This document shows positions 1 to 37,009 of a DNA stretch of 37,009 bases, one piece after another (position 1 is the stretch's first letter; the number at the start of each line of letters is the position of its first letter). The notes under the pieces are model-generated. The model saw only the letters and a list, made by a program, of their open reading frames with translations, did no database searches and had not been told where the DNA came from. The translations under genes and the position numbers were made by a program. Source of the DNA: a virus; IMG/VR virus record IMGVR_UViG_3300009103_000084, positions 1-37,009 of that record; one strand, 5' to 3'.

Positions 1-119
1 ACCGTCAGCAGGTGGAAGCGGGACGGGGTAGACATGCACGATCCGCAAGCGGTAAAGAAGCACATTTCCTCGCTTCTGGTCAAACCCCCGGCTTACCGGG
101 CAAGCGCACTCGACCCCCA
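1..119. repeat. Left copy of the 119-bp terminal repeat (map joint)
   Basis: Bases 1-119 are identical to 36891-37009. The repeat lies wholly inside the small terminase reading frame, which runs through the joint without a break. That is what a circular assembly with an unresolved overlap looks like. A length of 119 also matches a k-mer size used by some metagenome assemblers. I infer that it marks circularity of the map and is not a physical terminal repeat of the virion DNA. Confidence 0.9.
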
Positions 120-414
120 GTCTTACGATCAAGCCCGGACCCGCAAAATGGCTCTTCAATGTATCCAGTTGGAGCGTCAAATCGACCGGGAAGATGGAGA
201 CTGGACCCATAACGACGTGATCCGGGAAGACACTCTAGCAGCGTCAGGAGTCCTTAAGGCTGGAATGCTCAAATTGGAAGCAGAACTTCCCCCGGTGCTG
301 GCTGGATTAAACGAAGCCGATATGCAGAAGGAAATGAGACCACGCCTGGACTCGCTCCTGCGCGAATTCGTCGAAAGACTGGGCAAGATTACAAAGGAGG
401 AGTCTGGTGGGTGA
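1..414 (+). CDS. terS: Terminase small subunit, 3' part (gene continues from 36747 across the joint)
   Basis: These are codons 49-185 of a gene that starts at ATG 36747 and crosses the circular joint in frame, giving 185 aa in all. The N-terminal part, in the other piece, has an HTH-like segment that continues here as TVSRWKRDGV. The rest is helical and rich in Leu, Glu and Arg, as expected for an oligomerising small terminase. The stop overlaps the GTG start of terL by 8 bases, so the two subunits are probably translationally coupled. Identification rests on the HTH, the size and the position directly before terL; small terminases are poorly conserved. The protein would recognise the packaging site and load the large subunit. 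Confidence 0.8.
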   Translation, partial: TVSRWKRDGVDMHDPQAVKKHISSLLVKPPAYRASALDPQSYDQARTRKMALQCIQLERQIDREDGDWTHNDVIREDTLAASGVLKAGMLKLEAELPPVLAGLNEADMQKEMRPRLDSLLREFVERLGKITKEESGG

Positions 415-2182
415 CACTTTATTAAAGACTCTGGCTCAAGGTCTCGTGCCTCCCTCCCGGCTGGGGATTATAAAATGGGCTGAAAAGCACGTGCGGTTCC
501 CCCACTCGGACCGAAACGAACGCTTCACTGCAGAAACTGCTCCTTGGATGGTGGAACCCCTAACAGAGCTGGCAGACAACACGAACGAAGAAATCGTGTG
601 TCGAGCGGCAGTGGGTTCTTCAAAGACGACTGCTTTTGAAGTGGTGTTGCCCTACATCATCAGCGAAGACCCCGGGCCAACGATGGTAATCACCCAGACC
701 GACGACGATACCAAGGAATGGGCTGAAACTCGGTTGAGGGGTGTGCTCCGGGGGACCAAACCCTGTGCGGATCTTATCCCCTACGACAAGCGCAAAATGA
801 GGAAGAACATGTATCTGTTGCCCCATATGTTCGTTGCGCTAGGTGGAGCGAATATTAGCACTTTGCAGTCAAAATCGATCCGGTGGTGTCTAGGTGACGA
901 AGTGTGGCAGTGGAGACCCGGGATGCTGGACGAGTTCCGGGGAAGACGACACGACAGGTGGAATGCACGCTTGTTTCTTGTGTCTCAAGGGGGAGCATCT
1001 GGAGACGATTTTTCAAACGCTTATGACCAGACCGACCAACGAATCTATCATTGGCATTGTGAGAGTTGCAACCACCAACAGCCCTACAAATGGACTCAGA
1101 TTAAATGGGACGACGTATGGGTGAACGACGAGGAAGGGGGAGAATACGACTGGGACAAGCTAGCTGCCACTGTTAGACTGGAATGTGACAAGTGTGGACA
1201 CGCTCACGCAGACAGTATCGAAGTGCGACGGAGGCTTTCTGCTTCAGGTTGTTTTGTAGCATCAAACCCAAACGCGAAACGGGGTCACGTTGGCTTTTGG
1301 TGGAACTCCCTTTGCGTTTACTGGATTCCGTGGTATAAGCTGGTCTGGCAGTGGCTCCGTGCCATCCGTCTGCGAAGGGAAGGCGACGAAGAACCATTTT
1401 GGATCTTTAAACAGAAACGACTAGCTGAAGACCGGGAAGAAAACCCGGAAGTCGACCGGGCTGCGCTAAGTGGGGCAGGATATTCTTTAATCGACATCGA
1501 GGACCCTGCACAGAAGTTCCCCGGGGAGGTGTATCGTTTCTGTACAAACGACAAGCAGCGAGACCACTTCTGGACCTGTATTCGTGCTTGGATGGCAGAT
1601 GGTAGCAGCAAGTTGTTACACTATGGGCGAACGCTCACCTTTGAAAGTATCCGGGAATTGCAACTAAGCTACGGGGTCAAGGACAGGCTAACCACCATGG
1701 ATGCTCAGTATGACACCCCCATTGTCTATCAAAAATGTGCAGAATACGATTGGACTGCTCTGCACGGTGGTAAAGAAAAGGGGTTTGCTAAGTGGATAGG
1801 TAAAAGCAAGAACCGAAAGAAAATCACCCGGTTTACATCAGATCTGCAAAGAGCTAACCTCGGAGGGGGCAAGTATGCACGCTATATGTTTATGGCATCT
1901 GACAGGTTAAAGGATATTTTGCTTCTTCTCAGGACAGGAGGAGGAGTGGAGTGGTCACACCCCGATGATGTGTCCGAATCTTGGATGAAGCAAATCGACA
2001 GCGAAGCCAAAAAAGAGGTAATAAACCGGACTACTAAACGAACTGAGATTCGATGGGTCCAAGTCAAGAGACACAACCATGCTTGGGATTGCGAATATCA
2101 CCAAGTTGCGATGGCCTACACGATGGGTATCCTAGGCGACTTTGCAGGTCCGGAAGATGCGGACCCGGATGAGTCGCGTTGA
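407..2182 (+). CDS. terL: Terminase large subunit, lambda GpA family
   Basis: At 591 aa it is close to the usual GpA length. It is the ATP-driven packaging motor and the nuclease that cuts concatemers. Visible features are an N-terminal APWMVEPL block, a Walker A-like loop AAVGSSKTT (about 68-75), a Walker B-type acidic pair in CLGDEVW (164-165), two CxxC pairs (218/221 and 260/263) forming the zinc ribbon typical of GpA proteins, a nuclease acidic motif in TTMDAQYD, and the C-terminal HNHAWDCEYHQ block. The start is GTG at 407, inside the end of terS. The GpA type suggests, but does not prove, cohesive-end packaging. Confidence 0.95.
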   Translation: MGDTLLKTLAQGLVPPSRLGIIKWAEKHVRFPHSDRNERFTAETAPWMVEPLTELADNTNEEIVCRAAVGSSKTTAFEVVLPYIISEDPGPTMVITQTDDDTKEWAETRLRGVLRGTKPCADLIPYDKRKMRKNMYLLPHMFVALGGANISTLQSKSIRWCLGDEVWQWRPGMLDEFRGRRHDRWNARLFLVSQGGASGDDFSNAYDQTDQRIYHWHCESCNHQQPYKWTQIKWDDVWVNDEEGGEYDWDKLAATVRLECDKCGHAHADSIEVRRRLSASGCFVASNPNAKRGHVGFWWNSLCVYWIPWYKLVWQWLRAIRLRREGDEEPFWIFKQKRLAEDREENPEVDRAALSGAGYSLIDIEDPAQKFPGEVYRFCTNDKQRDHFWTCIRAWMADGSSKLLHYGRTLTFESIRELQLSYGVKDRLTTMDAQYDTPIVYQKCAEYDWTALHGGKEKGFAKWIGKSKNRKKITRFTSDLQRANLGGGKYARYMFMASDRLKDILLLLRTGGGVEWSHPDDVSESWMKQIDSEAKKEVINRTTKRTEIRWVQVKRHNHAWDCEYHQVAMAYTMGILGDFAGPEDADPDESR

Positions 2183-2199
2183 CCTCTCATACAACGTAA

Positions 2200-2454
2200 A
2201 TGGGGATTGCAGACGCATTATACGCCTACGGTAGAGAAAGCGATGAGAATTTGGTAAAGCTCAGAGGGTGGAGGGACGATGCTTTGACAGAGATTGCTGC
2301 AGGACGGGGGACGACTCTTATCTCGGGTGCAGGGAACGGGTTGAATTTTGCGGTCAGTTCTGACATGACCGTGGGGGAGTGGTTTACTGCGTTACAGGCA
2401 GCTATTCTCCGGATAAGCAAGAAACATAGTTCCGTGCGCCACGTGCGCTTCTAA
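2200..2454 (+). CDS. Small head-tail connector, gpW-like
   Basis: 84 aa. It lies between terL and portal, the place of lambda gpW. The sequence fits the gpW plan of helix, beta-hairpin, helix: an Ala/Leu-rich first half ending in DDALTEIAAGRG, a short strand pair around NGLNFAVSSDMTVG, then the helix EWFTALQAAILRISKK and a basic tail. gpW seals the packaged head and prepares it for tail joining. Similarity is by size, order and pattern. The start follows an A-rich stretch without a Shine-Dalgarno site. Confidence 0.65.
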   Translation: MGIADALYAYGRESDENLVKLRGWRDDALTEIAAGRGTTLISGAGNGLNFAVSSDMTVGEWFTALQAAILRISKKHSSVRHVRF

Positions 2455-2455
2455 C

Positions 2456-3976
2456 ATGCCGATACTCAACGAATACGGACAGCCTGTCCAGTCCCACCAG
2501 AAATTCGCCCGGTCAGCATCCCGGGGTTTTGATCGTCCATGGGAACCCGTCCAGTTAGACGATATCGACCAGTTGATTCCGAAAACGGATTGGCGAGTTA
2601 TACTGTCTGCTTCCCGTAAGTTGTTCACGAATATGGGTCTCCCCCGGGGCGCAATTTTACAGCTGGCTGGATATTCGACTGCGTCTGCCTGGATTCCTGT
2701 CTTCCAAGGTCAAGACCGTGAATGGGGAAAGGCAGCACGTGATCTCTTGGTGGACGAGTGGTTTGGTAACTGCGACATTCGGGGTCAGATGTTTGATTTT
2801 CGGACTTTGCTTTATCTTGACAGCGTGAGCGTCGACCGAGATGGTGACTTCGGAATTCTTTTGACAAATGAGCGCTATCCTACCATGCAGCGCATAGGTG
2901 CTCATCGAATCGGTGACAGGGAGCATAAAAACGTCGTTACTTCTGGTCGCTACACTGGGCGCAAGATCAAAAACGGTGTGATAGTAAACGACTTTGGACG
3001 ACCCATAGCATACAGGATCATCGATGAAGACGACTCGGCCAAGCATCGTGACGTAGAAGAACGCGATTTCATCCACGTGTTTAATCCAACATGGCACGAA
3101 CAATGCCGGGGACTCCCGGTCTTCGTTCATGCTTTAAACGATTTGCGGGATTGTCTACAGTCTCAGCAGTGGGAACAGATTGCACAGTTGGTGGTCTCCT
3201 CACTTGCTCTGATCGAGTATAATGAGTATGGACATGCAGATGATGACGACGCACGCACGGAGTTGGCGGGAGCAACTCAAACCACAGCAGAGGACGACCT
3301 GCTTTCGACCAGTATGGTCGGAGGTCTCATACGTTACTTCAAGTCCAACGGTGGTGGGAAGTTGGAACAAATCAGGCAGGACAGACCGGGCGACATGTGG
3401 GAATCCTTCCAAGATCGGCTTGCCCGGGCGACCCTTGCTGGGATGCCTTGGCCTTATTCGTTCACATGGAAAGGGGAAGATTTAAATGGGGTCAGCGTCA
3501 GAGCAGAAAACCTTAAGGCGCAGAAGACAATTGAAGATCGTGTGTCTTTGCTACGTGGTCCTGCTAGGCGTGCGGTGGGTTGGGCGATTTCGAAGTTCAT
3601 CAAGCTAGGACGATTGGAGCCAAACGATGAGTGGTGGAAATGGACCTTCACACAACCACCTAAGCTGACCATCGATCAGAACCGGGACGACAAGACGCTA
3701 GCCACAACCTACGAACTGGGAGCGGTGAACATGACCCAGATTGTCGGGGAGAGAAGCGGTCGCCAGTTGGAAGACCACTTGTTAGAACGAGCAGATGAGT
3801 GCATCCTGCGCCATCGCATCGCTGAGGAGAAATCACAAGAGAGCGGATACGAGATAAGTAAGGACGATCTAGGGACAATCCCGGGCAGCAGCCAAAACAG
3901 TGTTGACCCGATGCCCAGTAATGAACCTCCTCAACCAGAATATGATGATGAGGAACCCGAAAACGACGAAGAATGA
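2456..3976 (+). CDS. Portal protein, lambda gpB family
   Basis: 506 aa, matching the lambda-type portal family. Recognisable blocks are the early WRVILSASRKLFTNMGLPRG, the DRDGDFGILLT segment, RIGAHRIGD, a FGRPIAYRII strand and the FIHVFNPTWHEQCRGLPVF motif characteristic of these portals. The helical ALNDLRDCLQSQQWEQ stretch follows. The C-terminus is acidic and disordered (YDDEEPENDEE). The portal forms the dodecameric ring at one capsid vertex and is the channel for DNA and the dock for terminase and tail. It is one base past the gpW-like gene, and the protease gene overlaps its stop as ATGA. Confidence 0.95.
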   Translation: MPILNEYGQPVQSHQKFARSASRGFDRPWEPVQLDDIDQLIPKTDWRVILSASRKLFTNMGLPRGAILQLAGYSTASAWIPVFQGQDREWGKAARDLLVDEWFGNCDIRGQMFDFRTLLYLDSVSVDRDGDFGILLTNERYPTMQRIGAHRIGDREHKNVVTSGRYTGRKIKNGVIVNDFGRPIAYRIIDEDDSAKHRDVEERDFIHVFNPTWHEQCRGLPVFVHALNDLRDCLQSQQWEQIAQLVVSSLALIEYNEYGHADDDDARTELAGATQTTAEDDLLSTSMVGGLIRYFKSNGGGKLEQIRQDRPGDMWESFQDRLARATLAGMPWPYSFTWKGEDLNGVSVRAENLKAQKTIEDRVSLLRGPARRAVGWAISKFIKLGRLEPNDEWWKWTFTQPPKLTIDQNRDDKTLATTYELGAVNMTQIVGERSGRQLEDHLLERADECILRHRIAEEKSQESGYEISKDDLGTIPGSSQNSVDPMPSNEPPQPEYDDEEPENDEE

Positions 3977-4794
3977 GACTGCAGCGCATTATTGAACAAT
4001 TGAACTACAGACCATGGTTCATCTCTGCAGAGGGGTATGCTTCAGTTCGAACTGTCATCGAGAAGGCGCTGGACCATCGACCTGATGCAGAAAACTTTAA
4101 CCAGATTGTTGCGGATCTCGTGAATACACGACCTGAGATGACAATCAACGATGATGGGGTTGCAACCATCCACGTTCAGGGAGTCCTTGGACAACACCTT
4201 ACGAATGTAGAAAAGACCTGTGGAAATACAGGGTATGAGCAAGTAATCGAGGAGGCACAAGTCGCAAACGAAAAAGCGGAGGGTGCTGTGTTCGTGATCG
4301 ATTCCCCCGGGGGTATGGCAGTGGGGGCGCAAGAAGCTGCCAGCGCCATTTCCAACATGACTATCCCCACTGCTGCCTTTACAGACTCTTTATCTGCTAG
4401 TGCTGGTTATTACCTTGCTTCTGGTGCTGATTATCTGGTTGCTTCACCTTCTGCCGTGGTAGGTTCTATTGGGACAATTCTTCCTTGGGTGGACTCGTCA
4501 CAACAGTGGGAGCTACAAGGCCTGGAATTTGACCCGATCATCAACGATGGTGCAGATTTGAAAGACAGCATGCATGGTCCAAGCTTAAGCACGGACCAAC
4601 GAGCCTTCTTGCAAGACCACGTAAACGATCTGGCAGCACAATTCCAAGATCACGTTGCCTCTCACCGGGAAGTAGACGAAGAAGTGTGGAGAGCTGGCTT
4701 TTACATTGGAGACCGGGCTGTCGACATGAACCTCGTCGATGATGTGGGATCTTTAGAACTGGCGCACGAGTTTGCTAGTTCTGCACAACGTTGA
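3973..4794 (+). CDS. Prohead protease, S49 (SppA/lambda gpC-like)
   Basis: 273 aa. It matures the prohead by cleaving scaffold and possibly portal. The S49 core is plain: IHVQGVLGQ, VFVIDSPGG (107-114), then SASAGYYLASGADYLVASPSA, in which Ser143 is the likely nucleophile. VVGSIGTI follows, and Lys197 in GADLKDS stands where the S49 catalytic lysine lies. The downstream LSTDQRAFLQDHVNDL...VASHR segment matches the family's C-terminal helix. In lambda the scaffold is nested in the 3' end of this gene; here the protease ends first and the scaffold is separate. Confidence 0.92.
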   Translation: MRLQRIIEQLNYRPWFISAEGYASVRTVIEKALDHRPDAENFNQIVADLVNTRPEMTINDDGVATIHVQGVLGQHLTNVEKTCGNTGYEQVIEEAQVANEKAEGAVFVIDSPGGMAVGAQEAASAISNMTIPTAAFTDSLSASAGYYLASGADYLVASPSAVVGSIGTILPWVDSSQQWELQGLEFDPIINDGADLKDSMHGPSLSTDQRAFLQDHVNDLAAQFQDHVASHREVDEEVWRAGFYIGDRAVDMNLVDDVGSLELAHEFASSAQR

Positions 4795-4809
4795 CAGGTA
4801 ACACAGGAA

Positions 4810-5298
4810 GTGAAGGGGCATATTACAACTGTCCCACTCCAACCAAACCGCACAATGTTTACTACTCTTAGTAAGGCGAAAGCTGAAGTCGAACGGATGA
4901 CGGAAGAATCTTCCACTCAAGCGCTTCAAATCAGCTCTCTTACAGAACAAGTTGCATCCCTTACACAGGAACGCGACGAAGCCCGGGAAGCCAGCGAAGT
5001 TTCAAAGCAGGAAATTGCTGAAGCGAAACAGAACCTTGAGCTTGCCGAACAGAATCTCTCCGAAGCCCGGGGCGAACACGAATCCATCGAGGAACGGATC
5101 GAGTCTGAAGCCCAACAGCGTGCTTTGGACATTAGCGCTTCCGCTGGGACTCGTCCCGTTGAAGATTCCACCGATTCCGACCTTGACCCAGACGAAGTTA
5201 CCAAAGACAACTTCTGGCAACGTCACTCCTCGTTAGAGTCCCAAGAAAAACAGGACTTTTACAACAAACACAAGCACGTGATCGGTCGCCACAGGTAG
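4810..5298 (+). CDS. Scaffolding protein (coiled coil)
   Basis: 162 aa. After a short N-terminus it is one long predicted coiled coil (about residues 20-110; LSKAKAEVERM and TQERDEAREASEVSKQ). An acidic DSDLDPDEVT linker and a basic helix-turn-helix-like C-terminus (NFWQRHSSLESQEKQDFY) follow. Coiled coil plus basic capsid-binding tail, sitting between protease and capsid genes, is the classic scaffold layout. The GTG start at 4810 has AGGT 10 bases upstream. An ATG at 4855 would give a protein 15 residues shorter and cannot be excluded. Confidence 0.8.
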   Translation: MKGHITTVPLQPNRTMFTTLSKAKAEVERMTEESSTQALQISSLTEQVASLTQERDEAREASEVSKQEIAEAKQNLELAEQNLSEARGEHESIEERIESEAQQRALDISASAGTRPVEDSTDSDLDPDEVTKDNFWQRHSSLESQEKQDFYNKHKHVIGRHR

Positions 5299-5309
5299 CC
5301 GTCGCATTC

Positions 5310-5336
5310 CCCAGAACCAAATAACCAACAACGACC
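5310..5336 (+). promoter_or_regulatory. CA-rich, Shine-Dalgarno-free leader of the capsid gene
   Basis: The bases before the capsid ATG consist almost only of A and C (CAGAACCAAATAACCAAC...) and contain no purine Shine-Dalgarno motif. The capsid is normally the most highly expressed phage gene, so this leader must support efficient initiation in the host. It resembles the A/C-rich leaders of the early genes at 32.3, 34.05 and 34.4 kb. Confidence 0.5.
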
Positions 5337-6236
5337 ATGGCCAACACACTAGGTGGCATCAATCTGGCAGACATCGCGGCTCGCACCATAAATGCGCTGA
5401 CGCCTCTTCTGCTTCCCCTCCGGTCCATCAGTTCCGATTTCTCAGGAGAATTCTCGGAGCCGAAGGAATCCATCACCACTCGCATTGCGACTTCCACCAC
5501 AGCGGATGACGTAAGCGGTGGATTTACTGCTGACGACCAAACGTCCACGGCAAAGACAATCACCCTTAACTTGGAACTTGGGAAGGCCATCGGCTTTACT
5601 CAGGCAGAACTCAGTAAGGGTGGTGAAGATCGCATCTTGCGCACTTTCTCCCCCACTGTTACAAACGCAGTCGGTCTTGGTGTGATTCAAGAATTGCTCA
5701 AGTTGTGCACCAATGCCAACTTCAGCAGCGAATCTACCGTTGCTGCTGGTGCATGGGATGTTGACGATGTTGCAGACATCGCGCAACTTCTGGATGAAGC
5801 GAACGTCCCACAGGACCGTTTCATGCTGATGAAGCCAGCTTACTTTACTGCACTTGCGAAAGACGACGTTATCCAGCACGTCGATTCTGCTGGTGGAGAT
5901 GAAACCCTGCGTCGTCACCAGATTTCGATGGTGCACGGGTTCCATGTCAGCCAGTTTAACGGGTTCCCCACTGGGGACACCACTGCAACCGAGAATCTTA
6001 CCGTGGTCGCTGGTGGGCGTGAAGGTCTCCTCATTGGAGGTCGCTTCCCGGCTCAAACCGAAGCCATGGGAGACGTGGTCGCTGTTGAAAACGTGCAGGA
6101 GCCTGAAACTGGGTTCCCGCTCCAGTTCCAACAGTTTTACGTTCCCAAGGAGCGCAAACATTACTTCGCAGTTGCAACTCTCTTCGGAGTCGCTGTCGGC
6201 AACGCTGGCAACGTAACCCGGGTGGTTTCCAGCTAA
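5337..6236 (+). CDS. Major capsid protein (HK97 fold)
   Basis: 299 aa in the capsid position after protease and scaffold. The N-terminus MANTLGGINLADIAARTI resembles the P22-coat/N4-like capsid groups. The spine-helix region around GFTQAELSKGG...SPTVTNAVGLGVIQELL and the C-terminal domain with TGFPLQFQQFYVPKERKHYFAVATLFGVAVGN are typical of major capsid proteins. No obvious decoration protein gene precedes it. The subunit builds the icosahedral shell. A hairpin terminator follows immediately, which would shape its mRNA end. The HK97 fold is inferred. Confidence 0.85.
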   Translation: MANTLGGINLADIAARTINALTPLLLPLRSISSDFSGEFSEPKESITTRIATSTTADDVSGGFTADDQTSTAKTITLNLELGKAIGFTQAELSKGGEDRILRTFSPTVTNAVGLGVIQELLKLCTNANFSSESTVAAGAWDVDDVADIAQLLDEANVPQDRFMLMKPAYFTALAKDDVIQHVDSAGGDETLRRHQISMVHGFHVSQFNGFPTGDTTATENLTVVAGGREGLLIGGRFPAQTEAMGDVVAVENVQEPETGFPLQFQQFYVPKERKHYFAVATLFGVAVGNAGNVTRVVSS

Positions 6237-6242
6237 CACTTT

Positions 6243-6299
6243 CCCGGCTGCCCCGTCTGACTCGCTCATACAAGAGATCTCATGGGGTAGCCGGGTTTT
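6243..6299 (+). terminator. Hairpin terminator after the capsid gene
   Basis: CCCGGCTGCCCC (6243-6254) pairs with GGGGTAGCCGGG (6284-6295) over 12 positions with one mismatch, around a 29-base loop, and TTTT follows. It lies a few bases after the capsid stop. The loop is long, so partial termination or 3'-end protection of the capsid mRNA is more likely than a full stop. Confidence 0.6.
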
Positions 6300-6323
6300 C
6301 TCAACCTACTTACTTTACAGCAA

Positions 6324-6752
6324 ATGACTGACAGATTACGACTGGTTGTCTCGTGGAGCGGAGGGACCCCCTCCTGCGACCACATCGGCAGTGACGCAGA
6401 AGCAGCATTTAACGCCTACCTTAGCGAAGTGTCCAAGCACGAAAAAAGCGCTGAGGGAGGGAAGAAGGCAAAGGTAGACCGGGTGGAATTCTGGTCCCGG
6501 GGCAAGCGCAGGAAAAGACGGGTCTTCAACGTCCCTCCTCGCTCCGTGGTGTCCCACGAAGAGAACGTAGCCAAGCTCAAGGAACAGCAGGCTGCTTTCA
6601 CCGCAAGAGCAGCCACGGGAGAGGATCGGTATCAGCCGGGGGCACAGAACCCCTACGGGACCGCAGAGGACAACGGAGATACCACGGAAGCCTCAGGAGA
6701 TACCAAGAAAAAAGCTAAACGCAAGACCCCAAAGGGGAGCGCAGACGCTTGA
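6324..6752 (+). CDS. Hypothetical head-region protein
   Basis: 142 aa, not recognised. The first half has a short beta-rich segment (RLRLVVSWSGG) followed by a very basic patch (SRGKRRKRRVFNV). The second half is low-complexity and polar, ending in a Lys/Thr-rich tail (TKKKAKRKTPKGSADA). Its place between capsid and head-tail joining genes matches where lambda keeps gpFI, which helps terminase dock, but I see no sequence support for that. No Shine-Dalgarno site; the leader is again low in G. Confidence 0.5.
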   Translation: MTDRLRLVVSWSGGTPSCDHIGSDAEAAFNAYLSEVSKHEKSAEGGKKAKVDRVEFWSRGKRRKRRVFNVPPRSVVSHEENVAKLKEQQAAFTARAATGEDRYQPGAQNPYGTAEDNGDTTEASGDTKKKAKRKTPKGSADA

Positions 6753-6778
6753 TAGGTCTCAACCGTGAGCGACTCAGT

Positions 6779-6810
6779 GGGGCGGCGTTTCTGGCAGGGG
6801 ACGTCGCCCC
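6779..6810 (+). terminator. Weak hairpin between head genes
   Basis: GGGGCGGCG (6779-6787) pairs with CGTCGCCCC (6802-6810), eight of nine positions, and TCTCATTT follows. It lies in the 71-base gap before the gene at 6824. It could be a weak terminator or an mRNA processing or stability hairpin. Confidence 0.4.
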
Positions 6811-6823
6811 TCTCATTTAAGAT

Positions 6824-7153
6824 ATGAACCGTGTTTCTCAGTTTCTCGCTCGACAGCTAGGTCGAGCCTCTGACTTGATGGTGGGAGATGACCGGGTCGA
6901 CTACCGGGGGCACAGCTACAAGGCAGTGTTTGATTCGACTCAGGATCAAAAGGAACTGGAACCCGGGTTCTATTCTCACACCGGGGCAAGGTTACAGTTG
7001 CTCATCCCGGCGAGCGAATTTGAAACGAAGCCAGTATTCACCCTTAAGGCTATGGTGTCGTTCCGGGGTCAGGATTGGAAAGTCGACGAAATGAGACAGG
7101 GAGACGTGGCGACCACTCTGGGTCTGGTCGATCCGAAATCGAGGGAGTCATGA
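6824..7153 (+). CDS. Putative head-tail joining protein (gpFII-like)
   Basis: 109 aa. The pattern is a short N-terminal helix, then beta strands with a charged turn (DYRGHSYKAVFDST), a hydrophobic LQLLIPASEF strand, and VSFRGQDWKVDEMRQGD...TLGLVDP. The last stretch resembles the 'v.v.G..y.V.....g' C-terminal strands of small head-tail attachment proteins. It sits where lambda keeps gpFII. Assignment is by size, order and strand pattern only. Confidence 0.5.
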   Translation: MNRVSQFLARQLGRASDLMVGDDRVDYRGHSYKAVFDSTQDQKELEPGFYSHTGARLQLLIPASEFETKPVFTLKAMVSFRGQDWKVDEMRQGDVATTLGLVDPKSRES

Positions 7154-7935
7154 TCAAGCTCAAGGTTGTCGATCCGGTCCTGTCTGCGGAATTTCGGAAG
7201 TTTGAACAAGCTTTGAAGCGCTATATTCGTTCCAGTGACGAAGGAGCAGGAAGCATCTTGCGCAAAGAGGCTCGCTTGTTTGCTGTGGACCTCGTCCATA
7301 ATACGCAGCCCTTTGGGAGAAATAAAAATTCTAAAACTAGCGGGGAGCGTGCTGTGGTGCGAGATGTGGCCAAGGTTTACGCCAACTCAGGAAAGGTCTT
7401 TTCTGAAATCGACAAGTCGAGCAAGGAAGCAGCTCGTCACATGTATGGTCTCTTAAAGAATGACAGGCTCCCCGAAGCAGAAGGGTTGTTGCGCAAGGTT
7501 GGAGGTCGTTTTTCAGGTCTGCGAGTCCAAGAGTTTGACAATGGATCAGCACACCGGGCGAAGAGGCGCAACGGAGTGGTCCCCTTTGGCACTCGTGCCT
7601 CTTTGGTGATCCCAGAACCTAAAGACAGGCGAGAATATAGCAACAACGTCGGGAGACGTGTCGGGTGGGCGAAAGCAAGTTGGGCTGCGGACATTCACAA
7701 GTTGGGTGGAACGCGAGGTCTCCCTGCCTGGACTCGCAAAGCTGGTGCTAAAGGTCACATTGAGGATTACACTCGGAGCAGAAAACCGAAAAAAGGAGTC
7801 ACTTTTGTTTCAAGGGTGAACTACATCACCCGGGTTCTGCGTGAATCGAGTGTGCGTCGTGCTCTGAGGTTTCGTGCAAAGTCTATCATGCGGAAGATGG
7901 GGATCATGCATAGGAAGGGGTTAAGCAAGTTATGA
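7150..7935 (+). CDS. Putative minor tail/neck protein (gpZ-like position)
   Basis: 261 aa from ATG 7150, which overlaps the previous stop as ATGA and has GAGGGAG upstream. An upstream in-frame start at 7075 is unlikely because it lies inside the previous gene. It is basic, with helical N-terminal repeats of charged residues (FRKFEQALKRYIRSSDE). A middle part VGRRVGWAKASWAADIHKLGG resembles tail-completion proteins of the gpZ/HK97-gp10 kind, and the end is very basic. The likely role is closing the tail top so that it can join the head; I am only moderately sure. Confidence 0.5.
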   Translation: MIKLKVVDPVLSAEFRKFEQALKRYIRSSDEGAGSILRKEARLFAVDLVHNTQPFGRNKNSKTSGERAVVRDVAKVYANSGKVFSEIDKSSKEAARHMYGLLKNDRLPEAEGLLRKVGGRFSGLRVQEFDNGSAHRAKRRNGVVPFGTRASLVIPEPKDRREYSNNVGRRVGWAKASWAADIHKLGGTRGLPAWTRKAGAKGHIEDYTRSRKPKKGVTFVSRVNYITRVLRESSVRRALRFRAKSIMRKMGIMHRKGLSKL

Positions 7936-10661
7936 GCGAGCGATCACTAAAGATCAAGATTGAGGATGCGTTCCAATCCTATTTGAAGGACCACGTCAAG
8001 AGTGTCCGTGTGTTGCGTGGTCATGATCATGTCGACACCCGGGAAGATGGGCGAACACAGACAGATTTAATTGTTCACGCCCGGGATGCCAGCCCTTTTG
8101 AGGACATGCCCCCGGAGACCGGGTGTCTGACTGTTTCTCTTGCGTGCGAATTGCACCAGCCTGTAGAATTGGCTGAATCTTTAAAGGAAGAGCAGCAGAG
8201 CCAACTGGAAGAAGCAATGTTGCCCATCCATGTGCAAGCCAGCCTGAACCAACAGCCTCCAACTGAGAACGACACCCGGACGGTGGTGGGGCTGCACATC
8301 TATGACATCGACTTAGAGTCAGCCTCTGATGACCGGGATGGGGATTTTATCTTAGAAGTTTTCGAATACAACGTAACCTGTGGACAACACGATGCTCCCG
8401 GCTGGGCTCCCTTTGTTCTCACTGCGCTTGATCCCCTTGACCTTTCTCCGTTTCTCTACTTCAAAGCAGATACGGGGGTTGATGAAGATGGTGGACAAGT
8501 CTTTGACTGGGTAAAGGCTGGGGGGTCTCTTACACCCAATCTAGGCCAGCTGACTGCTGATTATAAGCCAATTCACGACACCTCAGACAACCATATTACC
8601 TTTGATGCATATGATGACAGGTTAGCGTTCGACAGTGCGGTGGAACAGGCGGGAATCCTCATTGTTGCTACCAGTAATGGGATCTTTGCCTATGAAGTGG
8701 ACGCTGATTCTATTGATGAGATCACCGCGCTAGGTCATGAGAAAGGATATTTCCAAGGTATAGACCTCTACGCCTATGCGCTCCTACCAGTGACCGTAAC
8801 CGACCAAGAGATTGAAAGAGTTCTCATCCATCTTGAAGAAAACGGTGCGACCAAGAACCCGACTGGGAGCCTTTTCGAATACTGGCGCATGAGGCAAGAC
8901 CTTGTGGCGCTGAAGTTTGATGGGCTTGATCTCAGCGGGGTTACTAGTCTTCATTCTGCCTTTTATGGTGCCAGATCGCTGACCTCCTTCCCCTACCTAA
9001 ATCTGTCTGGCGTCACAGACCTTACATACACGTTTCGGGACTGTGTCTCTCTAAGTTCGATAAATGCAGATTTGGATGTTTCTAGCGTGACTACGTTTTT
9101 CCAGACATTTGAAGGTGCCACGGGGCTCACTTCCTTCCCCGCTCTAGACCTATCGAGCGGAACTACGTTTTACTATTGCTGGTATGGCTGCACGGCAATG
9201 ACCTCCTTCGCAGCTCTAGACCTATCTAGCGGGACAAATTTCTATAATGCCTGGTATAATTGTACGGGACTCGCCTCCTTTCCAGCCGCGAACCTGTCGA
9301 GCGGGACTAATTTCGGGCAAGCATGGCGCAACACCACGGCAATGACGACCTTTGGTGATTGCACATTCAGTAGCGATCCGAGCGACGACATCGACTTTAC
9401 TGACGCATGGAGGCTCTCAGGCATTACCGATTTCCCCGCACTGGATCTGTCGAGAGGAACCAACTTCCTCCGGTGCTGGGAAGACAACGACGCACTAGAG
9501 ACCTTTGGCGACGTCACGTTCAGCACGACAGCAACTGACGACATCAATTTTCAAGAGGCATTTACGCGGTGGAACAACGTTGCCTCCTTCCCCGCATTGA
9601 ACTTGTCGCGGGGGACCAACTTTACTTATGCATGGAGGGGCAACAAGATGACATCCTTCGGAGCCTGCACATTCAGCACCACCGTGACTGATGACCTCAA
9701 CTTCACCGAAGCTTGGAAGGATGCCAACCAGATGACTACCTTTCCCTCGGTGAACCTAGAGAGGGGGACTACCTTTGAAGCAGCATGGAACAACTGCTCG
9801 GGCTTAACGTCGTTCTTGGCCACAGGGTTAGATTCGGGGGTGAATTTCAAGAACGCATGGAATGGGTGCTCGTCGCTGAGTTCTTTCCCGGCTTTAGACC
9901 TCTCTGCTGGCACCAATTTTTTCGCAGCATGGTATAACTGTTCAGACTTAGCGTCCTTTCTTGCAACAGACCTCTCCTCCGCTCTCGACTGCTACGCTGC
10001 GTTTTATGGGTGCACCTCGCTCACCTCCCTTCCCTCCGGGTTGGCCATATCGAGCGTAACGGATTTCGGATACACGTGGTTCGGGTGCACCTCGCTCACC
10101 TCTTTTCCTGCCATATCGCTAGAGAGTGGAACAAGTTTCACGAACTGTTGGAGAGGTTGCAGCTCCATGACGTCCTTTAACGCAACAGACATAACGGCAG
10201 GAACAAATTTTGCCGCAGCATGGCAGTCAACCGGCCTGACTTCTTTTCCAGCCCTCGATATGTCGAGCGGAGAAACTTTCAGTTCCGCATGGTATGACAG
10301 TGCGTTAACGAGCTTTCCATCTTTAAATGCGACGAAGGGCCAAACCTTCGCGTATGCTTGGGGTGCTTGTACCGCATTAACTACCTTCCCCTCAGGTTTC
10401 TTTGACTATTGGAGTCCAACGAGCGTCGACGGTAGTTGCTTCAATGAAGCTTGGGGAGGGTGCACCTCACTCACGGCAGCATCAGTCGAGAACATCCTGA
10501 ACTCAATCGCAACGGCAGGAGTTGCTGCACCCTCTAGCGGGGTAGACATCACGATAGACTATGATGCGACGACAGGAACTCCCTCGGTTGCGACTGCCGT
10601 GGGGATACTCAAGGGACTCTCTCCCGCATGGACGATCACCCTCAACGGAACACCTCAGTAG
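7932..10661 (+). CDS. Tail terminator-like domain fused to a BspA-type leucine-rich repeat protein
   Basis: 909 aa, the longest gene here. Residues 1-160 (KIKIEDAFQSYLKD, TDLIVHARDASPFEDMPPETG, GDFILEVFEYNVTC) look like a small tail terminator domain of gpU type. Residues about 165-325 form a separate, probably beta-rich domain (WAPFVLTALDPLDLSPFLYF). From about 330 to 850 there are about twenty repeats of roughly 23 residues with the pattern SFPALDLSSGTNFxxAWxxC, typical of DUF285/BspA leucine-rich repeats. Some units carry an insert (TFSTTATDDINF). A last compact domain (SIATAGVAAPSSGVDITIDY) ends the protein. It overlaps its upstream neighbour by ATGA. The repeats are likely exposed and bind a host surface. 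Confidence 0.7.
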   Translation: MSERSLKIKIEDAFQSYLKDHVKSVRVLRGHDHVDTREDGRTQTDLIVHARDASPFEDMPPETGCLTVSLACELHQPVELAESLKEEQQSQLEEAMLPIHVQASLNQQPPTENDTRTVVGLHIYDIDLESASDDRDGDFILEVFEYNVTCGQHDAPGWAPFVLTALDPLDLSPFLYFKADTGVDEDGGQVFDWVKAGGSLTPNLGQLTADYKPIHDTSDNHITFDAYDDRLAFDSAVEQAGILIVATSNGIFAYEVDADSIDEITALGHEKGYFQGIDLYAYALLPVTVTDQEIERVLIHLEENGATKNPTGSLFEYWRMRQDLVALKFDGLDLSGVTSLHSAFYGARSLTSFPYLNLSGVTDLTYTFRDCVSLSSINADLDVSSVTTFFQTFEGATGLTSFPALDLSSGTTFYYCWYGCTAMTSFAALDLSSGTNFYNAWYNCTGLASFPAANLSSGTNFGQAWRNTTAMTTFGDCTFSSDPSDDIDFTDAWRLSGITDFPALDLSRGTNFLRCWEDNDALETFGDVTFSTTATDDINFQEAFTRWNNVASFPALNLSRGTNFTYAWRGNKMTSFGACTFSTTVTDDLNFTEAWKDANQMTTFPSVNLERGTTFEAAWNNCSGLTSFLATGLDSGVNFKNAWNGCSSLSSFPALDLSAGTNFFAAWYNCSDLASFLATDLSSALDCYAAFYGCTSLTSLPSGLAISSVTDFGYTWFGCTSLTSFPAISLESGTSFTNCWRGCSSMTSFNATDITAGTNFAAAWQSTGLTSFPALDMSSGETFSSAWYDSALTSFPSLNATKGQTFAYAWGACTALTTFPSGFFDYWSPTSVDGSCFNEAWGGCTSLTAASVENILNSIATAGVAAPSSGVDITIDYDATTGTPSVATAVGILKGLSPAWTITLNGTPQ
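8919..10490 (+). repeat. DNA stretch encoding about twenty degenerate LRR units
   Basis: Units of about 69 bp recur in frame. Some neighbouring units are nearly identical at DNA level; for example GGGTGCACCTCGCTCACCTC occurs at about 10008 and again at about 10085, and a variant occurs near 10457. Such runs can expand or contract by recombination. CCCGGG, frequent elsewhere in the genome, is absent from this stretch by eye. Confidence 0.75.
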
Positions 10662-11045
10662 ATGCCTGACCTCTCCACCCACCGCTTTTTCCGCATAGAC
10701 CCCGCTGTTTACACGAGCCTCACAGATTATGTGGACACTTCACGTGGTTACCCAAACGAGCGCACAACCCGTGGCTTGCCACTCTTTGAGTGGTTGCTCC
10801 ATGATGAGGACGGCTGGGGATTACTTGCAATTGATAAATGGCGATTCGTTAGCTCTGATGAAGCCGTGGTTACAGGTGCTATCGATGATGGAACTGTGGA
10901 AGAAATCACCACAGCTGATTATTTAGTCAAGCGTGCCGCCATTTTCGCCACACCCGTTCCCGTTCCCCCAGACGACAGACCCGTTCCCCCAGAAGCCATA
11001 CTCGTTCCCCCAGAAGCCATACCCGTTCCCCCTCCTCCTCAATAA
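10662..11045 (+). CDS. Small tail-associated protein with proline-rich tail
   Basis: 127 aa starting directly after the stop of the LRR gene (TAGATG). The N-terminal 90 residues are compact with many Trp, Asp and aromatic residues (YVDTSRGYPNERTTRGLPL, HDEDGWGLLAIDKWRF). This pattern recurs in small proteins next to phage receptor-binding genes, which suggests a chaperone or accessory subunit of the LRR tail protein. The last 30 residues are repeats of VPPEAIP-like units. No enzymatic motif. Function inferred from position. Confidence 0.5.
   Translation: MPDLSTHRFFRIDPAVYTSLTDYVDTSRGYPNERTTRGLPLFEWLLHDEDGWGLLAIDKWRFVSSDEAVVTGAIDDGTVEEITTADYLVKRAAIFATPVPVPPDDRPVPPEAILVPPEAIPVPPPPQ
10952..11033 (+). 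repeat. Tandem 21-bp repeat encoding Pro-rich tail
   Basis: About three imperfect copies of a 21-bp unit (CCCGTTCCCCCAGAAGCCAT plus one base) encode VPPEAIP-like heptads at the end of the gene at 10662. Copy number could vary by slippage. Confidence 0.75.
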
Positions 11046-11084
11046 CCAAAGTTGACACCCTTTATAGAGTAACTCAGTTTAACC

Positions 11085-11423
11085 ATGGCAGTAAAGACAA
11101 AAGGAACAGCCCATCTCTACGGGATTGCCGGGACCGTGACAAATGCGACCGTGCTTTCCTTTACCAGCAGGAAAAGCCACCTCAGCGAAGATGAGACGAC
11201 CGATGAGTCCGGGCATCAGATTGAAAGACGATATGATGACGAACTGGAGGAAGTAACGATCACGATACGGATGCAAGCAGCCTATTCCGTCCCGGCGCAT
11301 GGCACTAATATCACGTATGACAGTGTCGCCTACGAGATTACTTCAGTTGATGCTAACGAAGAAGCCAAGGGATTTCGCACGCTTACTATCACAGCGAAGA
11401 AATCTGAATTCATCTCTTACTAG
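11085..11423 (+). CDS. Putative tail tube (major tail) protein
   Basis: 112 aa, mostly beta by eye (HLYGIAGTVTNATVLSFTSRK, LEEVTITIRMQAAY, FRTLTITAKKSEFISY), with charged loops (EDETTDESGHQIERRYDDE). It lies between the tail terminator-like gene and the tail assembly chaperone and tape measure genes, where lambda keeps tube protein gpV. It is short for a tube protein, although small versions exist. A virion neck or tail protein is the alternative. The leader has no Shine-Dalgarno site (CAGTTTAACC). Confidence 0.5.
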   Translation: MAVKTKGTAHLYGIAGTVTNATVLSFTSRKSHLSEDETTDESGHQIERRYDDELEEVTITIRMQAAYSVPAHGTNITYDSVAYEITSVDANEEAKGFRTLTITAKKSEFISY

Positions 11424-11428
11424 GTCGC

Positions 11429-11605
11429 ATGGCTGCTAAAAAGAAGGCAGCAGTTGCGAAGGCTCCTGCTCCCGATCGCGCAAGCGAACTCCGCACGATC
11501 ATCGCGCAGGAGGAATCCCGGAAAGTGGACGGACCCGAAAACGGACCCTCTCACAATGAAGAACGGTTAAAACAAGCAGAGGAAGAGTTGGCGAAGTTGA
11601 CCTGA
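11429..11605 (+). CDS. Small tail assembly chaperone candidate (gpG position)
   Basis: 58 aa. ATG 11429 lies 5 bases after the previous stop. The N-terminus is Ala/Lys-rich (MAAKKKAAVAKAPAPDRA) and the C-terminus is a charged helix (NEERLKQAEEELAKLT). It lies in the slot of lambda gpG, before the larger tail chaperone and the tape measure. I looked for a slippery heptamer that would fuse it to the next gene, which lies in another frame, and found none that is convincing. Confidence 0.5.
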   Translation: MAAKKKAAVAKAPAPDRASELRTIIAQEESRKVDGPENGPSHNEERLKQAEEELAKLT

Positions 11606-11615
11606 TCCACAGAGT

Positions 11616-12263
11616 GTGGATGACTCCTTCTATAGGGCTTTTTTACCTGCTGAGCATCGGGTTTGCGGACTCAAGCTGAAACCCTATTCATCTTGGCATG
11701 CGCTAATCCTTTATGCGATCAAGTCCTCTCTAGTCGAGGGGCAGGGGAACACAACCCCCTCCGATTTGGTTATTGCTTGCCGAGTATGTCAGACGACTTG
11801 GCCTAAGCAACCTTCACTGAAGATGCGACTCCGTGACTGGTTCCGGGTCAAGTGGATGGAACGTTACCCATCTGCTTTTTTGCGTGAATTTGAGTCTTTT
11901 GCGCTCTATCTGAAAGACCACACGTCACGCCCCCAGTTCTGGAATGTGGTTGAGGGTGGGAGTTTTCGTGAGGTTACGGGTCCCGTTGTAATGTGGACTC
12001 TAGCGGGTCTCATCACAAGTTCGACTCTCCAGCCTAAACAAGCTTGGAATATGAGTGTGGGAGAAGCTGCGTGGTATGATGCATCGATTGCAGAGCGTAA
12101 CGGCTCCCATCTTCGTTTCTTGTGGGACTCTGACGTGGAAAATCCCCCGGTGCAAGACAACTTATCAGAGGACGAACTTTACGAGCAAGCAGTGGAGCAC
12201 CTAGGGAGCGAAGCAGCAGATCGGTGGTATAAAGCACGAAAGGAGAACGACCTATGCCATTAG
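11616..12263 (+). CDS. Tail assembly chaperone-like protein
   Basis: 215 aa from GTG 11616. Helical, rich in Trp and aromatic residues (AFLPAEHRVCGLKLKPYSSWHALIL). The block WNMSVGEAAWYDASIAERNGSHLRFLWDSDVE resembles the 'weA.wy.aa..e..G....i.....E' pattern of tail chaperones just before tape measure genes. It overlaps the tape measure start by 10 bases. The likely role is to keep the tape measure soluble during tube assembly. Assignment by position and pattern. Confidence 0.5.
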   Translation: MDDSFYRAFLPAEHRVCGLKLKPYSSWHALILYAIKSSLVEGQGNTTPSDLVIACRVCQTTWPKQPSLKMRLRDWFRVKWMERYPSAFLREFESFALYLKDHTSRPQFWNVVEGGSFREVTGPVVMWTLAGLITSSTLQPKQAWNMSVGEAAWYDASIAERNGSHLRFLWDSDVENPPVQDNLSEDELYEQAVEHLGSEAADRWYKARKENDLCH

Positions 12264-13942
12264 GAATGAAAATCCCCTTTGGGGTTGATCAAACTCACTA
12301 CCGTCGAGGTTTAGCCTCAATGCGCCAACAGACTGCGTCGTGGGCTAAGGGGATCGGGGGAATGTTGGCTGGAGCCTTTGCCATCCGGGGCGCTATCATG
12401 AAGTTTCGTGAAGCGATTTCCTTTGGGTCTCAAATGTCTGATTTAGCGACTCGCACAAGCACTACAGTGCGTGAGTTCATGATCTGGCGCGATGTCGCCC
12501 GGGATGCTGGGGTTGAGGTTAGCGTTTTGGAACGTGCTTTACGTAACGTGAACATTCGTTTCCAAGAGGCAAAGGATGGGACCAAATCTTACGCTGACGC
12601 ATTCAAGCGACTGGGGGTCGACATGGAAGTGTTCAACAATCTTGGAACTTCTGATCGTCTGGTTGCCATTGCCCGGGCTTTTCACCTTGCCACGGATAAG
12701 ACTGCGGCTTTTGCAGATGTGGCAGATGTCTTGGGTGTTAGGGCTGGTCCCCAACTTGTGGAAGTTCTAAACAAAGTGGGGAAGGATGGATTTGAGGCTG
12801 TAGGAGAATCGGCTGTGGTCATGAGTGATCAGATGGCGCAAGAGTTGGACCGGGCCGAAGACCACGTGCAGCGCTTTAAAGATAGAGTGATAATCGCCTT
12901 TGGCAAAGTGGTTGCTGCCTGGACTCAAGCACAGGCAGACATGGGCTACGTAAAGGAAGTCCAGCAAGAGCTTGGCCCTTCCCGGGAAAAGGCAATGCAG
13001 GAAATGCAGCGGCAACTGACAGAACGGGGAGGAGGGGAATTTTTTGACTGGGAAAAGAAAGCTCTGCGTAACATCAAGACCCCGACCCACAAGATCCATG
13101 AAATCGAAAAACGACGAGGTTTTGAACGGAACACTCTAAGAGACCTGACTGTGGACTTCATGCGGGACGACCCGAAGTTGCAGAAAAAACGCAAAGACGC
13201 AGAGGAAAGCAGGAAGAACGAAGACAAGGAGCGGGAAGCGGCAAAGAAGAAAAGAGAAGAAGCCGAAAAGCAGATTGCAATGGATGAGTTGCAGGAAGAA
13301 ATCGCGAAAGAACGACAAAAACTGCTTGACCAGATCACGAGTGATGAAGAGAAGCTGACAAACTTGGTCAAGGAGCGTGCTGCTCTTGAAGACCAGATAG
13401 CAGACGACACTGTCAAGGGGTTGGAGGCAAAAAAGAAAGCGCTGGAACTGGAGCTAGAAATTGCCAAGATCCAACCCAAGGTCGACGCAGACCATAACAA
13501 GGCACGCAAGGAGTTGGCCGATAAGGAGCAACAACTTGCTGATTTGCAGGAGGAAAACCGTTTCGATCTTCTCTCTGACGAAGAACAACTGGCAGACCTG
13601 CAGAGGAAACAAAAGAAAGAACAAGAAAAAGCAAATTTCCTTGCTGAGGTCGGAAACCGGAAAGGAGAGGTGGAAGCGAGAATTCGGGCGCAGGAATTGG
13701 AACAGGAGATTCGGGCAAAACAGGAAGACATTCTGGGCAAAGAGGACGAGAAGCCTGGGCTACCTGTTCTTCAGACTTCAGGCATTCAAGCAATTGCGGG
13801 GGGAGGCACTGCTGCTGCAATTGTAATCGATCCGGCTCTCGTTGTTGCTCAGGCGCAATTGGATGCTTTAAATGTTATTGCAGCCAACACAGGAAAATCT
13901 GCTAATGAACCCCAGAAGGACGACCCAAAACCTGTTCTCTAA
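12254..13942 (+). CDS. Tail length tape measure protein
   Basis: 562 aa. The N-terminal 210 residues show the tape measure signature: MKIPFGVDQTHYRRGLASM, a hydrophobic GGMLAGAFAIRGAIMKF helix, DLATRTSTTVREFM, then ADVLGVRAGPQLVEVLNKV. Residues about 230-500 form a long Lys/Glu-rich coiled coil, and the end is Ala/Val-rich. At roughly 0.15 nm per residue this predicts a short tail of about 80-90 nm. No sheath or baseplate spike gene is seen, hence a siphovirus tail. The start overlaps the chaperone gene. Confidence 0.85.
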   Translation: MPLGMKIPFGVDQTHYRRGLASMRQQTASWAKGIGGMLAGAFAIRGAIMKFREAISFGSQMSDLATRTSTTVREFMIWRDVARDAGVEVSVLERALRNVNIRFQEAKDGTKSYADAFKRLGVDMEVFNNLGTSDRLVAIARAFHLATDKTAAFADVADVLGVRAGPQLVEVLNKVGKDGFEAVGESAVVMSDQMAQELDRAEDHVQRFKDRVIIAFGKVVAAWTQAQADMGYVKEVQQELGPSREKAMQEMQRQLTERGGGEFFDWEKKALRNIKTPTHKIHEIEKRRGFERNTLRDLTVDFMRDDPKLQKKRKDAEESRKNEDKEREAAKKKREEAEKQIAMDELQEEIAKERQKLLDQITSDEEKLTNLVKERAALEDQIADDTVKGLEAKKKALELELEIAKIQPKVDADHNKARKELADKEQQLADLQEENRFDLLSDEEQLADLQRKQKKEQEKANFLAEVGNRKGEVEARIRAQELEQEIRAKQEDILGKEDEKPGLPVLQTSGIQAIAGGGTAAAIVIDPALVVAQAQLDALNVIAANTGKSANEPQKDDPKPVL

Positions 13943-14605
13943 ATGGCTATTAAACACAAAGGATCTTTAGAAAAAACTGGACTTGTTGTCTTGCCTGATC
14001 GAAAAATCGTCACTAAGAATGACGGCACGATGCAAGGAACCGTCAACTTTAAGGTAGACCGGAACAACGAAGCTTTGTTGCCCCTCTTGGAATCAGCACA
14101 CCCGGATGACGGACGATTAGAGTTGTTCCAACGTGACGTAACCCGGAAGACGTTGAAAACCACCATAATGTCTGGATCTTATTTCGGCATCCTTAGCGAT
14201 CCAACGCCTAAGATTGTGCAACACCCGGGGAGTGGAGGTCGAGACCCGATCGAGACCCACCCAGATTTTGCTGACTTTGGAACTGAGGCAAACGGGGCTG
14301 TCTTTGACGATGACACACAGGAATTTAAGGGGTTCTTTGACAAGGCAAAAACAGAATTCTATGGTGTCCGGTCCTATCTAGTTCCTAACATCACGGTAAA
14401 CCTCAGTTATTGGACCTACAAAACGCCAGTATTGCGCAAGCTCATGACCATTAAAACCCATCTTAAGGAAGTGCGCAAACCTCCTAATGTAAAAAACTGG
14501 CTGCTAACTGCGATGCCTTATCGACAGGTGGGGTCGCTTTTTCAGGTCACGGAACAATGGATGGGGAGCGGTCCTAACGGGTGGAGTGAAACAATTTATG
14601 GCTAG
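13943..14605 (+). CDS. Tail tip protein, unassigned
   Basis: 220 aa, ATG directly after the tape measure stop (TAAATG). Beta-rich with many Lys and Pro residues (NFKVDRNNEALLPLLE, VRSYLVPNITVNLSYWTYKT). The C-terminal VKNWLLTAMPYRQVGSLFQVTEQWMGSGP is Trp-rich and could be a virion interface. No enzymatic motif. It follows the tape measure gene, where distal tail or tail-tip components are encoded; the exact role is unknown. Confidence 0.6.
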   Translation: MAIKHKGSLEKTGLVVLPDRKIVTKNDGTMQGTVNFKVDRNNEALLPLLESAHPDDGRLELFQRDVTRKTLKTTIMSGSYFGILSDPTPKIVQHPGSGGRDPIETHPDFADFGTEANGAVFDDDTQEFKGFFDKAKTEFYGVRSYLVPNITVNLSYWTYKTPVLRKLMTIKTHLKEVRKPPNVKNWLLTAMPYRQVGSLFQVTEQWMGSGPNGWSETIYG

Positions 14606-15683
14606 TCCCGAATCAGGCACACCGGGGACCACAGGTCCCGCTTATGGATTTCCCGATCCACGAACCGACTTTGCGAACCCAGATCAGTCGGCTTCTATCC
14701 AGGCACTTCGCCCCCTCGTCCCTCCTTCGCTCTATTCCACCCGGGTTGCTGGGGGAACAGTTGTGGAACCTGACCGCAGATTCATTCCTAGGGTTCCCGG
14801 CTTTCGCCCGGTGGCGCGGATCGATGGGACCCCGGGGATCGGTATCATGCCGGGGTATCTGCAATTTATGGAGTCTACCCTTATTGTTGAGGCAGCAGGG
14901 ACCCGTAACAATTCGCAGGAGGTGATGCCCACTTTAGACGGGACTGCACTTGATGACGCATCTCCTCCCCGAATTTACAAAGCTGCTGGTTCTTATGATG
15001 CGTGGCTGGTATTTAAAGAGGTGCACGGATCACACGCAACTCCTAGGATTGAAATTACCACTAAAGATGTAGGACCGGGGGTAATCGACCGGGACGAAAG
15101 GGCAGTGGCTTTGGCAGCTTTTGAAGTTTCCTACCCCGGGGGCACAGATGCTGAGGGGGAAACTCCTGCCATTAAAGTGTTGGAGACTTACGTTTATGAT
15201 AACTTTACAGTTTGGTCTCCACGTCACCAGTTCAAAGCCTATAAAACGGCTGACGATAAAATCAAGATCGATGATGGGTGGGTAATTTTTCCAGAAGGAA
15301 CTTTTGACCCACTTGTGGCGGGATCTGGTCGGAGCTGCACGCACAAGGTTGCTGCTGCTGAATTCACAATTACCGAAGCTGGGTCGATTTGGTTAAAAAG
15401 CACGTGGACGGTCTCACAGTTATCATCCACAACCGATGGTGCCAGCACCCTCACTATGTATCGGCTTTCTGAACTTACTACTCCTGTTGCTGAGTTTCTA
15501 GCAGTGACAAACCCACCTTCACCCGGGGATGACGATTCAACCGTCTGGGCAACGGGGGACGTTTATTGGGAAATTTGCAAGCTTTCGTTCGCTGGTGGCG
15601 AGGTCTTTGTCACTGACCAGATAGTCAGTGGTCCCATTTATGTCACAGAATTTACTGATGGGAAACTCACCGACGACAGCTAG
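14598..15683 (+). CDS. Tail tip/fibre protein, unassigned
   Basis: 361 aa from ATG 14598, which overlaps the previous stop by 8 bases; GTG 14586 would add four residues. The N-terminus is Pro/Gly-rich and disordered (ASPESGTPGTTGPAYGFPDP). A beta-rich body follows (PGIGIMPGYLQFMESTLIVE, SIWLKSTWTVSQLSSTTDG). The abundance of Thr, Asp and aromatics is usual for adsorption proteins. No catalytic motif is visible. Probably part of the distal tail. Confidence 0.6.
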   Translation: MASPESGTPGTTGPAYGFPDPRTDFANPDQSASIQALRPLVPPSLYSTRVAGGTVVEPDRRFIPRVPGFRPVARIDGTPGIGIMPGYLQFMESTLIVEAAGTRNNSQEVMPTLDGTALDDASPPRIYKAAGSYDAWLVFKEVHGSHATPRIEITTKDVGPGVIDRDERAVALAAFEVSYPGGTDAEGETPAIKVLETYVYDNFTVWSPRHQFKAYKTADDKIKIDDGWVIFPEGTFDPLVAGSGRSCTHKVAAAEFTITEAGSIWLKSTWTVSQLSSTTDGASTLTMYRLSELTTPVAEFLAVTNPPSPGDDDSTVWATGDVYWEICKLSFAGGEVFVTDQIVSGPIYVTEFTDGKLTDDS

Positions 15684-15724
15684 GTGGATTTCTGGAACAA
15701 GGTTGACAGGGTGCCCGGGGCGAA

Positions 15725-17143
15725 ATGTCTTATACCAAGCTAGACCTGCTCATCGACGTCTCAACGGGGACCCTGATCCGCGACTTTGATGCGTCTGTTG
15801 CTGCTGCTCGCCCGGTGCTAAAGGCTGCAGACAAGGTCTTGCTACGGGTTTTCTTGCTTGAGCCTCTCCGGAGTTCCGACCAGCCGTGGAAAAACACGTC
15901 CTTGTCTGGTTCCACCATAAACGCAGCAGTGGGGGTTCCCGGTGCGGACTTCACCGATGGCACGCTTGGGATTTCGTATGGGTCCTCATCTGGCACGGTG
16001 TCTTCATTTAAACCAACAGCGGAAGAGATGCAGACCGGGTTGAATGCCCTTGCTGACATAATTTCTGCCGGGTATGTTGATGTGGTCGGTCCGACTGGTG
16101 GTCCCTACAAGGTCGTGTTTCGCACGGATGGAGCACGCACCACGATTGGCCTGGACTTAAGCCTTCTTTACCCAGATGGGACAGGCTACATCTACGAGCA
16201 ACAGGCTGGAGATGGAACGACAAAGGAAATCCAAATCTTGTCGATCGAAGCTCCAGCGCTCGCCACAGCTTCTTCCTTTGCAGCAATCACCGCTGCAACT
16301 CCTTCCGTTTCAACTGTAGTTGCAGGAAGCAGCACAAAGAATGAAATCCAGAAGTTGGATTTCTCCAGTATGATGACCTATGAGGGAGGGTATGCAATCG
16401 CAGGAATTACCACTTCGCTAAGTGCTCGCACTGACTTGATACCATGGGATGCAACAGCCTCAGAAATTGAAACGGCAATCGTTGCTGCACATTCTAGCAT
16501 TGCCACAACCGACGTATCCGTTTCGGGAACTTATCCTTTCTTTTTCATCGAATTTACGGGGACTTACGCAAAAGCAAACCAAGCTGAAGTGACGCTCGAC
16601 AGTTCAGCACTAGTGCAACTAACCGGAGTTGAGGCAGCATTGGATTTGAACACTTTCAACATCCTTACCCTGTTAAACGACAACGCAACAGCAGAGGCAA
16701 AGTTAGAGGTCGAGATCGTCGACAGTAGCGCTCGAAAAATCACGGCTTTGCAGACAGATTGCACTGTGGTAAACGATCTGATTCCCAACACCCCCACGAC
16801 GGTCGGGCCAATCACGGTGCAGGGATTCACCGAACCTGCGTGGACTGAGCTTACCGGGTCTACGTCAGACACAGCACCCGGGAACTACCGTTGCACAGCA
16901 GCTGCCTACCAACAACTTCCAACTGCAAATAATCTGGGGGACAGATACCGCTTCGTTATTGACCAATCTGCAGGGACCTCTTACATCTACCCTCCCACCG
17001 GGGACCACTTCGAAATTGGTGGAACCACAGGGTCAGCCAACTCCCCCATAACTTCAGCTACCCATGGTTCATCCATCGAATTCACGCAGGTGGTTGAAGG
17101 GACATGGTGGGTGACTTCTTCCACTGGGTCGTGGAGCTTTTAA
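15725..17143 (+). CDS. Tail fibre-like structural protein
   Basis: 472 aa. The first 40 residues (MSYTKLDLLIDVSTGTLIRD) look like an attachment segment. The rest is Ser/Thr/Ala/Gly-rich, beta-strand dominated and repetitive in character (ITAATPSVSTVVAGSSTKNE, FFFIEFTGTYAKANQAEVTL), ending in a Trp-containing tip (EGTWWVTSSTGSWSF). It is the last tail gene before lysis, a common place for host-binding fibres. No hydrolase motif is seen. Confidence 0.6.
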   Translation: MSYTKLDLLIDVSTGTLIRDFDASVAAARPVLKAADKVLLRVFLLEPLRSSDQPWKNTSLSGSTINAAVGVPGADFTDGTLGISYGSSSGTVSSFKPTAEEMQTGLNALADIISAGYVDVVGPTGGPYKVVFRTDGARTTIGLDLSLLYPDGTGYIYEQQAGDGTTKEIQILSIEAPALATASSFAAITAATPSVSTVVAGSSTKNEIQKLDFSSMMTYEGGYAIAGITTSLSARTDLIPWDATASEIETAIVAAHSSIATTDVSVSGTYPFFFIEFTGTYAKANQAEVTLDSSALVQLTGVEAALDLNTFNILTLLNDNATAEAKLEVEIVDSSARKITALQTDCTVVNDLIPNTPTTVGPITVQGFTEPAWTELTGSTSDTAPGNYRCTAAAYQQLPTANNLGDRYRFVIDQSAGTSYIYPPTGDHFEIGGTTGSANSPITSATHGSSIEFTQVVEGTWWVTSSTGSWSF

Positions 17144-17146
17144 GAT

Positions 17147-17635
17147 ATGAAAAAAGAACAAATTCTAGGACAACTCCGGGAGTTGCTAACCGCAGGAGCA
17201 GCAGCGATGGTCGCCTACAATGTGGGCGACGGGTTCGACGCAACCGCTCTGATCGGAGCCGTAATCGCAATCGTCGCAGTTGTCTGGTCGATCCGCTCCC
17301 ATGAGGGGTGGTCTCTCGTGGTCTCTCTGATCCGAAAAGCTCTTTCCGCTACCGGGGGTGCGATGGTTGCCTATGGTCTGATGAACGATACCCAGTCGAC
17401 CGCTCTTCTAGCCACGGTTGGACCCCTTCTCTCCATGGTGGGGAGCTGGCGAGCTAACGGGGATGGGTCTTCTAGGCCCGGGAGTGGCCTTCCCTTGCTT
17501 TTGCTGGGGGCGCTGGCTGTCTTCTGCCTCCTCCCGTCTTGCACGGTCTCCGTTGGCCCGGACGGAGCTTACGGTGTGATCGTCGATCCGGTTGCTGCCG
17601 GAACCCTCGTCACCCATATTTTGGAGGAAAAATAA
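17147..17635 (+). CDS. Holin-like membrane protein: duplicated unit plus lipobox-like C-terminus
   Basis: 162 aa. Two halves resemble each other: LLTAGAAAMVAYNVGDGFDATALIGAVIAIVAVV...RSHEG (about 13-54) and LSATGGAMVAYGLMNDTQSTALLATVGPLLSMVGSWR (about 66-102). Each has hydrophobic segments, as in a tandem duplication. After a Gly/Ser/Arg linker a third hydrophobic stretch, LLLLGALAVFCLLPSC (about 115-130), ends in a lipobox-like LPSC followed by a short polar tail. Position just before the endolysin candidate supports a holin. The last part could act as an outer spanin lipoprotein, which is speculative. Confidence 0.6.
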   Translation: MKKEQILGQLRELLTAGAAAMVAYNVGDGFDATALIGAVIAIVAVVWSIRSHEGWSLVVSLIRKALSATGGAMVAYGLMNDTQSTALLATVGPLLSMVGSWRANGDGSSRPGSGLPLLLLGALAVFCLLPSCTVSVGPDGAYGVIVDPVAAGTLVTHILEEK

Positions 17636-17671
17636 AATTGCTGGCATCCTACGGGGTCCTAGTGCTTCCGT

Positions 17672-18268
17672 ATGATCCCCAATTCCACCCCTAAAGCTGG
17701 CCATGCGGCAGTGGTCCAAGCTCTGATTGCGTCAAACCTCTGGTCTAACGCCAAAGTTACCCGATTGTCGGTGGTGGGGATTCGGGGTTACTACTGCAGG
17801 ACAATGGGGGACCCCAGCCGAAACGACCGGGGCATTTACGACGACGCAATTTTCGTGATGTCTCCTGACACGTTCACTGCTTTTAACGCCAACACGGACC
17901 CTTCAATTACCCGGGTGGGGCGTGCTGTCTTGGAATCCCCACAGCGGGTAGTTTATCAGCCTGGATATCACGGATATGGGAAGAGGTCAGGACACCCGGC
18001 TTTCCGTCAGGCCAGCAGAGTAATAGTCAGGCGTGATGGTGGAAAAGGCAACGGTCAAGCTCTGGGTGATGGCAGGTTCCGGGACAGCAACAGTCGTCCC
18101 TTCTGGATAAACCTGCACCGGGGTGGTTACAAAACCACAAGCAGCGCAGGATGCCAGACAGTCCCTCCCACTCAGTGGAGTGCCTTTTATCATCTGGTCA
18201 GGTTACAACTCGACCGCTACCAGCAGCAGACCTTCTCTTATTACCTCATTGACGGTCCAATAAATTGA
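17672..18268 (+). CDS. Endolysin candidate, L,D-transpeptidase-like cysteine fold
   Basis: 198 aa. Motifs are RGYYCRTMGDPSRNDRGIYD, SPDTFTAFNANTDPS and, near residue 150-170, INLHRGGYKTTSSAGCQTVPP. The His...Ser-x-Gly-Cys arrangement is like the catalytic HG...SxGC of YkuD-type L,D-transpeptidases. This protein type recurs in phage lysis modules. It follows the holin-like gene and precedes a spanin/holin-like gene, so degradation of peptidoglycan is the likely role. No signal peptide is visible, so release would depend on the holin. Confidence 0.6.
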   Translation: MIPNSTPKAGHAAVVQALIASNLWSNAKVTRLSVVGIRGYYCRTMGDPSRNDRGIYDDAIFVMSPDTFTAFNANTDPSITRVGRAVLESPQRVVYQPGYHGYGKRSGHPAFRQASRVIVRRDGGKGNGQALGDGRFRDSNSRPFWINLHRGGYKTTSSAGCQTVPPTQWSAFYHLVRLQLDRYQQQTFSYYLIDGPIN

Positions 18269-18601
18269 ATGTTCACAACCCCCAGCTTTGGTTTTCTCGG
18301 TGCTGCTGCGTTTAGTGCTACCGCACAGGTTGCAAATGCAATCCCCAGCATATTTCTAGAACACAGCGCCCAAGCAGCGCTGGTCATCTGTTTACTTTAC
18401 GCAGTAAATAACCTGTGGAAGCGAAACACAGCCATGACAAAGGAGATGCGGGATTTGACAGCGCACTTCCACGAAGAGATCCGCACCGAAATGCAAAGAC
18501 AGATCGACCAAGAGCGCAAATCCAGAAAAGAACAAACCGAAGCGGTCCGGGAGCTAGCACAGCTCCTCAAAGATTTGCGCTCTCAGAGAGATCATGAGTA
18601 A
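18269..18601 (+). CDS. Inner-membrane spanin or second holin candidate
   Basis: 110 aa, ATG directly after the endolysin stop (TGAATG). It has an N-terminal hydrophobic region, a transmembrane segment about 32-48 (AQAALVICLLYAVNNLW), then a highly charged coiled coil to the end (TAHFHEEIRTEMQRQIDQER). One membrane anchor plus a periplasmic or cytoplasmic coiled coil fits Rz-like spanins and some holins. Topology decides between them and cannot be read with certainty. Confidence 0.55.
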   Translation: MFTTPSFGFLGAAAFSATAQVANAIPSIFLEHSAQAALVICLLYAVNNLWKRNTAMTKEMRDLTAHFHEEIRTEMQRQIDQERKSRKEQTEAVRELAQLLKDLRSQRDHE

Positions 18602-19514
18602 ACTCCCCTTTACAGTAAACAAGCGGGGAACAGTCCCCATCATCGAATGGCCCGGAAGCTTGCGAGTTGGGGGATCTGTCCGAGTGTTGCTCCAGTTTGA
18701 CGAACATTGGGATAATCCAAAAAGCGACCAAGACCTGATCAAGACCCACATGCAGGAGGCTGTCGATGGAGGGATTCCCATAATCAAGGGAGGCGACACC
18801 TTTTGTGCGATGCAGGGTCGTTACGACCCCCGCAGAGCGAGAACCGACGTGAGAAAGGAACACGATTTCCCAGACTATGTCGACCGTCTGGTTTCTGGCT
18901 ACGCTGAATTTGCGGAGTTTGCTGCTCCGAATATCGCTTTCATGGGGCGAGGGAACCATGAGCTAGGCGTGCTCAAGAACATCGAAACCGACCTGATCGA
19001 AAGAACTGCTGAACGACTCAGGATTAAAGGGTCCCCTGTCATCACTGGTGGTATCGGTGGCTGGCTCCTGTTCCGGGTGCACGTGACCAAGACCACTAAG
19101 GTAATTCTCCCGGTCTTTTACCACCACGGACACGGTGGGGGAGGTCCGGTCACAAAGGGAGTAATTCAAACGAACAGGAGGTCAACCTACCTCCCCGATG
19201 CCAGTGTCATAATTTCAGGACATGTCCACGAAGAATGGACTGTAACTCTGGCGCGAGACAGGATGAACCCCGCAACCGGGAGACAGTGGCAGGACGAACA
19301 ACTCCACATCTGCACCGCAACTTACAAGGACGAATACGCACCTGAAAAGTCGACGTGGCACAGCTTGAATGGCAGACCTCCTAAGCCCATCGGGGCGACA
19401 TGGCTGGACCTTACGCTGATGAAACATTTTGACGAACGCACTTCCATTGAGGGGGAAGGTTCGCGCAAAACGCCCCACTACCGACTCCACCCCAGTGCAG
19501 TTCGCGCCAAGTAG
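18594..19514 (+). CDS. Calcineurin-like metallophosphoesterase
   Basis: 306 aa. The phosphoesterase motifs are in order: D36-x-H38 in QFDEHW, GGD68, GRGNHE (118-123), HHGH (177-180) and SGHVHE (209-213). This is a complete di-metal site. Some family members act on DNA ends, others on cyclic nucleotides or phosphoproteins. The start overlaps the spanin-like gene by 8 bases, so it is the last gene of the rightward late transcript, an odd place for a DNA enzyme. The substrate is unknown. Confidence 0.85.
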   Translation: MSKLPFTVNKRGTVPIIEWPGSLRVGGSVRVLLQFDEHWDNPKSDQDLIKTHMQEAVDGGIPIIKGGDTFCAMQGRYDPRRARTDVRKEHDFPDYVDRLVSGYAEFAEFAAPNIAFMGRGNHELGVLKNIETDLIERTAERLRIKGSPVITGGIGGWLLFRVHVTKTTKVILPVFYHHGHGGGGPVTKGVIQTNRRSTYLPDASVIISGHVHEEWTVTLARDRMNPATGRQWQDEQLHICTATYKDEYAPEKSTWHSLNGRPPKPIGATWLDLTLMKHFDERTSIEGEGSRKTPHYRLHPSAVRAK

Positions 19515-19519
19515 ATACG

Positions 19520-19555
19520 AAAAAGCCCGGGGTCTCCCCCGGGCTTCTCCTTTTT
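19520..19555. terminator. Bidirectional terminator between converging arms
   Basis: AAGCCCGGGG (19523-19532), loop TCTC, CCCCGGGCTT (19537-19546) form a perfect 10-bp stem. On the plus strand TCTCCTTTTT follows; on the minus strand TTTTTC follows only two bases beyond the stem. It separates the rightward late operon from the leftward gene at 19565, whose stop is about 20 bases away. Confidence 0.88.
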
Positions 19556-19564
19556 GTATGGCTA

Positions 19565-20179
19565 CTAGACGAATCTCGTAGGAAACTGGTTGAACAATGT
19601 CCCCAATGGGCTTACGTTGAGGATGATCCGTGTGGTCAACGTGCGATCTCCACCAGTGGGGTGACTGACCTTTAAGGTGGACTTGCTCCATGGGCTAACT
19701 CCGGTGTATTCGGCAGTAGCATTGGAAAAGTCCCAATCTGCTGCTTCCTTACCGAATCCGCTGTCATGGGTGACGAGCTTATTCACCATCTTGCTCACGT
19801 AAGTCGCGATCAGGTTTCTTACGTTCTCAGTAACCCATTCAAGCTTTTTGGTTTTCAGAGCTTCTCCGGTCAACATCTGGAAGATGGTGGTTCTGTTGTT
19901 GATGCTGTAACCGCTGCCGCTTTCCCAATCGATGAACTTGCGGGACTCTTGGCGGAGGCTGACCGCTTGTTTGTAGTCGGCGCGGCTTTGACGTCCGTTC
20001 GGGTAGGGGAATGCTTGCTCGTAGATCCCATCTACCTCGTCCATTTTCCGCTCGATCATCTCGTAGGTGTTATCCCAGAGTTCCGAGAAACGCTCGGTAA
20101 TCTTGTCGGTGTAAGGCTTGAGTGCCTCGGTGATGATGTCGTTCAATGTTTTCACTGTGTTGGTGTTTGTCTTAGCCAT
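19565..20179 (-). CDS. Early monocistronic protein of unknown function
   Basis: 204 aa, not recognised. The N-terminus is Thr/Asn-rich (MAKTNTNTVKTLND), then helical and charged (YEMIERKMDEVDGIYEQAF). A beta-like C-terminus contains Trp and Ser/Thr (VSPWSKSTLKVSHPTGGDR). It has its own strong sigma70-type promoter with an upstream inverted repeat and ends at the bidirectional terminator, so it forms its own transcript. The first 19 bases of the gene match those of the gene at 33319. Single-gene early transcription suggests an abundant early factor, perhaps host takeover or DNA binding; this is inference. Confidence 0.75.
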   Translation of the reverse strand: MAKTNTNTVKTLNDIITEALKPYTDKITERFSELWDNTYEMIERKMDEVDGIYEQAFPYPNGRQSRADYKQAVSLRQESRKFIDWESGSGYSINNRTTIFQMLTGEALKTKKLEWVTENVRNLIATYVSKMVNKLVTHDSGFGKEAADWDFSNATAEYTGVSPWSKSTLKVSHPTGGDRTLTTRIILNVSPLGTLFNQFPTRFV

Positions 20180-20185
20180 GTGTAT

Positions 20186-20214
20186 ATTTTACCAGAGGGA
20201 GGGGGTTCTGTCAA
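20186..20214 (-). promoter_or_regulatory. Sigma70-type promoter, predicted leaderless
   Basis: On the minus strand the order is TTGACA (20214-20209), a 17-bp spacer, TAAAAT (20191-20186), six bases (ATACAC), then ATG at 20179. The expected start of transcription, about seven bases after the -10, coincides with the A of ATG, so the mRNA should have no 5' leader. Confidence 0.8.
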
Positions 20215-20224
20215 TTATACAGTT

Positions 20225-20244
20225 TATCACACGGTTATATGATT
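20225..20244 (-). promoter_or_regulatory. Operator-like inverted repeat (imperfect)
   Basis: TATCACA (20225-20231), 6 bases, then TATGATT (20238-20244) match the arms of the perfect operator at 33640-33659, with two mismatches in one arm. It lies 10 bases upstream of the -35, the same distance as in the other copy. Likely a regulator binding site. Confidence 0.55.
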
Positions 20245-20248
20245 TTCT

Positions 20249-21397
20249 CTAGGATAGCTCCAATACCGGGAGAAACCGGGTTCCGGCCTTCTTGACCCTC
20301 CCTTTTTCGAGTAGGACCCCCTTTGCCTCGTAGAAATCCCGGCCAGCTCGCCCCAACTTCTGGATCACGACCGTGCGCCAAGCGTCAGCGGTCAAGCCTC
20401 CTTCCGGGAGAACAGCCAAGACTTCTTCCGGGGTGAAGGGAGCCTGACGGGGTGTGTCTTTTCGATCTGGTTTCGCACCCGGGATGAACAAGTCACGTGG
20501 GTCCTTTCCTTCGTCGATTCGCATAAGGGGGAATTCCCACGTCACCACGAAGTCAGGCAGATGCGGCAAGTAGCGCAGATCACTGGCAACGACGAAGCTC
20601 CCCCGCTCCGTGTGTCGTGTCATGGTCAGGATTGCGTCTGGATCACGTGCAAACACACCAGATCCGGAGATTCTATCGATTGCTTCCTTGCTTGCTTGGT
20701 TTCCCTTCGAAAAATGAGCACCGAAAACGACCGCAGCTCCTATCGCTTCGCTCAGATCCTCGACCTTCTGCATAAGCTGTGCCATGTCGCCAGCACTGTT
20801 CTCGTCTAAATCGCCCAGTGCCTTGTAAATCGGGTCGATGATGAGCAGGTCGATTTGACCGCTTGCCATCACCCGGGCGCGGAGCACGTCTGCCAGCAGA
20901 GACAAGTCGTAGCATAAACCACGCAGGTTCCAGAACAGAAAATTCTTAGGAAGTCCTGCCCCTTTCGCCTTTGCCACGGTGGACAGCCTGTCTTCGAAAA
21001 ATCCAGGGATGAGTTCAAAGTTCACATACAACACGCGACCAGAGCGACACCCACACCCCCACCAGTCGCTGCCAGTTGCGACCGATAGCCCAAGGTCGAT
21101 CAAACTCCACGATTTGTAGGCTTTCGAACCCCCAGCCAACACCATCTTGCTTCCCCGGTGCAAAATCCCATCGACCAGCAGACCCGGGAGCTTTATTGAA
21201 CCGGGGCGAATCTGATCGGCCCCTTTGAACTCAGGAAGACCCTTGGGAGCTTCTCCTTTGCCTTCCCTTGCGCTTGGGCCTATTGGGGAATGTGGAGAGG
21301 ACGGGACGATATGTGAGGCCAAGGGAGGCGAAGGGGGAGGCAGCTCGTGGGCATGTTGTTCGACATAGCGCCTGAATGCATCCTTCACCGTGACCAT
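20249..21397 (-). CDS. RepA-like replicative helicase/AAA ATPase
   Basis: 382 aa from ATG 21397, overlapping the primase end by 13 bases. A disordered Pro-rich N-terminus (about 18-60) precedes a RecA-type core: Walker A AGGSKAYKS (88-96), VLYVNFEL, Walker B DLLIIDP (183-189), GAHFSKGN with a sensor His (228) and ISGSGVFARDPD. This is the RepA/DnaB-like ATPase group common next to phage AEP primases. C-terminal FTPEEVLAVLPEGGLTADAW looks like a winged helix. It should unwind the replication fork, or help load the fork helicase, together with the upstream primase. Confidence 0.85.
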   Translation of the reverse strand: MVTVKDAFRRYVEQHAHELPPPSPPLASHIVPSSPHSPIGPSAREGKGEAPKGLPEFKGADQIRPGSIKLPGLLVDGILHRGSKMVLAGGSKAYKSWSLIDLGLSVATGSDWWGCGCRSGRVLYVNFELIPGFFEDRLSTVAKAKGAGLPKNFLFWNLRGLCYDLSLLADVLRARVMASGQIDLLIIDPIYKALGDLDENSAGDMAQLMQKVEDLSEAIGAAVVFGAHFSKGNQASKEAIDRISGSGVFARDPDAILTMTRHTERGSFVVASDLRYLPHLPDFVVTWEFPLMRIDEGKDPRDLFIPGAKPDRKDTPRQAPFTPEEVLAVLPEGGLTADAWRTVVIQKLGRAGRDFYEAKGVLLEKGRVKKAGTRFLPVLELS

Positions 21398-22260
21398 CCT
21401 TCCCGGTAGTGGATGACCTGCTGGGTCTTCCCGGTTTTGCCGTTCTTGCCCCCGGGGAGCCTCACAAACTGGCACACGCTCCAAGTCTTAGGGTCGGCTC
21501 CTAGCTGGCACGCCAACTCAAAAAAGCGACGACACCTTGTCTCGCTCTCACTTTCGCAGTGATACCATCCGTGGGTGGACTTGCCCCCACTATAGATCAT
21601 AATGACCAAGGGCAGATGCTTTCCTAGATACTTGTGATAGGCAGCTTGTTCCTGTGGAGTCCCGGAGTCAAACTCGACCACCAGAAAGACCCGAGGTCCT
21701 GTGTTGTCTTCACAATGGTGACTCGTCTTCCCTTCCCGGGTGACTCCCGTTTCCGCAACCATAGGGTTAGGGTTTACAAACTCCATCCTATAAGACCCGG
21801 TAATTTCAACTGCCTTGGGTAGTAGCATCGTTTGAAAATGAAACACGTCTGACGCAATACAGACTAGCTCCTCCTCATGAAACAACCGGGGGAGCCAGAG
21901 CCTGGGTTCCTGTTTGAAGTCTTCCCCATTTTGAGCGAGTCGGTCCATATCGGCTGGAAAAGCACGCTGAATTTCTGTCTGCATCAGCGCTTCCGCATCT
22001 GGCCAATTTAGCGACTGCTTAGGGGACCCGTCTTCTTTAGATCCCCGGGCATAAGCGATAGCACTTCTAATTTCCCGGTCAGGGACTGCGCGACCGGGGA
22101 TTTCCCGGGAAGCTTTCCTGATAAAAGAAAAGATCACCTCATCGCTGTGTCCTTCCTCAATGAGAAAGCAGGTTGCAGCATAAATATCAGAGTGGATACC
22201 ATCTCCATCCTTAAATGGACGTGTAGCCCAAATCTCCAGCGGTCTTCGTGTTATTGCCAT
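21385..22260 (-). CDS. AEP-type DNA primase (PrimPol superfamily), permuted
   Basis: 291 aa. The C-terminal half has the archaeo-eukaryotic primase motifs: VFLVVEFDSG (191-200, with Glu196 and Asp198), SGGKSTHGWYH (224-234) and QFVRLPGGKNGKTGKTQQ (264-281). The N-terminal 75 residues (SDIYAATCFLIEEGHSDEVI, AVPDREIRSAIAYARGS) resemble the helical PriCT domain that usually follows the catalytic domain, so the order is reversed here. The leader before ATG 22260 is A/C-rich. It primes replication with the adjacent ATPase. Confidence 0.8.
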   Translation of the reverse strand: MAITRRPLEIWATRPFKDGDGIHSDIYAATCFLIEEGHSDEVIFSFIRKASREIPGRAVPDREIRSAIAYARGSKEDGSPKQSLNWPDAEALMQTEIQRAFPADMDRLAQNGEDFKQEPRLWLPRLFHEEELVCIASDVFHFQTMLLPKAVEITGSYRMEFVNPNPMVAETGVTREGKTSHHCEDNTGPRVFLVVEFDSGTPQEQAAYHKYLGKHLPLVIMIYSGGKSTHGWYHCESESETRCRRFFELACQLGADPKTWSVCQFVRLPGGKNGKTGKTQQVIHYREGWSR

Positions 22261-22489
22261 TTTGGTGTCTTGTTTCGGTAGCGATTATACGCTCAATGAG
22301 AGCGAGTGAGACAAACTGCCAGCGCTTGACCTCGTTCAACTTGAGTGCATCAGCGACGACGCACAGGTTATGCAGGTCCGGTCTGCGTTGCGCCCACTGT
22401 TCTAAGGTTTCCTTCAGTCCCAGTATTTCCCGTGTTCCGTCCTCCTCTGTTTGGATTTTGTGGTTGGTAAGTCTTTTTGGTGTCGTCAT
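22211..22489 (-). CDS. Small replication-operon protein
   Basis: 92 aa from ATG 22489, whose ATGA overlaps the polymerase stop. It overlaps the primase start by 50 bases. Not recognised. It is mostly helical and polar (LKETLEQWAQRRPDLHNL, LNEVKRWQFVSLALIERI). Tight coupling suggests it belongs to the replisome genes, possibly as a small accessory protein. The longer open frame upstream lies inside the polymerase gene and was not used. Confidence 0.6.
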   Translation of the reverse strand: MTTPKRLTNHKIQTEEDGTREILGLKETLEQWAQRRPDLHNLCVVADALKLNEVKRWQFVSLALIERIIATETRHQNGNNTKTAGDLGYTSI

Positions 22490-24510
22490 TTTTTGTAGTG
22501 TTCCGATATTTCTCCTTCTGCTGCGACAGGCAAACCCAACGCCCACTCTGGCGCAGTATTCATTTCTGCCATGATCTCGTCCAGCCGTTGCAACGCGACC
22601 AGTTCTGGCACTTCCCACACTCCTTCATCGTGAACGCTGAAAACCAGCTTGACATCGGGGATCTGGGTTGTCCGGTAGAGGCAATCGCAGAAAACTTCCC
22701 GTGCAGTGGCTTGCACGAGGTTCTCTACGATTTTGCCCCCGTATAACTTCTTGCGGTCAATCGGGTTACGGCTTCCCTTAACTACTGTGGCCCGAATTTC
22801 GTGTTCTGTGGCTTCAACGTCAAAGTAACGAAGGTGTGACCCGGACTTCAAGTCTATCTTGCAATGTCCTCCCACATGAGATCTTACCATCTGTTCCATC
22901 TTTGACCAGAGGCCAGAATTCCGACCAGCAACCAACGGAGACGATCTGCGGAAATCGTAGACTGCAGCTTTCGCTGAAGGCAGAACCACCAACTTGTTTT
23001 CGTTTTTCAAGGTGAGCAACTTCCTGCCTTCATCAGACCCGGAAAGGATCGTGCTGTTGAGTTCCTTCCCAGCCATCGTCTTGCCATCGGGTGTGATAAT
23101 GGTCTGGTCTTCTTCGCTCAACCGCAAGCGACACATTGCCCACGCCATCTCCATAAACTTAGGTGGACCCGCTCCATACCCAAGTGCAAGCAATCTTGCC
23201 TTGGCCAACGCATAAAGCGAAGCATCGTGTTGTTTGAGTGGTGCAGGATCGGTGTAGCCCATAGTCGCCCGGGCATGTGCCTCGTAGGGAGACTGTCCTG
23301 CAGCACAATATTGCAGAAACTTGGTGTCGCCAGCCAGCCATGCCAGCACACGAGGCTCAATCTGAGAAAGATCTGCAATCACGAACACGTGCCCCGGGCG
23401 AGGAGTAAACATGTGTCGCAAATGGATACCCTCACAAGGGAACTTGTCGAGGTTCTGAATCCTCAAACCACCTGCGTGCTGCCAGCGCTTCGTGTGGGTT
23501 GCTTTACAGTAGACAAGCTCAAAAGGAACAGTGTCATCTTCCCGTTTCCGGTTCACTAGCAGTTGCAGTGACCCCTGCATCTGGTTTGCCCGGGTGAAGC
23601 GTTTCACCAAGCTAAGCCATCCTAGCTTGTCCTCATGTTTTGCAGACCATGCTCTGCATGAGGCACTGTCAGCATCGAGTGACAAGGGAGCCTCAATGCC
23701 GTTTCTCGCGCATTCGCTGGCAAAATTTGGCAACGATGCAACTGCTCCCCGGTTTCCCCAAGGCAGAGCCATTCGGATTTCGTGCTTCTTCGCTTCTAAG
23801 TGACTTATGCCATGTTGCACACCTTCGAAATCGACGTGCACACCACGCCAGTTCGATTCGCGTTGGGTTCGCGACATCACCCGTTCCCGTCCAGGCCATT
23901 TGTGACCATAGCCAGCCCAAATCCCCGCACAATACCACGAGTCTCCTGCAGCATAGCTACGCATTTCTTCGTTGCTGGCTGACCCGGTTTTCATCTGATC
24001 ACGCACCGACTTGTCGACTTCAACTCCCAACAAGTTCAGAGATGCCTGTTTCAATGAACGCCCCGCTTGCAGCCAAATCGAGAGATCAGCAGTGCAATGC
24101 CACTCTTGGGGCATCTTGTGCTGTGGCACTTCTCCAAGTTGCTGACACCGGGTGTGCACAAGCTGATCAAAGGATGCATTGTGTGAAAGCCAAGTGAACT
24201 GCAAGCAATCTGCAAATGGTGCATCCTTAGGACGACCCACCCATTGCGACCACCGATAACCATCCCACCGGACGAGTGCAACCAGATAAGCATCGAATGC
24301 TTGGTGGTTTACATATTCCCAAGGTGACATCCTAGCGAGGCTGTATCGGTCGCTATAATAGGTCTCATAGTCGACCGCAACGCAGGGTCCAAGTTCTTCG
24401 GGACGGGGCATCCACGGGGGTTCTTCCACTTCTTGCCAGTCGGTGTCACTTGTAATCTGTGCGTTTAATGGGATGAGCAACAGGTTCCCAAATTCGTCTG
24501 TCTTGCTCAT
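22486..24510 (-). CDS. dpoZ: PolA-family DNA polymerase with 3'-5' exonuclease (DpoZ candidate)
   Basis: 674 aa from ATG 24510 (ATGA overlap with the RuvC-like gene). The proofreading domain is complete: Exo I VDYET (D47, E49), Exo II NASFD (N111-D115), Exo III Y186...D190. The polymerase domain has motif A ADLSQIE (D380), motif B ALAKARLLALGYGAG (about 434-448) and motif C VHDEG (H627-E629). There is no 5'-3' exonuclease domain. In aminoadenine siphoviruses a PolA-family polymerase, DpoZ, copies Z-containing DNA and its exonuclease favours Z over A. Co-occurrence with purZ makes that the best reading, but the selectivity itself cannot be seen in motifs. Confidence 0.88.
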   Translation of the reverse strand: MSKTDEFGNLLLIPLNAQITSDTDWQEVEEPPWMPRPEELGPCVAVDYETYYSDRYSLARMSPWEYVNHQAFDAYLVALVRWDGYRWSQWVGRPKDAPFADCLQFTWLSHNASFDQLVHTRCQQLGEVPQHKMPQEWHCTADLSIWLQAGRSLKQASLNLLGVEVDKSVRDQMKTGSASNEEMRSYAAGDSWYCAGIWAGYGHKWPGRERVMSRTQRESNWRGVHVDFEGVQHGISHLEAKKHEIRMALPWGNRGAVASLPNFASECARNGIEAPLSLDADSASCRAWSAKHEDKLGWLSLVKRFTRANQMQGSLQLLVNRKREDDTVPFELVYCKATHTKRWQHAGGLRIQNLDKFPCEGIHLRHMFTPRPGHVFVIADLSQIEPRVLAWLAGDTKFLQYCAAGQSPYEAHARATMGYTDPAPLKQHDASLYALAKARLLALGYGAGPPKFMEMAWAMCRLRLSEEDQTIITPDGKTMAGKELNSTILSGSDEGRKLLTLKNENKLVVLPSAKAAVYDFRRSSPLVAGRNSGLWSKMEQMVRSHVGGHCKIDLKSGSHLRYFDVEATEHEIRATVVKGSRNPIDRKKLYGGKIVENLVQATAREVFCDCLYRTTQIPDVKLVFSVHDEGVWEVPELVALQRLDEIMAEMNTAPEWALGLPVAAEGEISEHYKK

Positions 24511-25001
24511 AACCCTATCTGACTGTGGGCTAGACTTGCAATGTGCAAAGCGTCTGCCTCGTTGTCGTCGCAAACGACTGTGGAAAAGCGTTGTTCCGCT
24601 GCAGAAACCATCTGCTCCTTTGTAGCTCTCCCGTCCCCGGTGGCGTGCTTTTTAATCGTCCCGGGGGCGTAGGAAATGACCGATAGATTTTCACGGTATG
24701 CACCAAGCAACACTACCGACTCCATCCATCTTGCAACTGCAGTCGTCTTTCCTCCTGCCTTCGGTCCCATGGTGATTCGCTCATACGCAATCAGGATGTT
24801 TTCGTGATCACTGAGCAAGCGATAAAGCCCAAATTCCAAAGCCCACATCCGTCGTCCCTCGTGGTCAGCCGGGATCGTCTTTGTCGCTTTAGTCCGAATG
24901 GAGCAGTTCAACACTCCTGATTCTATACGCTGTCCCGTTTCAACTGAAAGGACCGCATATCCTGTTTTCGTGGCTATATCAAGCCCTAATATCGTTTTCA
25001 T
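24507..25001 (-). CDS. RuvC-like Holliday junction resolvase
   Basis: 164 aa from ATG 25001. RNase H-fold motifs are present: ILGLDIATKTGYAV (D8), IAYERI (E74) and DDNEADALHIASLA (D146/D150), the RuvC acidic set. The size fits RuvC (about 170 aa). It would resolve branched replication intermediates before packaging. ATGA overlaps link it to the upstream membrane protein and to the downstream polymerase. Confidence 0.85.
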   Translation of the reverse strand: MKTILGLDIATKTGYAVLSVETGQRIESGVLNCSIRTKATKTIPADHEGRRMWALEFGLYRLLSDHENILIAYERITMGPKAGGKTTAVARWMESVVLLGAYRENLSVISYAPGTIKKHATGDGRATKEQMVSAAEQRFSTVVCDDNEADALHIASLAHSQIGL

Positions 25002-25198
25002 AACCAGATAAAGACGGGGACCCAAAATAGGAAAGCACAATTTACACCCCAGACTGCAACAGTCAGCCAGAAGCGTAAGTTCATCTTGCGGTCTTCGTTG
25101 CTGTCAGCAACCAGAACACACCAAATACCTAAGGAGATTCCGAAGGTCAAGACGATGTGAAAGAGAAAGGACAAAACCCACGGTAGAAACAGGATCAT
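24998..25198 (-). CDS. Small two-helix membrane protein
   Basis: 66 aa with two hydrophobic segments, LPWVLSFLFHIVLTFGISLG (about 5-24) and WLTVAVWGVNCAFLFWVPVF (about 44-63), joined by a charged loop (DSNEDRKMN). ATGA overlaps on both sides fix its frame and show that it is a real gene. A membrane protein inside a replication operon could tether the replisome or be a superinfection or host-takeover factor. Function unknown. Confidence 0.7.
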   Translation of the reverse strand: MILFLPWVLSFLFHIVLTFGISLGIWCVLVADSNEDRKMNLRFWLTVAVWGVNCAFLFWVPVFIWL

Positions 25199-26343
25199 GA
25201 CACTTCCCCTTTCTGTCTGCCGATTGCACCCTCAACTGCAGCAATCAGAACCTTGTCGGAGCTGAATTTCTCACTGTTGAGAACGTATCGTCGCAAGTAG
25301 GATTCCGGGACCTCTTGAAGTGGAGTGTCCTTGTATTTCCCAAACCCTAGAGTCCGGGGCGATTTCCGGTTTAGGATATCTTGCACGTCCGACGTATCCG
25401 GTTGTTCTTCTGTCACGATCACCGGGTTGTCATGTTCTGGGCTGTCAGTGTCAGACAGGTGAGACCTTGTCTCTTCCTGTGGTTTGGGAATCTGCTGAAC
25501 TTTCCGGGGGTCGTAGCCCTTCATCCAACGCCAGAGCGCAAGACACAGAATGAAAGCAGCCCACTCCAATTCCAGTTGGTCGCCTTTGTATTTAATAACG
25601 TCGAATCTCCCCGGTTCCGTTGAGCTGATGAAGAGATTCGCCCCCAGCATTTGTTTGGCAGCTTCGTTTTCTGGGATGTTGAGCTTCTGCGCCCAATAGG
25701 TAGCACCATAAGCAGCAATCTGCATTGCTTGCCCCGGGTAGGACACAACTTTTTGACCTTCCGTCGTTCGTCTCGTCTTGTAGTCCAACGCTCCAATCCC
25801 GGATTTTCCATAGGTAAAAGCTTCGTCCATTGTGCCAGCAAACCCGTGTGTCTTGTTCACCAGACGAATTTCAGATTCCGTCACGGTAAGTGGAGTATGA
25901 AACGCCATGACAGGGGCAATAACGGTATGATAGCTTGCCGTTTTGCCAGTTGGAAGAAGAAGTTCCCCGTCAGGGATGGGTGTCCCTTTCTTAAATGCTT
26001 CTTCAATGACCCGGTGCACTTGGGTCCCGAAATCAGAAGCTACGTCCACCTGTGCAAAGGCTGAATTCAAAGCCCGGTCGAGCCTGGACTCCTCCGTTTC
26101 ATTCTTGCGTTTCTTGGTATTGAAGGCAGCAAGCGCCACCTGTTTAAGTTTCCATTTCTCCAGCCCGGGTTTTGCCAAGATCGAGATAATCCCAGTGACA
26201 GAGGGAAAGAGTCCCAACTTGCGTGCGTCCCGGAGGTTCGTTGGACGAGTCCCCCCGGCTTTCGTCACCTGTGTGTGGCACGGGTTGCCTTCGGCATCAT
26301 ACCAGTGTGCGCTGTCTATTCGTGGTTTAGTTAAAGTAGCCAT
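25195..26343 (-). CDS. PD-(D/E)XK exonuclease fused to a DUF3820-like domain
   Basis: 382 aa from ATG 26343. The nuclease core of RecB/Cas4 type shows SDFGTQVHRVIEEA (H110), GFAGTMDEAF (D173), GALDYKT (D187, K189) and SYPGQAMQIAAY (Q208). After an acidic linker (about 285-325), residues about 330-378 (LGFGKYKDTPLQEVPESYLR) match the short DUF3820-type domain seen fused to phage and host nucleases. It could process DNA ends for recombination or degrade host DNA. The start was chosen over an upstream frame because of the small gene two bases ahead. Confidence 0.85.
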   Translation of the reverse strand: MATLTKPRIDSAHWYDAEGNPCHTQVTKAGGTRPTNLRDARKLGLFPSVTGIISILAKPGLEKWKLKQVALAAFNTKKRKNETEESRLDRALNSAFAQVDVASDFGTQVHRVIEEAFKKGTPIPDGELLLPTGKTASYHTVIAPVMAFHTPLTVTESEIRLVNKTHGFAGTMDEAFTYGKSGIGALDYKTRRTTEGQKVVSYPGQAMQIAAYGATYWAQKLNIPENEAAKQMLGANLFISSTEPGRFDVIKYKGDQLELEWAAFILCLALWRWMKGYDPRKVQQIPKPQEETRSHLSDTDSPEHDNPVIVTEEQPDTSDVQDILNRKSPRTLGFGKYKDTPLQEVPESYLRRYVLNSEKFSSDKVLIAAVEGAIGRQKGEVS

Positions 26344-26345
26344 GT

Positions 26346-26441
26346 TTATCGTGCTTTTAAAATAACCCAGAAGCAAAAGTATAGGATCACCTCAATTATC
26401 ATGATGAAAACTAAACCTTCGTTTATACTCAGTCCGTTCAT
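26346..26441 (-). CDS. 31-residue single-pass membrane peptide
   Basis: ATG 26441 has AAGGA three bases upstream, one of few clear Shine-Dalgarno-like sites here. It encodes 31 aa with a membrane segment (LVFIMIIEVILYFCFWVIL), and its stop is two bases before the exonuclease ATG. The spacing and the membrane character support a real coupled microprotein; the alternative is a leader that sets translation of the nuclease. Confidence 0.45.
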   Translation of the reverse strand: MNGLSINEGLVFIMIIEVILYFCFWVILKAR

Positions 26442-26464
26442 AATTCCTTAGTGTTAGGGGCCAC

Positions 26465-26501
26465 AAAACCTCCCCCACCGACCGAAGCCAAGTGGGGGAG
26501 G
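26465..26501 (-). terminator. Intra-operon terminator after ssb
   Basis: On the minus strand CCTCCCCCAC and GTGGGGGAGG form a perfect 10-bp stem with a 13-base loop, followed by TTTTGTGG. It lies 20 bases after the ssb stop. The short U-run suggests partial termination, so that SSB mRNA exceeds that of the downstream nuclease and polymerase genes. Confidence 0.7.
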
Positions 26502-26520
26502 CTGACACCAACAGGAAAGC

Positions 26521-27267
26521 CTAAAATGGGTCTTCCTCTGTCTCTTCCTCCGCTGGTGGAGCTGCTGCAATCCGGGCTTTCAGGTCTGCCTCAGACAGGA
26601 CCTCCTGCCCCTTGAAGTAGAACCCGTCCGAAGTGGGGTGGGCTTCCCACCCGTGAGGAGGGAAAGAGGAAGCCACGGGAGAGGCCGGAACCCCTCCCGG
26701 GACGCTTGGGACCTTGGGAACCGTCAAAGGCTCTCCGGAGCCAACGGAAGGCGCAGGAGAGGGTGACGAAGGCGCGAACCCCTCCTTCCCGGCTGCAGCC
26801 TCGGCCAGCAACCCGGCAAACTGTCCCCGGTCCGGGAGGGAGCTTGCCATGTTGCCCGGGAGAGGAAACACCCCGGTGATTTTCGCGTAGATGATCGGGG
26901 TCATCCCCTTAGATTGCACATTGTCCACGCTCAGGAGTGCCCCGGTCCCTTCCAGTTCGCAGTAATCCCACCCATATTCGGGGGCGCGACCCAGCCAAGC
27001 CGTGAGGAACTTCACGAGATTGCTGCCGGAGGCACCAGAAATGGAAAACTCATAGGTTTGCACCAGATATGGGGTCCCTGCTTCATCCAAGATTCCAAAA
27101 AGGAACCTCGTCACGTCTTTAGTCTCCATCTCTTCGCTTTGGAACTTCCGACGTTGAACGCCGAAAAGGTCCTCCACTGAGAGACAGACTGCAGTGTATT
27201 GCCCAACGGGGCAAACGGTTTTGATATCGAACCCGCTGCGGGGTTCCGGTTTGCTAATAATAGCCAT
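26521..27267 (-). CDS. ssb: Single-stranded DNA-binding protein
   Basis: 248 aa. The first 145 residues form a beta-rich, OB-like domain (VGQYTAVCLSVEDLFGVQRR, TPYLVQTYEFSISGASGSNL). A Pro/Ser-rich flexible linker follows, and the protein ends in an acidic tip, EEETEEDPF, like the DPF-type C-terminal tails with which SSBs recruit partner proteins. Position between dUTPase and recombination genes agrees. The leader is A/C-rich without Shine-Dalgarno. OB-fold assignment is by pattern; the tail is the strongest sign. Confidence 0.7.
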   Translation of the reverse strand: MAIISKPEPRSGFDIKTVCPVGQYTAVCLSVEDLFGVQRRKFQSEEMETKDVTRFLFGILDEAGTPYLVQTYEFSISGASGSNLVKFLTAWLGRAPEYGWDYCELEGTGALLSVDNVQSKGMTPIIYAKITGVFPLPGNMASSLPDRGQFAGLLAEAAAGKEGFAPSSPSPAPSVGSGEPLTVPKVPSVPGGVPASPVASSFPPHGWEAHPTSDGFYFKGQEVLSEADLKARIAAAPPAEEETEEDPF

Positions 27268-27273
27268 GGTTTG

Positions 27274-27795
27274 TCAGTCTTGTTGTTCTGGCTGGTTGTC
27301 ATGTTTAAGACCAGAAGAACCCCAGCCAGCAGGACCCCTCCCGTCAGTGTCAAGATGCTCTTCCTCATGGAAAGCAACGTGAATTTGTGGATAGAAAATA
27401 AGTTGTGCGACTCGGTCTCCAATGTTCACTTCGAATTCAGTGTCTGATACGTTATGCAACATGGCGAAAATTTCGCCTGTGTAGGTTGCGTCGATGATGC
27501 TGGGCAGAACCACCACTTCACGCAACAGCAAGGAACTGCGTGATTCTAAGCGGTAGAAATAGCCCAGTGGACATTCGATGTGCAGACCCGTCCGGACCTT
27601 GCACACCTCCCCCGGTGGGATAACCAAATCCTCTGCTGCCTGGATATCATACCCTGCATCACTTTCCCGTTTGCGCCATGGGGGACAAGTGACTAGCTTG
27701 GGGTTGGAACACATCCGCACGTCGATATTGCGCTTGATCCGCGCAGCTATGCTACGTTTCTGCAAGTCCCGTGCCTGTTTTCTTGTCAGTCCCAT
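27274..27795 (-). CDS. dut: dUTPase
   Basis: 173 aa from ATG 27795. All five trimeric dUTPase motifs are seen: DAGYDIQA, ESRSSL, PSIIDATYTGEI, GDRVAQLIF and the Gly-rich end RGPAGWGSSG. It hydrolyses dUTP to dUMP, keeping uracil out of DNA and feeding dTMP synthesis. It starts two bases after the purZ stop. In a genome where A is replaced, T still pairs with Z, so dUTP control remains needed. Confidence 0.95.
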   Translation of the reverse strand: MGLTRKQARDLQKRSIAARIKRNIDVRMCSNPKLVTCPPWRKRESDAGYDIQAAEDLVIPPGEVCKVRTGLHIECPLGYFYRLESRSSLLLREVVVLPSIIDATYTGEIFAMLHNVSDTEFEVNIGDRVAQLIFYPQIHVAFHEEEHLDTDGRGPAGWGSSGLKHDNQPEQQD

Positions 27796-27797
27796 GA

Positions 27798-29063
27798 TCA
27801 CAAGGTGAGGAGGTGTTGGGGGAGAGGTCCGGTCGACGTGTGAGAAACTTTTACCCCGCACTCGGTTTCAACCCGTTTAATACTTTTCAGCGCTGCCTCG
27901 TGCAAATCAGATGTGTGATTCCACAGATCCGGGTGCCAGTAGTTTAAAAAGGTGAGCACGATTTGCGTTGGGTCGTTCCAGATGATCGATTCTTGCACGG
28001 TTTCCACATTCCACATCCCGATCCTGCGTGGTTTCTTGGTCACTGTCGTTTTTTCGATGGTGCTTAACCCCTCCTGTTCCTCCGGACTCAAACGCTTGAA
28101 GGCTTGGGCATGCACTTCTGAGATCGCAACCCGGTAACGGTGGCGCAAGTGATCTTCCCATCCTTCAGGACGGTATGGGTCCACGAGTTCATCGGGTAGG
28201 TCCATTTCCTGCGCGATTTCTGTGCAAAGTTTATCCCATTTGTAAAGGGCAGGGATGTCGAGCAGACCACGTCGCTTGTCGTTGAACTCGTGACAGAGTG
28301 CAAACCACGAGACTTCCCCCGGGAGAGGACCCGATGTCCCAGCAACCCGAATCGGCATGGTGCGACAAACCAGCGTCGTCTCGACTCTGCAGGAAGGGGG
28401 AATCCCAGCTTCTGCAAGCCATAGCGCACTGTTGCAACCACGATTTGAAACGAACGGGTAGGGGCCAAGGTAGAAATCCAAGTGTGATCCCTGCGTGCCT
28501 TCTAGCACGATGTCCCCTCCTTTGTGGTAGATGTCCCGCAACATCCGGGGAACATCCACCAGTTGCAAATCCCAAGATAAGGGGTGGTATTGAAATTTCA
28601 GGTCCTTGGAGGACTCAGGCTTTCCCCGGGTGCGCAACTTCTGAATGAGAGCCTCACTACTCCCCTTCCCGGTCGCACCCATGGCGTGGTGACGGTTTGC
28701 GTCTTTTGCTGCCTTCTCTGCGTCTCCGGTGTGCAAGCAACAGCGGTGGTCGATAAAAAGCCTGTCCCGAACATCTTCCCCAGTTGCGGCTGAGATTGTC
28801 GCGATTTCTCGTTCGAGAATTTCGGGGTGAATGTAAGCACCCGGTCCAATAAAGAGAGGCATCCCGGGGTGAACCCATGCCGTGGGAATCGTCTGCATGG
28901 CATAGGGCATGCCCCGATAATAGACAGTGTGGCCAGCGTTTATTGAGCCTGTGCGAACTGTAGCATCAGCGTGTTCTGCCATTGCTGCAGTGATTGCACC
29001 TTTCCCTTCTGACCCATACTGTCCACCTTGTATGATGTGTATTCGTCCTTTTCCTTTTTTCAT
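27798..29063 (-). CDS. purZ: PurZ: N6-succino-2-amino-2'-deoxyadenylate synthase
   Basis: 421 aa of the adenylosuccinate synthetase family. Motifs are IQGGQYGSEGKG (11-22), NAGH (42-45), GATGKG (129-134), LEGTQGSHLDF (187-197) and TTVTKKPRRIG (339-349). Ser18 stands where PurA has its catalytic Asp (GDEGKG); this exchange defines PurZ, which joins Asp to dGMP instead of IMP. His45 is kept. The PurA guanine-binding TKxD segment is replaced by TFLN (371-374), which suggests ATP as phosphate donor. It is long for a phage PurZ. ATGA overlap with purB couples the two steps. Confidence 0.92.
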   Translation of the reverse strand: MKKGKGRIHIIQGGQYGSEGKGAITAAMAEHADATVRTGSINAGHTVYYRGMPYAMQTIPTAWVHPGMPLFIGPGAYIHPEILEREIATISAATGEDVRDRLFIDHRCCLHTGDAEKAAKDANRHHAMGATGKGSSEALIQKLRTRGKPESSKDLKFQYHPLSWDLQLVDVPRMLRDIYHKGGDIVLEGTQGSHLDFYLGPYPFVSNRGCNSALWLAEAGIPPSCRVETTLVCRTMPIRVAGTSGPLPGEVSWFALCHEFNDKRRGLLDIPALYKWDKLCTEIAQEMDLPDELVDPYRPEGWEDHLRHRYRVAISEVHAQAFKRLSPEEQEGLSTIEKTTVTKKPRRIGMWNVETVQESIIWNDPTQIVLTFLNYWHPDLWNHTSDLHEAALKSIKRVETECGVKVSHTSTGPLPQHLLTL

Positions 29064-30223
29064 GTCTTATAAACGTGTGCCCGGTGTTCTCCACTGAGAA
29101 TCCGGTGCGTTTTTTCTTCTCTCCCCTCCTTTGCCAGTTCTGGTTCAGATTGAGGAGTGAAAGCTAGGTCGCTTCCCATCATGGTCAGCAGCAATTTTTC
29201 AAAAAGTTCAGTCGTGCGCTTCATGCAGTTTTTCACCTGCCAGCTCGTGTCTAGCGTTCTTTCACAACCGTTGTGTGCCATAACATCTAGCATCTCCCGG
29301 TGAGCGGGGAAAATAGCGCGAGCAATTGAACACGCTTTCTCCCACTTGATGGGGTTGTTCTTGTGTGGGATGGATGATGACCCCACGTAACCCTTCGGGT
29401 GGATAGATGCCATATCTCCCTGCGAGCACAGAAAACGCCAGTCTGCCGCAATCTTGTGTATTTGGGCCGAAGCACGACAAATCCAAGCAATCGCATTTTC
29501 CTCGTCCACGTGGTCACTGCTCTGCAGGGGGCGCAAATTCCACGGACGACCTAAGCTAAACGTGAACCACGGGAAGTGCTCAACCTGCATTTGAATGACC
29601 GACCCTGGATTCCACTGCTTGTAAGGTTTCAAGTGTTGCATGAGTGCAACCAGATCCGAAAAATCTCCGACAGGACCACCCATTAGAAGACCAGAAAGTG
29701 AGTTTTTCTCCATTTCGGATGGGAACGAATAGATGTTCATAGCCTCCAGTGGCGAGATCCACGCACGCACCCGGTGTGAGATCTTCATTCGACCCGCATA
29801 CTGCCAATGTGTGTAGGCGTTGGTGCTGCGTTGTCCCTTGTCGCCTTTGCTAAAATCCATCAGCTGATCAGTGAAGGAACGCAGCAAAACACGACAACGA
29901 CGCATCGCATGGTTGAGCTGGACCCGTCGCACGTTGTCTTCAACGTTGCTGCTCGTCAAACCAAAGTGAGCATTCACCAGCCCGGTCGATTCAACGAACT
30001 TTCGCAGTCTGGTGACAACACGATGGTGACTGTTGCTAAGTGGGAACTGGAACGATTCTTTTTTCAAGGCGTCAGCCCACCCACATTCCTGAGCGAGAAA
30101 GTGCAGGTGGGCTTCCCACCATGAGAAAGACAATGATTCCTCAACCTCAGGAGTCCATATGGCTTCCATGGGGTCGTCTTGGGGTTCATAATAAAAAAGA
30201 ATGTGGTGTCGTCTAGGTGTCAT
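29060..30223 (-). CDS. purB: Adenylosuccinate lyase (PurB) encoded by the phage
   Basis: 387 aa from ATG 30223, overlapping the nucleotidase end by 11 bases. Fumarase/ASL superfamily motifs are VNAHFGLTSSNVEDN (83-97), YTHWQYAGRM (137-146, His139) and the signature GSSSIPHKNNP (281-291). MAHNGCERTLDTSWQ follows. The active-site set looks complete. It would release fumarate from dSMP to give dZMP, the step after PurZ. The protein is shorter than bacterial PurB (about 430-456 aa), mainly at the N-terminus. In described Z pathways the host supplies this step. Confidence 0.9.
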   Translation of the reverse strand: MTPRRHHILFYYEPQDDPMEAIWTPEVEESLSFSWWEAHLHFLAQECGWADALKKESFQFPLSNSHHRVVTRLRKFVESTGLVNAHFGLTSSNVEDNVRRVQLNHAMRRCRVLLRSFTDQLMDFSKGDKGQRSTNAYTHWQYAGRMKISHRVRAWISPLEAMNIYSFPSEMEKNSLSGLLMGGPVGDFSDLVALMQHLKPYKQWNPGSVIQMQVEHFPWFTFSLGRPWNLRPLQSSDHVDEENAIAWICRASAQIHKIAADWRFLCSQGDMASIHPKGYVGSSSIPHKNNPIKWEKACSIARAIFPAHREMLDVMAHNGCERTLDTSWQVKNCMKRTTELFEKLLLTMMGSDLAFTPQSEPELAKEGREEKTHRILSGEHRAHVYKT

Positions 30224-30767
30224 TGTTGATGATGTGGTTGTGCAGCCAAGTCTCCAAGTTTTCGGCTGCGTCGTCTGTCTGTTGGTGGAGATGGTTGCAA
30301 AATGAAGGGAAGAGATAGCCTTTGCCTCCTGCCTCTTTCCAATGATGAATTTGACTAAGGTTGTCGTCAATCAGCAAGCGACCGGGCATGGAGAGAATCC
30401 ATTTTTCCCGGAGTCCGACGACAGTCTGTTCTGGCAACTGCCACTCTTCGCTGCGCATATCCATCCACGCCTGTTTTTCCGCAAGGCAGGTTGGACTTGT
30501 GCCATGAGCCGTCAGAATCACCACCTTGTAATCATATGCCCAACTTACAGCAAGCACAGTGCGCAAGACTCTTTCTGCTTCTGGCAAGACTGGGAGCCGA
30601 TACCAGAACCCGGGTGATTCCAACAACCGCATCATCATTGACCAAGACAAGCCCAATTTCTTTTCATAGTTGTGACCCCCGGGGTCTGCTGGAACACTAA
30701 ACTTGTCTTGTGCCACAGTCATAAAATCCGCAAGCACTCCGTCCATGTCTAGTGCGATCAACTTCAC
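30213..30767 (-). CDS. HAD-family 5'(3')-deoxyribonucleotidase
   Basis: 184 aa from GTG 30767, which overlaps the upstream stop as GTGA. HAD motifs are ALDMDGVLADF (5-15; D7 nucleophile, D9 acid), VVILTAHGTS (motif II Thr), and RLLIDDNLSQIHHWKEAGG (motif IV). The layout is that of NT5C-type nucleotidases. In this operon it could dephosphorylate a competing deoxynucleotide such as dAMP, doing part of the job that DatZ (an HD enzyme, absent here) does in other Z phages. That substrate is an inference. Confidence 0.85.
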   Translation of the reverse strand: MKLIALDMDGVLADFMTVAQDKFSVPADPGGHNYEKKLGLSWSMMMRLLESPGFWYRLPVLPEAERVLRTVLAVSWAYDYKVVILTAHGTSPTCLAEKQAWMDMRSEEWQLPEQTVVGLREKWILSMPGRLLIDDNLSQIHHWKEAGGKGYLFPSFCNHLHQQTDDAAENLETWLHNHIINNDT

Positions 30768-31138
30768 TTGTTGAGAGAACCTTTCCCAAGATGCCCGGTT
30801 TCGCGCAAATGTTCAACCAAACCGATAAGGGCATAGTTTGCTAGGTCTCGCCAACTGTCTTCCACCGATTCGTGGTGAACCTTTTCGTGGTCCATCCGTC
30901 CATAAAGAGTGCTCAACCTGCTGATCTTGTCAAAACTACGAACCAGAACACCATAACTACCGAAAGCGTCGAGGTTGCCTCGCCCATAGTCGCGTTGTTT
31001 GGTGTCGATAATTTCGAGATTTTCAACCGCTTCCCGTGCGCACTCTTCGCCCAGTTGCGTCTTTGGGCTGAGAGAAAGAAGAAGGACCCCTTTTTCGTTA
31101 CGTGGGTGAATTTGCCACAGTTCGTCTTGCTCGCTCAT
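30764..31138 (-). CDS. MazG-like nucleotide pyrophosphohydrolase (DUF1599/Nmad1 type, MazZ role)
   Basis: 124 aa from ATG 31138. All-helical; motifs are LGEECAREAVENLEIID (29-45), RDYGRGNLDAFGSYGVLVR (49-67), FDKISRLSTL (69-78) and HESVEDSWRDLANYAL (89-104). The K-I-x-R-L and ExxxDxxxDLANYA blocks are typical of the phage DUF1599 (nucleotide modification associated) family, related to MazG-type all-alpha NTP-PPases. Its first place in the purB-purZ operon suggests it makes dGMP from dGTP, as MazZ does. Longer upstream frames cross hairpins and were rejected. Confidence 0.7.
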   Translation of the reverse strand: MSEQDELWQIHPRNEKGVLLLSLSPKTQLGEECAREAVENLEIIDTKQRDYGRGNLDAFGSYGVLVRSFDKISRLSTLYGRMDHEKVHHESVEDSWRDLANYALIGLVEHLRETGHLGKGSLNK

Positions 31139-31218
31139 ACTATCTCGTTTAGGGCAGGTATTCAAACACGACAGCGTGCGACGATCAAGCCAGCCGTTGC
31201 ACGCATAATTGAACACGG

Positions 31219-31242
31219 AAAAGCCCGGGGCGACCCGGGCTT
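31219..31242 (-). terminator. Hairpin with short U-run before the Z operon
   Basis: AAGCCCGGG and CCCGGGCTT (31221-31242) form a perfect 9-bp stem with a 4-base loop, and on the minus strand TTTT spans the stem end. It lies about 80 bases ahead of the MazG-like gene and may attenuate read-through from the upstream early genes. Confidence 0.65.
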
Positions 31243-31290
31243 GTTGACCGTAGGAGGAGACTGTCAGTCTGTTATCGCTGATGGTGTGAG

Positions 31291-31320
31291 GACCCGGGAG
31301 TGCTGACTGCCTCCCGGGTC
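31291..31320 (-). other. Perfect 10-bp inverted repeat
   Basis: GACCCGGGAG (31291-31300) and CTCCCGGGTC (31311-31320) surround a 10-base loop, a few bases after the stop of the gene at 31326. No U-run follows on the minus strand. Together with the hairpin at 31221 it makes the 187-base gap strongly structured, as an mRNA end or processing site would be. Confidence 0.6.
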
Positions 31321-31325
31321 GCTCG

Positions 31326-31556
31326 CTACCGGGGTTGCTTTTTGATCCCGGCTTTTTCCAGTGATTCAACCCAGGCAAGAGCCGCTGCCTTGACCCGGAA
31401 ATTTGGTCCCACTTGGACCCAATCGGTTAGAACCCCGGTTCCGAGATAACGAACTTCAACTTTCCAAGGGGTATGGCGAGAAATCCACTCGATCCGTTCG
31501 CCCCGGGTCACACAACACGTGACCCGGGACTCTGGCTTGATTGAGGGAATTCCCAC
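31326..31556 (-). CDS. Small hypothetical protein
   Basis: 76 aa. GTG 31556 was chosen because GGAGGAG lies five bases upstream and the start overlaps the upstream stop (TAGTG). It is a compact basic protein with strands (RIEWISRHTPWKVEVRYLG) and a C-terminal helix (FRVKAAALAWVESLEKAG). The strand-then-helix plan is common in small nucleic acid-binding proteins, but I do not recognise a family. Confidence 0.6.
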   Translation of the reverse strand: MGIPSIKPESRVTCCVTRGERIEWISRHTPWKVEVRYLGTGVLTDWVQVGPNFRVKAAALAWVESLEKAGIKKQPR

Positions 31557-32299
31557 TACTTCTCCTCCGGAAGATAGGTGACTGTGCGGGACGAGGAACA
31601 CTCCAGAGGAGGGTTTACATCGTTGCCAAGCTGACGCAAGACCTTGAGCCTCGCACGCACGACCTGCTTTGCACTCTTCAACGGTTTTTCAAATTCAACG
31701 GAAACCGCTTCCCCAACCTGCCGGGTGGTCATCTTTCCCGCGAACAACAACTCATCGATCCGGTTCATGTATCCGGTGTTGGGCTGCGCTGAAGGCTTCC
31801 ACTTCACCCCAGTGATCCGGGCGAGGTTGTAGGCAATGCGCTTGACGCTCTTAAGGTCCTTGTCCGGGAACTCACGAGCCACGATTTTTGCAACGTCTCC
31901 AATGCTGTGCTGCGAATGGGGCTGCTTCTTCTTCGGGTCGGAACCGTGAGAATTCAACTTGCGCAGCAGGGTCATGAACCCGGTATTCTGGACAGGTTGC
32001 TTCTTGGTGTCTTTTTTGGCTTTCTTGGCCTTTTTCTTGGTCTTGGGCTGCTCCAAGGCCAGGACATTCACCTTTTTGCCATCACGGTTCACGAGGGTGA
32101 CCTCCGTTTCATCGTTGGTCAGGGTGAAGAATTCGTCCTCTTCTTTGCACGCTTTCACGTCGCCAACTGTCTCGTATCTTGCCCTTTTCCCACCCTTCCG
32201 GATAATCCGGAATTCGGAGTGGTCGGTGGCTTCCTTTGGCAGAGCCGTAAGAAGCGTGATCAGGGTGTTGCTGTTAACTGCATCGAATGTCAGTGTCAT
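31556..32299 (-). CDS. Early protein with duplicated winged-helix-like domain
   Basis: 247 aa. The N-terminal 80 residues are beta/alpha (DSEFRIIRKGG-like charged strands), followed by a Lys-rich linker (QPKTKKKAKKAKKDTKKQ, 84-101). Two similar segments follow: NTGFMTLLRKLNSHG...VAKIVAREFPDKDLKSVKRI (105-155) and NTGYMNRIDELLFAGKMTTR...VSVEFEKPLKSAKQVVRAR (174-217). Each looks like a small HTH or winged-helix unit. A double DNA-binding domain with a basic linker suggests a DNA-binding or nucleoid-type protein. The gene is preceded by a perfect GC hairpin and a CA-rich leader. Confidence 0.7.
   Translation of the reverse strand: MTLTFDAVNSNTLITLLTALPKEATDHSEFRIIRKGGKRARYETVGDVKACKEEDEFFTLTNDETEVTLVNRDGKKVNVLALEQPKTKKKAKKAKKDTKKQPVQNTGFMTLLRKLNSHGSDPKKKQPHSQHSIGDVAKIVAREFPDKDLKSVKRIAYNLARITGVKWKPSAQPNTGYMNRIDELLFAGKMTTRQVGEAVSVEFEKPLKSAKQVVRARLKVLRQLGNDVNPPLECSSSRTVTYLPEEK
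31562..31568 (-). promoter_or_regulatory. Strong Shine-Dalgarno site that decides the start at 31556
   Basis: GGAGGAG on the minus strand lies five bases before GTG 31556. It is one of few strong Shine-Dalgarno sites in the genome and stands inside the end of the upstream gene, so the host ribosome can still use such sites. Confidence 0.7.
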
Positions 32300-32367
32300 C
32301 TGTTTGGTTTGGTTTGTTTTGTTTTGTTTTGGTCCCCTGCTTCCGGGGCGAATTCCCCGGAAGCAGG
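32300..32367 (-). promoter_or_regulatory. Perfect 13-bp hairpin followed by A/C-only leader
   Basis: CCTGCTTCCGGGG (32336-32348) and CCCCGGAAGCAGG (32355-32367) pair perfectly around a 6-base loop. No U-run follows on the minus strand. Instead comes a leader made almost only of A and C (ACAAAACAAAACAAACC...), then the ATG at 32299. The hairpin may protect or define a processed 5' end, and the unstructured leader would admit ribosomes without a Shine-Dalgarno site. Confidence 0.65.
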
Positions 32368-32379
32368 AGGCAAATTGTC

Positions 32380-33258
32380 TTAGTCGATCTCTGGAAGGCA
32401 GATTGCCTTGGTCGGTCTGGAATAGAAACCGAAGTGATCCTCTTTCGGGTCGATTGCTGCGGTTAGCTTGACCCGGTCTCCCCTTTCTGGGTAGATGCTG
32501 CTAGGAACCGATCCGTAAACCCGGTTGCCATTGTCGAGCTTAACAAGCATCTTGTCCTGCATCCCATAGGGACTCTCAACGGTCTTGATGGTGAGAACAA
32601 CACCGGAGATTTCGTGTCTCCCGGTTTCGAGCTTGGGAGCAGTGGAAAGGAGCAGAGCTTCAGCGTCTAGCTTGTCTGCTGCTTTTTCTAGAGCCGAAAC
32701 GCGACCCTCAGTAACCCAGTCGATTGCGTTCTCTTCGGTGGAAGAATCCAGCTGGTCACGAATTCCAATCGAACCCGGGACCGGAAGACCAGAGGCGTTG
32801 GTGAGCCAATCGGACAACAGGTTGCTTCCTTCGCCTCTTTGGTATCTCTTGTAGGCTGCGGTAGCTGCTTCCTTCAACCGGGGGACAAGAGCCTCGTTGC
32901 GCTTTAAGAGAGGAGCAACCTCCTTTTTGCGAATTTCAAGCTTAGCTTGGCGTTCTGCGTTTTTCTTGGCTGCGCGTTTCGCACGACCAGCCATCAAGCG
33001 ATCAAGTGCAGCTTGCGTGCGCCCGGTGTAGCGGTAGTGATACCACATTTTGCACTCTCCTCCGCACTCGTAGCACGTGAACCCGGGCCAGCCAGCAAAA
33101 CCACCAGCTCCCCCGCAACGTCGGCAATTTTCTTTTTTATCTTCGCTCCACTTGTAAACTCCGGACTTGGGGACGAGTTGTTCGGCCAATTCGTGAATAA
33201 CGGTGCCGGATTCGTCAAGGAGGGGAACCATCTTATCGAGATTGTATGTAGTAGGCAT
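32380..33258 (-). CDS. Zinc-finger and OB-fold early protein
   Basis: 292 aa. A DnaJ-like zinc knuckle is at about 45-70 (CRRCGGAGG and CYECGGEC). A very basic helix (GRAKRAAKKNAERQAKLEIR) follows, then a helical middle. The C-terminal domain (SGVVLTIKTVESPYGMQDKM, NGNRVYGSVPSSIYPERGDR) has an OB-like pattern with a closing FGFYSRPTKA. Similar zinc-OB proteins occur in other phages and bacteria without known function. A nucleic acid-binding role is likely. The leader carries AAGGA about 12 bases ahead of ATG 33258, plus A/C-rich sequence. Confidence 0.75.
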   Translation of the reverse strand: MPTTYNLDKMVPLLDESGTVIHELAEQLVPKSGVYKWSEDKKENCRRCGGAGGFAGWPGFTCYECGGECKMWYHYRYTGRTQAALDRLMAGRAKRAAKKNAERQAKLEIRKKEVAPLLKRNEALVPRLKEAATAAYKRYQRGEGSNLLSDWLTNASGLPVPGSIGIRDQLDSSTEENAIDWVTEGRVSALEKAADKLDAEALLLSTAPKLETGRHEISGVVLTIKTVESPYGMQDKMLVKLDNGNRVYGSVPSSIYPERGDRVKLTAAIDPKEDHFGFYSRPTKAICLPEID

Positions 33259-33286
33259 TGTATCAGATCCTTTCTTGGTTGGTGTT

Positions 33287-33310
33287 GCGCCCCGGGCGAA
33301 CCCGGGGCGC
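33287..33310 (-). other. Perfect 10-bp GC hairpin with UUCG loop on the early mRNA
   Basis: GCGCCCCGGG (33287-33296), loop CGAA, CCCGGGGCGC (33301-33310). Read on the minus strand the loop is TTCG closed by G-C, a very stable tetraloop, and AACACCAACC follows instead of a U-run. It lies between the genes at 33319 and 32380, upstream of the latter's leader, like the hairpin at 32336. On the plus strand TTTT follows, so it could also stop stray rightward transcripts. Confidence 0.65.
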
Positions 33311-33318
33311 TTTTGATG

Positions 33319-33594
33319 TTATTCCCAGCCTCCGAAACCGTCGTCTTTAAGTCCGACGATTTCAGCACCCTCGTTGGTCAATTCGACGAAGTAGCAGGTG
33401 CCAGCTCCACCATCGGTGTCTTCCCGGGACTCAACGAGACCCTTTTTGATGAGAGAACCGAGGACTGCCGCTTCGCTGTGGCTTCCGTCGCCGATCTCGT
33501 GGAGCCAACCGCTGCCGGGGCAATCCATCCCTTCTGCGATAATGTTGAGAAGGGCGGTTTCTTTTTCTGTCAGTGTGGTGTTTGTCTTAGCCAT
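33319..33594 (-). CDS. Winged-helix regulator candidate
   Basis: 91 aa. The pattern LTEKETALLNIIAEG, SEAAVLGSLIKKGLVESRED and CYFVELTNEGAEIVGL is that of a single winged helix-turn-helix with its wing, as in small MarR-like or PadR-like proteins. It has its own sigma70-type promoter with a perfect inverted repeat just upstream, so it may regulate itself and the sister promoter at 20.2 kb. Its first 19 bases equal those of the gene at 19565. Confidence 0.75.
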   Translation of the reverse strand: MAKTNTTLTEKETALLNIIAEGMDCPGSGWLHEIGDGSHSEAAVLGSLIKKGLVESREDTDGGAGTCYFVELTNEGAEIVGLKDDGFGGWE

Positions 33595-33600
33595 GTGTAC

Positions 33601-33629
33601 ATTTTATCACGATTACCCCATTTTGTCAA
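33601..33629 (-). promoter_or_regulatory. Sigma70-type promoter, predicted leaderless (sister of 20186)
   Basis: On the minus strand TTGACA (33629-33624), 17-bp spacer, TAAAAT (33606-33601), GTACAC, then ATG at 33594. The predicted +1 falls on the A of ATG. From the -10 through codon 6 it matches the promoter at 20186 in all but one base. Confidence 0.82.
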
Positions 33630-33639
33630 TTATGGGATT

Positions 33640-33659
33640 TATCACACGTTTATGTGATA
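33640..33659 (-). promoter_or_regulatory. Perfect operator: TATCACA-N6-TGTGATA
   Basis: Seven-base arms at 33640-33646 and 33653-33659 with a 6-base spacer, 10 bases upstream of the -35. The stop codon of the gene at 33650 lies inside it. The position suits an activator, or a repressor acting from upstream. Confidence 0.65.
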
Positions 33660-34054
33660 CTGGCAAGACCCGTCTGACGCTGCCAAGCAGCATGTTCCTC
33701 TTGGATCAGGAGAACCGTCACCCGTTCGTCCGGGGTTCCTTCCTTCCACGTGAGGACCCCCAGATATTTCCCCCGGCCAAGAACGATCGGACGTTGGTGG
33801 GGGCGCTTTTCCGGGTCCACTCCCATCTCGTCCAAGAAGGCCGAAATTGAAGGGGAAGGCAGACGCAAACGCCACTGCCTCTGCTCTTTAATAAGGGGAC
33901 TGAGCATCCAGGCCCGAAACCACTGTTTCGGATGGGTGACTGTCCAGTCCATTTGGTCAGCGCTTTTCATGGTGGTGTCTGGTTCTGCTCTTCTTCGACG
34001 CAAGGCCAACAGGAGAACAAGGGGGACTAGGATGATGAATAGGATTTCTGTCAT
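33650..34054 (-). CDS. Small early membrane-anchored protein
   Basis: 134 aa. A hydrophobic N-terminus (ILFIILVPLVLLLALRRRR, about 4-22) with a basic stop-transfer is a single membrane anchor. The rest is a soluble domain with Trp and Pro (VTHPKQWFRAWMLSPLIKE, RPIVLGRGKYLGVLTWKEG). Not recognised. A membrane-bound early protein could act against superinfection or on host processes. The leader is A/C-rich, nearly the same as that of the gene ending at 34094. Confidence 0.65.
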   Translation of the reverse strand: MTEILFIILVPLVLLLALRRRRAEPDTTMKSADQMDWTVTHPKQWFRAWMLSPLIKEQRQWRLRLPSPSISAFLDEMGVDPEKRPHQRPIVLGRGKYLGVLTWKEGTPDERVTVLLIQEEHAAWQRQTGLASIT

Positions 34055-34084
34055 GGTGTGTTTGGTGTTTGGTGTGTTTGTAGG
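34055..34084 (-). promoter_or_regulatory. CA-rich leader with CACCAAACACC repeats
   Basis: On the minus strand the bases before ATG 34054 read ACACACCAAACACCAAACAC and so on, without a Shine-Dalgarno site at usual spacing. The leader before ATG 34435 (34436-34455) repeats the motif almost exactly, which points to a shared initiation element. Confidence 0.6.
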
Positions 34085-34093
34085 AGATTGTAT

Positions 34094-34435
34094 TTAGTCG
34101 CGCATGAAACTAGCACCCAACTTGCGCTCAACACTGGCTGCTGCAGCGTAGATGCTTGATGCCTGAGATCGTGTTATTTCATCACAGGCGACTGCTTCCT
34201 CGATGTTGACCAAGACCACCGATCCATCGACTGCGTCCTGCAGGATGTCCCATGTCAAATCGTCCTTGATCAGGAGAAGAGACCCGGGCTTGTAGTCTTG
34301 CAACTCGTGCACTCGATCTACGATCTTTTTATCCTCGCATCCGTCGCCTAGTGCTTCAGAGATGCAGCAAGGGAGACCGAGTCGGTCCATCAGAACGGAC
34401 CACTCTTTTTCTGTGAATTTAATCGTCTTGTTCAT
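34094..34435 (-). CDS. Small early hypothetical protein
   Basis: 113 aa from ATG 34435; longer frames run back through the upstream gene. Alpha/beta, acidic: FTEKEWSVLMDRLGLPCCIS, LLLIKDDLTWDILQDAVDG, then a C-terminal Ala-rich helix (SSIYAAAASVERKLG). Not recognised. It lies second in the early operon, after the papain-like protein. Its 20-base leader contains only A, C and a few G. Confidence 0.6.
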   Translation of the reverse strand: MNKTIKFTEKEWSVLMDRLGLPCCISEALGDGCEDKKIVDRVHELQDYKPGSLLLIKDDLTWDILQDAVDGSVVLVNIEEAVACDEITRSQASSIYAAAASVERKLGASFMRD

Positions 34436-34455
34436 GGTGTGTTGGTGTTTGGTGG
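34436..34455 (-). promoter_or_regulatory. CA-rich leader, second copy
   Basis: CCACCAAACACCAACACACC on the minus strand runs right up to ATG 34435. It shares most of its bases with the leader at 34055. Confidence 0.6.
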
Positions 34456-35013
34456 TTAGTCGGTGATGATGATGGCGTGGCTCACACGGCTGCGGTTGTA
34501 TTTCCAGCCAGCCGGGATGGGGCGAGGGTGACGCTCCAACGTGTCGACAACCCAAGTGCTCTTGCTGGGCTTGTGAATTGCGATGAAATGACCATTGCGC
34601 GCTCCCCCAATGCGCAGAATGTATTTCTTATTGGACGGCTCAAGTTCCCGAATGAAACGAGCCACAGTGGGTCGCGTGTTGATGCTCTCATAATGGGTCG
34701 TGTCACGCTCGTAATTGTAGTGTATTGCGTTTGCACCCGGATTCCGGTGTTGCTGAATCTCCGTGGTGGTTTCGAACCCTGCGTAGTCGAGGAACTTTTC
34801 CAACTCGCCCACGTGCATCGTATCAAGACGCTCGTTGGGACGATGTTTGCGTTCAGGGTGTTCGTTTCTCCGATAGGCGCGAACCCAGGATTCGATGTGG
34901 GCAATGCTTACCCCGGTGATGGCCCTCAATGCGGCAAATCCGCAGAAGTGGTTTTCGTTCGCTTGTGGAACTGCATTGTAGAGACCGCTGGTGTTGATGT
35001 CTTTCTCGCTCAT
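34456..35013 (-). CDS. Papain-fold cysteine peptidase-like early protein
   Basis: 185 aa from ATG 35013. A GTG at 35031 would lie within the -10 box and was rejected. NHFCGFAALRAITG (21-34) places Cys24 at the start of a helix. KKYILRIGGARNGHFIAIHK (129-148) has His142, and VVDTLERHP has Asp157. Cys-helix, His-strand and Asp is the order of papain-like (C39/NlpC-like) folds. It is the first gene transcribed from its promoter, so it acts early, perhaps on a host protein, a conjugate or immunity factor. Activity is inferred. Confidence 0.6.
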   Translation of the reverse strand: MSEKDINTSGLYNAVPQANENHFCGFAALRAITGVSIAHIESWVRAYRRNEHPERKHRPNERLDTMHVGELEKFLDYAGFETTTEIQQHRNPGANAIHYNYERDTTHYESINTRPTVARFIRELEPSNKKYILRIGGARNGHFIAIHKPSKSTWVVDTLERHPRPIPAGWKYNRSRVSHAIIITD

Positions 35014-35021
35014 ACACGGGG

Positions 35022-35051
35022 AGTATATCACAGACTGGACATATTTGTCAA
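35022..35051 (-). promoter_or_regulatory. Leftward early promoter, almost leaderless
   Basis: On the minus strand TTGACA (35051-35046), 18-bp spacer, TATACT (35027-35022), eight bases, ATG at 35013. The expected +1 is only one or two bases before the ATG. The spacer contains CTGTGATA, which resembles half of the operator at 33640. Confidence 0.75.
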
Positions 35052-35145
35052 GTTCTCTTTTTCAGGTTCTCCGACCCCCTTCCTTACGGTATCGGAAAAC
35101 ATAGGCAATTTATTTAGACCATCGATTATATTCTGTGTAAGCCTC

Positions 35146-35174
35146 TTGACAGACATCAAGCGAGCTGGTTTAAC
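35146..35174 (+). promoter_or_regulatory. Rightward promoter candidate for the late arm
   Basis: TTGACA (35146-35151), 17-bp spacer, TTTAAC (35169-35174). The -35 is consensus and the -10 matches four of six positions. It would read through the hairpin at 35211 toward the HNH-like gene and the packaging genes. A second weaker pair, TTGCTG-17-TAGGAT, lies near 35324-35352. Confidence 0.5.
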
Positions 35175-35210
35175 GTTTACGTGTGGAGCGGATTCTTCCT
35201 CCATCACATC

Positions 35211-35243
35211 GGGTCATCCCGTCCCTAGACGGGACGATGACCC
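35211..35243. other. Long imperfect hairpin in the control region
   Basis: GGGTCATC...GTCCC (35211-35225) pairs with GGGAC GATGACCC (35231-35243): 8 + 5 base pairs with a 2-base bulge and a 5-base loop TAGAC. No U-run on either strand. It could be an operator, a processing site in the rightward leader, or part of an origin. Confidence 0.55.
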
Positions 35244-35372
35244 GGATGATGGGAAGGGAATCGAATTAAAACGGAGAGCGAGTCGCGTTGTGTTGTTGCA
35301 GATTAGACATTGTGTGCGCTTGTTGCTGTTGTTGACGACTCATGCTAGGATAGAACATCATGAAGGGCAAGT

Positions 35373-35738
35373 ATGGCTAGACTATCAAGCACGAGAACAC
35401 AAGACGCGAAGCAACACACGTTGAGTCGCATCATCAAGTCATATCGTGGCAAGGTTGCACGTCACGCAGGTGGTCCATTTGATACCTTCTTAGCGTTGCA
35501 ATGTTCACGCGACGGACTGGCACATTATATTGAGGCTCAATTGCAAGACGGCATGACGTGGGAGAACTATGGTGAAGTGTGGTGGTTTGCAAATCAGGAA
35601 CCTGCACGTGATTATAACCTCAAAGACCCGGAGCAGTTGTGCAGTTATTACAAATATTCTAGCTTTCGGCCTATGTTCACCAGAGATGTGCGCAACTTCA
35701 CCAACAATGGACTTCCTCTCACACCTAAGCAGACATAA
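35373..35738 (+). CDS. Degenerate HNH-like protein
   Basis: 121 aa. The frame MTWENYGEVWWFANQEP...DYNLKDPEQLCSYYKYSSFRPM (80-115) follows the phage HNH pattern 'mtWeNYGe-W-hiDHi-P...fdLsdpeQ...cfnyTNLrPL', but the catalytic WHIDH part reads WWFANQ and the TNL asparagine is Ser. The N-terminus has the usual basic helix (TLSRIIKSYRGKVARHAGG). So it looks like an HNH fold that lost its nuclease residues. AAGGG lies five bases upstream of the ATG, within a 6-codon frame (35360-35380) that overlaps the start. Confidence 0.65.
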   Translation: MARLSSTRTQDAKQHTLSRIIKSYRGKVARHAGGPFDTFLALQCSRDGLAHYIEAQLQDGMTWENYGEVWWFANQEPARDYNLKDPEQLCSYYKYSSFRPMFTRDVRNFTNNGLPLTPKQT

Positions 35739-36103
35739 TGGAAAGAGACATCGCAGATGATAACCATCCTTCGCGCCAGCAGAGCGAAGAAGACAGTGAA
35801 CTGAAAATAGCACAACGCAGATTTCGTTTTGTCATGGATCGAGCGGTTGCACATGTTCTAGATTCAGAAGACAGTGAACTTGCAGCATGGCAGGTGGCAT
35901 TTGCACTTGGATCACCAGCGTGCATGGGCATCACTATGGTGCAAAAGGCACAGGAACTTGGAGTGGGAAAGGCAGCAATATCAAAGGGAGCAACTGCATT
36001 TTGCAGAGCAGTCGATATTGAGCCGTCACAGTATATGTTGAGTCGCAAAGCCCAAACATCTTATAGAACACTGAGAAATGAGCAAGAACGAAAGCGAAAG
36101 TGA
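35738..36103 (+). CDS. HTH DNA-binding protein candidate
   Basis: 121 aa; the start overlaps the upstream stop (TAATG). The N-terminus is acidic and polar. The middle is helical (WQVAFALGSPACMGITMVQ), and KAQELGVGKAAISKGATAF (about 75-93) is a good helix-turn-helix with a recognition helix AAISKGATAFCRAV. The C-terminus is basic. Its place at the head of the late operon, ahead of the terminase, suits a late regulator or a packaging accessory. Confidence 0.65.
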   Translation: MERDIADDNHPSRQQSEEDSELKIAQRRFRFVMDRAVAHVLDSEDSELAAWQVAFALGSPACMGITMVQKAQELGVGKAAISKGATAFCRAVDIEPSQYMLSRKAQTSYRTLRNEQERKRK

Positions 36104-36620
36104 AAACGACGAAATAGCAGTCGAACTTACAAGGCGTTATCTATCCATTCAAAAGAAGGTTGCCCGGGTGAGAAAGCTTCTGGTTGAGTTGGTGCAAGAG
36201 TGTATAGAATTCAATGTGGTGTTTGAATCTGTGCTGCAGTGCAATACGTCTAGGGTGGGGTGGTGGATCAAAAAACATGCCCCAGCTATAGACCATGCCA
36301 TAGTGAAGAAGTTGTCATCTTTAGCTGGCAGAACTCACAACCCAGAACTTATCCAGTCTTGGCAGTTGCGCTTGCTTGGTCTTGTAAACCCCGTCCACCA
36401 TGCTGATAAACCGAAGGTAAAGAGGAGACAACAAAGAAGGCACAAGGAAAAGTCTTGGGTATACCACCTGAGCAAGGGACAGGAGGCGTTGAGCAAGCAA
36501 ATCGACAGGATGGGAGGCATGGGGGAGCTGACAGAAGAGCAGCGGGAACAGATGGTGGAACAGTTCGGGTCGTTCGCTGACACGCTCATTAAACTTAAAG
36601 GTAGGAGGGGTGGGGTATGA
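36078..36620 (+). CDS. Hypothetical protein upstream of terminase
   Basis: 180 aa; overlaps the HTH gene by 26 bases. Helical and charged: VELTRRYLSIQKKVARVRKL, SWQLRLLGLVNPVHHADKPK, a basic patch (KVKRRQQRRHKEK), and a C-terminal helix GELTEEQREQMVEQFGSFAD. Not recognised. A basic helical protein encoded just ahead of terS may assist packaging. Its stop lies in the palindrome at 36612. Confidence 0.6.
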   Translation: MSKNESESENDEIAVELTRRYLSIQKKVARVRKLLVELVQECIEFNVVFESVLQCNTSRVGWWIKKHAPAIDHAIVKKLSSLAGRTHNPELIQSWQLRLLGLVNPVHHADKPKVKRRQQRRHKEKSWVYHLSKGQEALSKQIDRMGGMGELTEEQREQMVEQFGSFADTLIKLKGRRGGV

Positions 36621-36626
36621 TACCCC
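36612..36626. other. Palindrome GGGGTAT-G-ATACCCC before terS
   Basis: Perfect 7-bp arms around a single G, overlapping the stop of the gene at 36078. More C-runs (CACCCCCAC) follow. The 126-base gap to terS (36621-36746) has no other gene and only a TTGACA without a -10. Packaging sites often lie next to terS, so this is a candidate for part of cos or pac; the function is unproven. Confidence 0.4.
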
Positions 36627-36746
36627 CTATACACCCCCACGCAGGGAGTCTCCTAAGCCCGGACGTAAACAACAGTTGGTGGTCGGCCCGTTGGTCTAAT
36701 CTGGGTATTGTGCGAACAATTTGACATACTCCAACGAATCCCGGGC

Positions 36747-37009
36747 ATGGCGAAAAAAGCAATAGCACGAAAGGTTGAAAAGCCAAAAAGTCCCTCCCTC
36801 CCGGACGGGACCCCCGATCTGGACAGGGTGAAGCTTAAAGGTGACGAGGGGCGGCGGGTCCTTTGTTCGATATACCGGGTAACGGAGGCGACCGTCAGCA
36901 GGTGGAAGCGGGACGGGGTAGACATGCACGATCCGCAAGCGGTAAAGAAGCACATTTCCTCGCTTCTGGTCAAACCCCCGGCTTACCGGGCAAGCGCACT
37001 CGACCCCCA
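36747..37009 (+). CDS. terS: Terminase small subunit, 5' part (continues at 1..414)
   Basis: ATG 36747 opens the small terminase gene; the frame continues across the joint to the stop at 412-414, total 185 aa. Residues 1-48 lie before the joint. A basic N-terminus (MAKKAIARKVEKPKSP) is followed by GDEGRRVLCSIYRVTEATVS (36-55), a helix-turn-helix that would bind the packaging site. No Shine-Dalgarno site is clear (CCCGGGC before ATG). The part from 36891 repeats the start of the window. Confidence 0.8.
   Translation, partial: MAKKAIARKVEKPKSPSLPDGTPDLDRVKLKGDEGRRVLCSIYRVTEATVSRWKRDGVDMHDPQAVKKHISSLLVKPPAYRASALDP
36891..37009. repeat. Right copy of the 119-bp terminal repeat (map joint)
   Basis: Exact copy of bases 1-119. 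It should be removed once when the sequence is closed into a 36,890-bp circle. Confidence 0.9.

Follow-up and report, generated by a model that had tools for sequence, protein, structure and literature searches.

Adjacent purB-like and Ser-type purZ-like genes in a viral operon that probably makes 2-aminoadenine nucleotides

The window analysed here is the complete IMG/VR record IMGVR_UViG_3300009103_000084, 37,009 bases long. Four genes, all on the minus strand, encode a MazG-like protein, a HAD nucleotidase, a PurB-like lyase and a PurZ-like synthetase and overlap successively by 4 (MazG-like/HAD), 11 (HAD/PurB) and 4 (PurB/PurZ) bases, so that the ORF coordinates bear out the four coupled genes noticed previously by a model reading the sequence alone (hereafter, the sequence-only reading). 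The extent of the operon had been underestimated, however, because a fifth gene, encoding a dUTPase, lies 2 bp after the purZ stop. The features of the locus are:

31138-30764, minus strand: MazG-like / NMAD1 (DUF1599) domain protein, 124 aa, predicted dNTP pyrophosphohydrolase (PF07659 sub-threshold; phrog_1485)
30767-30213, minus strand: HAD-superfamily NT5C-type 5'(3')-deoxyribonucleotidase, 184 aa, GTG start (PF06941; phrog_2643)
30223-29060, minus strand: PurB-like adenylosuccinate lyase, 387 aa (TIGR00928, E 2e-16; catalytic residues; model)
30020..30022, minus strand: PurB Arg68, at the position of S. aureus PurB Asp69, a site beside the nucleotide ribose and phosphate
29351..29383, minus strand: PurB signature loop GSSSIPHKNNP, with the base Ser282 as the base (Ser295 in E. 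coli)
29063-27798, minus strand: PurZ-like synthetase, 421 aa, with Ser18 in place of the PurA catalytic Asp
28056..28304, minus strand: PurZ insert of ~76 additional residues (254-336), predicted to be helical, directly before the aspartate-binding TTVTK loop
27274..27795, minus strand: dUTPase-family protein (Dut/DutZ-like), 173 aa (PF00692, E 1e-26)
26521..27267, minus strand: single-strand-binding / NGO0469-type replication protein (NF046043, 47.9 bits, under the cut-off; syntenic in L099)
25195..26376, minus strand: PD-(D/E)XK exonuclease (phrog_298, E 3e-15; syntenic in L099)
24507..25040, minus strand: RuvC-like resolvase (PF02075, E 1e-9; syntenic in L099)
22486..24573, minus strand: family A DNA polymerase (PF00476, E 9e-13; phrog_17; orthologue in L099)

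Profile and homology searches of the window detected no DatZ, MazZ, DmtZ or DpoZ.

Residues 13-22 of the synthetase read GGQYGSEGKG and encompass the PurZ-type GSEGKG motif pointed out in the sequence-only reading. Ser18 occupies the position of the PurA catalytic Asp13, a replacement described as a PurZ feature (PMC12884076); the NAGH and TTVTK-RR motifs are present as well. In the phylogenetic tree, the synthetase belongs to the Ser-type clade (SH-aLRT 100), separate from the Asp-type archaeal PurA, and groups with PurZ and PurZ0 apart from PurA, yet as a lineage of its own, outside the 38-row clade that contains all PurZ0 references. The insert of about 76 residues is common to 7 contigs. 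When compared with the PurZ model NF038379, the synthetase scores 177.5 bits, under the curated cut-off of 300 that known PurZ and PurZ0 exceed (325-422 bits), and the archaeal PurA model yields a slightly higher score (206 bits); the predicted structure most resembles those of P. horikoshii PurA, PurZ0 and S-2L PurZ. The earlier PurZ label holds as far as the Ser residue and the Ser-type clade are concerned but not with respect to the curated PurZ cut-off: judging by sequence comparison, the synthetase is a separate third lineage of Ser-type enzymes. Its predicted reaction is the conversion of dGMP and aspartate to dSMP.

Alternatively, the two genes could form a canonical purA-purB auxiliary pair that boosts host AMP synthesis during infection, with the DNA retaining ordinary adenine. 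The top score of the window synthetase is indeed that with the archaeal PurA model, Asp-type purA adjoins purB in 29 virus loci, and such phage pairs (e.g. L101, L109 and L134), like the window, are neighbouring genes of the same two superfamilies. These pairs, however, keep Asp13, their PurAs and PurBs sit in different clades, and neither Dut nor NMAD1 was found with them, whereas in the window Ser substitutes for the catalytic Asp and the Dut, NMAD1 and HAD neighbours resemble those of Z loci. Because of the Ser residue and the trees, we set the canonical pair aside as very unlikely.

In the PurB-like lyase, the full ASL signature GSSSIPHKNNP reported previously is confirmed at residues 281-291, and H67, S91, H139, Q234, S282, K288, N290 and E295 are retained, among which H139 and S282 are the equivalents of the catalytic His171 and Ser295 of E. 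coli PurB. The best PDB matches of the PurB model (pLDDT 78.6) are all adenylosuccinate lyases (Foldseek E ~1e-10, TMq 0.7-0.77), and the predicted reaction is the cleavage of dSMP to dZMP and fumarate. The protein is divergent, with 17-29% identity to the other PurBs compared, and scores 59.7 bits with TIGR00928, under the cut-off of 326 bits, which Ghobes PurB fails to reach too (151.7 bits) and Galactica PurB passes (341 bits). It is also short, with much of the C-terminal part absent, and the signature is decayed in the related contig L024, as might befit a relic or a protein shifted to a non-lyase role. We assign very little probability to such a loss of function, given that all catalytic residues are intact in the PurBs of both the window and L099 and that the overlaps of purB with the neighbouring genes are retained in the window.

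Position 69 (S. aureus PurB) is Asp or Glu in every cellular and purA-linked phage PurB compared; replacement by Arg is confined to the PurB clade of the window, which includes L099, in a tree where grouping depends on long branches. Comparison of alignment columns turned up no signature residue holding for all Z-phage PurBs; only the Asp69 to Arg change stood out, and tuning of this PurB to dSMP is possible.

The first gene of the operon, previously described as a MazG-like NTP-PPase, is MazG-like, but its nearest match is NMAD1/DUF1599 (PF07659, 21.9 bits, below the 25-bit cut-off; phrog_1485); searches detected no homology to S-2L MazZ and, with phmmer, no match in the PDB. NMAD1 homologues adjoin PurZ-Dut in L026, L029, L030, L037, L047 and L049, and L024 carries NMAD1 as a fusion with dUTPase, L026 as a fusion with a deoxyribosyltransferase-like domain; because such fusions exist, we tie the first gene to nucleotide-pool enzymes, its predicted activity being that of a dNTP pyrophosphohydrolase that converts dGTP and/or dATP to the respective dNMP. 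The HAD nucleotidase recognised by the sequence-only reading proved to be NT5C/5'(3')-deoxyribonucleotidase-like (PF06941, 25.4 bits; phrog_2643, E 3.5e-21) and may remove dAMP. Dut comes after PurZ in most related loci, and in the Dut tree, which included only six non-Z sequences, the window protein groups weakly with the Z-phage Duts (SH-aLRT 86).

The order PurB-PurZ-Dut-SSB-like-PDDEXK-RuvC-PolA-x-AAA_25 is common to the window and the virus contig L099 (IMGVR_UViG_3300045738_001556), and because it recurs there, the gene order is more than chance. L099 also shares the PurZ insert and Arg at PurB position 69, with PurB 28-29% and PurZ 42% identical to those of the window; it differs in that the HAD homologue is further upstream (4495-5127) and NMAD1 was not seen in the stretch examined.

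Beyond L099, purB accompanies purZ in 8 published phages with PurZ0, namely Gordonia phages Ghobes, Frizzle, Sapo and Archimedes and Streptomyces phages Hiyaa, Galactica, Keanu and Spocter; put the other way, purZ is present in all 8 annotated isolates that have purB. These phages resemble the window in encoding a Ser-type synthetase, a PurB-like lyase, a Dut family protein and a family A polymerase but differ in the 4-7 kb between purB and purZ, the synthetase without the insert, and the presence of DpoZ-1 and DmtZ (DmtZ known in Ghobes). In the PurZ0-type purZ-purB-dmtZ/dutZ loci of IMG/VR (e.g. L056, L059, L063, L067, L076, L081 and L082), purB adjoins purZ and Dut is close by, as in the window, whereas the order is Z->B, the polymerase is of the DpoZ-1 type and PurB has the canonical Asp69. 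The cyanophage S-2L cluster (PurZ-MazZ-DatZ) has in common with the window the synthetase and a dGTP pyrophosphohydrolase (predicted in the window); S-2L lacks purB, and the window lacks MazZ and DatZ.

Altogether, purB was found, in several arrangements, in 31 of the 86 dereplicated Ser-type purZ loci, 19 of these with purB adjacent to purZ; the majority have no purB within the stretch examined, and L083, scored as purB-absent, has one about 11 kb off on the same contig (L171). The sequence-only reading had implied that the pairing was unique and had named a search of purZ loci for adjacent purB as a check on novelty; the many such loci, together with the 8 published phages, contradict the uniqueness. 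The novelty is lower because purB recurs beside purZ in many related viruses, and the arrangement is real and meaningful but not unique. IMG/VR scans with the single window PurZ or PurB sequence gave nothing, and alignment queries were needed. We place no weight on how often purB was gained or lost along the PurZ tree (8 changes), the rows having been picked partly for having purB and L083 having been counted among those without it. The phage counts exclude Listeria, Enterococcus and faecal records that contain PurB but lack annotation, and purB of the Microcystis 'phage' MaAM05 was discarded as phage evidence, its neighbours mtaB and glgX being bacterial.

Sequence, tree, model, synteny and recurrence, together with known Z genes at sister loci of the insert clade (L022, L023, L024 and L099), support the earlier proposal of a Z-nucleotide function with a phage-encoded PurB step: this is probably a viral operon for 2-aminoadenine (Z) nucleotide synthesis, with the route from dGTP to dZMP phage-encoded up to the kinases. 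The NMAD1/MazG-like and Dut-family pyrophosphohydrolases would convert dGTP (and dATP) to dGMP (and dAMP), the Ser-type PurZ-like synthetase would form dSMP from dGMP and aspartate, the phage PurB would remove fumarate to produce dZMP, and host kinases would take dZMP to dZTP; the HAD nucleotidase may clear dAMP so that Z takes the place of A. What the analysis shows is the order of the genes, their homology and key residues, the folds predicted for them, their recurrence, and selection acting on related PurBs; all of the substrates, as well as Z in virion DNA, are inferred.

In the literature up to 2026 that we consulted, the conversion of dSMP to dZMP is assigned to host enzymes, and non-specific host enzymes were found to be sufficient (PMC8342488). 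This finding, the standard catalytic residues of PurB and the majority of Ser-type purZ loci without purB in the stretch examined favour a variant in which dSMP and dZMP are made but PurB is a general adenylosuccinate lyase that supplements the host rather than an enzyme adapted to dSMP. We give this variant an appreciable, if less than even, chance; against it, the Z-phage PurBs have diverged from the cellular ones, the charge is reversed at Asp69 in the clade of the window, and in one group of Z->B contigs PurB is under strong purifying selection (dN/dS 0.04-0.18). If true, a recurrent, selected phage PurB would mean that part of the Z-phages encode the dSMP to dZMP step themselves, suggesting why some phages may escape dependence on host PurB, and would provide enzyme sets for producing Z-DNA in other cells.

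The window polymerase has an orthologue in L099 (464 bits). It gave no significant match in comparisons with DpoZ-1 and DpoZ-2 (profile scores near zero; 13 bits with NF038380), and we rejected DpoZ identity, the protein being unrelated to either beyond the family A level. By extension, the window and its relatives could represent aminoadenine phages of a third lineage, combining a PurZ that bears the insert, their own family A polymerase, an NMAD1 pyrophosphohydrolase, a PurB specialised through Asp69 to Arg for the deoxy, 2-amino substrate dSMP and a wholly viral path from dGTP to dZMP; we consider this reading, taken as a whole, rather unlikely. If true, a third lineage of PurZ that goes with a polymerase of its own would bear on the number of Z-genome origins. 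With neither a DpoZ of known type nor DatZ in the window, the products might conceivably feed some other modified purine instead of full Z substitution, but we see hardly any likelihood of this: S-2L makes a Z genome using a PrimPol that does not distinguish between A and Z (PMC8065100), and among the sister loci of the insert clade, L022 and L023 encode a PF18909 dATP/dGTP diphosphohydrolase along with a YfbR/HD (DatZ-like) protein, and Dut is present in L023, L024 and L099.

The sequence-only reading described four coupled genes, for a MazG-like NTP-PPase, a HAD protein, PurB and PurZ, overlapping by 4, 11 and 4 bases; their positions on the minus strand were confirmed, and the operon extends to a fifth gene, a dUTPase-family ORF (Dut) that starts two bases past the purZ stop:

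31138-30764, minus strand, MazG-like protein
30767-30213, minus strand, HAD protein
30223-29060, minus strand, PurB
29063-27798, minus strand, PurZ-like synthetase
27795-27274, minus strand, Dut

Genes for an SSB-like protein, PD-(D/E)XK, RuvC, a family A polymerase and AAA_25 lie 3' of dut. A syntenic contig, L099 (IMGVR_UViG_3300045738_001556), repeats the order HAD ... PurB-PurZ-Dut-SSB-PDDEXK-RuvC-PolA-x-AAA_25. A bacterial purine operon is ruled out as the source: the window, which spans an entire IMG/VR record (37,009 bases), contains genes for a terminase of the GpA type and a portal protein of the lambda type and is, therefore, virus sequence.

The synthetase matches Pfam Adenylsucc_synt (E 2e-41), retains the NAGH, EGTQG, PIRVA and TTVTK-RR blocks, and carries Ser at the catalytic Asp site of PurA (GGQYGSEGKG); this Ser is found in 147 of 147 phage PurZ, whereas 99% of PurA have Asp (PMC12884076). 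In a tree including archaeal, E. coli and Asp-type phage PurA, PurZ and PurZ0 (the second known PurZ group), from which columns filled in <60% of rows were removed, all Ser-type sequences form a single clade (SH-aLRT 100). Within it, the window synthetase belongs to a seven-member group (SH-aLRT 100) that falls outside both the clade with all PurZ0 references (100) and the PurZ clade (98). The seven members share an insert of about 76 residues between the conserved Trp and the aspartate loop, which was among the removed columns and is modelled as additional helices (whole-model pLDDT 88, pTM 0.90); structures that match the model are P. horikoshii PurA (5k7x), PurZ0 (7vf6) and S-2L PurZ (7odx). 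The sequence scores 177.5 bits against NF038379 (PurZ; cut-off 300) and 206 against NF003295 (archaeal PurA; cut-off 368), while the controls Ghobes, Archimedes, S-2L, VP5 and SH-Ab 15497 reach 325-422 bits on NF038379. Hence we call it PurZ-like rather than PurZ, as initially proposed; we expect it to function as PurZ does, though it is no member by the curated model.

The window PurB is short (387 aa) and matches TIGR00928 (E 2e-16), and adenylosuccinate lyases are the first matches of its model (pLDDT 78.6, pTM 0.81). Compared with E. coli and other bacterial PurBs, it keeps H67 (E. coli H91), T90/S91, the acid H139 (H171), Q234, the base S282 (S295), K288, N290 and E295. In S. aureus PurB, the Asp69 amide binds the ribose O3', while its side chain positions Arg310, which binds the phosphate (PMC2917274). 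All 55 cellular and all 25 purA-linked phage PurBs have Asp or Glu at this position; among 28 Z-phage (2-aminoadenine) PurBs, only those of the window, L099 and contig L024 have Arg, a replacement that might change substrate preference. These three form one group (SH-aLRT 96), but on long branches. The L024 homologue (8958-9998), adjoining purZ, has the signature loop STALVQKPRPNP with His and Lys retained, and may be inactive or repurposed.

The MazG-like assignment can be refined to NMAD1 (DUF1599). Related domains adjoin PurZ-Dut in six loci (L026, L029, L030, L037, L047 and L049); in L024, such a domain is fused to a dUTPase directly 5' of PurB-PurZ. Directly downstream of dut in L026, a single ORF (9051-9953) combines NMAD1 with a nucleoside 2-deoxyribosyltransferase-like domain, both sub-threshold Pfam matches, which suggests an NMAD1-DmtZ-like fusion. 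Two contigs of the window's PurZ group, L022 and L023, carry genes for PF18909 (dATP/dGTP diphosphohydrolase) and YfbR/HD (DatZ-like) proteins. The window Dut clusters weakly with Duts of PurZ0 phages, which hydrolyse dATP and dGTP (PMC12884076). By homology, NMAD1 and/or Dut would convert dGTP to dGMP, the PurZ-like synthetase would join dGMP and Asp into dSMP, the phage PurB would cleave dSMP to dZMP and fumarate, and host kinases would produce dZTP, with dATP/dAMP presumably removed by Dut/NMAD1/HAD. The polymerases of the window and L099 are unlike both DpoZ-1 and DpoZ-2. In L022 (12828-15455) and L023 (11172-13973), both purZ contigs, family A DNA polymerases are unusually fused at the N-terminus to a domain of the uracil-DNA-glycosylase superfamily (PF03167), which might play a part in how uracil in Z-DNA is dealt with.

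Among 50,697 phage records, annotated PurB in clear phages is confined to Gordonia (Ghobes, Frizzle, Sapo, Archimedes) and Streptomyces (Hiyaa, Galactica, Keanu, Spocter) phages, where PurZ-match records (6 and 5, respectively) equal the PurB records in number; five directly examined loci (L001, L002, L015-L017) contain both genes. Letter-by-letter comparison matched the 7vf6 sequence to the Archimedes protein, so that a characterised PurZ0 phage itself has purB (gp38). In the best 80 of 475 IMG/VR contigs with PurZ relatives, Ser is universal (the automatic motif recognised 78, and the other two, L022 and L024, read GSESKG), and purB lies within 400 bases of purZ in 17 and elsewhere in the examined stretch in 3. 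Across both scans, purB occurs in 31 of 86 dereplicated Ser-type loci, a frequency biased by the PurB seeding of one scan; the PurZ-seeded scan alone gives 13 of 61. Adjacent purB-purZ is less novel for this, as the sequence-only reading foresaw if many purZ phages had it: 19 of the 86 loci do, with purZ first in 11, purB first in 3 (window, L099, L024) and opposite strands in 5. In the purZ-first group, dN/dS of PurB is 0.04-0.18. Asp-type purA adjoins purB in 29 loci; this is the canonical adenine auxiliary pair, a system distinct from Z, and many virus contigs (for example, L101, L109, L117, L128, L134 and L140) have purA directly followed by purB. The record of 'Microcystis phage MaAM05' (MW495066.1), with mtaB, glgX and purB in one stretch, looks like bacterial DNA deposited as phage.

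The available literature assigns dSMP to dZMP conversion to the host, and our searches of it found no description of phage PurB in Z synthesis, though phage purB genes have already been annotated by depositors and the arrangement is recurrent. What is new here is a third PurZ-like lineage and the coupled NMAD1-HAD-PurB-PurZ-Dut operon.

Elsewhere in the window, the terminase (407-2182) has Verrucomicrobia phage P8625 as its nearest isolate (26% identity), and a 909-aa structural-region protein (7932-10661) with many sub-threshold DUF285/BspA-like leucine-rich repeats is likely a host-binding tail protein. Two minus-strand genes 13 kb apart start with identical codons (MAKTNT) and have similar leaders (20150-20300 and 33565-33720) that include a palindrome, which reads TATCACATAAACGTGTGATA in one of them, likely a repeated promoter/operator.
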